Below, one piece after another: positions 1 to 64,000 of a DNA stretch of 64,000 nt (position 1 is the stretch's first letter; each line of letters begins with the position of its first letter). Source of the DNA: Thuidium tamariscinum (taxonomy: Eukaryota; Streptophyta; Bryopsida; Hypnales; Thuidiaceae); assembly GCA_947034885.2 (NCBI GenBank), contig OX344753.2, positions 8,928,001 through 8,992,000 on the forward strand, written 5' to 3'. The translations under genes were made by a program, and so were the position numbers. The notes under the pieces are model-generated. The model saw only the letters and a program-made list of their open reading frames with translations. It had not been told where the DNA came from and did not search any database.

Positions 1-3000
1 AATCTAGATTTCAATCTATACATTGTCTAGAAATTGGACATTAGAGCACTCTAAGATCAAGGACAATAAGTTTTCAAATTCACTGTATTTTTGATAAATT
101 ATAAAAATAATGTGATTTTAATTAAATAAATGATTACATGTAGTGCAACTTGTAATTATGAAAGACAACATATTGAGGAAATAAATTTTGAAAATGTATA
201 AGAAATCTAGAGGGAAAATCATACTCACCCTTATAATAATTAATTAATTATTAACCTTTAAGTGTCAAGACTCATCTCTAGAATTGATGATTTTGGAAAA
301 ATCACTATAAAGTACTATTTGGAAGAAAGTTTTTGAAATGAGATATAAAACAAAATTCTAAACTTTGAGTTTTAGATTCCATTTGTATAGATAGATTCAC
401 CATTGCCTTCACCAATAATTTTTTATAAACTTTGAAAGAAAAAATTCTTAATTCCTTCTAAATTCAATTAAAAGAAAATATTGTCATTTTTTGAGTAGAA
501 TTTGTTGGAGTAGGTTTGAAATGAGCATTCCTTGATATGGTGACTTTTTTTTAGATTTTTAAGTCCTATAATTCTATAGCCTCATTTTTTCAAATTTATT
601 TTTTGACTAAGAATCAATACAATTTTGGCTTGGTCAACCACTTAACATACTTCCATACTTGTTGTTTTAGAAAAATATTTACTTCAATAACACCAAATCC
701 AACCCTTAGATAGATCAACATCTTGATAAAATATCTCTAAAAATTAGGATGACTTTCATCTAAGTAGTATTGAGAAAAAAAAAAGATTTCTGATTCATAC
801 ATCATCAAGAAAATGGATGTTGACATAACAAAAAGAGGTGCAATATGTTTGAAAGTATCGAATTGTCGATAATTTATATCTAGATTTGGAAAAAGATGAA
901 CTATAATGGTTGTGATTCTATAATTTCAATCTTCATTTTTAATTTCATAAATAGATAAAATTGAATCTATAAACAAATCTCAATATTTTTTTGAAGAAAG
1001 AAGTTGTAGGAACAATTGCAAAATTAGACCACTACATTTTGAATCCTTGAAGAATAGATTGGTGGCTTTGGAAATCATGCATTTTGATACCAATCATGTG
1101 ATTAAGTGTTGAAAAGATGGCACCACCTCTTGGTTAGTTCCCCCCCCCAAAAAAATCACAAGTTGTTGATTTTTTTTTAATAAAAATACTCCCCTTCAGA
1201 ATGCCATTGATTTCTCAAAAAATCACAAGCTGTTGATCTTTGTGAGATTTAATTTGAGGTGTCAAAATACAAATTTAATATATAGAAATGGATATTGTAT
1301 GAATATAAAATAGTTATATAGTACTTAGTATGGATATGGATATTTGGTATGAATATTGAATATTGATACGGATATGGAAGTGGATATAGGATTGTCCCAT
1401 ATTGATTATCAAGTTCACTAGTTTTCAAAATTACAAGTAGGGGGTGGGAGATAATTAATTAAATTAATTATTTTTTAATAAAACATCTACTTTGAATAAG
1501 TCAAATATATTCATTGGAAGTCCAAGTCTTATAAAAAAAATTCCTTTTCACCCATAATACCAAAGATGAATAGTTGCATTTCTATCCTAAAAGAATTTTT
1601 TTTTGTCATTCATCAAACATAATCATCTGCCTTGATATTTAAGAATTAATCTTAATATGCAAATCAAAATGATTCAAAGGTAATTATAGGTAGACACACA
1701 TTTCCTAGTCTTGCAAAATAATTTCTTTCAAGGGAAAATAGAATTATGCAATTATTTGCCACCAAAATGATAATTTTTTTGAAAATCAGAACAACTTCTA
1801 TATTTGGAATCACAAATCTTGAAACAAACATGAACGGGGTGTCATAAAACATAAAATCTAGCACTCTCTAATAGGATTGGATGATACTAAATCTTCCATT
1901 TGAAGTGGACCCAACACTTGGGAGAAAACACAAGAATTTTTATTTCTTGCACACATTTTTTTTTTTCAAATTTTGAATTCATATTTGCAATCAGAGAATC
2001 TAAATTAGCTTGGTGAGGTGTAGAACATACCCTAACATGGTACAAAATAGTTTATTTTTTTTTACATCAACTGCAAAGACTTAAAATTATTTTGCTGGGC
2101 CTACTTCAAATGGAGGATTTAGTATCTTGCATTAGGGACATCTCTTTACAATTCCACTTCCACATTGCATTGCATTTACCTTGGGTATATTCTAAAGTAG
2201 AAGTACCTAAGTGTGACACTTATGCAAGATTGGCAAATTTAGAGGGTACATACTTAACTAGAGAATAAATGATGACTACTTTTTTGGAAATGGTTTAGGA
2301 AACCAACAAAAAAAATTTGTATTTTTTTCAAACTTGTATGAATGTAATACAAATTTTTGAAAACAACTATATATTTGCACCTATAGTAGACACTAGACAA
2401 ATACCAAAGTGGACACAAGAAAATCCAAATGTAATACACTCTAAATTTAGATCATGCATAAGTGATTGTCTACTTCTTGGAAGAGTGACAACTTCTAAGA
2501 AACCAACTATCTACTTTGGATTCACTTTGAATCCGCTTGTGCCAAGATTTAGGTCATTTTTAGGTATTTGAGAATGAATCATGTTACAATTCATTGCTCA
2601 TACCTTACAATTCCTTCTATACAAATAATATATATGAGCTCCGAGTGTAAGCTCAATGTAGGTTCTTAGAAGTGGTCGATTTTAGTGTGCTTGATTGAAT
2701 TGGAGTTGTGACTTGCTCATTGTAGCCCTTGAATTCCTAGGTCACAAGGCCAATTTAATTATATAGTCCAACATGCAATCAAGTGAGGTGTTTGTGATGA
2801 AATAATCATTTGATGCAATGATTTCAATACAACTTTAAAAAAAGGATTTCCTTTGGTGAAACAAGAAGTGATTGGATGTTGCAAAAAAAATTCACACAAT
2901 TTCAAGCTATAATTGACGCCAATGGACATCATATGAAGTGTTAATAAAATTTGGGGTTTGTTTAATCATGTATATCGGTTTCAAGAATTTTGGGTTCATA

Positions 3001-5289
3001 TTGAGATTCCAAAAGCTACAAAGGTGAACTCTTTCCTTTTGACACAAAGCGACAAAAATTGTTTTGCTTGCAATTATACTCTCCTCCCCTAGACCATTTT
3101 AGATTAACTTTTAGTTGAAGTTCAAGTGCAATTTGAGTAAGAAGGGATGATGATTGAGTTTGTTGCTAGTGAGGAGGGAAGTTTTTGCTTTTAAATATAG
3201 TACCTTAATAGCATTGAATTAATTAAAGTGTTGTAATAGCCATTGATCATATTGCATGACATTGGGTTACTATTTTACAATGCATTTATTTATCAAATAC
3301 TCTATCAATGTTTGGTAACTAGGGCAATCACATTAAATTTCATTTTTGTTAAATTGGCACAATTCCATGAAAATGGGTTGCAAAACATTGAAGGAAATAA
3401 AATGCTTCAAAGAACTTGGAGGAGAATGATGGTAGACATTCTAGCTTAGTAAAGTATATTAATGGAGTATAAATATTTTTGTAGTAATATGAACATCTCT
3501 TTATACAGAAACCTAATAGAAATGTCAAATTGGAAAATTAAATTTTATCAAGTATGAATATGCAATCGGCAACATATTGGTGTGGCATGATCACTAAATA
3601 ATTCTAAATGTTGCCAATCCATCCAATGTTTTTATTGGCATTCACCTCTTGTAATATATAATGAGAATAAAGCCTATCGCAATGCAACAATACTAAAAGG
3701 TTCATAAACCTTTAAATTTCACTAAAAAGATGCTTAAATGTCATTAGAGTTCACCAAGAATGGGTGAATTAAAAAATTGTATATATGAGATTACGCTCAG
3801 AGAGTCAAAGAAGTGGTGATACAATTTGCATTCAATATAAGATAGAAACTACCAAATGATTATAAGTGTGAAGGGTAAATCATCATTATGTCCTAGGGCT
3901 TCTTATTATTTTCTAGTTTGTTTGCCTCTAGCTATTCTAACTTACATATTAGGGACTAAATTATTGTAGAGCAAAAATGCATAGATGCCAAAGAATTCAC
4001 TACAAGAGGAGACTAAAAATGTAGATATATAAGTATAGAATTGGAAGCAACAAGTTCAAGATTGGACCCTAATTTCATTTGTACTCATACAAGAAAATAT
4101 CCTACAACATCGAAGAAATTAGGAATCTTATTTGTAGATGGCTATTCAAGGTAATGCTCTTGCATTTTTCACCAAAGATAAGTTACAATTAATTTTTCTC
4201 TTTTGAAATGAGGATGAAAAATTGATATCAATTGAATCTAATATTCAAAGTAAGGCAATCAAAATCAAGCCTCATTTGTTGATTTCTAATAAAGATTATA
4301 AAAAACATATAATAATGTAACGAGTCTACCTATTAGCTAGATAGAGTAGGCATACAAGTCTCACAAGCCATATATGCTTTAATAGACCAACACTCTTAAA
4401 GACTTTCTATCTAAAAGCTCTCAACATCCCTCTAATAGTTGCTTGGTTCATGGAGTATATTTCTAATGATACTAGGAATTTTTGAAGTTGAACTTCTTGA
4501 ACTTGTATGAGTTGCTACCCAAAGTCGTGACTCAATAAAGATGTGTGATTTACTCAAGAATCTTATAAAATCATTCACTATATACCAAGATGACACAAAT
4601 GTCATATGTTAGTGAGGTTCTAAAGAGATTTCATATTTGGAATTTTAGATTCCATAAAAAGGACTAACCTTGTCTCAATAGCAACATTCAAAAGACTAAC
4701 TAGGATCAAACATTATTTTTGTCATTGTGACCTTACATTGTCCATAAAAACCAACAATGAATAATTTTAACCTAGGAGAAAATAAGAACAAATGGGGAAT
4801 GTAAGCATGTGTATTAAATTGCAAAGAAACCAATGAAACCTAGAAATTGAATGTAAGAAAATTAGTTAATGGGTGGCTACATACATACAACAATATATTA
4901 CCTTGTCAATAGTCAATTTTCTAATTTGTCTCTTTGTGGTTCTTGGAGAGTATTCTACGGAAAATGGAGTGAAAGTTATGTCTTAGTCTATAAATTGTCT
5001 ACTTATCATCAAGCATACCTCAACATTGTTCAATAGTGTGATTTTTAGGAATAGGAGATCTCAAATAATAGAGCAACCAGTAATATTTTGGATTTTGTAA
5101 ATTTGTAAGTTCTCCAAAGGACCTAAGTAAAGTTCCTAGAGCCATAGTAAAAAGACTCAGGTATCCCAAGTTCTCAAACTATTCAAAGATGGAAATCTAA
5201 ATAAAATTTGAATAGAAACAAATAGCCTCAAGTTTTGCAAAATTATACGACCCTTTTGGATAAAGTAGCCATATTCTAGACTCCACATC
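1..5289. other. AT-rich gene-free region
   Basis: No open frame here has a recognisable domain or coding-like composition on either strand; the longest frames (60-84 codons) are low-complexity and AT-driven. Poly-T and poly-A runs are frequent. I see no terminal repeats that would let me name an element. Confidence 0.6.
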
Positions 5290-8162
5290 CATAGAGACCC
5301 ACATGGTTTAAATTTTGGAGGCCTTTCAATGAATTTGTTGAAATCTTGAGCTTACTGCACCCCTACACATTCAATACTTCTAAGCTATTCAACAATCTAA
5401 AGGATTTAGGTAAACTTTGGATTCCACTTGCTCCAAGATCCAAATTTTTAAAATTTTGAAGGCTTTCAAATGAATCTGGTAGCTCTATAAGCTTAGTACA
5501 ACAACATAGATTCAATACTTCTAATTTGTTCAACTTTCCGAAAGATTTGGGTAAACTTTGAATTCCACTTCCTCCGAGTTTCAAGTCATTAAAACTTTTG
5601 AGGCCTCCAAATGAATTCTCGTAGCTCTATGAGCTCACGACAATACCAAAGATTTAACACTTTCAAGTTGCTCAATAATCCAAAAGATTTGGATAAACTT
5701 TGGATTCTACTTCCTTCAAGATCCAAATGGTTCAAATTTTGAAGTCCTCCAATTGAATCTGGTAGCTCCACAACCTTACTACAATATCGTAGATTCAACA
5801 ATTCCAAATTGCTCAACAATCCAAAGGACTTGGGTAAACTTTGGATTCCACTTGCTCCAAGATCTAAGTCTTTCAAATTTTGGAGGCCTCCAAATGAATT
5901 TGGTAAAGTTTGAAGCTTGCAACACAAGTGTAGATTCAACACTTCCAACTTCTTCAACTTTCCAAATGATTCAGGCAAATCCTCCATCAATTCATCCTTC
6001 TAAATAATATCACCAATTCATTGTTCTCAAGTGCTTCTGGAAAAGGTCTCAATTGTGCATCAAAATTCTTCACGTAATGAATCTAACGCAAATTTTTTGG
6101 AAATGATGACATCAAAAAGTTGACACCATCACACTTGAAAATACGCAATCCTTTCAAGAGAAAAAGGTCAAGGTCAGTATATATTGGTAGTGGCTGTAGA
6201 AACAAGTCCCAACAAAACTTAAATAGATTTAAAAGCTTTAACATACAAATTTTTTTAGATCAATCTAGGCATAGGAAAATTCAAAATCAATGTATTGCAT
6301 GCTTCATTCTACCAAAATCATAAGAAGACTACATATACAAAAGTTCTACATCCTCCAAAAATTAACTAGAGTAAGTACATTTCCTACATTCTATTCAACA
6401 TTCTTTTCTACTATATTATAATCAAACTATATACTAATATCCTATTAAAAAGCTTCACAAACCAAAAGTTTAGTAGTTACCAAGCATACCTCATCTTTGT
6501 TCAATAATGCTAAAGAATCAACCCTCCATATGCGTTTACAAATACCTACACTTGCACTTTCTTGTTTGACAATTGTACGACCTATATCTCGCAAGTTGTC
6601 ATGCATGCCAAAGATACCATGCGCATCTACTCTAAGCAAGGCCTTCTCCACAAGGCTTCGCACACCTAATGTTGCAGACCAACCTTGGAATATCCAAACA
6701 CTTTTAGCTAGCTCTATCGATTGTCCTAATAATGCATAAGAGATATCCAATAAATTTCTTGATATTGTTCTAATAGAGAATCATAGCTAATCCGAAGACA
6801 TCCAAATATCTCCTTTTCATCCATTATAGAACCACAATCTAACTTCTTTAGAACCTCCTTCCAAATCTCTACATCTTCATCTCTCAAAAGAGATCCACAA
6901 ACCTTCAATACCACATGCCACACTTACTTGTCCAACGAGATTTACAAATTTTGGAGGTATTTTCCAATCACCTCCAAATGCATGACAAACAAAAACACTT
7001 TGAGAATCTTTCTTGCTCAAGGTTTGAACATCAAGAGTGTGAACCTCATGTTTGACATGAAATGAAGTTGACTTCTCAAAAACACGTCGATTGTGAGAAG
7101 TAACAATACACATGCTACCTCCCTCAAGCATTTTGCGTGACATCAAATAATCCATCTCATCATTATCATGAATGTCATCTAAAACCAAAAGAATATGTTT
7201 TTTAGATATCATTTCCTCAAGAATAACCTTTCCACTAGATTTATCAATAATGTTCTCATTTTCACACAAGGCCTTTAAAATATGATTTTGGATAGTTGTC
7301 ACACCACCTTGATTCACCTTCTCTCCCACATCTTCCACATAACAAGTCGCATCATATCTTACCCACAATTGGTTGTACAACTCTTGAGCCAAAGTGGACT
7401 TCCCTATTCCACCCATTCCCCATAATCCCAACATCAATATTTTCTTTCGATCAAGGGTTTGAAGAAGGTTTTTAGCAACTTGCTTTAAACCTATTATATG
7501 ATCACCCGCATGTAAAGGAAGGGGCTTATTTGCGGATTCAAAGATCTTCCCAACCACCTCCAAAACCAAAACTTTTTCTAGCCTGCAAAGGAAAATTACA
7601 AAAAATTCAAATCATTAGCACCCTCTACAATGTCAAATTCATCCAATACATTCTTCATAAAATATAGTGCTTTTCTACATATTTACCTCTTATCTTCTGT
7701 TTTGTACTCCCAACCATTCAATTTTGAAGTTGTTTGCATGTTTGCCTTCCATTCTTTTAAGAGAGTCTTATTGTGTCTCTCTGTCAACTTCTTAAATCCA
7801 TCAGCTAGTTGACCCTCATCTGGATACCTCACTTCACTTGGTTGAACTTTGTAGAAGATGGGTAGTACCTTCATTGAAAGAAAGTTCAACATTGCATGTA
7901 ATTCTTGCAAACACCAGTGTGATTGTGCAAAATTCTTTGAAAAGATGACTAGGGCTAGGGGTGTCGTTTGAATAGCATGGTCAATGATTTTCCAAGAATC
8001 TTGGCCTTTACCAACAGATATGCAATCCAAAAATGCACGCAACCCTGTTTTTTTCAAAGCTTCATATAAATATCCCACAAAACCTGTCTTTGTATCAGGG
8101 CCTCTATGACTTATGAAAACATCGTAGTTTCCAAATTCATCTGCACAACCATCAATGATCAA
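5290..8162 (-). pseudogene. TIR-NBS-LRR (TNL) disease-resistance gene, degraded
   Basis: TNL proteins are intracellular immune receptors. Exon 1 (8162 to 7687) encodes a TIR domain starting near residue 10 (YDVFISHRGPDTK, then FLDCISVGKG, SHWCLQEL). The donor AG/GTAAAT at 7686 and acceptor TTTGCAG/G ending at 7583 bound a 104-bp intron that joins in frame. Exon 2 (from 7582) holds the NB-ARC: P-loop GMGGIGKST, kinase-2 HILLVLDDI, RNBS-B SMCIVTS. The GLPL region near 6910 is destroyed by a small deletion with a frame change into a frame reading KVCGSLLRDEDVEIWKEVL. A second frame change near 6765 precedes the MHD-like GMHDNLRDIGR. An intron (GTATGC) follows NKDEV near 6490. The LRR part (about 6060 to 5290) has repeats of the type LEVLNL..C.KL.ELP.S...LQNLK.LDL, broken by a frame change near 5587 and a TAG near 5362. 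It cannot encode a full receptor. Confidence 0.9.
7583..7686 (-). other. Intron 1 of the TNL relic
   Basis: A 104-bp intron with GT donor (AGAG/GTAAAT) and AG acceptor (TTTGCAG/GC). Splicing keeps the frame from EDKR into LEKVLVL. The position, just after the TIR exon, is the usual one for plant TNL genes. Confidence 0.8.
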
Positions 8163-10728
8163 TCTACTTCAAAAATCAACAATTTGTCAATTTCAATTTG
8201 GGAGGACATTCAAAAATCTCCATAAAAAAAACTAAAAGCCATAATATTAGAAATTCAATGTGAAAAAGATAGGTTACTAGTGATAGAGTTCTCTATACCT
8301 CCAAGTGCATACAAGTCTTTTGAATGTCTAGCACCGCACTCTATAGTACTCATCATGCTTCACCATTGAAAAATTGAAATTGGTAGCTATTCATTTATAA
8401 ATACATATTTGAATTCTAAATTTAAAATAGTGGTCATTTCTTTCAAATACTCGTACTTGTTCTAGAATGTGTTGTGGATTTTTTGTATTGCCATTTTTGT
8501 TTGGTATAGGAAGAATCCTTGAACCTTGAACTTGGAATGTTCAATGTTCAACCAACTACACACTGTCTAATTTTATTTTCATTGCCTAAACCCTATATTC
8601 TAGAATATGCACCTAAACCCTGATCCTAAGCCATGTACATGTGTAAATCATCAATTCAAAACTTTGTATTTATATGGAATATAGTATAAAATTAATTATA
8701 GTGAATTTCAATTTAAAATGAAAGATAGGGTATCTCAAATGACCATAATTTAGAAATTTAGGTAAATATAGGCCTATCTAAATTCTAAAAATTTACCTAC
8801 ATAGCCTTCATGTTATAAGGGCTTGAATGCACGTTATTTTCAAACATTCCAAATAGTACCCCTCTGGAATTCTTCATAATTTACTTAAAGGAATGGCAAT
8901 CCAATTGACTACTACTAAATGTTATATTGTGTCCTTTGAGTTATGAATTAAATTAGGTTTTGTAAAACCTCCCTTATCTTTTTTTGTTGTTTATGATTTC
9001 TTTTGTTGAGGTTACTAATCAATTACATTTGTGAATACAATTATCAGTTGAGAAAAACAAGACTCTTTTTTAAAAAGCTTCAAATGCATAAGTCTCAAAA
9101 TTTTGGTTAGACCTAGATATTGACTATACTCTTGTGCTTGCCCTTATCTACAATTCTACACCATCAACTATTGCATGCTCAAAGCAAATAACAATCAAGG
9201 GGCAACGTTACATAGTGGCTACAACCTTCAAAGCACAAAAATCTTCATTTTGAAAAGATTTTCTTGCCTTGAGAAATCTAGTAGTAGTGTAGCAAGATTG
9301 ATTATATTTCAAAACTATATAACATTCCAATTCTACACAGTGCCACCTCACAAATTTCAATTATGCTCAACAATTATTAGATTAGTCCATTCTAAAAGTG
9401 CCCATGCTTTAAAGGCAATCATAACATAGAATAACATTTTGCTTTCTTCAATGTACCAACAATGTACATTTGAAGAAGTGGTTGCATTTAGTGACCACTA
9501 CATTTTGACTGCAAAAATTTGTAACTAAGTCCATAGATGCCCCCAAAATATGAAACAACTTGGTTAAGATGCCAATCTTGTTTTTCTTCCTATGAAAATT
9601 TATTGAAAATTGTTCTAAGGAATTTAGCTTCTTCAAAAAGGCCATTAACTCTTACATTGTTGATTTAAGGTAGAACAACCTAAACACAATTAGCACCCCA
9701 TTTCTAATCATTAGACTTCATTTATTTCTGATTAGGCTAGTATAGATTTCCAACCAGAGCTTGGGATGCGGGTTTTTTTTTGAGGTTGGAATTAATAAAT
9801 CGTTAATACACCTCCCAAACTAATGAGCAAGAAAGTAGGAAGTAATAAATAGGAAAGGAGTTCTTCAATGATCGAAATTGAAAGAGTCTATAGATTGGTA
9901 ATGGGTCAACAACACTTTTGGCCTTTCAAAATTCATAGTAATTTCAATTCAAGCCATAAATTTACCAAACTTTTTGCAATCTCCATCATTTTTATCTCTA
10001 CACTTAGGAAAATTTTTACTTTGTCAATCAACACCCCAAATCATAGCTGCAAATGCTTAAATGATTGGTTATAGGCACTTCTACCCTAGCAGTAGATTAT
10101 TTGAAGCAACAAAGGTAAGAATGAGAGAGTAATTCATGATAACTAATAATTTTGTTGTATAACAATGAATGATACCATATATGAAGGTCAAATTTGAGAA
10201 AAATTATGTCAATTTTGTTTTTAAAAATGATATGTGTTATCTTGAGAGTGGTTTGGAGTGACATGGATCCCTGAGAATCTAATGTGAAAACTCAATTTCA
10301 GCACTCAACTGCCGAATTAGACCCTCACCAGCGTTCTCATAAGTGGCTAAATTTTCTCTTGGTTTCTACTTAATTTGTTCATGACCTCAATGTAAATTTT
10401 AAAAAAATCAATAAAAATGAACATTTGGCTAAAAAGACTGAACCTATTTTGAAAACGCTGACCCTCACACATACTGGTAAGGCCATTTGTGACCATGATA
10501 CCCTGAGCGGTCTACCTTGGACTCCGTAATAATAAGTTGCCTGTGCCTGTGTCGAAATGGGGGTATGAAAGCAAAGGAATTTGAATCGAGGGGCCAAGGA
10601 TATGATGAAACGGGACCTGGTTCGGGACTCGGACTTGGGTCCCTTTCTACTGACACCCTCCCCGTGAGCCTTCCTATGCTCAGCATTTCCTGCGGTGCTG
10701 CAAGGCTCCCTGACGACCTCCGTTGTCG
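8163..10728. other. Intergenic AT-rich DNA
   Basis: No gene recognised. The region 10380-10690 is less AT-rich and has open frames on both strands, but none resembles a known family. It may be non-coding sequence that travelled with the ribosomal-protein fragment downstream. Confidence 0.5.
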
Positions 10729-10930
10729 AACGAATCGCGATTGTCAAGGGCAAATCGCGCTTGGGACAGATTGTACCCGCTAAGACCGCCACAGCTCTGT
10801 GCTTAACGTCAGTGAAAAATGAGGATGAGCATGAGTTCTCTAAACTTGTTGAGGCTGTCAAGGCGAACTTCAATGAGAAATTCGATGAGTACAGGAGGCA
10901 ATGGGGGCGGAGGTATCATGGGGGTCATGT
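10729..10930 (+). pseudogene. RPL7A: 60S ribosomal protein L7a (eL8) C-terminal fragment
   Basis: The frame reads [12 protein letters not shown], then [15 protein letters not shown], then [16 protein letters not shown] and RRQWG. This is the C-terminal part of eukaryotic L7a, a large-subunit ribosomal protein. One extra G in the G-run near 10905 shifts the frame just where the family has WGGGIMG, so the ending reads GRRYHGGH in this frame while GGGIMG survives in the next. Nothing upstream matches the N-terminal two thirds. The change of IVHKKTA to IVPAKTA is also unlike the family. There is no intron in the piece, which fits a retroposed or transposon-captured fragment. Family assignment is firm; the route of duplication is inference. 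Confidence 0.85.
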
Positions 10931-11029
10931 TCTTCATGTGTGACGATTGATAGTTCTCCCCAACAGCTGCTCCTTGTAGAAGTTCCAAGGCAGTTTGAAC
11001 TTTGATTAATCGGCAAAACAATTTTTTCC

Positions 11030-11430
11030 TTTGCCATTACAGATGCATGATGCCATTCACTAGCTTAAAAGACGGTGAATTTTACAATGCATTCGAATAC
11101 AAAACATCCTCAACATACTGGCGGACAAGACCTACGACAAAGAGCTTAATCACTTCATGTATTGTTCACAAGACATTCATGTCAACGTCTACACTTGCAA
11201 AATTGGCGATTGTACTGAAGAAGAGGCAAGTGTCATGGCTCAGAAAATTCCATCACCAAAAAAAAAAAAAAAATTGAAATTCTGTTGCACAAGGTGCATG
11301 GCAACGTAAGTGAGGCTCTTGATTTTTACTATAAAATGAAGTCCGAGCATGACCAAGCGAAGTCATCAATTTGCAAATCAATCAAGCATTACATGTGTTA
11401 TTGAAGCCACTGTAAATCACCTAGAGGTAG
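11030..11430 (+). pseudogene. Unrecognised coding-like remnant
   Basis: Two coding-like stretches lie in different frames: about 11103-11255 (ILADKTYDKELNHFMY, then VYTCKIGDCTEEEASVMAQK) and about 11276-11400 (HKVHGNVSEALDFYYKMK). A 16-A run separates them at 11258-11273. The composition is protein-like, but I do not recognise the family. It could be the decayed 3' part of a retroposed gene, or an exon pair with a lost intron. Confidence 0.35.
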
Positions 11431-11703
11431 AGCAAATAACCTTGAATCTGTTAAATTCTTTTATCACAATAAGGCAAGTTACAAATTACAGCAGCATGAA
11501 AATATGCTTAGCTACGCTATCGCTCATAATAAATGGGAACATGATACACTCACTTGGAATACCAAAAAAAATGGCATTCTAGCAATCGAAACTACAGCTG
11601 AATGGGTTCCAATTATAAATCAAAAACCAACTCCAAAAATCCAGCATACATTTACAACACCAATTATAAACAAGCACGGTCTTATGATCATTAGATCACT
11701 TGT

Positions 11704-12270
11704 CTAGTCTTCCGAATCTTCATCCTCAACATCTTCTGTATCGTCAATATCTTCTGTATTTAACGGATCAGGGATACTATTCGAAATTGATCCCCTGTAG
11801 AGTTTCCGCAAGCTCCGTTCTCTTGGTGGGCGCACCTTCTGCCATTCCTTTGTCGCCAAGTTGAGGAGTAGAAGGCCATCCTCCTGGTGAGAGTTTAGCC
11901 TCCAAAGAGTTACCAGGAAAAATCCACCGCTATTTAACGACTAGAGACAGAGTTTTTCTTTGAGATTTTTTGATTCATGGTGAACCGAGTGACGATTTTT
12001 TAGCCATATGTACAGCCCCACAGAGGTATGCGCATATTTCCTCCACGTTTGGCTTTCGGAGTTAATCAACTCCCAAACCGTAAGTCTGCTATTTCTAGAG
12101 TTTTGCCGGGTGGTGAAAATCCGGCCTTCCCAGACCCCAAAAGAAGAGCCCGGCTGCGGAGAGTCTTTGTAGAAGAGTTTGACCCTAGGAGACATAAATG
12201 AGGTCCACAAGTCGTTTCTAACAGAATACTTTAAAATGAGAAATCTGTCGTCATAGATAGTGTCGAGGCA
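11704..12270 (-). pseudogene. F-box/kelch-like protein, 3' half (split by hAT-type element)
   Basis: This is the continuation of the frame that stops at 20605 on the same strand. Removing the 12279-20604 element and one 8-bp duplication joins ATT TAC ATA to TGC CTC GAC in frame (GIIYI to CLDTIYDD). The half continues through SVRNDLWTSFMSPRVKL, a WELINSESQTWRKY block, LLLLNLATKEWQKV and an acidic tail (EDIDDTEDVEDEDSED) ending at the TAG at 11704. The pattern is that of the C-terminal region of plant F-box proteins, which recruit substrates to SCF ubiquitin ligases. One in-frame TAG at 11941-11943 interrupts it. Both halves are multiples of three bases and together would make about 431 codons. 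Confidence 0.85.
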
Positions 12271-12278
12271 TATGTAAA
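12271..12278. repeat. 8-bp target-site duplication, left (TATGTAAA)
   Basis: It abuts the CAGGG terminus at 12279 and is identical to 20605-20612, which abuts the CCCTG terminus at 20604. Eight bases is the length typical of hAT insertions. Confidence 0.9.
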
Positions 12279-12640
12279 CAGGGTTGTGCGGACTCTACGT
12301 CTTTTGGGAAATTACGCCCAAAATCCGGACGTCCGGACGCAACGGGGCACAGCGGACGTGCGGACGGCCAAATTACCGTGGCGGACGGGCTGTCAGACGT
12401 CGAGTACGGGGAAGCGGGACGGTCGGGGGGCCGTTGAATTTGCGCGGACGGCGGGCGGACGGTGTGTATTATGGCAGACGGTGGAAATTTTGGCGGACGG
12501 GAGGACTGAGTGGCAGACGGGCGGTGCATTGGCGGACAAGACGGCGGACAGGATGGTGGACGGGCGGTGCATTGGCAGACGGGGCGGCGGAATGGGCGGA
12601 CGGCGGACGGCTTTAGACGGACCCCTTTTTATTTTTCAAC
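12279..12640. repeat. CGGACG island 1 (left subterminal array of hAT-type copy 1)
   Basis: Dense irregular repeats of CGGACG and GGCGGACGG, very GC-rich against AT-rich surroundings. Open frames here are by-products of the repeat. The first 70 bases match the right end of hAT-type copy 2. Confidence 0.85.
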
Positions 12641-12752
12641 CCTCAACCTTGGGTCTTAGGGGGGCTCATAGTGTCCTTTAACATTCATATATTTATTGGG
12701 ATTCAGGTTCGTGTACCTACAACGTCCTAAGCGAATTTGAGAGATATCTTCA

Positions 12753-14130
12753 ATTATGACTAATGCTCTTTGGGGGCATTAGTCTCATTAGTCACAATTT
12801 ACTATATTAGCCACAACTTTTGTATGGGCAACTAAAACTTTCTAAATTTTTTTATACATGCTTGGCATGATGAGGGACACCTACTTGAAAATTTTCAAAG
12901 GTAAAGGACACTTTTAGAATTTTGTGCAATTTTTTGATGATTTCAACTTACAACCCAAACAGAAATAAAATTGGAGGTCACTTGTCCAACTTCGAATGTC
13001 AATATGCTTCACTAGGATGCATTGGAAGTATTTGGGGATTTTAAAAAAAATTGAAATTGAGAAGGATAGGAATTTGGGAGATATGCTCAATTGTGACTAA
13101 TGTGACTAATGCTCTTTGGGGGCATTAGTCACATTAGTCACAATTTACTATATTAGCCACAACTTTTGCATGGGCAACTAAAACTTTCTAAATTTTTTTA
13201 TACATGCTTGGCATGATGAGGGACTCCTACTTGCAAATTTTCAAAGGTAAAGGACACTTTTAGAATTTTGTGCAATTTTTTGATGATTTCGACTTACAAC
13301 CCGAAAAGAAATAAAATTGGAGGTCACTTGTCCAACTTCGAATGTCAATATGCTTCATTAGGATGCATTGGAAGTATTTGGGGATTTTCAAAGAAAATTG
13401 AAATTGAGAAGGCTAGGAATTTGGGAGATATGCTCAATTGTGACTAATGTGACTAATGCTCTTTGGGGGCATTAGTCACATTAGTCACAATTTACTATAT
13501 TAGCCACAACTTTTGCATGGGCAACTAAAACTTTCTAAATTTTTTTATACATGCTTGGCATGATGTGGAACACCTACTTGCAAATTTTCAAAAGCAAAAG
13601 ACACTTTTAAAATTTTGTACAATTGTTTGATGGTTTTGACTTACAACCCAAAAAGAAATAAAATTGGAAGTCACTTATCCAATTTCGAATGTCAATATGC
13701 TTCATTAGGATGCATTAGAAGTATTTGGAGATTTTCAAAAAAAATTGAAAAAGAAAAGGCTAGAAATTTGGGAGATATGTTCAATTGTGACTAATGTGAC
13801 TAATGCTCTTTGGGGCATTAGTCACATTAGTCACAATTTAGTATATTTGCCACAACTTTTGCATGGGCAAATAAAATTTTCTAAATTTTTTTATACATGC
13901 TTGGCATGATGTAGGACACCTACCTGCAAATTTTCAAAAGCAAAGGACACTTTTAAAATTTTGTACAATTGTTTGATGGTTTTGACTTACAACCCAAAAA
14001 GAAACAAAATTGGAGGTGACTTATCCAACTTCAAATGTCAATATGCTTCATTAGGATGCATTGGAAGTATTTGGGGATTTTCAAGAAAAATTGAAATTGA
14101 AAAGGATAGGAATTTAGGAGATATGTTCAA
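12753..14130 (+). repeat. Tandem array of about 347-bp units with hairpins (left arm)
   Basis: Four units start with the ATTGTGACTAAT motif at 12753, 13090, 13437 and 13784, with a last partial start at 14130; the period is 346-347 bases (337 for the first). Each unit opens with a perfect hairpin in units 2-3: a 23-base stem (ATTGTGACTAATGTGACTAA...) and a 9-base loop TCTTTGGGG. The rest of the unit has no coding potential. Confidence 0.9.
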
Positions 14131-14134
14131 TTGT

Positions 14135-14560
14135 CGGACCTTTGGCGTCCGCCTCGGAAGTCGTCGGCTGGACCTGGCGTTCGACAACCCCGCTATGCAT
14201 CTGCCCTTCCGATGTCCTCGTCCGCCTTGCCACCACCCAGCGTCCGCCCTGTCGACTTCGCCGTCCGCCCTGCCGAGTGCCGACCACCCTACTGACTTCG
14301 CCGTCCGCCCTTCCGACCGCCCAGTGTCCGCCCTTTGGCCCTCCCCGTCCGCCCTGCCGAGTGTCGACCGCCCTACTGAGTTCGCCGTCCGCCCTTCCGC
14401 CTGCCCAACGTCCGCCCTTTGGCCCTGCCGAGTGCCGACCGCCCTACTGACTTCGCCGTCCGCCCTAATGACCGAGTGGGCGTCTGACAAAGGTGTCCGC
14501 CCTGCCGACCGACTAACCTCCGCCGAAGACCGCTCAGATTTCAAGTCCAAACTCAACATC
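14135..14560. repeat. CGTCCG island 2 (inside left palindrome arm)
   Basis: GC-rich repeats of CGTCCGCCCT separated by near-repeated GACTTCGC blocks. It mirrors island 3 at 17724-18153. The open frames over it are repeat artefacts. Confidence 0.85.
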
Positions 14561-14645
14561 GGATTCCACAAGTGAAAACTTGACATTGGATTCCACAAGT
14601 CCAAATTCAACATTGGGTTCCTAGAAGTCATATTTAAAGCTTTAA

Positions 14646-15598
14646 CCCTTAAAGGACCGTCAATATACTTTCACCAAAAGCACTCCAAAAGACCAAAACT
14701 GCCATTTCTAGTACAAGTACCAAATTTTTTGGCAAAAAACTTTTTTTGACATATCTGAACGCAGGATATTGTATTATATAGTATCAAAAACATGTAGTAA
14801 GAATTTCAAACATTTCCACCGAGTGGATTGCAAGATATAAGCATTCAAATTAACTAAAATCATTTTTTTGACTCTGTGAAAAGCAAGGCAGGTGCACTTC
14901 ACAAGCTCACATTTCTATGAAAAAATGACCTAAATGGTGGTGCTTCTTTGGATTTGTTTTCCTAGACAAGTTGGGCACATGCTTGAAAATTTTCAAATCA
15001 TTTGGAATAGTATAACATATAGGAAAAAAATAGTAAGTATGTAGTAGTAGAGAATGATTAAACATACTAAATTATTTATAGTTGAAATATGGAATTGAAA
15101 ATTTCCAATCCCAAATTCTCAATGGTCGAATATTGAAATGTTGTAATAATGTATCTACATCCTACGATTTTATTTTTGTCCAAGAATATTGGAAATTGGG
15201 TAAGATAAAGGATTTTGAAGTTTATTTTTAGAGTAGAAAATCCAAAACTGACCAAAAACAAAAAATCCACATAACTTTTGACTCATTCATCAAAATGGAA
15301 TGATTCAAAACTTCACGCGTATACAAAACTCTAAAAAATCAATTTGTGGAATTCTTGTCTATGAAAAAAGTGATTTTCTCTGATCTGCATGAAATGCCCA
15401 GTTACGAAAAAAAGTAATATATTAGGCTATAACTTTTGACTTGTATTTTCAAATGTCATGAAAATTTGTTGCATATGAAAGATCTTCCTTGCCCCCACAT
15501 TCTATTCAAATTTCAGCGTCAAATATGAAAGTCCCCGCTCGTAGGTACCTGCCCAAAATTTCTATACATCCCAAAAAAACAGTGCGGTCTTTTAAGGG
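14646..15598. mobile_element. TTAA-flanked non-autonomous element (953 bp)
   Basis: Flanked by TTAA at 14642-14645 and 15599-15602. Ends are CCCTTAAAGGACCG and (reverse complement) CCCTTAAAAGACCG. TTAA duplication with a CCC start is the signature of piggyBac-type elements (Kolobok also uses TTAA). No transposase frame is present. The interior is alignable with 27820-28749 and 25926-27454. Confidence 0.75.
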
Positions 15599-15747
15599 TT
15601 AAAATGGGAAGTGTTGGAAAAAGCATCCAATGAACAATGTATGTGTGAAATTGAGTTTCATTATGCACATTTAAAGAAAGTAAGTCCTAAACCCTACACC
15701 CTATCCGAATAGCATCGACGTCCACTTCTGTAGAGTGTAGACAAGCC

Positions 15748-15784
15748 CAAACCCTAAACCCTAAATTCTAAACCCTAAACCCAA
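15748..15784 (+). repeat. Interstitial telomere-like repeat (AAACCCT)n
   Basis: About five units of the plant telomere heptamer (CCCTAAA), one degenerate (AAATTCT), in the spacer of the inverted repeat. A second short match (CCTAAACCCTACACCCT) lies near 15688. Confidence 0.8.
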
Positions 15785-16267
15785 GCTTCTTCATCATTTT
15801 TGTATTATGGGTGTCATACAAAATAATAAATAGTGAAAGTAAATTGATGAATGATCCAAGGATTCAACACATTATTAATTAAAAAAATGTATACACCCTA
15901 CTTTAATAGAAAAAATATATATTCTTTACATATTTCTAAATGCAAACTAGTAAGGGATAAAATTATTTGAAGTACACTCCTTTATATTCACATTCACAGA
16001 TTCACTTACATTCAAATGAAAGATTCAATAATTTTTCACATTTTCAAATTTTTTTCCAAGTATAATTGCATCATTTTCAAATTTGACTCATCCTCTTATG
16101 CAATCTTGAATGTCATCATCTTCCAACTGTAGAATTGTAGAAAGTATGGTGATACATTTTTCTAATTTGTTTAGAAGTTGAAATATTAGGCCCTTACAAG
16201 TTACAATTTGAGAGTTGAGAATGTCTTGCAATAAAATATGGTTATAAATCTCTCCCTATATTGTTAA

Positions 16268-17637
16268 CCCCTAAAGGACCAAGGCCATTTTTTTGTTACA
16301 AACCACTCAAAACTGCCATTTTTGCTGCGTTCACTACAAGAAAACCAAAAAAATACTTCTCTTGGGATCTAACCGTAGGATCTTGTACTTTATTTATCTA
16401 GGATAATGTGGTAAGAATATCAGATGACTTTGACCACCATTCGTGGAATTTTTTGGAACTATGGAGTATGGACCTTGAATTAAAATTTTTGAAGGAATTT
16501 GAAGAACTTAGAACTGAGTTGAAGGTCTAAGACAAAACTTTCAAGAAAGATAGGCTTGATTTTCATTATTCAAAAAATAGTTAAGTATAAGTAAGTCCAA
16601 GATTGAAAGAAAAACTAAATCATTAATAGCTCTAACATGGGATTGAAACACAATAATCTCAATGGTGAGATTGTTCTAGCTATTTTCAACCACCCGTCCC
16701 TTACTTTCAATATTTTGAGTTCATTGGATCATAATTGTTGCTCTTGGGCATCAATTGTGAAAAAAATTACATTCCATAAAAGTTAATCAAATTTTTTATC
16801 TTCTGAAGAAGTTTGTAAAAACGAGGATCAAATTTGAATTTCAGCCCGCAGGTACTAGCACAAATCAAATGTTTCCCCTGAAGGACCAAAAGTGAATGAT
16901 CCTCTAGGATTTCAAATTTCAATTGGAATTCCATTAAATTTGAATATTCCTTTCTCATGGGAGGTGTGTTATTATGTTCGGAACAATTTGAATCAGCTAA
17001 ATTTCAACTATTGATATTAACAATTTCCAATATTTAAGACTGGTATCATTATAATTTCCTAGAATTACAAATTCTTTCAAAAGAGATTAATTTATAATTT
17101 CTAGAAAAATAAAATCGTAAGATGTAGATACAGTATTACAGCATTTCAAATTTTCAACCATTGAGAATTTGGGATTGGAAATTTTCAATTCCATATTTCA
17201 ACTATAAATAATTTAGTATGTTTAATCATTCTCTACTACTACATACTTACTATTTTTTTCCTATATGTTATACTATTCCAAATGATTTGAAAATTTTCAA
17301 GCATGTGCCCAACTTGTCTAGGAAAACAAATCCAAAGAAGCACCACCATTTAGGTCATTTTTTCATAGAAATGTGAGCTTGTGAAGTGCACCTGCCTTGC
17401 TTTTCACAGAGTCAAAAAAATGATTTTAGTTAATTTGAATGCTTATATCTTGCAATCCACTCGGTGGAAATGTTTGAAATTCTTACTACATGTTTTTGAT
17501 ACTATATAATACAATATCCTATGGTCAGATATGTCAAAAAAAGTTTTTTGCCGAAAATTTTGGTACTTGTACTAGAAATGGCGGTTTTGGTCTTTTGGAG
17601 TGCTTTTGGTGAAAGTATATTGACGGTCCTTTAAGGG
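16268..17637. mobile_element. TTAA-flanked non-autonomous element (1,370 bp)
   Basis: Flanked by TTAA at 16264-16267 and 17638-17641. Ends are CCCCTAAAGGACCAAGG and (reverse complement) CCCTTAAAGGACCG. Its right 540 bp is the mirror of the left part of the 14646 element, whereas its left 830 bp matches the element at 37303. The similarity to the 37-kb copy also extends about 70 bp to the left of the TTAA. Confidence 0.7.
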
Positions 17638-19531
17638 TTAAAGCTTTAAATATGACTTCTAGGAACCCAATGTTTAGTTTTCACTTGTGAAATCCAATGT
17701 TGAGTTTGGACTTGAAATCTGAGCGGTCTTCGGCGGAGGTTAGTCGGTCGGCAGGGCGGACGCCTTTGTCGGACGCCCACTCGGTCGTTAGGGCGGACGG
17801 GCAAGGCCAAAGGGCGGACGCTGGGCGGACGGCGAAGTTAGTAGGGCGGTCGACACTCGGCAGGGCGGACGGGCAGGGCCAAAGGGCGGACGGCGAAGTC
17901 AGTAGGGCGGTCGACACTCGGCAGGGCGGACGGGCAGGGCCAAAGGGCGGACGGCGAAGTCAGTAGGGTGGTCGGCACTCGGCAGGGCGGACGGCGAAGT
18001 CGACAGGGCGGACGCTGGGTGGTGGCAAGGCGGACGAGGACATCGGAAGGGCAGATGCATAGCGGGGTTGTCGAACGCCAGGTCCAGCCGACAACTTCCG
18101 AGGCGGATGGGCCTGTCGTCGGACAACCCGAGGCGGACGCCAAAGGTCCGACAATTGAACATATCTCCTAAATTCCTATCCTTTTCAATTTCAATTTTTC
18201 TTGAAAATCCCCAAATACTTCCAATGCATCCTAATGAAGCATATTGACATTTGAAGTTGGATAAGTCACCTCCAATTTTGTTTCTTTTTGGGTTGTAAGT
18301 CAAAACCATCAAACAATTGTACAAAATTTTAAAAGTGTCCTTTGCTTTTGAAAATTTGCAGGTAGGTGTCCTACATCATGCCAAGCATGTATAAAAAAAT
18401 TTAGAAAATTTTATTTGCCCATGCAAAAGTTGTGGCAAATATACTAAATTGTGACTAATGTGACTAATGCCCCAAAGAGCATTAGTCACATTAGTCACAA
18501 TTGAACATATCTCCCAAATTTCTAGCCTTTTCTTTTTCAATTTTTTTTGAAAATCTCCAAATACTTCTAATGCATCCTAATGAAGCATATTGACATTCGA
18601 AATTGGATAAGTGACTTCCAATTTTATTTCTTTTTGGGTTGTAAGTCAAAACCATCAAACAATTGTACAAAATTTTAAAAGTGTCTTTTGCTTTTGAAAA
18701 TTTGCAAGTAGGTGTTCCACATCATGCCAAGCATGTATAAAAAAATTTAGAAAGTTTTAGTTGCCCATGCAAAAGTTGTGGCTAATATAGTAAATTGTGA
18801 CTAATGTGACTAATGCCCCCAAAGAGCATTAGTCACATTAGTCACAATTGAGCATATCTCCCAAATTCCTAGCCTTCTCAATTTCAATTTTCTTTGAAAA
18901 TCCCCAAATACTTCCAATGCATCCTAATGAAGCATATTGACATTCGAAGTTGGACAAGTGACCTCCAATTTTATTTCTTTTCGGGTTGTAAGTCGAAATC
19001 ATCAAAAAATTGCACAAAATTCTAAAAGTGTCCTTTACCTTTGAAAATTTGCAAGTAGGAGTCCCTCATCATGCCAAGCATGTATAAAAAAATTTAGAAA
19101 GTTTTAGTTGCCCATGCAAAAGTTGTGGCTAATATAGTAAATTGTGACTAATGTGACTAATGCCCCCAAAGAGCATTAGTCACATTAGTCACAATTGAAC
19201 ATATCTCCCAAATTCCTAACCTTCTCAATTTCAATTTTTTTTTTAAATCTCCAAATACTTCCAATGCATCCTAATGAAGCATATTGACAATTGAAGTTGG
19301 ACACATGACCTCCAATTTAATTTCTTTTTGGGTTCTAAGTCTAAGCCATCAAAAAATTGCACAAAATTTTAAAAGTGTCTTTTGCTTTTGAAAATTTTCA
19401 AGTAGGTGTTCCTCATCATGCCAAGCATGTATAAAAAAATTTAGAAAATTTCAATTGCCCATGCAAAAGTTGTGGCAAATATACTAAATTGTGACTAGTG
19501 TGACTAATGCCCCAAAGGGCATTAGTCACAA
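17101..19531 (-). repeat. Right arm of the 2.43-kb inverted repeat
   Basis: Reverse complement of 12753-15183. It holds the mirrored 347-bp units with hairpins near 18448, 18794, 19141 and 19488, CGGACG island 3 and the outer half of a TTAA element. Transcription across both arms would give a long, nearly perfect double-stranded RNA. Confidence 0.9.
17724..18153. repeat. CGGACG island 3 (inside right palindrome arm)
   Basis: Repeats of GGCAGGGCGGACGG and CGGCGAAGTCAGTAGGGCGG, the reverse complement of island 2 with small changes in repeat number. Confidence 0.85.
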
Positions 19532-19533
19532 AT

Positions 19534-20120
19534 GACAAAATTCCTTTTGCGGGGTCCTGAAAAATTCATGGCAGTTTTAATTAAAATCATGACATAGACA
19601 AATTGTGATTCAAAAATGTCATTAATCCCAAAAGGATCCCCCAAATGCACTTCAAAATACAAAATACTTGTCCCCAAAGGAATGTCAAAAATCAAAATCT
19701 TCATCATTAATTGTTTTTGAAGAAAACCAACTTGTCGATCTTTTTGTTAACTTTTTCAAGTAATCAAGTACATTGTTCCAAACTTTTATTGTAAATTTCC
19801 CCACCAATTGCAAGTTCAATGTGCCTAAAATTGCCCACTTTTTCAATTGTACGCTACTTGTACATGTTGCTTTTTGTAGCCTTTAGCAATGTACAAAGGG
19901 TGTACATTGCAGGGGTGGGCGTTTTCAAAGCCCTATGCCCTTTCAACTTCAAAAATTCATAACTAATTCCACAAAACTTCAAAAATTATAAAACAATTTC
20001 AGTTAGATGTCAACTCCACTTGTCTTTCAAAGGCAATTTACTGGAAAAAATTTTAAGACGTTTCCCCTCCCCAAAATTCAGTTTCAGCTCTTAAATGGTC
20101 AATTTATTGACTAGTTACCT
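19534..20120 (+). repeat. hAT-family internal segment, shared with 43655-43940 and 53340-53780
   Basis: It begins AAATGACAAAATTCCTTTTGCGG and runs through a TTAATCCCAAAAGG motif (19622) to CTAGTTACCTTATACGG. Nearly the same sequence lies at 43655-43940 (first half) and 53340-53780 (second half). It contains a short inverted pair around GTACATTG (near 19893-19905) and no coding frame. Confidence 0.75.
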
Positions 20121-20161
20121 TATACGGTGAAAAGTTTTAATTTTTTTTCAGACATTCTCAT

Positions 20162-20604
20162 CAGGGTCGATGCGGACGCCATCACGGACGCGTGGCGGAC
20201 GCGGTCGGTCAGAGTGGACGGCAAGATGCAGTCACGGCGGACGGGATCGCGGTCGTGGCGGATGCCAGCGGTCGGGGCGGACGCTGAGACAGGCGCAGCG
20301 AACGGGACCTCCAACGCCAGCGGTCGGGGCGGACAGGCGGTCAAACGAGACCTCCGATGCCGGCGGTCGGGGCGGACGCTGAGACAGGCGCAGCGAACGG
20401 GACCTCCAACGCCAGCGGTCGGGGCGGACAGGCGGTCGGACGGGACCTCCGACGCCGGCTGCCGGGGCGGCCGTCCGCCTCTGTTTTTTACCGGGCGCAC
20501 TAAATAAGGAAATTCAAATGTCACAGGACGTCCGCGGGGTGCCGGACGCTGGACGCTGGACGTCCGGACGCGAACGCGGACGCCCGAACGTCCGCACAGC
20601 CCTG
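20162..20604. repeat. CGGACG island 4 (right subterminal array of hAT-type copy 1)
   Basis: GC-rich array of GCGGACGC and GGTCGGGGCGGAC units. A CAGGGTCGATGCGGACG at its left edge looks like an additional TIR, perhaps a nested or rearranged end. It closes with CGTCCGCACAGCCCTG at 20604. Confidence 0.85.
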
Positions 20605-21333
20605 TATGTAAATAATACCATCATTGCACACACACGTGTACTGTAGGGACTGTAGATCAAAGGGTTTGACTGTCGACAATAGCCGAGAGGTCATCGTGCT
20701 CCACATACGGGAAGTAGAGTTATAAATCCTTGTGTCAATGTCCACGTTTGCCTCGATAAGTTTGAAAGAATAAGGCTTAACTTTAGTATCAACCATAAGA
20801 CCACAACATGTAATCGACTTAGATTGCGGTGGAGGAGGAGGAGGAGGGATGACTTGCCAGGTTAATGTGTGTACGTTAAAAACACCTCTCTCCTTAAAAT
20901 CCATTGGGTTATGACATAGGATTAATCCTTCCGTCTCAAACGGTGAAACATGTGGATCTGCTCTAGCGTCCTGGAACCACCTACTGTCATTGACAAGAAC
21001 TAGGGGAAAGTGGTGCGGCTTGATGCTGAATCGGCGAGAGGCAATGTCATAAGTAACAATCCCGTTCACGTAACGGAGCGCAATAGGATCAATAACCGGG
21101 GTGATATTGACAAACAAAGGCTTCGGCAGCGTTCTGAAGTTCAAGGCATAATTGTACCATTCCTTGCATACAAGGCGCAAGCGGAACAAATCACCTCGGC
21201 AGAGCTTGTCACAGATGAGCCGGAGAGGGATGTGGTCTTGTAGTTTGCCCCAAATATCTGCATTGGTAAGCTCCATATCTACAACGTACATTAAGAATAT
21301 ATGGTCAGCTTTGTGTAAGTACTCCAATTGCAT
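20605..21333 (-). pseudogene. F-box protein, 5' half (split by hAT-type element)
   Basis: The frame has an F-box near residues 20-60 (MELTNADIWGKLQDHIPL, DKLCRGDLFRLRLVCKEWY), followed by a C-terminal region of the F-box-associated/kelch kind (GLILCHNPMDFKERGVFN, LTWQVIPPPPPPPQSK). A start at 21276 (MELTNADIW) suits the family better than the upstream ATG at 21333. The frame is intact to GIIYI, where the hAT-type element begins at 20604. Past that point the frame reads only terminal repeat. The product would be an SCF substrate adaptor; as it stands it is truncated at about 243 residues. F-box identity is firm, substrate unknown. Confidence 0.85.
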
Positions 21334-21648
21334 GTTAGTTCAAATTTAGTTCAATTAAATTCATTTGTGAATAATCATCCAATAAAAATCAACTCAAATT
21401 AGAATTCAAAGTGCAGAAAAACAAATTTGCAATGCAGTGATAGATCAAGAAACATGTTGATACCGAGGAGCCGCAGACGAGGCGCATCCAAGAAACATGC
21501 ATGAATAATTGTGAATCACGATGCACAATTTTGATGCAATTACTGCGAGAACGTACACACAATGCAATTTAGAAACAGAGCTACCATCATGACGACTCCT
21601 AACCGTTCAATTGCTAATGCAATTTCAACTCACAGAGACGATAAACAA

Positions 21649-21975
21649 AATTTCTACTACAACCTGCTCACGTACCGCCCAATCTGCAACACTCAAAACC
21701 TCGAAGCTAGCCTTTGCGCACCTCACTTTTGACAATACTTGATTGACAGCAGACTGTACTAATTCAAAATGCAAGTAGGTCTAGATCGATAGAGCAACGC
21801 CATGAGTATCTCAAACTATTTCAACTACAACCTGCTCACATACCACCCGATCTGCAACACTCAAAACCTCGAAGCTAGCCTTTGCGCGCCTCAATTTTGA
21901 CAATACTCAATTGATAGTAGACTATACTAATTCAAAATGCAAGTAGGTCTAGATCGATAGAGCAACGCTATGAGT
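21649..21975 (+). repeat. Tandem duplication upstream of the F-box gene
   Basis: Two units of about 165-175 bp share AACCTGCTCAC.TACC.CCC, then CTCAAAACCTCGAAGCTAGC and AAATGCAAGTAGGTCTAGAT. It lies 5' of the F-box gene (minus strand), so it may sit in its promoter or leader. No coding frame. Confidence 0.8.
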
Positions 21976-22809
21976 AATTGAGTATCAAATTCAGTGAAGG
22001 AAGCATAGGAATTCGAAGTCAAAAACCAAATTCCTTGATGAGCCCAAGCCCGGGTTTAAAAGAGGAGAGTTCACTTCACGAAATTCAAATTCAAATGTTC
22101 CAATAATTTAGCACTCAACTCAATAGTTTAGATAGTTGAACTCAGTTGAAAGGAGTGAGAGTTAGCAATAGGGTAATTAACATTATAGGGGACATAACAC
22201 TAATTAAATTTCATGATAATTGTATTGAGTCTATATTCTTGAGGCAAGCAAATTGCAAAATCTTTAGAAAAATAAAAGTGGTGTTTTCATTGTTTCCTTT
22301 GTTGTGATGAAATTCTTTTGGTACTCTTTAAGTAACAAAAGAAAGTGACATACATTAATTGTCACTAATTAAATTGCAAAATTATAATAAGTCAAAACTC
22401 TTTGCATGGATAGATTGCAAAATCTTTAATTGTTTTTTATTTCTTTTGATGGAACCTCTTTTGAAGGCAAATAAAGATAAAATCCTTGAGATAATTTGAT
22501 AATATTTGTGAACTTCCTTAAGACCAAGTATTCAAATGAAAACAAAGGATGAACACAATGCAAACTAAAATGCATTTTCTCATCCGTCATTTTTTTAAAA
22601 GATTCTTGAACTAGTTCTTTATCACTAAGCGCTTAAGCAACCATATTTTGGTTAGTGCCTAACTTTGGGCAGATTTTTTGGATAGAAAACAACATTTTCC
22701 CAAATTATTATTATTATTTTTAAAACCTTGGGCTCTCTTTCAACATTTATATTCAAAACTAAAATCAATTTAGTCAAACAAAAATTATAAAAGAAATAGC
22801 ACAAAGACT

Positions 22810-23075
22810 AGCCCCTAAAAATCCAAGGGGTTTGGACAAAACACAAATGTATTATAAAATATAAATTTCCTATAACTTTTTTGAAGTCGTCATCAAAGAA
22901 GATAATGTAAAGCACAAAAAGTAGAAATTATCCATAGGATTAAAAGTATAAAAGTATTTTTAGATTTTTTTCGAAATGAATTTTGAAGATATAACTTCAA
23001 AAATTTACCAAATGCTTATATAAAGTCTAAACAAGTAGTGTTTTTATTACTAAATATTTGTCATTAGACATTTTT
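22810..23075 (+). repeat. Single copy of the ~290-bp repeat found in tandem at 48.5-49.7 kb
   Basis: It shares ACAAAACACAAATGT, ATCAAAGAAGA.AATGTAAAGC and GAAGATATAACTTCAAAAA with the tandem units at 48533-49690. Non-coding. Confidence 0.65.
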
Positions 23076-23151
23076 TATTTTTGAAGAAGTTTTTCTTGAT
23101 ATTTCATTGAGGTTCGGTTGTTGGAAGAGTGATTACTAAGTGATTGTAATA

Positions 23152-24736
23152 ATGGAAGGTCCTATTCTTAAAAGTTCTAGGGTTGACGTCAAAGAGGTGA
23201 GGTATATTGAGGATAGAAATATCTTAGAACTTAACTATGGGGGGAAAAGTCTAAGGGTTGCTTGTTTGGAAATCATAGAGGAGAGAAGAGTTTTCAAAGT
23301 TGTTTGTATTACTATGTAATTTTACATTACAAATTCTATATTTTAAGAATATTTTTAAACTAAAACCCAAAGAATACCAAACTCCAACCCCGCACAAAAA
23401 CTATTATAGAATGCATTGCCATAAAATTTGTGAATCTTGTTTATAGTTAAAATTTTCAAATGTTCCAATTGTTTGTAGAAAATTTTTGGTACCTACAAAT
23501 TTAGAAGTGGAAAAACTATGTCGGAGAGAAATGAATTTATGTATTTGTGGTGAAATGTCCATCATGAATTTAGAAGAATTTCATAGTGTTGTTGAAAAGT
23601 CTTCTAATATTATTATGAGTAAAAAGAAGAGTGAAAAATATATAATGAAATATAAAATAGAAGATCTTGATGTTGCTAGTGAAATATTACAAACTTTTGG
23701 AATTTGCAAAAACATAGATAATCATATATGTTTGACGCCTTTATCAACAAAATGTAAAGTTGTTGATAGTGAAAGACAAAAAAATAAAAAATAAAAGAAA
23801 TAAAAGAAATAAAAATGAAATAGAAGATCCTTTTCGGATCCATCCTAAATATGTGGATACTTGGGAGCAAAGCTATTCACAAGAAAACATTGTAAACACT
23901 ACAAAAGAACCTTTGTTAGTTGTATATAGAAGATTGATCATAGAAAATAAAAAATTTCATCATAGTCATTTAAATAGTGATTAGATTTCCTCACTTTATA
24001 TTCCTTAGTTCTTAAAGAATACAATTTATAAAAATACATTGGTGTTAGTAAATACATACTATGATGACTATCTTTATAGAGGGAAAAGTGGAAAAGATGA
24101 AAAGAGAGGTAATTATGTATCCATTAGTCATGGATACGGTTCTCGTGGTGGCCCTCATATACGTAGTAATGTGATTTAGTATCATTTGACATCCGAATCA
24201 CAATCAAAAGAATATTTGTGGAAGGCCCAAGGTGATTTGATTGCAAGCAACATATGGAAGCACATGTATAAATTTGGTGATTCCATTCATCAATTTTTAA
24301 AGATCAATTTGTGGAGTTAAAATGTATTGGAATTAGAGAAGAAGACTATCAAACAAATGTACATTCTATGCACATTTCCAAAAATTCAAAGATTAAACCA
24401 CATCTTGATACAAATGATAAAGAAGCATCTATTATAACATTGTTTGATAATGGTGATATTAAAGGAGGAAATTTTGCAATACACCAAATGTGGTACAAGT
24501 TTTCCACATCCAATGGCCTTGGACTTTTTATTAGATCAGAAAATTTAGTTTATGGAACTTTGGAGTTCAATTGTTCGGGAGTAGAGTTGCATTCTAATTT
24601 TAAATTATGTGTAGCTTTAGTGAACAAAAAAGGAATTTGTACAAGGTTAGTTAATCAAAAAATAGAAGGACAACCACTTACCTTTTCTAAAGATTATTGG
24701 TCTTCTATAACTTCTGAATATGATGGAGATTTTTAA
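23152..24736 (+). pseudogene. 2-oxoglutarate/Fe(II) dioxygenase-like (TET/JBP-like) gene, broken
   Basis: The segments, in order, are: 23152-23319 (55 codons, MEGPILKSSRVDV start, probable first exon), 23486-23794, about 23820-23984, about 24045-24310 (one in-frame TAG near 24177), and 24311-24736 in a shifted frame. The last has a double-stranded beta-helix look: HLDTND (HxD iron ligands), GDIKGGNF, then GLFIRSENLVYGTLEF. This resembles the 2OG dioxygenase fold of TET/JBP-type enzymes, which oxidise methylated bases. In that family a histidine is expected where this frame has the Y of LVYGT, so the distal iron ligand may be lost. Frame changes and the stop argue for a pseudogene, though some breaks could be unrecognised introns. 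Assignment is by motif pattern only. Confidence 0.5.
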
Positions 24737-25925
24737 ACATATTCTTTATAAATGTATTTTGAACATATTTATTCCATCACTATATATTCACAATTTTCAG
24801 TGTTTAAATTGTTTATTTTTTGTATCTCATAGATTGGATTTTTGTCTACAATGAAAGGTTTAATTCTTTTTGTTTGGATTAATGATGTAAAAAGTATAGA
24901 GCATCTCGATTTGAGGGAATGACAATATAGTTTTAAGAAATTACTTATAGAATCTATTTTCTAAGTCAATATTTATATTTTTTTAAACAAATAGTTTCTC
25001 AAGGATAAATTTTATTGTTAAAAAGATCTCACTATTACAATTAATGTGTTCTAATTTCATTTTAGAGATAGTAATGATTCTATATTTTCTTCTATTACAT
25101 GTCTTCTAATACTTAACATTTTTTTTAAAAGAATCTAATTCACATTTTTATTTTTCTTCTAAAACTTTGATTTACCATTCTCTTTTCAAATCAATTCTTT
25201 GTAATAAAAATACTGCAATTCAAAACATTTAATGCAAAATAAATTTAAAGTCTTATGCACTAATTTTCCATAGCTCTTAGACATATGCTTTTTTGAATTT
25301 GAACACATTTATATTGCAATCTATACACTTTGATGAATAGTATTATAACTTCCCTTTGGAGATTTTTCTTTCAATTAAAGGAAAAAATGCTTCATCCAAG
25401 GATTGTCCTTATAGTGAATTTTGGACATTTTTTGCTATAAACTCTTGATGTCAATTATGCCTTAACTTCTAAAGAACTAATGTCCCTTTAAGGGACAAAT
25501 TGAATTTGGGGCAATTAGGTACCTATGGTCCCATTTTCTAACACCATTTTTTGAAACTATTTTGAATATTGAAAAACTCATTAGCTTTGTTTTCCAATTG
25601 ATGACTACAAACAAAAAAAATGCTCAAGTTTCAAAACAAGGAAGATCAAGCACCATAGTTTATTTTCAAAGTTTAAATTAAAAAAATTTCAGTACACTAT
25701 GTACTTTTCTACATGTAAAGCTTTGGTTCATTTAATAAGAATAAGTTCTGTAAAAGTTATGAACAACCTTATTTTTTAGGCGATTGAAGTATCTTCTTAA
25801 AAGAATAGCTTGTAGGATATGCAAATTTTACAATTGATAAAAAAACAAAACTCCATGTGCATGGTTTACATTGCTTGCTAGAACAATCCTACTATTGGAA
25901 TTGGTGTGTTTCAATTCCATCTTCA

Positions 25926-27454
25926 CCCCTAAAGGACCACTTTCTTAAATTTGGCAACGTAGCAATTTCAAGTAGGTACGTGATTAAAGATTTCCATATT
26001 TCAAGCCCAAATTTTAATAGAAGGTGAAGATAAGGAATATCTTTCGTGTGCACTAAGATTTAGGACATTTGACATTATGAGTCAAAAGTTATGGCCTAAT
26101 ATATTTTTATTTTTATTTTTATTTTTATTTTTATTTATTTTTATTTTTATATATGGACAATTTGGGAAAATTAGAAAATATCACTTTTTTCAAAAACAGA
26201 AGTTTTAAAATTAGTTTCCTATTTTTATATATGCATAGATAGCTTTGAATCATTCCATTTTGATCAATGAATCAAAAGTTACATGGAGTTTTTGTTTGCT
26301 CACAATTATGGATTCCTTGTTGTAAAATAAACCTTGAAGTCCTTTATTTTACTCAATTTCAATATTTTGGGTTTAGACATTCACCAAATTAATAGTTTTT
26401 TGATGATGTAGGCAATGGTGATGGATTTTTTTGGATTTTTTTGGATGAATTACATGCATCATGAACTCTAGACTTTGTACACAAAAGTTGAATTTAGAAA
26501 TGCATTATACAATTGTAAAATATAAATTATATACATTGCCCAATTCAACAAATATTTCAAATACAAGGACATTTAGATATAACAATGGTTTCTTTTGCAA
26601 CATATACTCTCTTTACCATGGCTAATGCAATCCATGCTCTCAGATTCACAAAAAAATTCAGATTTTGTGAGAACCAACATCATTTGCATGTTTGCTAAAT
26701 TGCCAATATTTTAAAGTCTATGAATGTGAATTTCCTTCAATTTTTGTATAAAACAATAAAAAAAAATGATGTATACCAACATGCTAAGGTCCAAAAAGCT
26801 TTTTTGGAATTTTACAAAAAAAATGACAAAAGACAAAGTAAAACCAAACCATATCGAACAAAACTGAGTTTTAAACATAGCAAACTTTGGAATTAATTTT
26901 CTTTCAAATGACAACTAATTTTTTCTTCAAACTTCCATTGTAATGTGGCATATGTCGAGCTCTACAACTTTCATGTCTACACTTTTGGATTTTATCCATT
27001 GATGCTTATGATATGGTTGTTTGAATGAAAACATTTCACAATAGTACTCAGTTTCGTTTGTCACTATAGGATCCACTTCTACTTAACAATTTATTAAAGC
27101 ATGAAGTCAAGTGTTCATTTTCTGAATTTTTTTCTTAGATTCTCAACACAGTTCTTTAACACCAAAAATTAAAAATCTATAGTGCCAACAAATTTCACAA
27201 ATGGTGGTCAAAGTCATCTACAATTGTAGACCGTAGTTCAAAAATATTTTTTTTCCCAACTTTGAAGACTCATATCTTCTAATCTATACAGTCAAATTGC
27301 ATGAAATTTTTACCACATTATTTTAGACATGTTAAGTACAAGATCCTTTGGTAAGGTTCTTAAAAAATGATCTTCTTTGTATTCTTGGGCAAATGCAACA
27401 AACATGGCAGTTTTTAGTATTTTTTGACAGAAAATTGGACTTGGGACTTTAGGG
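25926..27454. mobile_element. TTAN-type element, TTCA duplication (1,529 bp)
   Basis: Flanked by TTCA at 25922-25925 and 27455-27458. Ends are CCCCTAAAGGACC and (reverse complement) CCCTAAAGTCCC. The left part aligns with the right end of the 14646 element (AAGTTATGGCCTAATATA against AAGTTATAGCCTAATATA). A pure (T)nA tract lies at 26103-26152. No transposase. Confidence 0.7.
26103..26152 (+). repeat. ATTTTT simple repeat
   Basis: About eight ATTTTT units with one interruption, inside the TTCA-flanked element. Confidence 0.9.
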
Positions 27455-27819
27455 TTCAAATACAAATGTTTGGCAGCTATTGTGGTCTAAATTTTTGAAA
27501 TTTATTCAACGTATTTTTATGCTAGTCATGTATAAAATCCTATAATTAGATGTTTAGAGGATATAATTTTCAAAGATTTTTTTTTTTTGCTCAAAAATGG
27601 TAGTTTTGAATGTTTATTGGTGGAAAAAAGGCCTTGGTTTTTTGAAGGTAAAAACTAATGTTTATTGGAATTGAGTCCAACTTATGAAATGAAGTTGATG
27701 AAGTTTAGTTTCTATTATAATTAAAGAAGTTGAAAAAATTATAAATCTCAAAAATTCATAGATTACAATGAAGGGTTGTTTTCAATCTCGACATATTATG
27801 TATTCATGTTGATGATTAT

Positions 27820-28749
27820 CCCCTAAAGCCCTAAACTACATTTTTTGGCAACATAGCAATTTGGGGAAGCTCACTATAATTGGAGTTTTAATTTTTTTTC
27901 TTTTAAATTTTCACACAACATTTTCTTAAGGAATAGCTATAAGGCCAAATAATTTTTTAAACTTTTGACTACATGGTTCAAAAGTTATTGTATAATATTT
28001 ATTTTTCAATGCCCAATAGGCAACTTAGGGAGCAAAAATAATTTCATTAGAAATTATTTTTTTAAGAAATAAAAATTTGAAATTAGTTTTTGAGATTTAT
28101 ATCTACCTTGAAAGTTTTGAATTATTCCATTTTTTTTAATGAGATGTAAGTTATTGGAGTTTTAGTTTGGGGTAGTTTGCAAGTAGTTATAGAATCTATA
28201 CTCTCTAAAAGAAAGTTTGAAATTCCTTATTAAATTAAATTTTTAATATTTTTGACAAAAAAATGAAATCAATAGGTGTAGATTTTTTATTACAACATTG
28301 CAACAATTGGAATTGGCATTTTTCAATTCTATAAATTAATTATTAACAATTTAGTATTTTAAATCATTTTCTATTTTTTTCTATTCACCATCTTTTTCCA
28401 TATGTTGTAAAACTCCAAATGATTTGGAATTTTTAAGCATGTAGGCACCTTGACTTGAAGAATGAATCCAAACAGTAACCACCATTTTGAACATTTTTTC
28501 TTACCAATGTGACCTTACCTAGATTTCCGTAGGACCAAAAAGATGGTTTCTATCAATTCAAATGCTAATATCTTGCAATCTACACGGTGGAAATTTTTGA
28601 AATTTTTCCCACATATTTTCTTACAAGTGTAATACAAGATCGTATGGTTAGATGTGTCACCCCTAAAAAATTCAAAAATTTGGTACTTGTATTAGAAATG
28701 GCAGTTTTGGAGCATTTTTGGTGAAAACATAGACAAAAATCTTTAGAAG
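27820..28749. mobile_element. TTAN-type element, TTAT duplication (930 bp)
   Basis: Flanked by TTAT at 27816-27819 and 28750-28753. Ends are CCCCTAAAGCCC and (reverse complement) CTTCTAAAG. The interior aligns end to end, in reverse, with the 953-bp element at 14646, including GGTACTTGTA.TAGAAATGGC near its right end. No coding frame. Confidence 0.7.
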
Positions 28750-29114
28750 TTATAAAACCCAACCATATGTCATTTAAAGTGAGTTCACAATTGATGGCTA
28801 AGGAAATTATATTATCCACCCTAAAGGTGGTTGCCACCTCTCCTCTCCCCTTCCCCTTTCCCCTCCCTTCCTCAGCATGGAACATATAACCCATACTGTT
28901 TGATTTGGAGATTCAATATAGAAAATATGTAAGGAGGGGGGGCTAGAAGTAAACAAACCTCGTATTGTAAATGAATCAAGAACATGTGGCTAATTATCCA
29001 CCAAAAATATGGATGGCTACAAAGTCTTACATAATATGCAATTAGTCATTCATGCACAAATAACAAAGCCTACCCCAATTACAATAAATAAAAAGAGGAT
29101 CATTCCTCATACAA

Positions 29115-30480
29115 TTTAGATTATGCCATGTTGGCTCCCTTCAAAGCCCACAAGTGTTCGATCAAATCACCTCTCAATCTAAAATGACCATCTACATTGT
29201 ATAATTCTACAATGCCACTCATCAATTTGTCAAATGACAAGTCCCTATCAAAAGATAAGTTATTGTCAAGTAGTCCTGTAACTATATCTTCAAGCCCTAG
29301 ATCATCTTGTTCATCTTCCACAATTATATTGTAGAGGATGCAACAAGTGACCATAATGTCACATATGACATCCACACTCCACTAACGACAAAGATTGTGT
29401 ACAATAGCAAATTGAGCTTGAAGTACCTTGAAGCACCATTCTACATCATTGCAAATTGCTTCTTGTCGTTGTGAAAAGTAGTTTTGCTTCTCATCTGTGA
29501 CCATGTGAATTGTTTGCACAAAACATTAGCATTGAGGATAAATGCCGTCAGCTAGTAAATAATACTTCTTGTATTCAATCCCATTGACCATGAAGGTCAT
29601 GTCTCACACTACACTTGTCAATATATTGTAAACAAACGGAGAATAGTCCAACACATTTAGGTCATTGTTAGATCGAGGCAAGCCAAAATACACATGCCAA
29701 ATGTGTAAGTCCTCACTTGCTACAGTCTCAAGTATAAGAGGTTTTTTGCCATACTGATCACCAAAGTCCCCCTGCTAAGCGTTGAAGTCCTCTTGGGTTG
29801 GTTGTTGCAAATGGTAACCTTCAAACACCGCCCTTACTACAACACAGAAACGCTTCAAGGACTCCATGGCTGTACTCTCACTTGTCTTGCAATATTCATC
29901 GGTTGCATCTACATAAAATCCATAACACAACACGCAAAGTGTTGCATTGATTTTTTGGTGAGGGGATAAACCTCATAAACCACATTAGAAAGAACACAAA
30001 CCCACTGGAGGGTAGTGAGTTTTTCTAGCAATCTAACATCACAATTTCTTTGTTTAAATTTTTTTTTAAAACCCACTCATAGCACCTACACGAATTGTAG
30101 TCCGTATAAATTGTGAGTGGTCCATTTTTTACTTCTTTTTTCTTTTTTTTCCATTGATGTCATCATTTAGAAAACTCACGGCCCTCTAGTAGGTCCTCTT
30201 TTTTCGTAATGGTTGCATCCACTTTCTACACAAAGTGGTTGTCATAAGTACAAACCCTATCCATGATATGTAAAAACAAGGAACGACACATATGATACCT
30301 CCTACAAAATAAATGAGGTTCATACATTGGGGTATCTAAGAAGTAATCTCTCATTATCCTCCTATGCATCTCTTGTCTATCTCTAACAAAATTTGGAGCT
30401 CTACCAGGACGTGAACCTCCATCACATATAGGCATGTATACCATCTCTATTGCCCCTTTGCATCTCTAGGACACACTATA
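29115..30480 (-). pseudogene. PIF/Harbinger-type transposase relic
   Basis: Read on the minus strand, the start is near 30444 (MVYMPICDGGSRPGRAPN, RIMRDYFLDTPMY, FLHIMDRVCTYD), the N-terminal pattern of plant Harbinger transposases and their nuclease-like relatives. Later comes YKKYYLLADGIYP (the catalytic Asp region), FSQRQEAICNDVEWCFKVLQ (the catalytic Glu region), then IVHNLCR and CCILYNIIVEDEQDD, ending near 29121 with LWALKGANMA. Stops (for example TAA after YPQC near 29522, and a TAG near 29382) and frame changes lie between, so it is inactive. A Harbinger element also needs a Myb-like partner gene; none is seen nearby. Confidence 0.85.
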
Positions 30481-33400
30481 AATTGAAATTCTCCTCTTTA
30501 TCATCTTCCCTCATAGAATCTATAGAAGCCAACAACCTAGCCCTCCAAGGATGCATTCTTTGAAGCCTTTATCACAAAATGAGCACTCCAATTCCAAAGT
30601 GGCTAAAAATATGCAAGAAATGATTAACAAAATTATTGTAAAGGAGCTCAAAAATGGCAACAAATGGTCTCCCAATAGCTCCTACAACCTCATAGTAGCT
30701 CTATGGGAGCTCAAAAAGATAAACTTGAACTCACATAGTAACTAAGCAAAGCACCTTCAAACACCCCCAGCCACGCCTCTTTGCTATGGAACTCTAAGTC
30801 ATTTATTCCTGCAATGAACACCCCTCTAAAACACCTTATACTAGTAGAAATGAACCCATAGCAATTCCTTGCTACAATCCTTCTTTCTCGCTTTAGAAAA
30901 TTGTTCTACTATTGTTCAAAACCCTTGTGGCAAACAACTAACTTCTTCCATTTTGAGACCAAGAACTCTCAACCAAACTCAAGCTAACAGCTTCTCTCTC
31001 CCATTTTGTTGAGTAAAAGTTCTTTCCACTTTCCAACAAGCCTAAAAACTGGCCACACTTCACGCACTTCCATCTCCTATCATCTCTTGTTATTAAGCAT
31101 GTAAGCTTAATTGACTTTCTATTTTTACAGTAAACTCCAGCCGAGAATGACTAGGGGGTCTATCCAGATACAAGGAGTCCCAAGACATGTAGGGCCCCGG
31201 CCACCCATTCCCCTAGCCTTGTTTTGGGGGGATGGGTGGTGATGCTCTAATGTCCCCATGACAATTTCTTAAGCCATAATGAGTATCTCAAGTAACTCTA
31301 ATAGAATGATTAGTTACCTCAATAGGAACATTCAACAATTTTAGTATAAGTAATTGTAGAAAAAGACTTTTTAAAACCTTCGGCAATACAAAATATTTTG
31401 ATTGCATTAGAAGAATTAGGTGAGCACTATGGGAACAATTGCATGTTGGTTTGGGGTAGTCTCTAGACTCCTTTAATCCTTAAACAGCAAGGAGGACGTT
31501 TTGCATCTGATGAATGACAAGGAATATTTCCTTGTAGGACAAAAAAACAAATCTTCATCCTCGATTTTAGGGGTGGAAATGGAAGATCTTCTAAAGTACT
31601 TTGACTTCCAATGAGTATATTTGGCTTATTCAAAGTAGATGATGTCACACGGTAACAAAATGCATGATTTCCATAGTCACCACTTTGTCCTTCAAGGGTA
31701 AAGTTGAACACTTATAGCTAATTCATAATTTGTCCAAAAAAATATAATTTCAATTGCCTTCACTATTTTTCAAACTTGTCTTCATGTAAAAAAAAAATTG
31801 AAAAATTTCAATAAAAGCATGAAGGCACACTCCTATTTTTGATGACAATGGGTTGTTTTACCTTAGTGGTTGGTAAGCTAGCTAATATAAGTGCTAGAAG
31901 CCTCACTATGGTTTTTGCCCCTCTGGTTGGATTTTTGGCATTACTCTCAGTTCTTTGGATTTTAAACACCAAACTCTATTTTGGAATTTCTATCCAAACT
32001 TTGGTTGTTGCCCACCAACTTGGGTGTCCGTATAGGGACCCTTAAATGCAAACTAAAAAGGAAATTATAACTAGGGCGATAGCTTTGCCATATTGAAGGG
32101 ATTAACTCCAAATTTTGAAACAATTTTCTAAGAGTTATGTTCCATGACAGACACCAAGAGCCTTGGATTCAACCCTAGATCTCTCAAATGACCAAAAAAA
32201 CAATACTTAGAACTATGTATACTCACATCAAGGCTTTAGAGGGATTTGCACAACCCAAAGGTAGAAAATCCCACACAAAAAGCTTACTGGAATATTTGTT
32301 AGTAAACAAGACACACTAAAAGAAACACAAGAAAAGGTAAATTGTTAGCAACAAGATTTTTAGGGGTTTTCTCCAAAAGATGAAAAATCCTACACAATAA
32401 GCTTGCATATGATAGTTAGTACATACAACATTACAAAAGATTTGAAGCCTCCAAGAAGCTACAAGTTATTTTGAGTTTCCAAGTTGTGGGAGCTCACTAC
32501 ATTAGCAGTTTGACATAGCAGAAGTAGTGCTACATTAGAAAATTTTATTTATAAATTATTTTTTAAAATTATTTAAAAAAAATCAGGTTTAGGTTTATAA
32601 TTACATTTTAAATTTTTTGAAAAAAAAAACTAATTTTTAAAATAAAAAATTCAAAAATTCAGCCCAAATATGGGTTGGTTCCTAATTTTTGATAGCATTG
32701 GAAATATGCTAGGAAACAACCTTGAAATAGTCACTTTGAGGCCTCAAATCTTTTGTAATGCAGACTTAAAACACAACAAAATGCTTAAGTGTTAGCATGA
32801 AATGACTTTCAAATGCAAAAGGTTAGCAAGCGTTTCAAAGGAACCCCCATGCCCCTTGAAATAGGCTCAAAATGCCAAATTTCAACAATGTGGCTATATA
32901 TTAACTTGGGTTTACAAAATGAAAAAGGGGTGCAAAGTGAGGAGAAAGGGAACTGTTCTAATGCCTCTTCTCCCTTCAAATTACCTTAAATTTACCTAGG
33001 AAAAAAAACTAAAATTAACCTGAAAAATTCTACATTATTATTGTGGTGATTTTAACTTTTGGAGAAAAGCTCCAAATGCTAAACGGACTATGACATTGCC
33101 TTCAAAAGATCCAAGTTTGTCTCAAATACCATCTATCCCTACTTTAGAGGCCAAAATATGGTCAAAAGCTACAAATTAGAAATCAATAAAAAAAAGGTCA
33201 AAAATCTAATTTTTGGAGTTTATTTTTTCTGAGAATTTTGACTATATGGGGTTGTTGGGAAGGTCATTTCAATTGTTGGATACTAGTTGGTCTTACAAAT
33301 GATGCTTTGCAAGTCTTCTAGATGACCGAGTAGAAACTTTATAGATAGGAGTAGTCCTTGTTCAGAAGTTAGAGGATGGTATAGTTAAGTTAAGTTGGAA

Positions 33401-34035
33401 GGGCTCCAGCTGCTTTACATTCTAATGTGATATCAATGTAGTGTCCTATATAATTAACTTCCCATATCACCAATTTAAATAAGGTGAGGCTGTAAATATA
33501 ATCTTGAAGGTACTACTATTAGTATTTTATACTATGATTATTGATCTACTCCATAACTTTTCAAGTAGCCTAAAGCATTCATTATTTTGTCCATGATTGA
33601 TAGTTGTAAAGCAGTTAGCCTTATTTTGTTTTTGTGTTGTACTTGTGAACAAGCATTTGCATTGCGGTTGTGATTATGTGATTGCATTGTGATAGGTTGG
33701 TGATTCTATTGAATTGAAAACATTCAAAATTTGATTAGATGCCTAAAGAGAAACTTCTGTTGTCTTAGAAATCCAATCACTAGTAATTTCAATCTTTGGA
33801 ATAAAACCACAAAAAATTTACAGTTCCAATATTTTTTATCTCTCTATAAGAGAAAAATTTGCATTGACTCATATTTCTCATGATCTATCCTAGACATGCT
33901 TAAGTGATTGGATATACTATAGGTGGTTCTATATTATTTGATGTGTTGAACCCATAAAAGACTGTCTGTTTAGGGTGGAAATTTCTTCTAATTTGCTTGA
34001 GCTTCTTGTTGGATTAAAAGTTGGTGTAGAGTGGC
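30481..34035. other. Intergenic AT-rich DNA
   Basis: No gene recognised. A short pyrimidine/GC block lies around 31130-31230. The AT-rich frames at 31463-31711 (minus) and 31839-32045 (plus) have no recognisable features. Near 32600-32900 the sequence is mostly A/T runs. Confidence 0.5.
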
Positions 34036-34039
34036 TTAA

Positions 34040-34398
34040 CCCTTAAAGGTCAACGTGGACATCTAACATCCAATGAATGACAAACAAGCAGTAAGTCAGC
34101 TATATAGGACCTCTTTTTCATCATTTAAAAAAAAAACATGATCTTACAGATGTGCATGAGTATTCAAGCATTGAAATACCATTTTCTATACTATCAATTT
34201 CAAGCATCCAAAATTGTTTGAAAATGACATGAAGACGGTAATAGAACCATGTTGCCCTTGCGCCAAATTCCTTGAGGGTAGTGTAGAATATGTTCTGACA
34301 AACATATAAATACTGCTATGAATAGTGATTCCACTTCCAATCAACATGGAAGCCTCATACTATTCACAGCCCACAATTATGAGCCCGATGTTTAAGGG
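34040..34398. mobile_element. TTAA-flanked MITE (359 bp)
   Basis: Flanked by TTAA at 34036-34039 and 34399-34402. Ends are CCCTTAAAGGTC and (reverse complement) CCCTTAAACATC. It is the shortest member of the family and has no coding capacity. Confidence 0.7.
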
Positions 34399-35565
34399 TT
34401 AAAAATCTGTGCCAATTGAAAGACCAAGAAGGAAGAACCAGTTGCAAGCATTGAGATTTTCTGCCTGAAAAATGAAGTAAGAGGGCACTAGGATACTAAT
34501 CCAATAATTGCAAAATCCTGGGCTATTGGTATCAATGAAACAAATATAATAATGATGTGCCGCAGCTAATTTTAGAATTTGCCATCCTATAGAGAAGGTC
34601 AATTAAATCCACTTGAAGGGATCAAATGAATAGTTACCAATCTTTGGTGTTGACATTGAAAAAATTTGATCCTACAAACATGTCACCAACTGAACATTGT
34701 GTTATAAAAATTGGATGACTATCTTCAATATAATACTTTTGTAACCATGTTCTGAATTCAAGTCCTTTTTATACTTTTAGATCCAATCTACTAGCACTAA
34801 CTCATTGAGTACAGTATGTGTACCTAGAATTGTTGCCTTAAATATGGTTTGTACATTTGAGGTGGCAAATTTGGATGCAAATACCATACATTGCTATACA
34901 ACAGTGTAATATAATTGTGCAATATTCTTGAATGAAGGCCAAAAATGAACCTAATTCTTGTAGAAGGAACAACACTATAAATGAATATGACTAATTTGGT
35001 GAAGTAATTGCCTTATAGGGAGAGAATTGAATTCCGTTGATTTTCTAGAGCATCAACACCACAACAAAAGTTCAAATTAGTAGAAAGATCCTAAAAAAAT
35101 CAATAGAAACTTGTATATTGGAAGTCATTCATAGAATATTCTACCTCTTTCTTTTTTACCCATAACTGAATAATGCTATGTTCTAATAAACATATTTTTT
35201 TTGTCAATATTCAAGTATTTCCTAATCAATTCATGTACAACTCTTTGAACTTGCCATTGCAATGCATTTATACAAGACAGATTGAGGATGCTCTAAGACT
35301 AGAATCATAAAATATTTAATTTGACACCTTCAAGTAGCTTCATTTCACTTCCAATATCCTACTTATAATGGTCCGTCTAAAAAATAGGAAATTCATTTGT
35401 AGAAATCTCAACAGATATCCCAAAGCCCTATAGTTAGTACTTAAGATTTTTTTCAATAGTGGAAAAAAAGACCTTTATATTTTTTTAAATCCTCTACTTT
35501 AAAGACCTTGACACCTTGTACACTATAGATCTAGGGCAGAATTAACCATTCAACCATTTGATTAA

Positions 35566-36524
35566 CCCCTAGAGGCCCGAGACAATTTTAGATATATAAA
35601 CATCATTGCTTTAGAAATGTTATAGGTCTAAATTTGACTAAGATATAGAAATCTCAACCATACAATCTTGAAGTGTACATGTTGTAGATGATGTGAGACA
35701 AATTTGGAATTATTTGGTCTCATAGATTGCAAGATTATAATGTCCTTGTGTTGAAAAGGATGCTAAATTTTCTTAAAAACACATTTCGAGGTCAATTTGA
35801 TTTCTAAGCCTACACACATGAAAAAAAATTTGAACTATAGAGAGTTTAAAAAACAACATTCATAAACACTGGTGAAAGAAAAGATCATTCAATTGATTGA
35901 TTGTGTTTGCAAAATAGGTTTGAAATGTCAAAAAAATAGTTGCAAGAAACACATCTATGGATGAACCTCCTTCTACTAAAATGCTTCTCAATCACTCACA
36001 CCTACTTGGATTTGTATGAAATTTTATACACACAAACTAGACTAATGTGCTCAACTTTTCCAATTTTTTTTTTTGAAATCAAACATTGTATGAAGAAGAT
36101 ATAAGCCACCAAAGTTCACTATAGTCCAAAAATATCTGGATTTTGAACTTTGAATTGCTCCTATACATTCAAAACAACTCAAATTGACATGAAAATTTTA
36201 CCACAATAACTAGACTTTAAGGAAGACATAATCCAGCAAATTTTGCTGAAAACAAACATTTTATGAAAGAGATACAAGCCCCCAAAGTTGCAGCCATGGA
36301 ATGCTATTTGGTAAACCCTAATTCAACCTGTGAACTTTGATTGGCCTCCAAAACATCTGTACATATTGGATAGATCTTAAAATTTCATTATACTAACTAG
36401 AAGAGAGTGCGCAAATTCTCCAACAAGTATTATTGGATTTGGACATCAGATGCAAAAGTTACAACACTTTGAATTTAACCTTTGGACTGTGAGGACACTT
36501 CATGGCCTCTTGGGCGTTAAGGGG
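35566..36524. mobile_element. TTAA-flanked element (959 bp)
   Basis: Flanked by TTAA at 35562-35565 and 36525-36528. Ends are CCCCTAGAGGCCC and (reverse complement) CCCCTTAACGCCC. The interior is degenerate internal repeats (ACACAAACTAGA, ATGAAAATTTTA), alignable with 51300-51865. A second TTAA right end (AGGGGGTTAA) lies at 36701-36710. Confidence 0.65.
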
Positions 36525-36710
36525 TTAAACCCACAGGAAGTAACTGTTAAAAACAGTGAGACACCTACTTAGAAAATGGCAAAATTTTGGGGCAATACAC
36601 CTTGGGAAATAGGAGATCAAAGCTTTTGTATCTGGTCCCTCAAATTGGACTTCCAAACTATGCGTGCAACTGGACACAATTTTGGTCACCTGGGGTGCTT
36701 AGGGGGTTAA

Positions 36711-37048
36711 GGAGCTCCTACCATGAATGCTGAGGAAATCCTAAGCCGCGATTCACCCGCCAGCTTCAATCAGGAGATTGAAGAAACTCACTCCCAGAAT
36801 GATGACAAGAATTGAAACACAAAAGTGTCAAAACGCAATAAAATAATTACGAATACCCGTAGCAAAAGATTAGGAAAACCATAAAAAAGCAGTGTCAAGA
36901 AAAGGATTCAGAAACTCTGGATCTCATAAACACGACAGCGTTTAGACCATGGGTCTGATCCGAAACTCAGGGATGAAACATTAATACAATAAACCAACCA
37001 AAAAGGAAATATACACTAATTTCAACCCAAAGCTCCGATTCACATCGA
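36711..37048 (-). other. 3'-UTR-like sequence downstream of the V-ATPase B fragment
   Basis: Single-copy-looking sequence following the stop codon of the V-ATPase subunit B fragment. It ends exactly at the TTAA of a transposon end at 36707-36710. On the plus strand it contains a 30-codon frame (36723-36815, MNAEEILSRDSPASF start) that I do not recognise. Confidence 0.45.
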
Positions 37049-37190
37049 TTAATGGTCTGAGTTCCGGCTGAAGAATTCGTCCAGAGTCTTCGCAGGAATA
37101 CGACAAAGTAGTTCACAAGGGAAAATGCGAAGCAAAGACCAAGCAAGGTCCAACGACTGGAAAATGTCGCGAGTATCGTAAGGGCCCTTC
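37049..37190 (-). pseudogene. V-type H+-ATPase subunit B, C-terminal fragment
   Basis: Read from 37190 downward, the frame gives [19 protein letters not shown], then [20 protein letters not shown], ending with a TAA at 37049. This is the conserved C-terminus of V-ATPase subunit B, the nucleotide-binding non-catalytic subunit of the vacuolar proton pump (family pattern [21 protein letters not shown]). Two arginine/histidine positions have become cysteine (PCELLC), which is unusual. The fragment is cut abruptly at 37190, where sequence similar to 16190 (TTAGGCCCTTACAAG) begins, so only about 46 codons remain. It may be a captured last exon or a truncated retrocopy; an intron-exon edge at 37190 cannot be excluded. 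Confidence 0.8.
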
Positions 37191-38434
37191 TAATTTGTTT
37201 AGAAATTGTTATATTAGGCCCTTACAAGTTACAACTTGAGAGTTCAGAATGTCTTGCACTAAAACATGGTTATAAAATATAAATCTCTCCCTTTATTGTT
37301 AACCCCTAAAGGACCAAGGCCATTTTTTTGTTACAAACCACTCAGAACTGTCATTTCTGCTGCGTTCACTATAAGAAAACCAAGAAAATACTTTTCTTCG
37401 GATCTAACCTTAGGATCTTGTACTTTACTTATCTAGGAAAAAGTGGCAAAAATATTAGATGACTTTGATTGCTATTCGTGGAATTTTTTGGAACTATGGA
37501 GTACGGAGTATGGACCTTGAATTAAAATTTTTGAAGGAATTTGAAGAACTTGGATGGGAGTTGAAAGTCTAAGACGAAAATTTCACGAAAAATAGGCTTG
37601 ATTTTCATTATTCCAAAAATTGTTAAGTACAAGTAAGTCCAAGATTGAAAGAAAAACTAAATCATTAATAGCTCTAACATGGGATTCAAACACAATAACC
37701 TCAATGGTGAGATTGTTCTAGTTTTTTTCAACCCCTCGTCCCTTATTTTCAATATTTTGAGTTCATTGGATCATAAATGTTGTTATTGCCTTATTGGGAA
37801 TCAATTGTGAAAAAAATTACATTCCATGGAAGTTAATCAACTTTTTTATCTTCTGAAGAAGTTTGTAAAAACTAAAAACGAGGATCAAATTTGAAATTTC
37901 AGCCCGTAGGTACTACCACAAATCCCATGTTTCCCCACAAGGGCCAAAAGTGAATGATCCTTTAGGATTCCAACTTTCAATTGGAATTTCATTAAATTTG
38001 AATATTCCTTTGTCATAGAAGGTGTGTTACTATGTTTGGAGCAATTTGAATCACCTGAATTTCAACAAATGATATTGACAATTTCCAATATTTAAGACTA
38101 GTATCATTATAATTTCCTAGAATTACAAATTCTTCCAAAAGAAATTAATTTTTGTTGAAATTGAAAACGTACTACGGTAATATAAATCATTCCTCTCTAT
38201 CAGGTCCTAAGGTGAATTTTGGATAGATATAATTTGAACATTGAAACCTAAAGTCATAGTTATTCCATGAAGTGTTCAAATTCCCCAAAATGCATGCAAA
38301 TTGCAAAGAGAATCTAGCATTTATTTCTGATTTTCGAGAAGATTCAACATCAACTTGGCTAGTTTCAAAACCTAAACCAATGTAAACTGCTTACTCAATG
38401 AATTTCAAGAATTCAAGTATCGATGTAGGTCTTT

Positions 38435-38760
38435 CAGGGTTTCAAACCCCCCGCCCGTCCGTCTGCTCTTCCGTCGGTGCCCCGTCCGCCCCTCTTTGCC
38501 CCCGTCCGCCCCTTGGTGCCCCGTCCGCCCGTCGGTCGGTCCGTCGCTGCGTCCGCCTCCGACAGGCGCCGTCCGCGTTGTCCGTCCCTCGGTGAGTCCG
38601 CCTGCTGTCCGTGCGATCCAGCGGACGCCGATTTCTATCCGCTGGATTCTGGCGTCCGCCTCTCTGCCGTCGGATGAGCATCTGGCCGTCTGCCTCGGTG
38701 GGGGGCGGACAGCTCAGCATAAGAAGCGGGGCGGACGGCTCATTTGGCCACAACCGTTTC
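38435..38760. repeat. CGTCCG island 5, upstream of gene at 39020
   Basis: CGTCCGCCC repeats starting with CAGGG at 38435. Followed by a leader, CATTTGGCCACAACCGTTTC, that is alignable with the leader behind island 7. No matching right end or duplication (AGGTCTTT) was found. Confidence 0.8.
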
Positions 38761-39019
38761 CCTCCGGAGTGGACGATCCAGTGGCCGATTTTAATCTGTG
38801 GCTCTGCGCGTCCCTTCCGACGTTGTGTGCAAACGGTTGTGCTTCATTAATCATCACTAAAATGCTTAACGAACTTTAGTTGAAGTAATGATCAGGCTCT
38901 GAGGGACTACAACTTCATCTAAACTGCATCGCATTGTAACTTTGAAGCATTTCGATTTCTTATTGCTGGAATTAGTATAAACGAAGTCATCAGTTGCTCT
39001 CATTTTAGTCAACGCCACC

Positions 39020-40093
39020 ATGCCTCGTGATGAAAACAAGAAAAATAAGGGGAAATCCCAAAGCATAAATTGGGATGATTGGAATGATCTAATGTGTGTT
39101 GGTGAACCCGGATGGGAGAGTGAACCAAAGAAAGTTTGGACCGCCACTACGTGCAAGAAGTACGTGAAAATGACGCACATTGCCAAATTGTGGGCATCGG
39201 ACCGTGCAGCGCAACAAGTTCGCTATTGGGAAGGGCAGACATCTACGTGTCTCAATAGGCACTTTGTTCACCGATACGATGAAGTGACGCGTAATGCTGG
39301 TATACGTGACTCCAAACCAAATGTCATGAATTATACAAACATGGCCATGGTCTGAGCAGAGATTGTACTTCACAAAGATGTTGATTGGCGCACAATATAT
39401 AGAAAAGATGTGGCGACTCTCAATCGCAACGAAGCAGTCATTTATACGAGCTGGACTAATGCAAGCGATTGTATGCCCGAATGGTCCAATCGAGGGCAAT
39501 TTGGATTTCCTGCAACAGTGATGCTGGATGCAGACGAGCCCGTCCAAGATGATGATGATGATGTTGAAGAGGCTACTGCACCCGTGGCCGGTGGAGAGAG
39601 GCATGAACGTAGAGAAGCTCGAGAAGACATTCAATACGAGCATGAAATGCGTGAGGCAATGCGGAGAAGCATAGAAGATCGTGGTCCACAATATGGTTAC
39701 GATGGGTACTATGGACGTGAACGTGGTACACATGACCCACGAGGTGGGCAGAGTGGTTCTCAAATCATAGGAGGAAGCCACAGAACCGCACACAATGCTC
39801 CTTCTACCCAAGAAGGCTCCCAATACCATTCGAGGTCTAGTGGAGGTGGTTCATATGGAAATTATGGGCATCATGGAGGGTCTTACCATGGCCGTTTAAA
39901 TGAAGGAGGCTCCTACTATGGAGATTCAGTTCCTCCTCCAACCTTTGGAGGGCCTCATTACGGGAATTATGGACAAGGAGGAGCGGGAAGCGGAGCAGGA
40001 GATGTGTACGGTGGAGGACCATATATGGGGGTGTATGGATCTAGTTCTGTAGGCCATAGTCAGAGAGATGATACTGACTCAGATTCCGAGTGA
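39020..40093 (+). pseudogene. UIM-like, Gly/Tyr-rich protein gene, copy 1 (one in-frame TGA)
   Basis: A single-frame gene of 357 codons, broken only by a TGA at 39353-39355 (residue 112). The sister gene at 44979 has TGG (W) there. Layout: basic Lys-rich start; a conserved domain of about 150 residues (MCVGEPGWE, TTCKKYVKMTH, TCLNRHFVHRY, NVMNYTNMAMV, VIYTSWT, CMPEWSNRG) with Cys/His spacing (C-x7-H, C-x3-H) that might bind metal; an acidic linker (QDDDDDVEE); a helix EHEMREAMRRSIED at residues 207-220 that fits the ubiquitin-interacting-motif pattern; a Gly/Tyr/Ser-rich tail (PPPTFGGPHYGNYG); and an acidic end DDTDSDSE. I do not recognise the N-terminal domain. The start GCCACCATGCC is a strong initiation context. 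Conservation of both ends between copies suggests past selection. Confidence 0.75.
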
Positions 40094-40617
40094 AGTACAA
40101 CAAAAAGACTACACTCTTGTAGTGACTAGTCCGCACTACGGTGTAATGATTGTAATCCACTGCCATGTACCGTAGGTGGTGGCAAGCATGGTATTGTAAT
40201 GTTGGTGAGGGGTACTCACGAACCTATAAGTATTTATGAAAATACAAATTTTTGAAATGCGTGAATACAATACTAGATCTATGGATGGGACCTTTGACCT
40301 GTAGTATTAAAATTAACCAATGTGTAGCTCTTGTTATTTTTTAAATACGAATATTGCATCAGAATGTTTTTCCCTATTTTCTAGTACTCCGATTACAATG
40401 CCTCCTCGAACTTATATTTGAAACATAGTTTTAACAACTTAGAATTGTGAAGTAGAATTTAATAAGCTAAAAACTTGATTGGGGTTATGCTTGTTATGCC
40501 TTTGAACCTAATATTATTTTGATGACCCATTTTGAAAATTGTGAAAATTGTCAAGGCAATACTTGGTCATTTAGGGGTTAAAAGAAATATAAAACTTACA
40601 TGTTAGTTTATTTAAGT

Positions 40618-40782
40618 TTATGAGAATAAAATAAGAGAGGCCCTAATTACTCATCCGTAGTCCAAAGAGGTTGAATGAAACTTTCACATGTGTTTTTTTT
40701 CCTATGTGATCTCTAGCATGTCTATTTAGAATTTGTATGAGAATAAAATAAGAGAGGCCCTAATTACTCATCCGTAGTCGAA
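40618..40782 (+). repeat. 43-bp direct repeat pair
   Basis: The sequence starting ATGAGAATAAAATAAGAGAG and ending CATCCGTAGTC occurs at about 40620-40662 and again at about 40738-40780. Non-coding. Confidence 0.8.
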
Positions 40783-40817
40783 ATTCAATGACATTCCAGC
40801 TTCTCCAATTGTTTATG

Positions 40818-41245
40818 ACATTCCAACCTCTCCATATTTTTTTTGGCCCGTCTTCACGTGAAATTTGAAATGAATAGGCCATTTACAAAGTAGACCCAAA
40901 AATGGCTACGTGGCGTATTTTTTGAAATAAAATCAAAACTAGACAATTTCAAATGTGGAATGGAAATTTGTCATAGAACATAAATGTCCTATGACATTCC
41001 AGCTTCTCCATATTTTTGTCGACCCCTTCTCACGTGAAATTTCAGATGAATAGGGCACTTAGCAAAAAACTCCAAATATCACAATGTAGCCTATTTTTTG
41101 GAATCTCACAAAAAGTAGGCAATTTCAATTTCTGAATGGAAATTTGTCATAGAATACAAATGTTCTAAGAAATTTCAACCTCTCCATATTTTTTTGGCCC
41201 CTCTTCACGTGAAATTTCAAATGAATAGGCCTTTTACAAAGTAGG
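40818..41245 (+). repeat. Tandem repeat, about 175-bp unit, 2.5 copies
   Basis: Units begin with ACATTCCA.C.TCTCCATAT near 40820, 40992 and 41167, and contain TCACGTGAAATTT and ATGAATAGG. The array stops where CGGACG island 6 begins. Confidence 0.75.
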
Positions 41246-41249
41246 CCGT

Positions 41250-41545
41250 TGGATTAGGCGGACGGCACCCGCCCGATCATGGTTGTTCGTCAGATCGATC
41301 GGACGGCGGACTTCCCGTCTACCCGATCGGGCGGACGCGTTTCCGACGTGCATTGCGTCGGCGGACGGGCTGCTGCCGTCCGATCACACGGACGCCCAAT
41401 CCCACGACCATCCGATGTCGCGGACGCCCGATTGCGCGGACCCGTGCGCGCCGTCCGATCGATCGGACGGCGGCGTCGGGGCCGTCCGCACAGGTTTAGG
41501 GCGTCCGCCAGGGTGTAAGAGGGGCGGTTTAGGCCGTCCGCCCTC
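41250..41545. repeat. CGGACG island 6, upstream of the kinase-like gene
   Basis: GC-rich array with mixed CGGACG, CGATCGGACGG and CGTCCG. No clear CAGGG terminus or target duplication was found, unlike islands 1, 4, 7 and 8. It is followed at 41577 by GCGGAGTGGAAAGCTTAGTG, alignable with the leader of gene 1 (CCGGAGTGGACGATCCAGTG). Confidence 0.75.
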
Positions 41546-41705
41546 ACTCTTGTTTTCTCCCTTGCATTTTGCACGCGCGGAGTGGAAAGCTTAGTGGCTT
41601 AAGTTCTTAAGTCTCCATTGGTTCCCTTCCAAGGGAAAGCAAGGGTGACATTATTGGGGCCCCCTTGTTGCTTTTTTTTGAAGTTTTCACGTGATTTTTA
41701 TCATG

Positions 41706-43205
41706 ATGGCACGAACCAAAAAGGTGGGTAAAAGGAAACTAGAGGAGGATGCAGGTCCATCTAAAGAGGAGGCACGTGCAAACAAGCCCTCTGAAGTATT
41801 GAATAATATGATGATTAAAGTGATCGTGGACTTCTATGAATCGGAGAGCACGATGTCCTTGCAGATGAAGTATGTTCGCTACAATGAGGACTGTCCTAAA
41901 AAATTCAAGGACGACATGTGGCGACGGTTTATGGATGCGGTTTCTGTTCCACAATGGCACAGTGAGATGGATAAGAGTGGCTTTTAGCAGTTTTTGAAAA
42001 ATAAGGTGCATGACGCGTTGTGGAATGCGAAGGACATCTTAACGAAGTATGGGAAGCATCGCCGTCAACATGATGCCGCATTTCAGCAAGTCATTCTAAG
42101 GGCTGAATTGTTTGTCGGCCGATGTACTCCATTCGCGTCTGCCAGGAACAAACGAGGATCTATGGGTTGGTGGAAAATTAGTGATGGAATGGTTGAATTG
42201 ACGGAAGGCAGGAAGCATCTAATAGCACTTCTAGACACGGCAACCGTGATTTCTTGTGATGATGTCGTGACCAAAGGCGGATACGCAACAATTCGGAGGG
42301 TGCAAATTCAGGGATGCCGTGAAATACCTGAGTATTGGGAGTTTGCAGCAAAGCTATCTAATGTATAGCAGACGCTACCTCATCTTGCAAAGGCGGAACA
42401 CCAAAACGAGTCCATGGTGGTGCGGATTGGCCATCCCGGAGTGATACGGTTTGCTACAGTTCATACAAGGAGGAATGAAGGATATGCATATTGGTGGAAT
42501 GGCGGGACCTTGCGGAAGATGATGCATTTGGATAGAATTTATCCAGACAATATACGTATGCACTTGAAATATAGCTCGCCAACGGATGCGGATGTCATTG
42601 CCACGGACCATCTTGCACGATTTTGGAAGAAACATACGGAGCTAGCATGGGCGTTGTTGCATATCATGCATGCGGTGCACGATGCAGGATATTTGCACAA
42701 TGATATCTCACTAGACAACATTATGTTGTACTTTCCCGCGGACGAGTCGCGCGTGTACATTGGAGTGTGCGATTGGGGCATGACTTCGTACGTTACAGAA
42801 CCATCGAAGTCATTGTACGTGTTCACATCCGAACAAGAGATGGACGCTGCTTTGCAAAACCGTTGGTGAGTGACAAAGAAGATTGCATATTTGCACGAAA
42901 AAGACAAAAATGTGCAAGTAATTCCAAGTTTATCCATTGCAACGGAGGAGTACGCGGTGTGCAAAATAGCCATGGCAATTAACAGGGATTGCATGTCAGA
43001 GGAGTACCACAAGTTGAACATGGAAACGGCAAGCATGAGCAAATTTGATCACCAAGCGTTGGCAATGTCATTTCGTGTGTACTTGGAGCGCCCTTGCAAA
43101 GACGGCCCGGAGAATGCGGGCGGTTTGGCACGCATCATCAATCGTTGGACCAGTACTTTCAACTGGCCAATTCCCAATGAACACTTTCGGCGTTCGTATG
43201 AATAG
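41706..43205 (+). pseudogene. Protein-kinase-like gene with three in-frame stops
   Basis: One frame of 499 codons, interrupted by TAG at 41985 (residue 94), TAG at 42366 (residue 221) and TGA at 42867 (residue 388), with no frame change. Start at 41706 (MARTKKVGKRKLEED), a basic nuclear-type N-terminus. The kinase fold is shown by GGYATIRR (glycine-loop-like), HLARFWKKHTELAWALL, HNDISLDN at residues 331-338 (catalytic loop, HRDxxxxN replaced by HND...N) and VCDWGM at residues 356-358 (DWG in place of DFG), then an APE-less C-lobe. The catalytic Asp, Asn and metal-binding Asp are present, so activity is conceivable, but the VAIK lysine is not obvious. The first 200 residues are unrecognised. 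All three stops would be tryptophan if they are TGG changed to TAG/TGA. Confidence 0.7.
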
Positions 43206-43747
43206 ATCGGCATAGTATAGTAGCATACGTAAGTATAGAATGATATGTAGTCTATATTATAGAGAGAATGTATACGTGTGGCATATATAATACGTAGTGT
43301 ATATACGGAGCACCAATGTGTGGCAACCCAAATGAAATCTATTATATTTTTTGAATTACTGAAAGCATTTGAAAATTTCAGCTATTAATGTTTTTGATCT
43401 TTGATACTTGATAGACAAACGTATTCGGGGGGGAATGAGATCAATAGTATTTATTGTTGGTAGATGTTGTTGTGCACATAGATACTTGATAAGGTTGTGT
43501 AACAATTTGCATGATGTATAAGGTCTAAGTAGTAAGTAAGGTAGAAGTACCTATTAGCACCCTGACTTGCAATCTAAGTATGTTAGGGTGAACTTCAAGA
43601 GAGTTATATATTTTTCAGAGGTGTACAAATGTTTCAGAAATGAAATTCAAATGACAAAATTCCTTTTGCGGAGCTCTGAGAAATTCATGGCAATTTTAAA
43701 TAAAATCATGACATGGACAGATCATGATTCAAAATTCAAAAATGCCA
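43206..43747. other. 3' flank of the kinase-like gene and hAT-family segment
   Basis: An AT-rich trailer (43206-43560) with no gene. From 43655 it matches 19534 onward (AATGACAAAATTCCTTTTGC). Confidence 0.5.
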
Positions 43748-44329
43748 TTAACCCCAAAAGGACCCGTGCCCCAAATGCACTTCAAAATACTAAAAACTTG
43801 TCCCGAAAGGAATGTCAAAAATCAAAATCTTCATGATTAAATTTTTTTTAAGAAAACCAACCTGTCGATCTTTTTGTTAACTTGTTCAAGTAATAGGGTA
43901 CATTGTTCCAAAATTTTATTGTGAATTTCCCCACCAATTAATATTTGCAACTAAAAAGATAACTAAAATTTCTCTCAAAATCATTTGAATTTCCTCATAG
44001 TGATATAAAATTCATAGTTTCAAGTAATAAAAATATAAGATTGATGTTTGAACAAAATAAGATATGCTTATTTTAGCTTAAAGATGATATTTGACCAAAT
44101 GGAATAGAAACTATGAAATTTATTGATTTAAAATTTATATTTTGGTTTCAATTGATTTTGTGAAGATTTTTAATTGAAACAAAAACAACAAAATCAATTG
44201 AAACAAAAATTTGATTGAAACAATAGTTGATTATCAATTGAATCAAAAATGGGAGCAATTGATTTTGAGAAAAATTCTAATTGTTATCATTTTTTTACAA
44301 AAATTAAAAATAAATACAGAAAACTAGTA

Positions 44330-44337
44330 GAAAAAAT
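44330..44337. repeat. 8-bp target-site duplication (GAAAAAAT) of hAT-type copy 2
   Basis: It abuts CAGGG at 44338. The identical GAAAAAAT at 52484-52491 abuts CCCTG at 52483. Confidence 0.85.
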
Positions 44338-44775
44338 CAGGGATGACGGGATGTCCGGACGTCCACGGGACGTAGGCGCTAACCCTCGGACGTCCATTGA
44401 CATTTGAAATTTTGTTTCTGTACGTCCAACGGACGGACGACCAGACGCTTCCGCGGATGGCATTTCGGACGGACAGAGTGCGGACGGGCACGCCGCCGGC
44501 TTGCGGACGCGCGGACGGGTTGCAAACGGACTGCGGATGCATTGCGGACGAGCGGATGGTGCGGAGAGCGTCCGCAGTCCGTTCGCACTCTGTCCGCCCG
44601 TCCGCAGTCCGCCGGCACACCGTCCGCAGTCTGTCCACACTCTGTCCGCAGTCCGTCCGCACCGCCGAATCCGACTGGCGATCAATTCTGGCCACACGAT
44701 CTTCCGTCCGCGCTGAATGCCGTCCGATTTTGATGGAGACGTCGCCCGCCGTCCGCGAGTATAAGTAGCATCGCG
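44338..44775. repeat. CGGACG island 7 (left subterminal array of hAT-type copy 2)
   Basis: Repeats of GCGGACGG and TCCGCAGTCCG. Around 44569 the orientation of the motif switches from CGGAC to GTCCG. It ends near a possible TATA element, GAGTATAAGTAG. Confidence 0.85.
44755..44767 (+). promoter_or_regulatory. TATA-like element of the gene at 44979
   Basis: GAGTATAAGTAGC lies about 215 bp before the ATG, at the edge of the CGTCCG island. It is followed by the leader shared with the 39020 gene. Promoter role is inference. Confidence 0.4.
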
Positions 44776-44978
44776 GACGGCTCATTGAGGCACAATTGTT
44801 CGCCTTCCAAAGTGGGTAATCCAGTGCCTCAAGCTCTATGAGCCCCTTTCAACTTGGTGAGATGGTTGTGATTAAAACTTGAATACTTTCATAGTATTGA
44901 GTTTTAATTATTATTTGCTTTTGCGGGCCCCAAAATTCCCATCACCCTAATTCTGGACTTTGGGGTAATTTTATTACC

Positions 44979-46055
44979 ATGCCTCGCAACGATAAACCAA
45001 AATCCAGTTCCAAGGGCAAATCCCAAGACATGAATTGGGAGGATTGGGCAAACCCTTTGTGTGTAGCAGAACCTGGATGGGAGGAGGAGCCGAAGAAATC
45101 TTGGGACTGCACAACATGCAAGAAGTACGTCAAAATGACGCACCTCTCAAAAATGTGGTCAAGAGAACGTGCTGAAAAACAAGTTTGTCGTTGGGAGGGA
45201 CAAATTTCGACGTGTCTAAGCAAGCACTTTGTCTACCGGTATGAGGAAGTCACACAGTCAACTGAAATACGTGACTCCAAACTAAATGTGATGAACTACT
45301 CCAACATGGCCATGGTTTGGGCGGAGATTGTGCTCCACAAAGATGTGGATTGGCGCACAATTTATGGCAAAAATGTCCACCAACTACATCGTACTGATGC
45401 TGTTATTTATACGAGTTGGACTGGTATAAGTGATTGTATGCCAGAGTAGTCTAACCGAGGCCAACTTGGATATGTGCCGGTTGTATTGCCGGATGCTGAG
45501 GATGATTGGGAGGAGGAGGAGGAGGAGGAGAAGGATGCTTCAACGCTTGTGTCATTTGGAGAGATACCTAGGCGTAGACAAGAACGCGAAGACATCCAAT
45601 ACCAGCAAGAAATGCGAGATGCAATGCAACGAAGTCTCGAGGATCGTGGTCGACCACATGGGCATCATGGATCGTATCAACATGACCATGGTGTTTATGG
45701 GACCCAAAATCGCCAAACTGATCCACACTATAGTAATGACCCTCGAGGTGGCTATGGCAACTACCAAGGTAGCCAAGGAACCACACATGATTATGGTTCC
45801 AACCAAGGTAGTTCTCAGTACTATCCTGGATTCTCTGGAAGTAGTTCTTATAATGATACATGGCACAGGGGATCTCAGCGTGATGATTCAATTCCTCCTC
45901 CAACTTTTGGAGGACCTTACTATGGAAATTATGGGCATGGAGGTGCATCAAGCGGATCTGGAAACATGTGGGGTGGTGGACCATTTCTCGGGACTTTTGG
46001 ATCTGGTTCAACTGGCCCAACTTGCAAAGATGACACCGATTCGGAATCTGAGTGA
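44979..46055 (+). pseudogene. UIM-like, Gly/Tyr-rich protein gene, copy 2 (one in-frame TAG)
   Basis: Paralogue of the 39020 gene: 358 codons, with one TAG at 45447-45449 (residue 157) where the sister has W in CMPEWSNRG. No frame change. It shares the N-terminal domain (CVAEPGWEEEPKKSW, TTCKKYVKMTH, NVMNYSNMAMVWAEIVLHKD), an acidic run (DDWEEEEEEEKD), the UIM-like helix QQEMRDAMQRSLED at residues 209-222, a Gly/Tyr/Ser-rich tail with PPPTFGGPYYGNYG, and the acidic end DDTDSESE. It lies 640 bp inside the left end of hAT-type copy 2 and reads inward. Upstream, its leader is alignable with that of copy 1, and about 250 bp downstream is also similar. Function unknown; a role in ubiquitin recognition is inference from the motif alone. 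Confidence 0.75.
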
Positions 46056-46335
46056 GGGAAAAAAATTTGGAAGATTGTAGCGAAACAATGGTTGCTTTAA
46101 AATAGAAATATAGTAATATGCAATCGATTTTTGTATATTCTTGCCATAGGATACAGATTGGCATAAGGACGATATGAGGATGTTCGCCATTTTTTGAATA
46201 CAAATTTTGAGTACGCCTATTTGTAAATTCCGATCCAATTATGTCCCATTTTCTTTGTGAAGCTTCTATACTGCCTCCTTATTTACGAAGCTGTGAGTTT
46301 GTGTGTTCATTATGTTTGCCCCAAAAACAAATTAA

Positions 46336-49300
46336 CCCCTAAGTTACCAAGGCATTTTCTGGCTGTGAAACCACTGAAAACTGCCATTTCTGCTGCAATC
46401 ACTCAAGAAACCTAAAAACACTTTTTTTCTTAGAATCTAACCGTAGGATCTTGTACTTCACTTCTCTAACAACATGTGGTAAAAATTTCATGAAGTTTGA
46501 CACTTTGACCGTACGGATTGGAAGGTATGAGCATTCAAAGTTGGAAAACAAAGTTTTTTTCAACTACGCCCTGCAATTTCAGGTGACTTTGATGGCCATT
46601 TCTGGATTTTTTTTGCACTACACACCATGAGGTCAAAATTTTTTATCTTGAACATTTGAGTTGAGAGTTGGGGATAAAAATTTTACAATGCCAAAACTTG
46701 ATTTCCACATATAAAAAAATTGTTAAGTAGAAGTAGGTCCAAAGTTGAACAAAATACTGAATTCTTAATAGCCCTTGTATTGAATTAAAAAATCATAATC
46801 CCAACAGTGGGATTGTTCTTGAAAACAAACTTAAGCTTTTAAAAAAAAAATTGGTAAGAATTTAAAATTGCATTCAAAAATGAATTCTACAAGTTGTTTT
46901 TTGAAGAAGATGCGTAGATTGCCCAAAAAACAAGACTATCCATAACTTTTTCATTATTAGTCCAAATAGGATGAATCAAAGCTTCAAATGTACACAAAAA
47001 CCTAATCTTGCAGCAGAAAAATTGAAAAAACAAAATTTCATTTCTTTGAGGTTTGTTTTTCTTGCCTGCCGAACTGCTTTTTTGACTTAGGATGGCAAAA
47101 CTTCTGCTCCAAGGCACCGATTGGAAAAAAAAAATTTAGAAAGCTCATGTCATTCCCTATCTTCAAAAAAAGTTTCAAAAAAGGAGGTCAAAATTCCAAG
47201 TCACACGAGCCTACCAGAAAGTTCAAGTGTCCCCCGAGGAGACTTTGGAACTCTAGATGTTAATATGTGGCTATTGCAATTTAATAATAACACTTTGGAA
47301 ATGTGACCATTACTCAAAGGATTTTCGGCATGCACTAATGAATTTCTAAATGCTGAGGTTTATATAGGGCCTTTTAGGATTTGGAAATTGGAATACCCTC
47401 AACCGTTTATTAAGTAAAACAAACTCGGAAGACCAAAATTTCCATTCTTGAATGTAGTACCCCATTTTAGGGGTAAAAAAGGGCACATACAACCGTAGAA
47501 TTATGTATTCAATTAGTTCAAAAACATATGCAGAACATTTTAAGAGAATCCTTCAATTTCCAAGATTATTTTTCATCAAAAATAACTCTAAATTTCCATT
47601 TTCAATGCCAATCTCATAATATAAGAAAAAAATTGGCATATACAATTGTAAGATTTTATACTACGATGCCATAAAAAATTTGAGAAGAAATTTCAAAATC
47701 TTTGACCTTCTTAATCACAATCAAGACAGAAGTGTTGAAAGTAAAGAAAATCAGTTCCGTGTGTTTTTAAGTTCATTAGATAATAAGGCTTTCAATCCTC
47801 TTAATTCAAACATTTTGTACTAAAATTGTTAATTAAAATTTTTTTATATCAAAGAATTGAATTGAAGATATGCAGGAAAAAAAATGCAATTTCCTGTTGT
47901 TATTTTCATTCATCACAAAAAGTTTAGTGAAAGTACATACTACAGAAGTGAACGGAATGAGTAACTAAATTGGTGATAGGTCTTGCATCAAATTGAAACA
48001 CATGAATTCCAATGGTGAAACCGTTTTGAAAAAAAAGAACTAAACCTTATGCAATTCTCTATTCAACTATTAAAATGGATGTAATGCATCTTCTTCTCAA
48101 AAGTTTACTGTGATTGCTTGAAAAACAAGAAGATTCATAGCCGTCACAGCACCTTATCCAATGAAAATAAATTAAATTTCTCTACGTAGAAAAAAATGCT
48201 ATTTTAAAAAAAAATGTAATTTTAAAAATCATTCATGTTTTTCTTTCTATTGCCTACATTGGGCCTTAGGGGGAATAAATTTTCTCTCAAAATACAATTG
48301 AAATAAAATTATATTACCAAAAATCCAATCAATTTTTCCATATAGAAAAAAGGCCCAAAATTTGTTGCCACAAACTTAGCTGAAGTGTACTTCTTCAACA
48401 CTTCAATACCCCAAACCTTCAAAAGTCCTTGAATATATAGGACTCCTCAGACTGATGGAATTAGTACTTTAGTAGATCTGCACATTGTTTTTTTTTAACA
48501 AATAATGAACAAGTTCAAAAGGCCGATGCATTTTGAACCCCTATAACCCCAACGGGTTAGGACAAAACACAAATGTGTTATAAAATATAAACATTACGAT
48601 TGTTTTGAAGTTAGTATCAAAGAAGAATTAGAAGATAACGTAAAGCACAAAAAATAGACACTATCCATCTAGTCAAAGTAAAAAAATAATTCAGATTATT
48701 TTTAAATGAATGTTGAATATAAATTTTCAATAACTCACCAAAAATACAATTTCTATTTTTATGGTTTGAAATTCTTTTTGATTGGTCTAAATTTTGTTTT
48801 TTATTGACTTATAAAGAAATGCAAAATATTCAACCTCTAACAGCACAAGGTATTAAGACAAAATACGAATGTATCATGAAATATAAGATTTACAACATTT
48901 TTGAAGTTAGCATCAAAGAAGACAATGTATAGCACAAAAAGTAGAAAGTACCCATATGATCAAAATCAAAAAATATTTATAGATTCTCTTCAAATGAATT
49001 TTCAAGATATAACTTCAAAAACTCACCAAAAATACAATTTCTATTTTTAGGGTTTGAGATGCAATTTGGTTGGTCGAAATTCTGTTTTTTATTGATTTAC
49101 AAAAAATTGCAAAATCTTCAACCTCTAAAAGGAGTGAAAGCCCAATGTATTAACACAAAATATAAATGTGTTATGCAATATAAGATTTACAACATTTTTG
49201 AATTTAGCATCAAATAAGATAATGTAAAGCACAAAGAGTAGAAAGTACCCATATGATCAAAATTAAAAAATATTTATAGATTCTCTTCAAATGAATTTTC

Positions 49301-49967
49301 AAGATAGAACTTCAAAAACTCACCAAAAATACAATTTCTATTTTTAGGGTTTGAAATTCATTTTCATTGGTCTAAATTCTGTTTTTTATTGATTTATAAA
49401 GAAATGCCAAAAATTCAACCTCTAAAAGCCCAAGGTATTAAGACAAAATACAAATGCGTTATGAAATATAAGATTTACAACATTTTTGAAGTTAGCATCA
49501 AAGAAGACAATGTAAAGCACAAAAGTAGAAAGTACCCATATGGTCAAAATTAAAAAATATTCATACATTCTCTTTAAATGATTTCTGAAGATATAACTTC
49601 AAAAATTCACCAAAAATACAATTTCCATTCTTAGGATTTGAAATTTTTTTTCTTTAGTCAAAATTGTGGTTCTTATTGCTTTGTTAAAAAATAAATAGTA
49701 TTTATCAATGAGAGCCTCAGTACTTCTTCCAAATAGTAAGTTCCTCAACACTAAGCAATTTTAGACACTTTGTACTATTTCTCCTTTTTTTGGCTATACC
49801 TTTTGTTTGATCGTATTGATCTTAGTTTTGAATATCAATGTTCAAATGAAACCTAATTTTTTCAAAACCGGGAAGAAAAAAGGTCAAAAAAGTTTTTTTT
49901 TGGGTTTAGTAAATTTTCCCGAAGTAAAGAAGAACTTTTGGAAAATGATCGTTTGAGCAATTAGGGG
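46336..49967. mobile_element. TTAA-flanked element nested in hAT-type copy 2
   Basis: TTAA at 46332-46335 and 49968-49971. Ends are CCCCTAAGTTACCAAGG and (reverse complement) CCCCTAATTGCTC. The left part matches the 16268 and 37303 elements (GGATCTTGTACTT, TGCCATTTCTGCTGC). The large size comes from a tandem array inside. Confidence 0.55.
48533..49690 (+). repeat. Tandem array, about 290-300-bp unit, four copies
   Basis: Units begin near 48533, 48838, 49133 and 49421 and share AAATATAAGATTTACAACAT, AAGATATAACTTCAAAAA and ACAATTTCTATTTTTAGGG. Non-coding and AT-rich. A single divergent copy lies at 22810. Confidence 0.8.
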
Positions 49968-50354
49968 TTAATGTAGAAGATTGTTCCAAAGTTTTAAAAC
50001 CTGTCCTCTTCAATCAATTGAAAAAAAAAAAAAAAAAAAAATTTCCAATGTATTTCACAATTTCGAAGGAATTTCAAAGAAGAAACCTTATGAACATCAT
50101 GAACATTCAATCTATAATCAATTTAAGAAGGATTTCCCAATTATTAATGTTCAATTTTATTTTAAAAATCTAATTGATATAGCAATAGAGTTATCGATAT
50201 GGCTGTAACCATGGGTCATACTTTAAAATTTTAAACTAGAAGTGACACATGTAACCCTAAGATCTTCTAGTGCACTAATTGGGGTCTTGGGGAAGATGTA
50301 CACAAAATTCCAAAAAAATTAGTAAGTCCCATAAGGCCATAACGTTCATCTTAC

Positions 50355-50831
50355 ATGTTTGGTCTACGTTCGCTGAAGTCATCGGATCGATCACTTTCTT
50401 TGGGCGCAAATGAGATCATCATTCCAAGCGGATCAAAAGCAAGACAACCAGCAATGAAAGAGTCCAAGAAAGCTAGAAATAAAAGAATATTGGAGGCCTT
50501 TGCAAAATCACCATCGAAGCGGCAAAGTCTAGGTCGAACCCCCCTTGATGTATGTGAACCTTTTTCACAAAGCAAAGTGAAACCGGTTAATGGTCTTGAA
50601 AAAGGGATTGGGAAGTCTACACTAGGAGGTAGAGACATGGTGAAAGAGAAAAAGAAGGGTAGACACAAGAGATCGCTTGCATCAAAGCAAATATCCGGAA
50701 GAAAAGAGCGAGCTCTACACTTTTCATCCGATAGTATGGAAAGCACAAGTAATGAAGAAGACTCGGAATGGGATTCAAGAGGTCATAGTAGTGGAACTGA
50801 GGTGAGAGGAGACGTTGATTACAAGCCTTAG
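50355..50831 (+). CDS. Unrecognised basic, Ser/Lys-rich protein (158 aa)
   Basis: An uninterrupted frame with protein-like composition, unlike its AT-rich surroundings. It has basic clusters (KESKKARNKR, KEKKKGRHKR) that look like nuclear-localisation signals, many serines, and an acidic C-terminal part (SSDSMESTSNEEDSEWDS). No domain recognised. It sits about 1.65 kb from the right end of hAT-type copy 2 and reads toward that end. It may be the last exon of a longer gene carried by the element, or a short gene of its own; the ATG at 50355 is simply the first in the frame. Confidence 0.5.
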   Translation: MFGLRSLKSSDRSLSLGANEIIIPSGSKARQPAMKESKKARNKRILEAFAKSPSKRQSLGRTPLDVCEPFSQSKVKPVNGLEKGIGKSTLGGRDMVKEKKKGRHKRSLASKQISGRKERALHFSSDSMESTSNEEDSEWDSRGHSSGTEVRGDVDYKP

Positions 50832-51299
50832 AAATTAAAGGAATGTAGACTTAGGTGTTTAGATATTCATGGTACATGGAGCTTGTAATGGAAATGGTTT
50901 GTTTGAACCTTTGAAAGTAATACAAGTTTTCATGCGCATGTTGGAAACGTCACTATGATTTATTGATTTTTGATTTCTTGGTTTCATGGTATTCAAAAAT
51001 AATGAACAAAAATTAAATTGTGACAATGTTTGATTCGTGGATATGGTCATATGGACGAAACATGATAAGGTAGGTGGCTCGAATTGCGACAGTCTATTTA
51101 GAAGCATCCCTATAAAAAGCTCTGAAATCGACCTTTACTGGTTTTGAAATGGACCCTAGACATTGTCAAAGCCTTATAAGGTTTGTTAGGTGTTGGTTTA
51201 TACAACACATATGGTGTAATAACAGACAGGGTGGGTCGATTTCAAAATAAGAGTGGACACAAGACAAGTGTCCATTTCATTTCTGCAAGAAAAACATTA

Positions 51300-51866
51300 T
51301 CAGCTGAACATCCTCTTACTAAAATGCCTCTCAGTCACTTATAACTTCTTGGATTGATATGAAATTTTAGATACACAAACTAGACTAGTAGGCGCACCTT
51401 TTCCAACAATTTTTTTTGGAAACGGACATTATATGAAGAAGTTATAAGCCGCAAAAGTTCATTGTGATCCAAGAATGTCGGGACTTTGAATTTTGAATTC
51501 CTCCCAAACATTCAAAACAATTCGGATTGACATGAAAATTTTACGACAATAATTAGGCTTCAAGGAAAACATAACCCAACACATTTTTTTGAAAACTAAC
51601 ATTTGATGAAAAAGATATAGGCCCCTGAAGTTGAAGCCATCTCAATGCAGTTTGGTGAATTCAAATTGAACTTGTGAACTTTGATTGACTCCCAAGAAAT
51701 CAGTATAACTTAGATTGTTCTAAAATTTTTATCACACAAACTAGAAGAGAGTGTGCAAATTTTCCAACAAGTTTTGTTGAATTTGGAAATCGGATACAAA
51801 AGTTATAGCACTTTCAATTGGACTTAAAAGTATATGAAGACAATGTTGGTTTTAGGGCTTAATTTT
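51300..51866. repeat. Partial copy of the 35.6-kb TTAA element
   Basis: It aligns with 35960-36520 (ACACAAACTAGACTA, TGAAAATTTTAC, AACTAGAAGAGAGTG). Its right edge TTTTAGGGCTTAA is a decayed family end; the left end is missing. Confidence 0.6.
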
Positions 51867-52244
51867 AGTAAAGGTCACATTTAGGAACGTGAAGTATTAC
51901 TTTTTGAGCGCTTCATTGCTTGTTTTTGGTCAAGCCATGGTTTTTTCCAGACTGCGCATGTGTGGGTTTTGCAACTTGCAAGACCTAGAATCACAAATAC
52001 ATACCTATGCTAGAATTCTTTGAAAACATAAGTAATTTATAAATGCTTGGAAATATATGAAACCATTTGGTTTAGATTTCGGCATTTTGCATCAATGGTT
52101 CTTTAAATGAAAAATAAGGGGAAATATTTTTGGGCATCTTCAACCCATCAAAAAAACCGAACAGCCCTTAAAGGGTTGCTTTTCAAGCCATCTACCTTAC
52201 ATGTTATTTGAAAACCCTAAATCCAGAAATGCAATCTCAAGTTG

Positions 52245-52483
52245 TCGACCGCCCGCTCATCCGTCCTCCCATCCGCCGTCCCGTCCGTCGTCCGCAGTCC
52301 CATCCGCCCGTCCGCAGTTCGGTCCGCCCGTCCGCAGTACCGTCCGCCCGTTTGCCCGTCCGTAGTTTCGTCCGCTGCTCCGTCCAGCCGGTCGCCGAGG
52401 ACAGCGTCCACTACGTCCACTAAGTCCGGACGTCCGTATTTTGGACGTAATTTTGCCCTGGACGTAGCGATTCGTCAACCCTG
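52245..52483. repeat. CGTCCG island 8 (right subterminal array of hAT-type copy 2)
   Basis: Repeats of CCGTCCGCCCGTCCGCAGT. The final 70 bases mirror the left end of hAT-type copy 1 (ACGTAATTTTG, GTCCGGACGTCCG). Confidence 0.85.
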
Positions 52484-53339
52484 GAAAAAATTCGAAATAC
52501 TTTCAATTTCTTCTAGAGGTACAAGTATAAATGGAGATCACTATATAAAATTTTCAATTTGCCTTTAACAAATTTTGAACCAAAAACTACAATAACAAAG
52601 ACCTCAAAGTCAAATTTGGCTATTAAAGAAAATTAAATTTTTGATTTTATACATTATCAAGAGAAATTCTATTGTAAAATTCTACTTTCTACATATTCTA
52701 TTTTTCTACAAATTGCTTGATGAAAACTACATATTATTGTAATAATTTTAAAGTAAAAAGTTAAGAAAATTATATCAATTATACTATGTATTGGAATAGT
52801 TTGAAATTTTCACCATTAATGAATGTTAAATGGAAAACTGAATTTTGCAATTGAAATTAAAGATTGATCTTAAAACGAAAAAATATGAATGAAAAAGACA
52901 ATGTATTGTGTTTGACGGATTTCAACACATAGAACTTGAAATTGCAATAAATTTTTCAATTTTTGGAATTTTTCAAAATTTTAAGTTGAAATAAAAAGAA
53001 AAGTTTTCAAGCTTCATTTTCTTATTTTAAGTCAAATACCAAAATGGCTATGTTGAAAGTTAGAATCAAAGTTGAACAAGGCACATCCACTTTTTTTATG
53101 CCTAAATTTTAGGGGTTAATGTGGAATCAATGTAACCACATAAAGATGTTGTTTTCAAGATTATTATTATTTTATTATTTTCATCATTATTTTAGAATTA
53201 TTTTAATACGATTTAATATTCAATGTTTTTACTAGTAAAATTTAAATTTCTCGAATTTAGAAACAAAATTATTAATTTTTTTAGTATCAGTTTAATAGGG
53301 TCATTTGCCATCATTGATGACTACTGACTATTAACGCTT

Positions 53340-53995
53340 AAAGGAATTATAAAATCAAAATCTTCATCATTAATTTTTTTTTTAAAAACCAACTTGTTGA
53401 TCTTCTTGTTAACTTGTTCAAGTAATCAAGTACATTGTTCCAAAAATTAATTATGAATTTCCCCACCAATTGCAAGTTCAATGCGCCTAAAACCGCCTAC
53501 TTTCACTACTTGTACATGTTGCTTTTTGTAGCCTTCAGCAATGTACAAAGGGTGTACATTGCAGGGGTGGGCGTTTTCAAAGCCCTATGCCCTTTCAACT
53601 TCAAAAATTCATAACTAATTCCACAAAACTTCAAAAATTATAAAACAATTACGATTAGATGTCAATTCCACTTGTCTTTCAAAGGCAATTTACTGGAAAA
53701 TATTTTAAGACGTTTCCCCTCCCCAAAATTCAGTTTCAACTCTTAAATGGTCAATTTATGGACTAGTTACCTTATACGGTCGATGCGGACGCCATCACGG
53801 ACGCGTGGCGGACGCGGTTGGTCGGAGCGGACGCTGAGACGGGCGTAGCGGACGGGACCTCCGACGCCGGCTGCCAGGGCGGCCGTCCGCCTTAGTTTTT
53901 TACCGGGCGCAGTAAATACAGGAAATTCAAATGTCACAGGACGTCCGCGGGGTGCCGGACGCGGACGCGGACGCCTGGACGTCCGCAAAGCCCTG
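53340..53995. mobile_element. Solo or truncated end of the hAT-type family (copy 3)
   Basis: It matches 19690-20604 of copy 1: the CTAGTTACCTTATACGG segment, then a shortened CGGACG array (island 9), then TTTTTTACCGGGCGCA, and ends CGTCCGCAAAGCCCTG at 53995. Forty-odd bases present in copy 1 (20129-20165) are missing here. The 8 bases after the end are GTTCCTTC; no partner end with that duplication was found in the window. Confidence 0.7.
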
Positions 53996-54419
53996 GTTCC
54001 TTCTACTCTTTTTGTTTCCTTTTTTATCTCTCTTTTTAGTCCAAGTCAGCTCCGACCGAGGCGGAAGGATGGGTTTTTATTTTTATTTCTCTATAGGTCC
54101 AAGTCAGCTCCGACTGAGGCGGACAAAATATACAAATACTTAGTGGATGAGTAAGAAAAGATTTGACCGTGTGCCCAGAATTCGGTTGGCAAGAAAGTTG
54201 GGTTCTCACAATTAGGCAATTGTACCGCAGATGGCCGCCATATGTGAGCCCCGTCATTGTCACTCAGGCCTCGGATTTTTCTTTTTTTCGCTTATTGCTC
54301 ATATTTAAGGTTATTATGGGGTAAAATCAACTAAAAAGAGTGCTCACAGTAGAATTGATGCAATTCCTGCCAATGATGGAAAATTGGGTCTAATTATTTC
54401 GGAGTACCTTAAAAGACTC

Positions 54420-55200
54420 CTTAGAGCCAATTTCTACAACTTATCACAAGACCAAACACGATATTACGCAATTCACAGGAGATTGCACTAGCACCATGGG
54501 AGTCCGACAGTCTCCTACGGGCGTCACAGCGAAGCCAACTAGGAAAGATTCCCTTGTACAGGAATGATTCCTCCCCGGAGGAATTAATTCCGCCACATTG
54601 CAATTTCTACTCTGATTAGATAGTGTAGGGTTTTAGCGAAACTTTGCAATAGTCATTTGGGGGCCTCCTAGAAGATTCACTCAAAGTTTCGTAATTTTCT
54701 GGATTACGGAAATGACTCCATGGAAAGTCAACCGCTTTTACCGGCAATTGAAAATTCATAGAAAATTCCACGATGATGGTAAAATCCCACTAAAAATTAG
54801 GATAGTGTGTTTTAGCCTAAATAAGAGTCCCGCCAAATTTCAAGACATTCTGACATCAACAAGTACCAAAACCGGCAGCGTGGACAAGTTTTGATGGTTT
54901 TACCAAAACTCTTGCGAGTTGACCGGCGCACGGAGAGCATACGGAGTCCGATTCGGGTCAACTTAGACTCTTTTCCAACATTCTTGGACCTTCCCGACAA
55001 CCTTGGCTAGTCAAAACCTTTGGGAAAAATTGATTCCAAAAGATAGATTTTCCACCCTTTTTACCGGTTCGTGAATGTTAGCTTTGGAGCACATTTGGGC
55101 TCCGAGAGTAAGCGGTAGCGTTCCCCTTCGAATAATTTGGGTCTTCTGGAGCTAATGGCGCTGTCCGTTTGGCGATCGGACCATTTCTCCAAAAGTTAGA
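54420..55200 (+). repeat. LTR-like repeat, related to 63230-63900 in opposite orientation
   Basis: The reverse complement of the 63.2-63.9 kb segment contains the same string GTAAAATCCCACTAAAAAT and similar neighbours (GAAAATTCC.A, GTCAA.CCG, CCAAATTTCAAGAC). The two segments are diverged copies in inverted orientation. The style (short GT/CA-rich blocks ahead of a TATA at 55295) is that of retrotransposon LTRs, but I could not define both ends. Confidence 0.45.
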
Positions 55201-55287
55201 ATTGCTACAGCAATAGGGTAGATTTTTAGTTCGTTACTTTGGTTTTTTCTTAGTTAGTTTTATTCGTAACTTGAGGGGGGAGGAGGC

Positions 55288-55306
55288 CTTGGAAATGTAT
55301 AAAAGG
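55288..55306 (+). promoter_or_regulatory. TATA box, likely LTR promoter
   Basis: AATGTATAAAAGGCCTCCC is a strong plant TATA context followed by a C/T-rich leader, as in many LTR retrotransposon promoters. A host promoter is the alternative. Confidence 0.55.
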
Positions 55307-56474
55307 CCTCCCCCTCCCCTCATTTCAAAACCCTCTATTTCATTTTTGGAAACCTCTTTTGAAAGTCTCTTATTTCACTTCCAGAAAACTCTTTTTTATC
55401 AAACCTCTTTCGAAAACTCTCTCATACCACTTGCATCTATTCTATCATCTCTATCATTTTCTCAAGTGATCACCTTGCAAAGTTTGGGGTCTTCCACTCT
55501 TGTTCTTTGACACACTTGAGTTTCCACTAGTATTCTATTTTGAAGATTGATACCGAGACCATTCGATTTAAGTCTTTTGACAAGGGATTCACAGCCTGGA
55601 TTGGCTTATCGAGGATCCCCCTAAGCTAAAACGGGTGATTTGGGTCCTTTTTTGTGACAAGGAAGTTGGGTAGGATCCACACTTCTTTTTGGCTCTTAGA
55701 GTAAGCAGAGTTCTAGCAGAATCATCCTAGAATTTGAGGTCCACATCTTGAAATGGCGAAGCTATCGCCAAATTTCTAGGGGCTTTTTGTCTTTTTTATT
55801 AGATTTGCTCCAAAATTCAGGCTTGAAACACCCAGACGGCGGAGCTTTGAACTTACTTATACTGAAATTTCAATTTGGTATTTTGTAAAAGGTTCCCTTT
55901 AAGAGACCCCAAAGTTTGTGATACCCGTGGCTAGCAACTGCCGAGTTTTAGAAAGACCAAAATTTCACCGCGGAGCAGCCAGACCAGCCCAGCCAGGCGA
56001 GCAGCCAATACCGGCCCGACCACCAGCCAGCAGTCAGTACTGTATCGCAGCGGCACTGTCCAGCCAGCCGGCATTGCCAACAGTCGGCACTGAGTATAGA
56101 TGGTTGGTTAACAACCAGCATGTATAGACTGGTTATGTTAACTTGACATCACATACACTGGTTTTATACAAAACCACATGGGGTGATACCCCAAGGGATC
56201 CCGATTTGCATTTTTTGGGAAAATTGTACCACCTGGTGTGACTTTTAGGAGAAAATATGAGGACTAAGTCTGAGCTTGAGTGTAGGAATTAATTTAGATT
56301 AGTTTCTCAAACTAGAAGGAAGCCAGAGAGTGTGAGAATTAGAGAGAAAAAAAACCAAAACTCCCAAACTGAGTGAGAATTCCAAGTCCAGAGCAAATTA
56401 AGCAAGCCCAGAACTAGGTGAGGAAAGGGGAGCAAGGAAGGGCAGGTCTGATCTGGTCAACCAGAGTTGACCAG

Positions 56475-56612
56475 CCTCCCAACCATACTCCACCCAGATC
56501 AGAGCCTCCCAAACCCACTCATCCATATCAGAGCCTCCCAACCATACTCCACCCAGATCAGAGCCCTCCAACACACTCCATCCAAATCAGAAGACCTCCC
56601 AACCTTGGGAGG
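56475..56612 (+). repeat. Minisatellite, about 33-36-bp unit, four copies
   Basis: Units of the form CAGATCAGAGCCTCCCAACC and ATACTCCACC, with an ATCCATATCAG variant and an ATCCAAATCAG variant. The frames over it (56418-56777 and others) are repetitive and probably not genes. Confidence 0.8.
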
Positions 56613-57186
56613 CATATTAGCAGCCTCCAAAGTCAACCCAGAAGGGGTCTGGCTCACCAGAACTTCAAAAAATACGCATTGTTGAGATCCAGCACAAGCC
56701 ATTCTCCAAAGATCTTCACCAAAATTGCAAGTATAAGCTCCAAGATCAAGCGCACAAGTGTGTGTGAAGAAGTGTGAGTGAAGGTATAAGCATTAGCAAT
56801 AGGGGAGGAAGAAGAAGGGAATTGGGTGGTGCGGAAAACCAAATAGAATAAGTTGACTTTCTTAACCATGGATGTTTTAGATTAGAGACAAATAGAGAAA
56901 AAACAAATAAAAGAATAGTTTGACTTTGAGAAGTTAGAGGTTTTGCCAATTTGGAGAAAAGTTGGAAAACCTTAGTTGTAGTGGAATTGACTTTCAAAAC
57001 CATTTAGTGGCTAATTTCAAGAATTAGATTTTATTAGGATATTTTATAAGTTGACTTTGGGAACTATTTAAAAGAAAAAAGAAGAAGCTCGAAGGATAAA
57101 GAAAAATACAAAACAAAGGTAAGGAAAGGAGGGAGGTTTTGAAGGGAAATACCCCATTCAACAATATTCAAACAAAAAGCACCAAG

Positions 57187-57270
57187 ATGGAGGTGGAACG
57201 AGTGCCAATGGGAGGATTTATCGAATCACATGAAGACCTCAAAAACGCTAGGATGGAGGTTAGTCTTTGA
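57187..57270 (+). CDS. Possible short first exon or leader ORF (27 codons)
   Basis: An ATG in good context (CCAAGATGGAGG) opens MEVERVPMGGFIESHEDLKN and ARMEV, then SL and a stop. GAG/GTTAGT at the end could be a splice donor. It lies 1.9 kb downstream of the TATA at 55295. No family recognised and no clear next exon, so this is weak. Confidence 0.2.
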   Translation: MEVERVPMGGFIESHEDLKNARMEVSL

Positions 57271-58298
57271 AATTCTTTTGTTCCCATTTTTTCCATAATT
57301 TCCTTTTAGTCATAGAATTTAGCCGTTAGTTTAGAAGTAAATGAACCTAGAATTACCCAAAAGACCAACGCCATAAGAAATTAGACAAAGTTAGAATCAA
57401 TAGTGAATTTAGACTTTTTAGACTTAGACAGTAAAAGTAGGAAGTTGAAGCCATAATCAATTTCAAGGAAAAGTAATTGACCGGTAAATTCTGGTGAACC
57501 GGGTAACGGTCAAAATTTGCTTACAATCAATTTATCCAAGGAATACATAGTGGAAATTAACTTTAGTAACTAGGAAGGATAAAAGGATAAATCCAAAAGA
57601 ATTAAACCCTTTAGATAAAAAGAAGTTCAATAAGGTAAAAGTTGGATGAACCGGTCAACGGTCCAAATTTACCGAGAAAATTCACAATTAGCCAAAGTCA
57701 AAGATCGAGGTTTTACCGTGGAAGGATAAAATTATTTCTATTAAGGTAAAACTCAAATTAACTATTTAGGTATCCAAAGTTAAAGTAGTAAAAGAATAGT
57801 TAAAACAGTGTGCTAATTAGACTAAAAGATAATTAAAGAACAAGTTAGGGATAGAATCCTCTAGAGATATCTTAGAACATAAAAAACCCGAGAATACTTA
57901 GAACTCTATCAACACGCAATACGTTGGAAAAGAGTGAAACCTTAGCTAGAACCTTTGCTTATTTGGAAAGGTCAGATAGGATTGACCAAAGCAAGTAAAA
58001 CCTTAGACTCCCATCAGTATTACAAAGTAGAAAACGACTGAAAGACTTATCTCAAATTCAAAAACCTTAGAGTAAAAGTTATTCCCGTCTAGTAAGTGCA
58101 AGCGGGTTGATTAGGAGTAGGAAGTTAGGAAGATCCATTGCTTGGAAGGTGTAATTGGATTGTACGTAGGTTAGACACCCACTAGGAATCACTCACAGAA
58201 TGGTAGAACCTGGTTGTCTATATTTTATTCCAAGGGTGAGAATAAAGCGCCTACACCTGGCTGCAAGTCGTTGAGTGAGTGACAGGTAATGTCGGAAA

Positions 58299-58370
58299 CT
58301 CGAATCTTCACTCGAATCTTCACTCGAATCTTCACTCGATCTTCACTTCAATCTTCACTTGAATTTTCCA
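58299..58370 (+). repeat. 12-bp tandem repeat (CTCGAATCTTCA)
   Basis: About five and a half units, decaying to CTTCAATCTTCA. Single units recur near 58755-58800. Confidence 0.85.
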
Positions 58371-58869
58371 TAAGTCTATCTTGTAGTAGCTCTATAGGAA
58401 TAAGGTGAAGGTGTGTAATAAGAAACAAATCCTCGGACGGGTAAAACGAGACGACCAAACCACGAGCTGACCGTCCGAAAAAATGACTCCTAAACTTCAA
58501 AACTACGGTGACCAAAAAGCACCTTTCACCGGTAGGAACAACATAGAAGATTGACCATGTGGGTGATCAATCCCACTTCGTTGCCACAAACAAGAAATGG
58601 GGCAAATAACTGTCATAAGAATGACTCTATAGCCCGCAACCAAGTTTACAATGCAAAATGGAAATAACAACTAGCCTCCAAAACCGACTGGGAAAAACAA
58701 GAAAATCACAACGAGCCTCCAAAACCGACTAAGAAAAACAAGCCACAAGCCACACACTCGAATCTTCAATCTTCTCCCCTTTTGAGTCCCAAATCTTCAA
58801 TCTTGAGTCTTGAAAACTTCTTTCACTTTCAAACTTGAAGAAATCCTAACAAGAACTAAGTGAAACTAG

Positions 58870-58915
58870 GTCCCATACAAGCTGGGACCTTTCATCTAGT
58901 ATCACAGGTGCTCTA
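58870..58915 (+). other. Primer-binding-site-like sequence of an LTR element
   Basis: GGGACCTTTCATCTAGTATCA is followed by CAGGTGCTC. This resembles the LTR end and tRNA-Met primer site (TGGTATCAGAGC) of plant retrotransposons, with an extra base or two. GGTCCCATACAAGCTGGGACC just before it forms a short hairpin. Degenerate, so tentative. Confidence 0.3.
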
Positions 58916-60081
58916 AGAACTCAAATGCTAAGTGCTTTAGCAATTTAGAAAGTTAAGAGCATGAACTAATCACTCACAAAATTTGAGCCTATTCTAAGAT
59001 ACTGTCCAAAAGTTATATGAGAGTAATGTAGAAGTCCTCCTCCTTCTTCTTAAACAATCACTGCCTCTTTAAATCTCAATAATTTTTGATTGAAAGATCC
59101 AACTACTAAGTGTGAGAGCAATTTAAAAAGCTCTCACTAATATCTATAACTTGTGAAAATATCAGAATGATCTAAAATACTGTCCAAAAGTTATGAAAGG
59201 TAGAGTCTCGGCCTTCTCAAATAAGAAGGTAAGAAATTTTCTAATTTTTGATACTACATAAGTTTTGCATTACAACTCCAATTTATATAAATAAACTCAA
59301 TTTGTAAAGATAAAATGATGATCTATCACGTCTCAAAGTTTCAATTCCATAAAAAAAAACTAACCAAAAGTTGTGGGCGTTGAAGATACGGCCTCCCTCC
59401 TTCAAGTCCAAACTCCACTTCAAACTTTGGCACCTCATAACTTTTTGATAAAAACTCTAAAAGGCACGTATCATATCTTTTTAGAAAGATACACATAAAG
59501 AAAATACACCCTTCAAAATTCAAGTCAAACAAACAAGTATTACAAAAGTTATAGCTTGTTGAATCCTCTGACCTTTTAATGGAGATTCTTGGGTCTTTAC
59601 AATTTCAAACTCTCATAACTTTTGACTCCCAAATTCAAATCCAAATCCAACTTGTGAACACTCTTTAGAAAGCTTTCAACACAAAGAATGTCATGCCAAA
59701 ATTTCATTACTCAATTCTTCATGCTCAATGAGCTACATTAATCCGAAATTCGGCCAAAAACCTCCAAAATACACACACACACTTCTCTCTCTCCACACAC
59801 CAACTAAGCATCTTTTCCCTAATTTCCTCCCCATCATAAGTGAGGGGGTGAGGCACATCAGCCTATATCCCTACCAAAATCTCACCTTCGATTTCAATCA
59901 CTTCTCCATTCACACTCTCCCTTATCACCAAACCCCAAGCTAATTTTCCTATCATCAAATCTTCATCCTACATTTATAATCACACATTGCGATTAAAATA
60001 AAATACTCAAAATATAAAATTAAGAACGAACATTCAATAAATGTTTACTAGAGGTAAAAAACTAGGGTTCCAATTGAAGCT

Positions 60082-60540
60082 TCACTCCATCTGCAGAAAC
60101 TTGAGGATGCGTTTGATTGTCGCGGCGACATAATCAGCACGTTCCGCCTTTGTCAAAGGATTCACCGATGTTTCTAACCATCGTTCGTGACCGCGACTCC
60201 CTTCAATAGGCCTCACCATACCAAAGTATTGTTCGTCATTTAGACCTTCAAAACATTCTTCAAACGTCACTTCACGACTTCCGGGCTCAACATACCCAAC
60301 TTGCAATAAGATTACCAAAGCTCGAGCATCTCGTTGAAGGTTCCCGTGCCACTGTTGCTTCACACGAGGTTGTTTCAATGGTCGAGAAGGCCCAGCTTCA
60401 TCTCGTGGATGTTCACGCGGCAATACAATATCTCGAAACAGAAGAGGTTGATCCGGCAGTTGTGACAATGAAAGTTCAAATTCAGCCTCCGGTTGAGACT
60501 CTTCATCTTGAGACTCAGAAAAAACCCTCCAGTTCAACAT
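60082..60540 (-). CDS. Unrecognised protein, acidic N-terminus (152 aa)
   Basis: An intact frame with protein-like composition. I prefer the start at 60540 (MLNWRVFSESQDEESQPE) over 60627, because the extra N-terminal residues are hydrophobic AT-driven sequence that overlaps the divergent gene. Features: an acidic N-terminal segment, a Pro/Arg stretch (LPREHPRDEAGPSRPLKQPR), and a helical C-terminus (LTKAERADYVAATIKRILKF). No domain recognised. It starts about 80 bp from the start of the divergent ORF at 60617. It could be a retrotransposon gag-like product or a host gene; I cannot tell. Confidence 0.5.
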   Translation of the reverse strand: MLNWRVFSESQDEESQPEAEFELSLSQLPDQPLLFRDIVLPREHPRDEAGPSRPLKQPRVKQQWHGNLQRDARALVILLQVGYVEPGSREVTFEECFEGLNDEQYFGMVRPIEGSRGHERWLETSVNPLTKAERADYVAATIKRILKFLQME

Positions 60541-60616
60541 TCTAGTTCTAACGTAGAAACTAAACTCACTAACAAAATTCAATGAAACTCTAAGGCAAAA
60601 TTGTATTCTTAAATGG

Positions 60617-61000
60617 ATGTTGTACACTTCAATAAAACAACGTCACCTTGAAGTTATTCAAAGAATTAACGTCACCTTGAAGCTATCCAATAAAACATAT
60701 TATAATATGTTTGTACACTATGTAGGAATTTACAACAAGACAACGTCAAGCATCCAAAAAAAATTGACGCAAGTATGTTCGACACTTCGACAAATTGAAG
60801 ATATCCCAGAATCCCCACTTGTTTTCCGCCTTCAAATTGAACTCTTAAAATACAATGAAGGTGAAGACATTGAAGCCTCTATCGAGACGTGGACATCAGG
60901 GCACGTGATTAAGGAGTTCGTCAATGCTTCTACAAAAGAGAGAGAAGTTATTGTCAAATTCGGCAATGGCATAGAAAGAGAGGTTCATTGGGTGGTGTGA
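60617..61000 (+). CDS. Unrecognised protein (127 aa), divergent partner
   Basis: An intact frame from 60617 to the TGA at 60998. The last 70 residues are the most protein-like (LRQIEDIPESPLVFRLQIEL, YNEGEDIEASIETWTS, IKEFVNASTKEREVIVKFG) and may be one small alpha/beta domain. A 27-bp direct repeat (AACGTCACCTTGAAG) occurs twice near the start. No family recognised. The true start may be further in, because the first residues overlap the repeat. Confidence 0.45.
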   Translation: MLYTSIKQRHLEVIQRINVTLKLSNKTYYNMFVHYVGIYNKTTSSIQKKLTQVCSTLRQIEDIPESPLVFRLQIELLKYNEGEDIEASIETWTSGHVIKEFVNASTKEREVIVKFGNGIEREVHWVV

Positions 61001-63229
61001 GCCCTCGATTCGTCACCAAGGACTCACAAGTTCTTTTTTTAGATTCCTACACAATCCAAGACATAGTTAGGCCCATAAAACCCATAAAAGAGGATTGTAG
61101 TCATGTATATTTTTTATTTTTGTCTATTCGCTTTTTCTAGTGTAAATAGGGGTAACTAATAGATTGTATTTCTACTTGACCATGATAAATTAGCTGATAA
61201 TTGATACAAAAGGACTATTTGCAAATTAGATACCAAATAGGCTAATTGGCTAGGATATAAAGTGGGACAAGTAGACAAGTTGAACGTCCAATAGAAGTTA
61301 AGCGGCTCTTCAATTCCCAATGCTAGCTATTAGACCACTTGTCTTCTATTTTCTTATTCACTCTCACACATTGTATAATCAATAGAGTCATGGTTTGCTT
61401 AAGTCAAGTTGCTGTAATTCACACAATTTTTATCAATATAAAAATATATTTTAAAATTATCAAATAATCTTGTGCACAATTGGTGTCACATGTTGTAATA
61501 AGTTGTCCCAATGGATTCGTTGTCTCATAAGTGCAATCAGTTTATGGTACTGGCTTGTAAGTTGCGAGTCAACTTTTTGTTAATTTGGTAGATAGTAGTG
61601 TGCTGTAGTTTAGGAATTGCTTGTCCATTTGTTTTTACAAGTGGCAAATTGTTTAGATGTCAAATTAATACCATTCAACTTTGCGTAGTCTTTGTATAGC
61701 TTTAGCCACAACTTGAAACCTTTTGAGTCTTCCATGAGAGAACGTCCTGGGAGTTGAAGAAATGATTTATGTAAAAATTATATTACAATTCCTAATTGCA
61801 TAAACCAATTAATTCAAAGAGAGAGTTTTAGAGGCCCATCTCCGTTTTGTATGTGCCCCGCGCTTGGTCCTCCCCATTCCATGCCGCCTCCATAGCGTCC
61901 GTCGTTCCGTGTGCGATAGTTAGCCCTTGATCCTCAGTTTATTTCCCTTCAAATCAATTCTCCACCCTTCCTTTTACAATTGTAGTTGAGTTGGAGTTGA
62001 CTCCCTATTCTATTTTTATACTAGTTTCTAGCTACTTCCTATATTAGTCCTCTAACTAAATTCTATGGTTCCTTTTTACTAGTTCTATACTAATCTCTAG
62101 ACTAATTCTATACTAATTCTATACTAATCCTATATTAGTTCCAAGAAAAAGTGTTCAAGGTTGGACCCCAGCTCCAACCTAGCAGACCCTGATACTCGTG
62201 GCCTCCGATACCCTCTAGGGATTCACAATCTCTTGGGATTTCGCGGTCCCTCATAGGACTAGTTTAACCTCGTGAACAAAGAAGAGGGTAAAGAGGGTTT
62301 CTACCTAATTACCAAAGCTAAACATCATAAGGGAGTCAAAGCTTTTTTGTCCCTCATGGGACTAGTTTAACCCTGTAAACAAAAGAAGAAAGAGAAGAGA
62401 GTGGATACAATTTGCAATATACTTTCGAAGTCATCTCACTAGTCACCCCTCGGTTCCTCCCAAGTCTCTTCCACAACATCCTTCACTTGTTTCATAATAC
62501 AAAAGGTGGCCTACCATCAATTAGTATAAGTTCCAATCAAACTTGGGGGGGTCTCAAGTCCCCAAGTGCAAACTACAAGTACCAAGAGTGCAACAACCCC
62601 CCAAAACTATCAAAGGCTCTTTTGGCATAACAAGCCAAAGGAAATCTGGCATAACCCGAGCCCAATAGTACTCCTTCTTTAAATGGTGAGGAGTAAAAGA
62701 GAGAGAGAATGAGAGGAGAATGCCGCCCCTTTTATACTCAAAAGAGAGCAACACTCACCCCTTAATCTACTAAGAAAAACTAGATAAGGGAATTTAGGCG
62801 GTCCGTATATGTTTACCAATCCCAAATCTAACTATCCACTTAAGATCTACGTAATTTGAATTGAGAATTCAAATCCTCACCTAAACCTTACAAGAACTTG
62901 CAAATCTACCTAATTTTACCTTCCCAAAATCTACAAGTTTTTACATGGGAATGGTTCCCATGTGTTCCCACCTACTTTTAGTTTCAATTTTGAAATTACT
63001 TACACCAAGCACTTGGAGCCACCTTTACTAACTTTTTGAGGTGGTACTTGCTTCCACATGTGCCCGTAGTTCCCCACGCGGTCCCTACACGTTCTCCACA
63101 GCCATTGGGGCCCAAATCCTCCAAATTAGCATTGGGGGCCTTAAACCCCATTTTCTCCTCCATGTGTTGTCCCCAAAAGGCTAACTTTTAGAGTTTAGCT
63201 CCCACTAGCAAACGGATTGTGCCATTGGA
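61001..63229. other. Intergenic, LTR-like and simple-sequence DNA
   Basis: No gene recognised. 62080-62150 is rich in (TACTAATTCTA) units. Two near-copies of CCCTCATxGGACTAGTTTAAC occur at 62249 and 62350. Frames at 62412 and 62554 lack any domain. Confidence 0.45.
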
Positions 63230-63900
63230 TCAGTGAGGCCATAATTAGCATGAGGGAAATCCTCCACCCTTCAATCTATGTCCTAAATCTTAATGAAACC
63301 TAGTGTAAGCTAAGGTCAAAGTTGGGATAAATTTCCAACTTTTGGAGTTTGACTTTTTTGGACCCCAATCCTTCACTAAGCTCTTAAATAGATAGAGGGG
63401 GGTAGGAATAGGCCTAAAGTAAGCCTCAATACGATATTGTATGCCCCTGATATGCTGGTCAACTTTCAATACCGCCATTTAAATTGTCATTTGTTGAGGG
63501 ATGTCGCCGATTCGGGATCTTTCACCTATCAATTGGTCTTGAAACTTGGGGAAGCGCTCCGTTAGTGTGAAAACGCCTTGCCGGATTTTTAGTGGGATTT
63601 TACCGCACTTTGGGATATTCTTTTGAATTCCCACCCAAAGACTGTTGTAGTTGACCGCCTGGGAAAATATCCAAACTATCTTGGAAAATTCTCAAACTTT
63701 GGATGGGACCACCTATAGGATCCCCCACATGGATGCAAACTTGCATTCTCACTGCGTTCTCCTGGAATTAGGAAAATGCCCGGTACTTGCAATTCAAGGT
63801 TAGTATTTTGCCCGTATTCTCTTCAATACTATGGGGAGTGGGGGATCCTTCCTAGATTCCCCCATGAGGACTTCCTAACCTAGCTAAGGCCTTTTTAGGC
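63230..63900 (-). repeat. LTR-like repeat, inverted relative of 54420-55200
   Basis: Its reverse complement shares GTAAAATCCCACTAAAAAT and nearby blocks with 54.7-54.9 kb. Ends not defined. Confidence 0.45.
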
Positions 63901-64000
63901 TTCTTACCCTAAACCTACACATCACTATCAATTTAACGTCTATTTGACCAAGACAAGATCTTTTTTCGATACAAACTATCCTAAACCCCTTCTAATGACC

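Follow-up and report, generated by a model that had tools for sequence, protein, structure and literature searches.

We propose that the 8,146-bp element at 44338-52483 of the window (the 64,000-nucleotide stretch of Thuidium tamariscinum DNA analysed here), termed copy 2, is non-autonomous and arose by internal deletion from a multi-gene hAT transposon of 22-23 kb, a reading to which we assign a probability of roughly 0.87. On this proposal about 14.3 kb would have been lost from copy 2, while both ends, the first (UIM-like) gene and the tail of the transposase gene were kept. The features on which the argument draws are as follows.

12279-20604, minus strand: copy 1, with both end types and target-site duplication TATGTAAA, sitting within an F-box gene; nothing in its interior matches the four genes of the long copies
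39020-40093, plus strand: second, older UIM-like gene with one in-frame TGA, outside copy 2
41703-43205, plus strand: protein-kinase gene with three in-frame stops (five over a longer match)
44330-44337: left target-site duplication of copy 2, GAAAAAAT, a perfect 8-bp repeat
44338-44447, plus strand: type B end (CAGGGATGACGGG...), common to the right end of copy 1 (20474-20604) and a lone end (53886-53995)
44338-44800: GC- and CpG-rich subterminal/promoter block (GC 0.63, CpG observed/expected 1.44), with a TATA-like TATAAG at 44760
44338-47001, plus strand: left part, which matches the long copies' left end collinearly at 92-93%
44979-46055, plus strand: decayed UIM-like gene, 358 codons plus stop, with an in-frame TAG at 45447-45449
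47002-47962: insertion when set against the long copies used for comparison; collinearity stops at 47001 and restarts at 47963
48530-49692: tandem repeats of about 296 bp, more extended than in the long copies with which they were compared
50355: deletion junction, with some 14.3 kb of long-element sequence gone; position exact to a few bases
50355-50831, plus strand: transposase tail, comprising the stop codon and the last 158 residues, which share 90.5% identity with residues 932-1089
51587-52483, plus strand: right part, in collinear alignment with the right end of E18, a long copy of 22.6 kb
52394-52483, minus strand: type A end (CAGGGTTGACG... reading inward), common to the left end of copy 1 (12279-12368)
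52484-52491: right target-site duplication of copy 2, GAAAAAAT, a perfect 8-bp repeat

The CAGGG and CCCTG termini and perfect flanking duplications that the initial annotation ascribed to copy 2 hold up well. We scanned for CAGGG...CCCTG pairs flanked by a perfect 8-bp duplication, requiring 10 or more matches among the 14 end bases. The real window yielded two such elements, copies 1 and 2, versus none in 300 block-wise first-order Markov resamples. The subterminal match to copy 1 is inverted, as had been noticed: the right end of copy 2 resembles the left end of copy 1 (type A; local score 55, best among 500 shuffles 23), and its left end resembles the right end of copy 1 (type B; local score 44, best among 500 shuffles 26). 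Comparisons of A with B score 25 and 18, so the element termini are not simple mirror images. Removing copy 1 in silico restores a 354-aa frame of the interrupted F-box gene.

Relatives of copy 2 were sought across the 363-Mb genome, and three long copies were found. E18 measures 22,597 bp by coordinates from type B end to type A end, including an internal 2.3 kb outside the sequence read, which starts inside the transposase gene and extends past it; E18 ends in CAGGGATGACGGG and CAGGGTTGACG and has a perfect 8-bp target-site duplication, TAAATATG, on both sides. Its genes, in order, are UIM-like (plus strand), protein kinase (minus), RING-H2 (plus) and hAT transposase (plus). E17 and E21 match E18 at 98.7% and 98.9%, each over 19 kb; the sequence read of both stops short of their right ends, and no copy was read end to end. 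All four frames are open in E17, whose sequence as read includes the stop codon of the transposase gene; the RING frame is shortened in E18, and E21 has interruptions in both its RING and its transposase frame. A copy combining both ends with four open frames was thus not seen among the three as read. The gene-carrying hAT-type family suspected from copy 2 is therefore borne out by these larger copies, and the size of about 8.1 kb given for it is the length of copy 2, a deletion derivative, rather than that of the 22.6-kb long relative.

Aligned to the long copies, copy 2 consists in order of a left piece, the junction, the transposase tail and the right end; the kinase gene, the RING gene and most of the transposase gene are absent at the junction. 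The basic open reading frame reported earlier in copy 2 does exist (full frame 50343-50831), and its nature is now clearer, as it encodes the C-terminal end of a hAT transposase. Copy 2 accordingly has no whole transposase, as had been stated, but retains the 158-residue remnant, which comprises only the tail behind the hAT C-terminal dimerisation domain. We also observed inverted TTAACCCC motifs at 37299-40581 and 46332-49971, which were considered as piggyBac (TTAA) units. Sequence corresponding to the second of these belongs to all three long copies, so at least the putative TTAA unit inside copy 2 did not arise by recent nested insertion.

The UIM-like gene reported within copy 2 was located there, and genome-wide it has at least 114 scored copies (from 1080 candidates), 80 in the subfamily of copy 2 (subfamily 1) and 34 in a second. 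A family sharing the ends and never the gene is not what we found: the type B end stands in front of the gene in 20 of 20 loci fetched, which were hand-picked out of the 80 from stop-free rows, and the gene is missing from copy 1, the window's other complete copy. Judged from this distribution, the gene is a recurrent component and no one-off capture. Its dN/dS of 0.387 (190 pairs among these 20 loci) is biased by that choice of loci, as is its intactness there. Between the two UIM-like genes of the window dN/dS is 0.25, versus about 1.1 in shifted frames. The Pfam UIM model matched none of six rows scanned (the two window genes, P0001, P0007, P0040 and L017); an acidic-hydrophobic-xx-Ala-xxx-Ser motif occurs in 30 of 34 aligned rows, with a 31st match (P0044) that looks spurious.

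A profile of the N-terminal domain of the UIM-like protein scores 110.6 bits on the RING protein, and the two have that domain in common. The third gene, which exceeds the cut-offs of PF13639 (31.4 bits vs 27.3) and PF17123 (32.0 vs 27.0) and has a RING C/H pattern at residue 760, encodes a RING-H2 protein, a candidate ubiquitin ligase. The kinase fold is indicated by a Foldseek match to kinase domains (E 6e-8). PF00069 fell under its cut-off in five of five kinase rows scanned and PF07714 barely exceeded its own in P0082 (23.2 vs 23.1); PF00069 is listed for many kinase relatives in the database's own annotation.

Linkage of the kinase to the UIM-like gene recurs in two arrangements, against a chance expectation of about 0.0075 per match for linkage within 12 kb. 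In subfamily 1, 14 of 17 kinase matches have a UIM-like gene within 12 kb, all 14 convergent and 12 spaced at 4.18-4.20 kb. In subfamily 2 the same holds for 24 of 63, all 24 in tandem; the other 39, among the matches listed, have no scored subfamily-2 UIM-like gene within 12 kb. The window holds such a tandem pair outside copy 2 (39020-43205), in which the kinase gene follows the older UIM-like gene at a distance of 1.6 kb, arranged as in the second subfamily.

Could the family instead belong to KDZ/Zisupton or some other superfamily that makes 8-bp duplications? Zisupton and one Dileera family also make duplications of this length, according to the available text of a study of fungal transposons (PMC12730594), and those of copy 1, copy 2 and E18 are perfect. 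We consider this very improbable, as the E17 transposase is well over the cut-offs for PF04937 (DUF659; 122.5 bits vs 34.7) and PF05699 (hATC, the hAT C-terminal dimerisation domain; 34.4 vs 21.4). The larger copy with a BED/hATC transposase that had been anticipated was thus found as far as DUF659/hATC is concerned; Pfam detected no BED zinc finger in the E17 protein at E <= 0.1, and a CxxC near its start was seen by eye. Moreover, both ends of each of copy 1, copy 2 and E18 agree with the plant hAT end pattern [T/C]AGNGNNG given in the accessible part of a survey (PMC6027215); the lone end at 53995 (CAGGGCTT) deviates in its last base. Equally improbable is an independent origin of copy 2, as a small element that captured a UIM gene from the host and has no relation to the 22.6-kb copies. 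Its length is only 8.1 kb and about 1 kb of it is absent from the long copies compared, yet it is collinear with them at both ends, in the UIM-like gene, over much of the spacer, and in the transposase tail and right arm; this alignment contradicts independence.

An appreciable though still unlikely alternative is that the accessory genes merely ride along, having been captured a single time from the host, with no role for the element. Copy 1 carries the ends and none of the four genes in its interior, which we count against our main explanation. Stops are common among the matches listed (31 of 80 subfamily-1 UIM rows, 62 of 63 subfamily-2 kinase rows), and a 480-aa kinase frame is lacking in 7 of the 20 loci fetched. 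However, dN/dS is below 1 for the UIM-like gene and for the kinase (0.303; 78 pairs among 13), the catalytic Lys, Glu, Asp, Asn and Asp are invariant in 32 of 32 kinase rows, and UIM-kinase adjacency is kept in two old subfamilies (dS of about 1.1 between the window UIM genes). 

As part of our main reading, we hypothesize that the accessory proteins most likely form a ubiquitin/kinase module aiding the element in its host. Transposase from other copies would cut and paste anything bearing one end of each type, including copy 2. The UIM-like, RING and kinase proteins would constitute a ubiquitin and phosphorylation module held together by the N-terminal domain that the UIM-like and RING proteins share; the target of this module may be a factor of host silencing or repair, or else the transposase, to the advantage of the element.

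More broadly, and somewhat short of even odds, these may be members of a giant moss hAT lineage with its own ubiquitin-and-kinase module (a RING-H2 ligase, a ubiquitin-binding adaptor with the same docking domain, and a kinase), whose UIM-kinase core has been under selection through at least two old subfamilies differing in gene arrangement, and whose module disarms host silencing or controls its own transposase. Because 49 of 80 subfamily-1 UIM copies are stop-free, among the matches listed, and the long copies are 98-99% identical, the sequences suggest that the element spread recently. Mosses are transformable, and therefore the role of each gene is directly testable.

Plant hAT elements are usually regarded as one-gene transposons; Ac starts with CAGGGATGAAA, and Ds arises through internal deletion. 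The moss element resembles Ac/Ds and other plant hATs in its 8-bp duplication, CAGGG-type ends, DUF659/hATC transposase and internally deleted copies, but differs in its 22.6 kb and three accessory genes. In the accessible part of the plant hAT survey, hAT sequences were not detected in Physcomitrella (PMC6027215). If our reading is true, this 22.6-kb hAT would be a DNA transposon with a post-translational signalling kit of RING-H2, UIM-like and kinase proteins, and the closest precedents we met are transposons with chromatin- or DNA-modifying genes. As described in the available portion of the fungal study, DNA transposons (hAT7, IS3EU, Kyakuja, Dileera and others) carry TET/JBP dioxygenases, their accessory genes are proposed to counter silencing, and the IS3EU lineage also bears an alpha-kinase gene (PMC12730594). 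These are alike in being DNA transposons with accessory genes, with a kinase in IS3EU, but the moss element has RING-H2 and UIM-like proteins and a kinase with the common protein-kinase fold; the Pfam scans made revealed no TET/JBP-like product among its four genes, and hAT7, by the same partial text, makes 7-bp duplications whereas the moss element makes 8-bp ones. That text also mentions a protein of plant VANDAL (MuDR) elements that regulates their own silencing (PMC12730594), which, likened by description alone, is similar in being a non-transposase gene serving the element, though in a different superfamily.

Copy 2, the reported 8.1-kb element, appears from its sequence to be a deletion derivative of a longer element that carries four genes, in the order UIM-like (+), protein kinase (-), RING-H2 (+) and hAT transposase (+). 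The window is C5:8928001-8992000 of a genome of 363 Mb in 19 contigs. It holds two elements with CAGGG/CCCTG ends and perfect 8-bp duplications versus none in 300 resampled windows, which excludes chance as the source of copies 1 and 2. The initial annotation had described copy 2 as a second element of its family lying inverted relative to copy 1; its boundaries and perfect flanking duplications proved exact, and the two copies have both end types, A and B, in common in inverted order.

Features of the window
5592-8168, minus strand: resistance-type gene pieces (TIR, NB-ARC and, by eye, LRR-like)
11941-12278 and 20605-21339, minus strand: F-box gene pieces flanking copy 1
12279-20604: copy 1, inside the F-box gene, duplication TATGTAAA
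39020-40093: second, older UIM-like gene, with a stop like the copy-2 gene
41703-43205: kinase gene, three in-frame stops
44338-52483: copy 2, perfect GAAAAAAT duplications on both sides
44979-46055: UIM-like gene of copy 2, 358 codons, one TAG
51587-52483: final stretch of copy 2, matching the right arm of the long relative E18
53886-53995: lone type B end, the third in the window

Removing copy 1 and one duplication returns the F-box gene to a single 354-aa frame. The interior of copy 1 (12733-19535), unlike the four-gene copies, has 2.4-kb inverted arms (92.7%) with tandem repeats of ~347 bp, and is perhaps a nested fold-back element. The lone type B end carries 0.65 kb of copy-1-like sequence (53340-53995), and no type A partner for it was found within the window. 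Counting both strands, the motif TTAACCCC occurs 10 times between 16264 and 53119, against a mean of 2.5 and at most 8 occurrences across 300 resamples; in the long copies the corresponding sequence sits between the UIM and kinase genes. A fragment at 29124-29381 resembles Plant_tran (PF04827) just under the cut-off (21.7 vs 22).

At E <= 0.001 the copy-2 UIM-like gene has 58 relatives. The top one, P0001 (91% identical, uninterrupted), was the query for a genome search that scored at least 114 matches out of 1080 first-look candidates. These sorted into at least 80 copies of the copy-2 subfamily (subfamily 1) and at least 34, at 56-58%, that make up a second subfamily. Among the 80 subfamily-1 matches listed, 49 are stop-free (one partial) and 31 have stops. 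From 20 of these 80, all stop-free, hand-chosen and spread over contigs, loci of 9.9 kb were taken. All 20 have the type B end, which runs to the terminus in 18; where the start was placed at CAGGG the 8-bp flanks differ in every case (16 different in 16), and L016 and L024, with starts misplaced by 8 bases, stand outside this comparison. A convergent kinase match is present in 18/20 loci, and 13/20 have a kinase frame of 480 aa or more. None of the 20 shows a type A end within its 9.9 kb, suggesting that the copies are longer.

Three of the 20 loci (L018, L017 and L021) were extended to give E18, E17 and E21; E17 and E21 match E18 at 98.7% and 98.9% over 19 kb. The initial annotation had proposed looking for a larger copy with a hAT transposase, and the extended loci contain one, adding two genes: in E17, a RING-H2 gene of 1105 aa and a hAT transposase of 1089 aa. 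The right end of E18 reads CAGGGTTGACG...; next to it stands TAAATATG, and these 8 bases also precede its left end. E18 measures 22,597 bp by coordinates, of which ~2.3 kb (oriented 19,901-22,200), spanning the end of the transposase gene and sequence past it, lies outside the read sequence. E17 has four open frames and its read sequence stops short of the right end; the RING frame is shortened in E18, and E21 has interruptions in both its RING frame and its transposase frame. Among these three, none was seen to combine both ends with four open frames. In E17 a GC-rich block precedes each gene (CpG o/e 1.1-1.4; 0.4-0.6 in two spacers). At ~21.15 kb (L040), soon after the transposase stop, E17 diverges from copy 2, possibly through another insertion in E17.

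E17 and E18 can be aligned with copy 2 from its type B end across the UIM gene, apart from 1 kb of extra sequence and an expansion of tandem repeats in copy 2. At window position 50355 the match to E17 passes from ~6.18 kb directly to 20.47 kb, so that ~14.3 kb is missing, and continues in the transposase tail (96.6% to 51031); 51032-51586 has no counterpart among the read parts of the long copies. A basic ORF without transposase had been described in its interior: the ORF exists, but the alignment with the long copies identifies it as transposase residues 932-1089 (90.5% identical).

In an alignment of 34 UIM-like rows (32/58 relatives and the two window genes), Cys47, Cys79 and His83 are invariant, His55 is present in 32/33 rows having letters there, and the UIM-like motif in 30/34. 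A Pfam scan of six rows gave no family above cut-off, with zf-C3HC sub-threshold in three. AlphaFold predicts a small confident N-terminal domain and mostly disorder beyond it (mean pLDDT 58.5), and a fold search with this model returned no match. The two window genes do not group together as a clade in a tree of 33 rows. Compared with each other they give dS 1.14 and dN 0.28; the ratio of 0.25, against ~1.1 in shifted frames, indicates that both come from a gene under selection, though each now has a stop.

The window kinase also has 58 relatives, including P0082 and P0088 from the moss Ceratodon purpureus; P0064, on a 2.9-kb contig, carries a Bacilli metagenome-bin label that is probably wrong. 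Together with the TIR and NB-ARC pieces of the window, these relatives make a moss-like plant the likely source. Catalytic residues are invariant in 32/32 aligned rows (31/58 relatives and the window gene), and the predicted model of the relative P0059 matches kinase domains. The genome holds 81 kinase matches, of which 80 entered the linkage count; the 81st, a short fragment adjacent to another listed match, was left out. A UIM gene lies within 12 kb of 14/17 subfamily-1 kinases, all convergent, and of 24/63 subfamily-2 kinases among the UIM matches listed, all tandem; chance would give ~0.0075 per match. For two of the 63 the nearby UIM belongs to subfamily 1 and the arrangement differs; one of these two is the window kinase beside copy 2. 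The older window pair (39020-43205) shows the tandem arrangement. The scored matches do not include its UIM gene, a sign that their number is a lower bound, and no type A or B ends were found around the pair. In-frame stops occur in 62/63 subfamily-2 kinase rows, often one TGA and one TAG, and 11/17 subfamily-1 rows have none; an old defect in common, an intron or recoding may account for the stops.

At the level of sequence, the ends, duplications, transposase domains, deletion, gene order and selection signal are directly documented. The dN/dS values for the UIM and kinase genes, 0.303 for the kinase, rest on close, non-independent pairs; the UIM pairs came from loci picked as stop-free, and the kinases from the same loci, not picked for kinase openness, with only frames of at least 480 aa (13/20) entering. 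We infer that copy 2 was mobilised in trans and, more tentatively, hypothesize that the accessory proteins form a ubiquitin/kinase module. The RING-H2 protein N-terminus is homologous to the UIM protein N-domain (110.6 bits), and this common domain suggests that the two proteins may meet or bind one target; the putative module would most plausibly act on the transposase or on a silencing factor of the host.

No hAT element with RING, UIM-like and kinase genes appeared among the top matches in the open-licence literature, which is weak evidence of absence. A plant hAT survey lists none in Physcomitrella (PMC6027215). Accessory genes as such are known in DNA transposons, including an alpha-kinase in IS3EU (PMC12730594).
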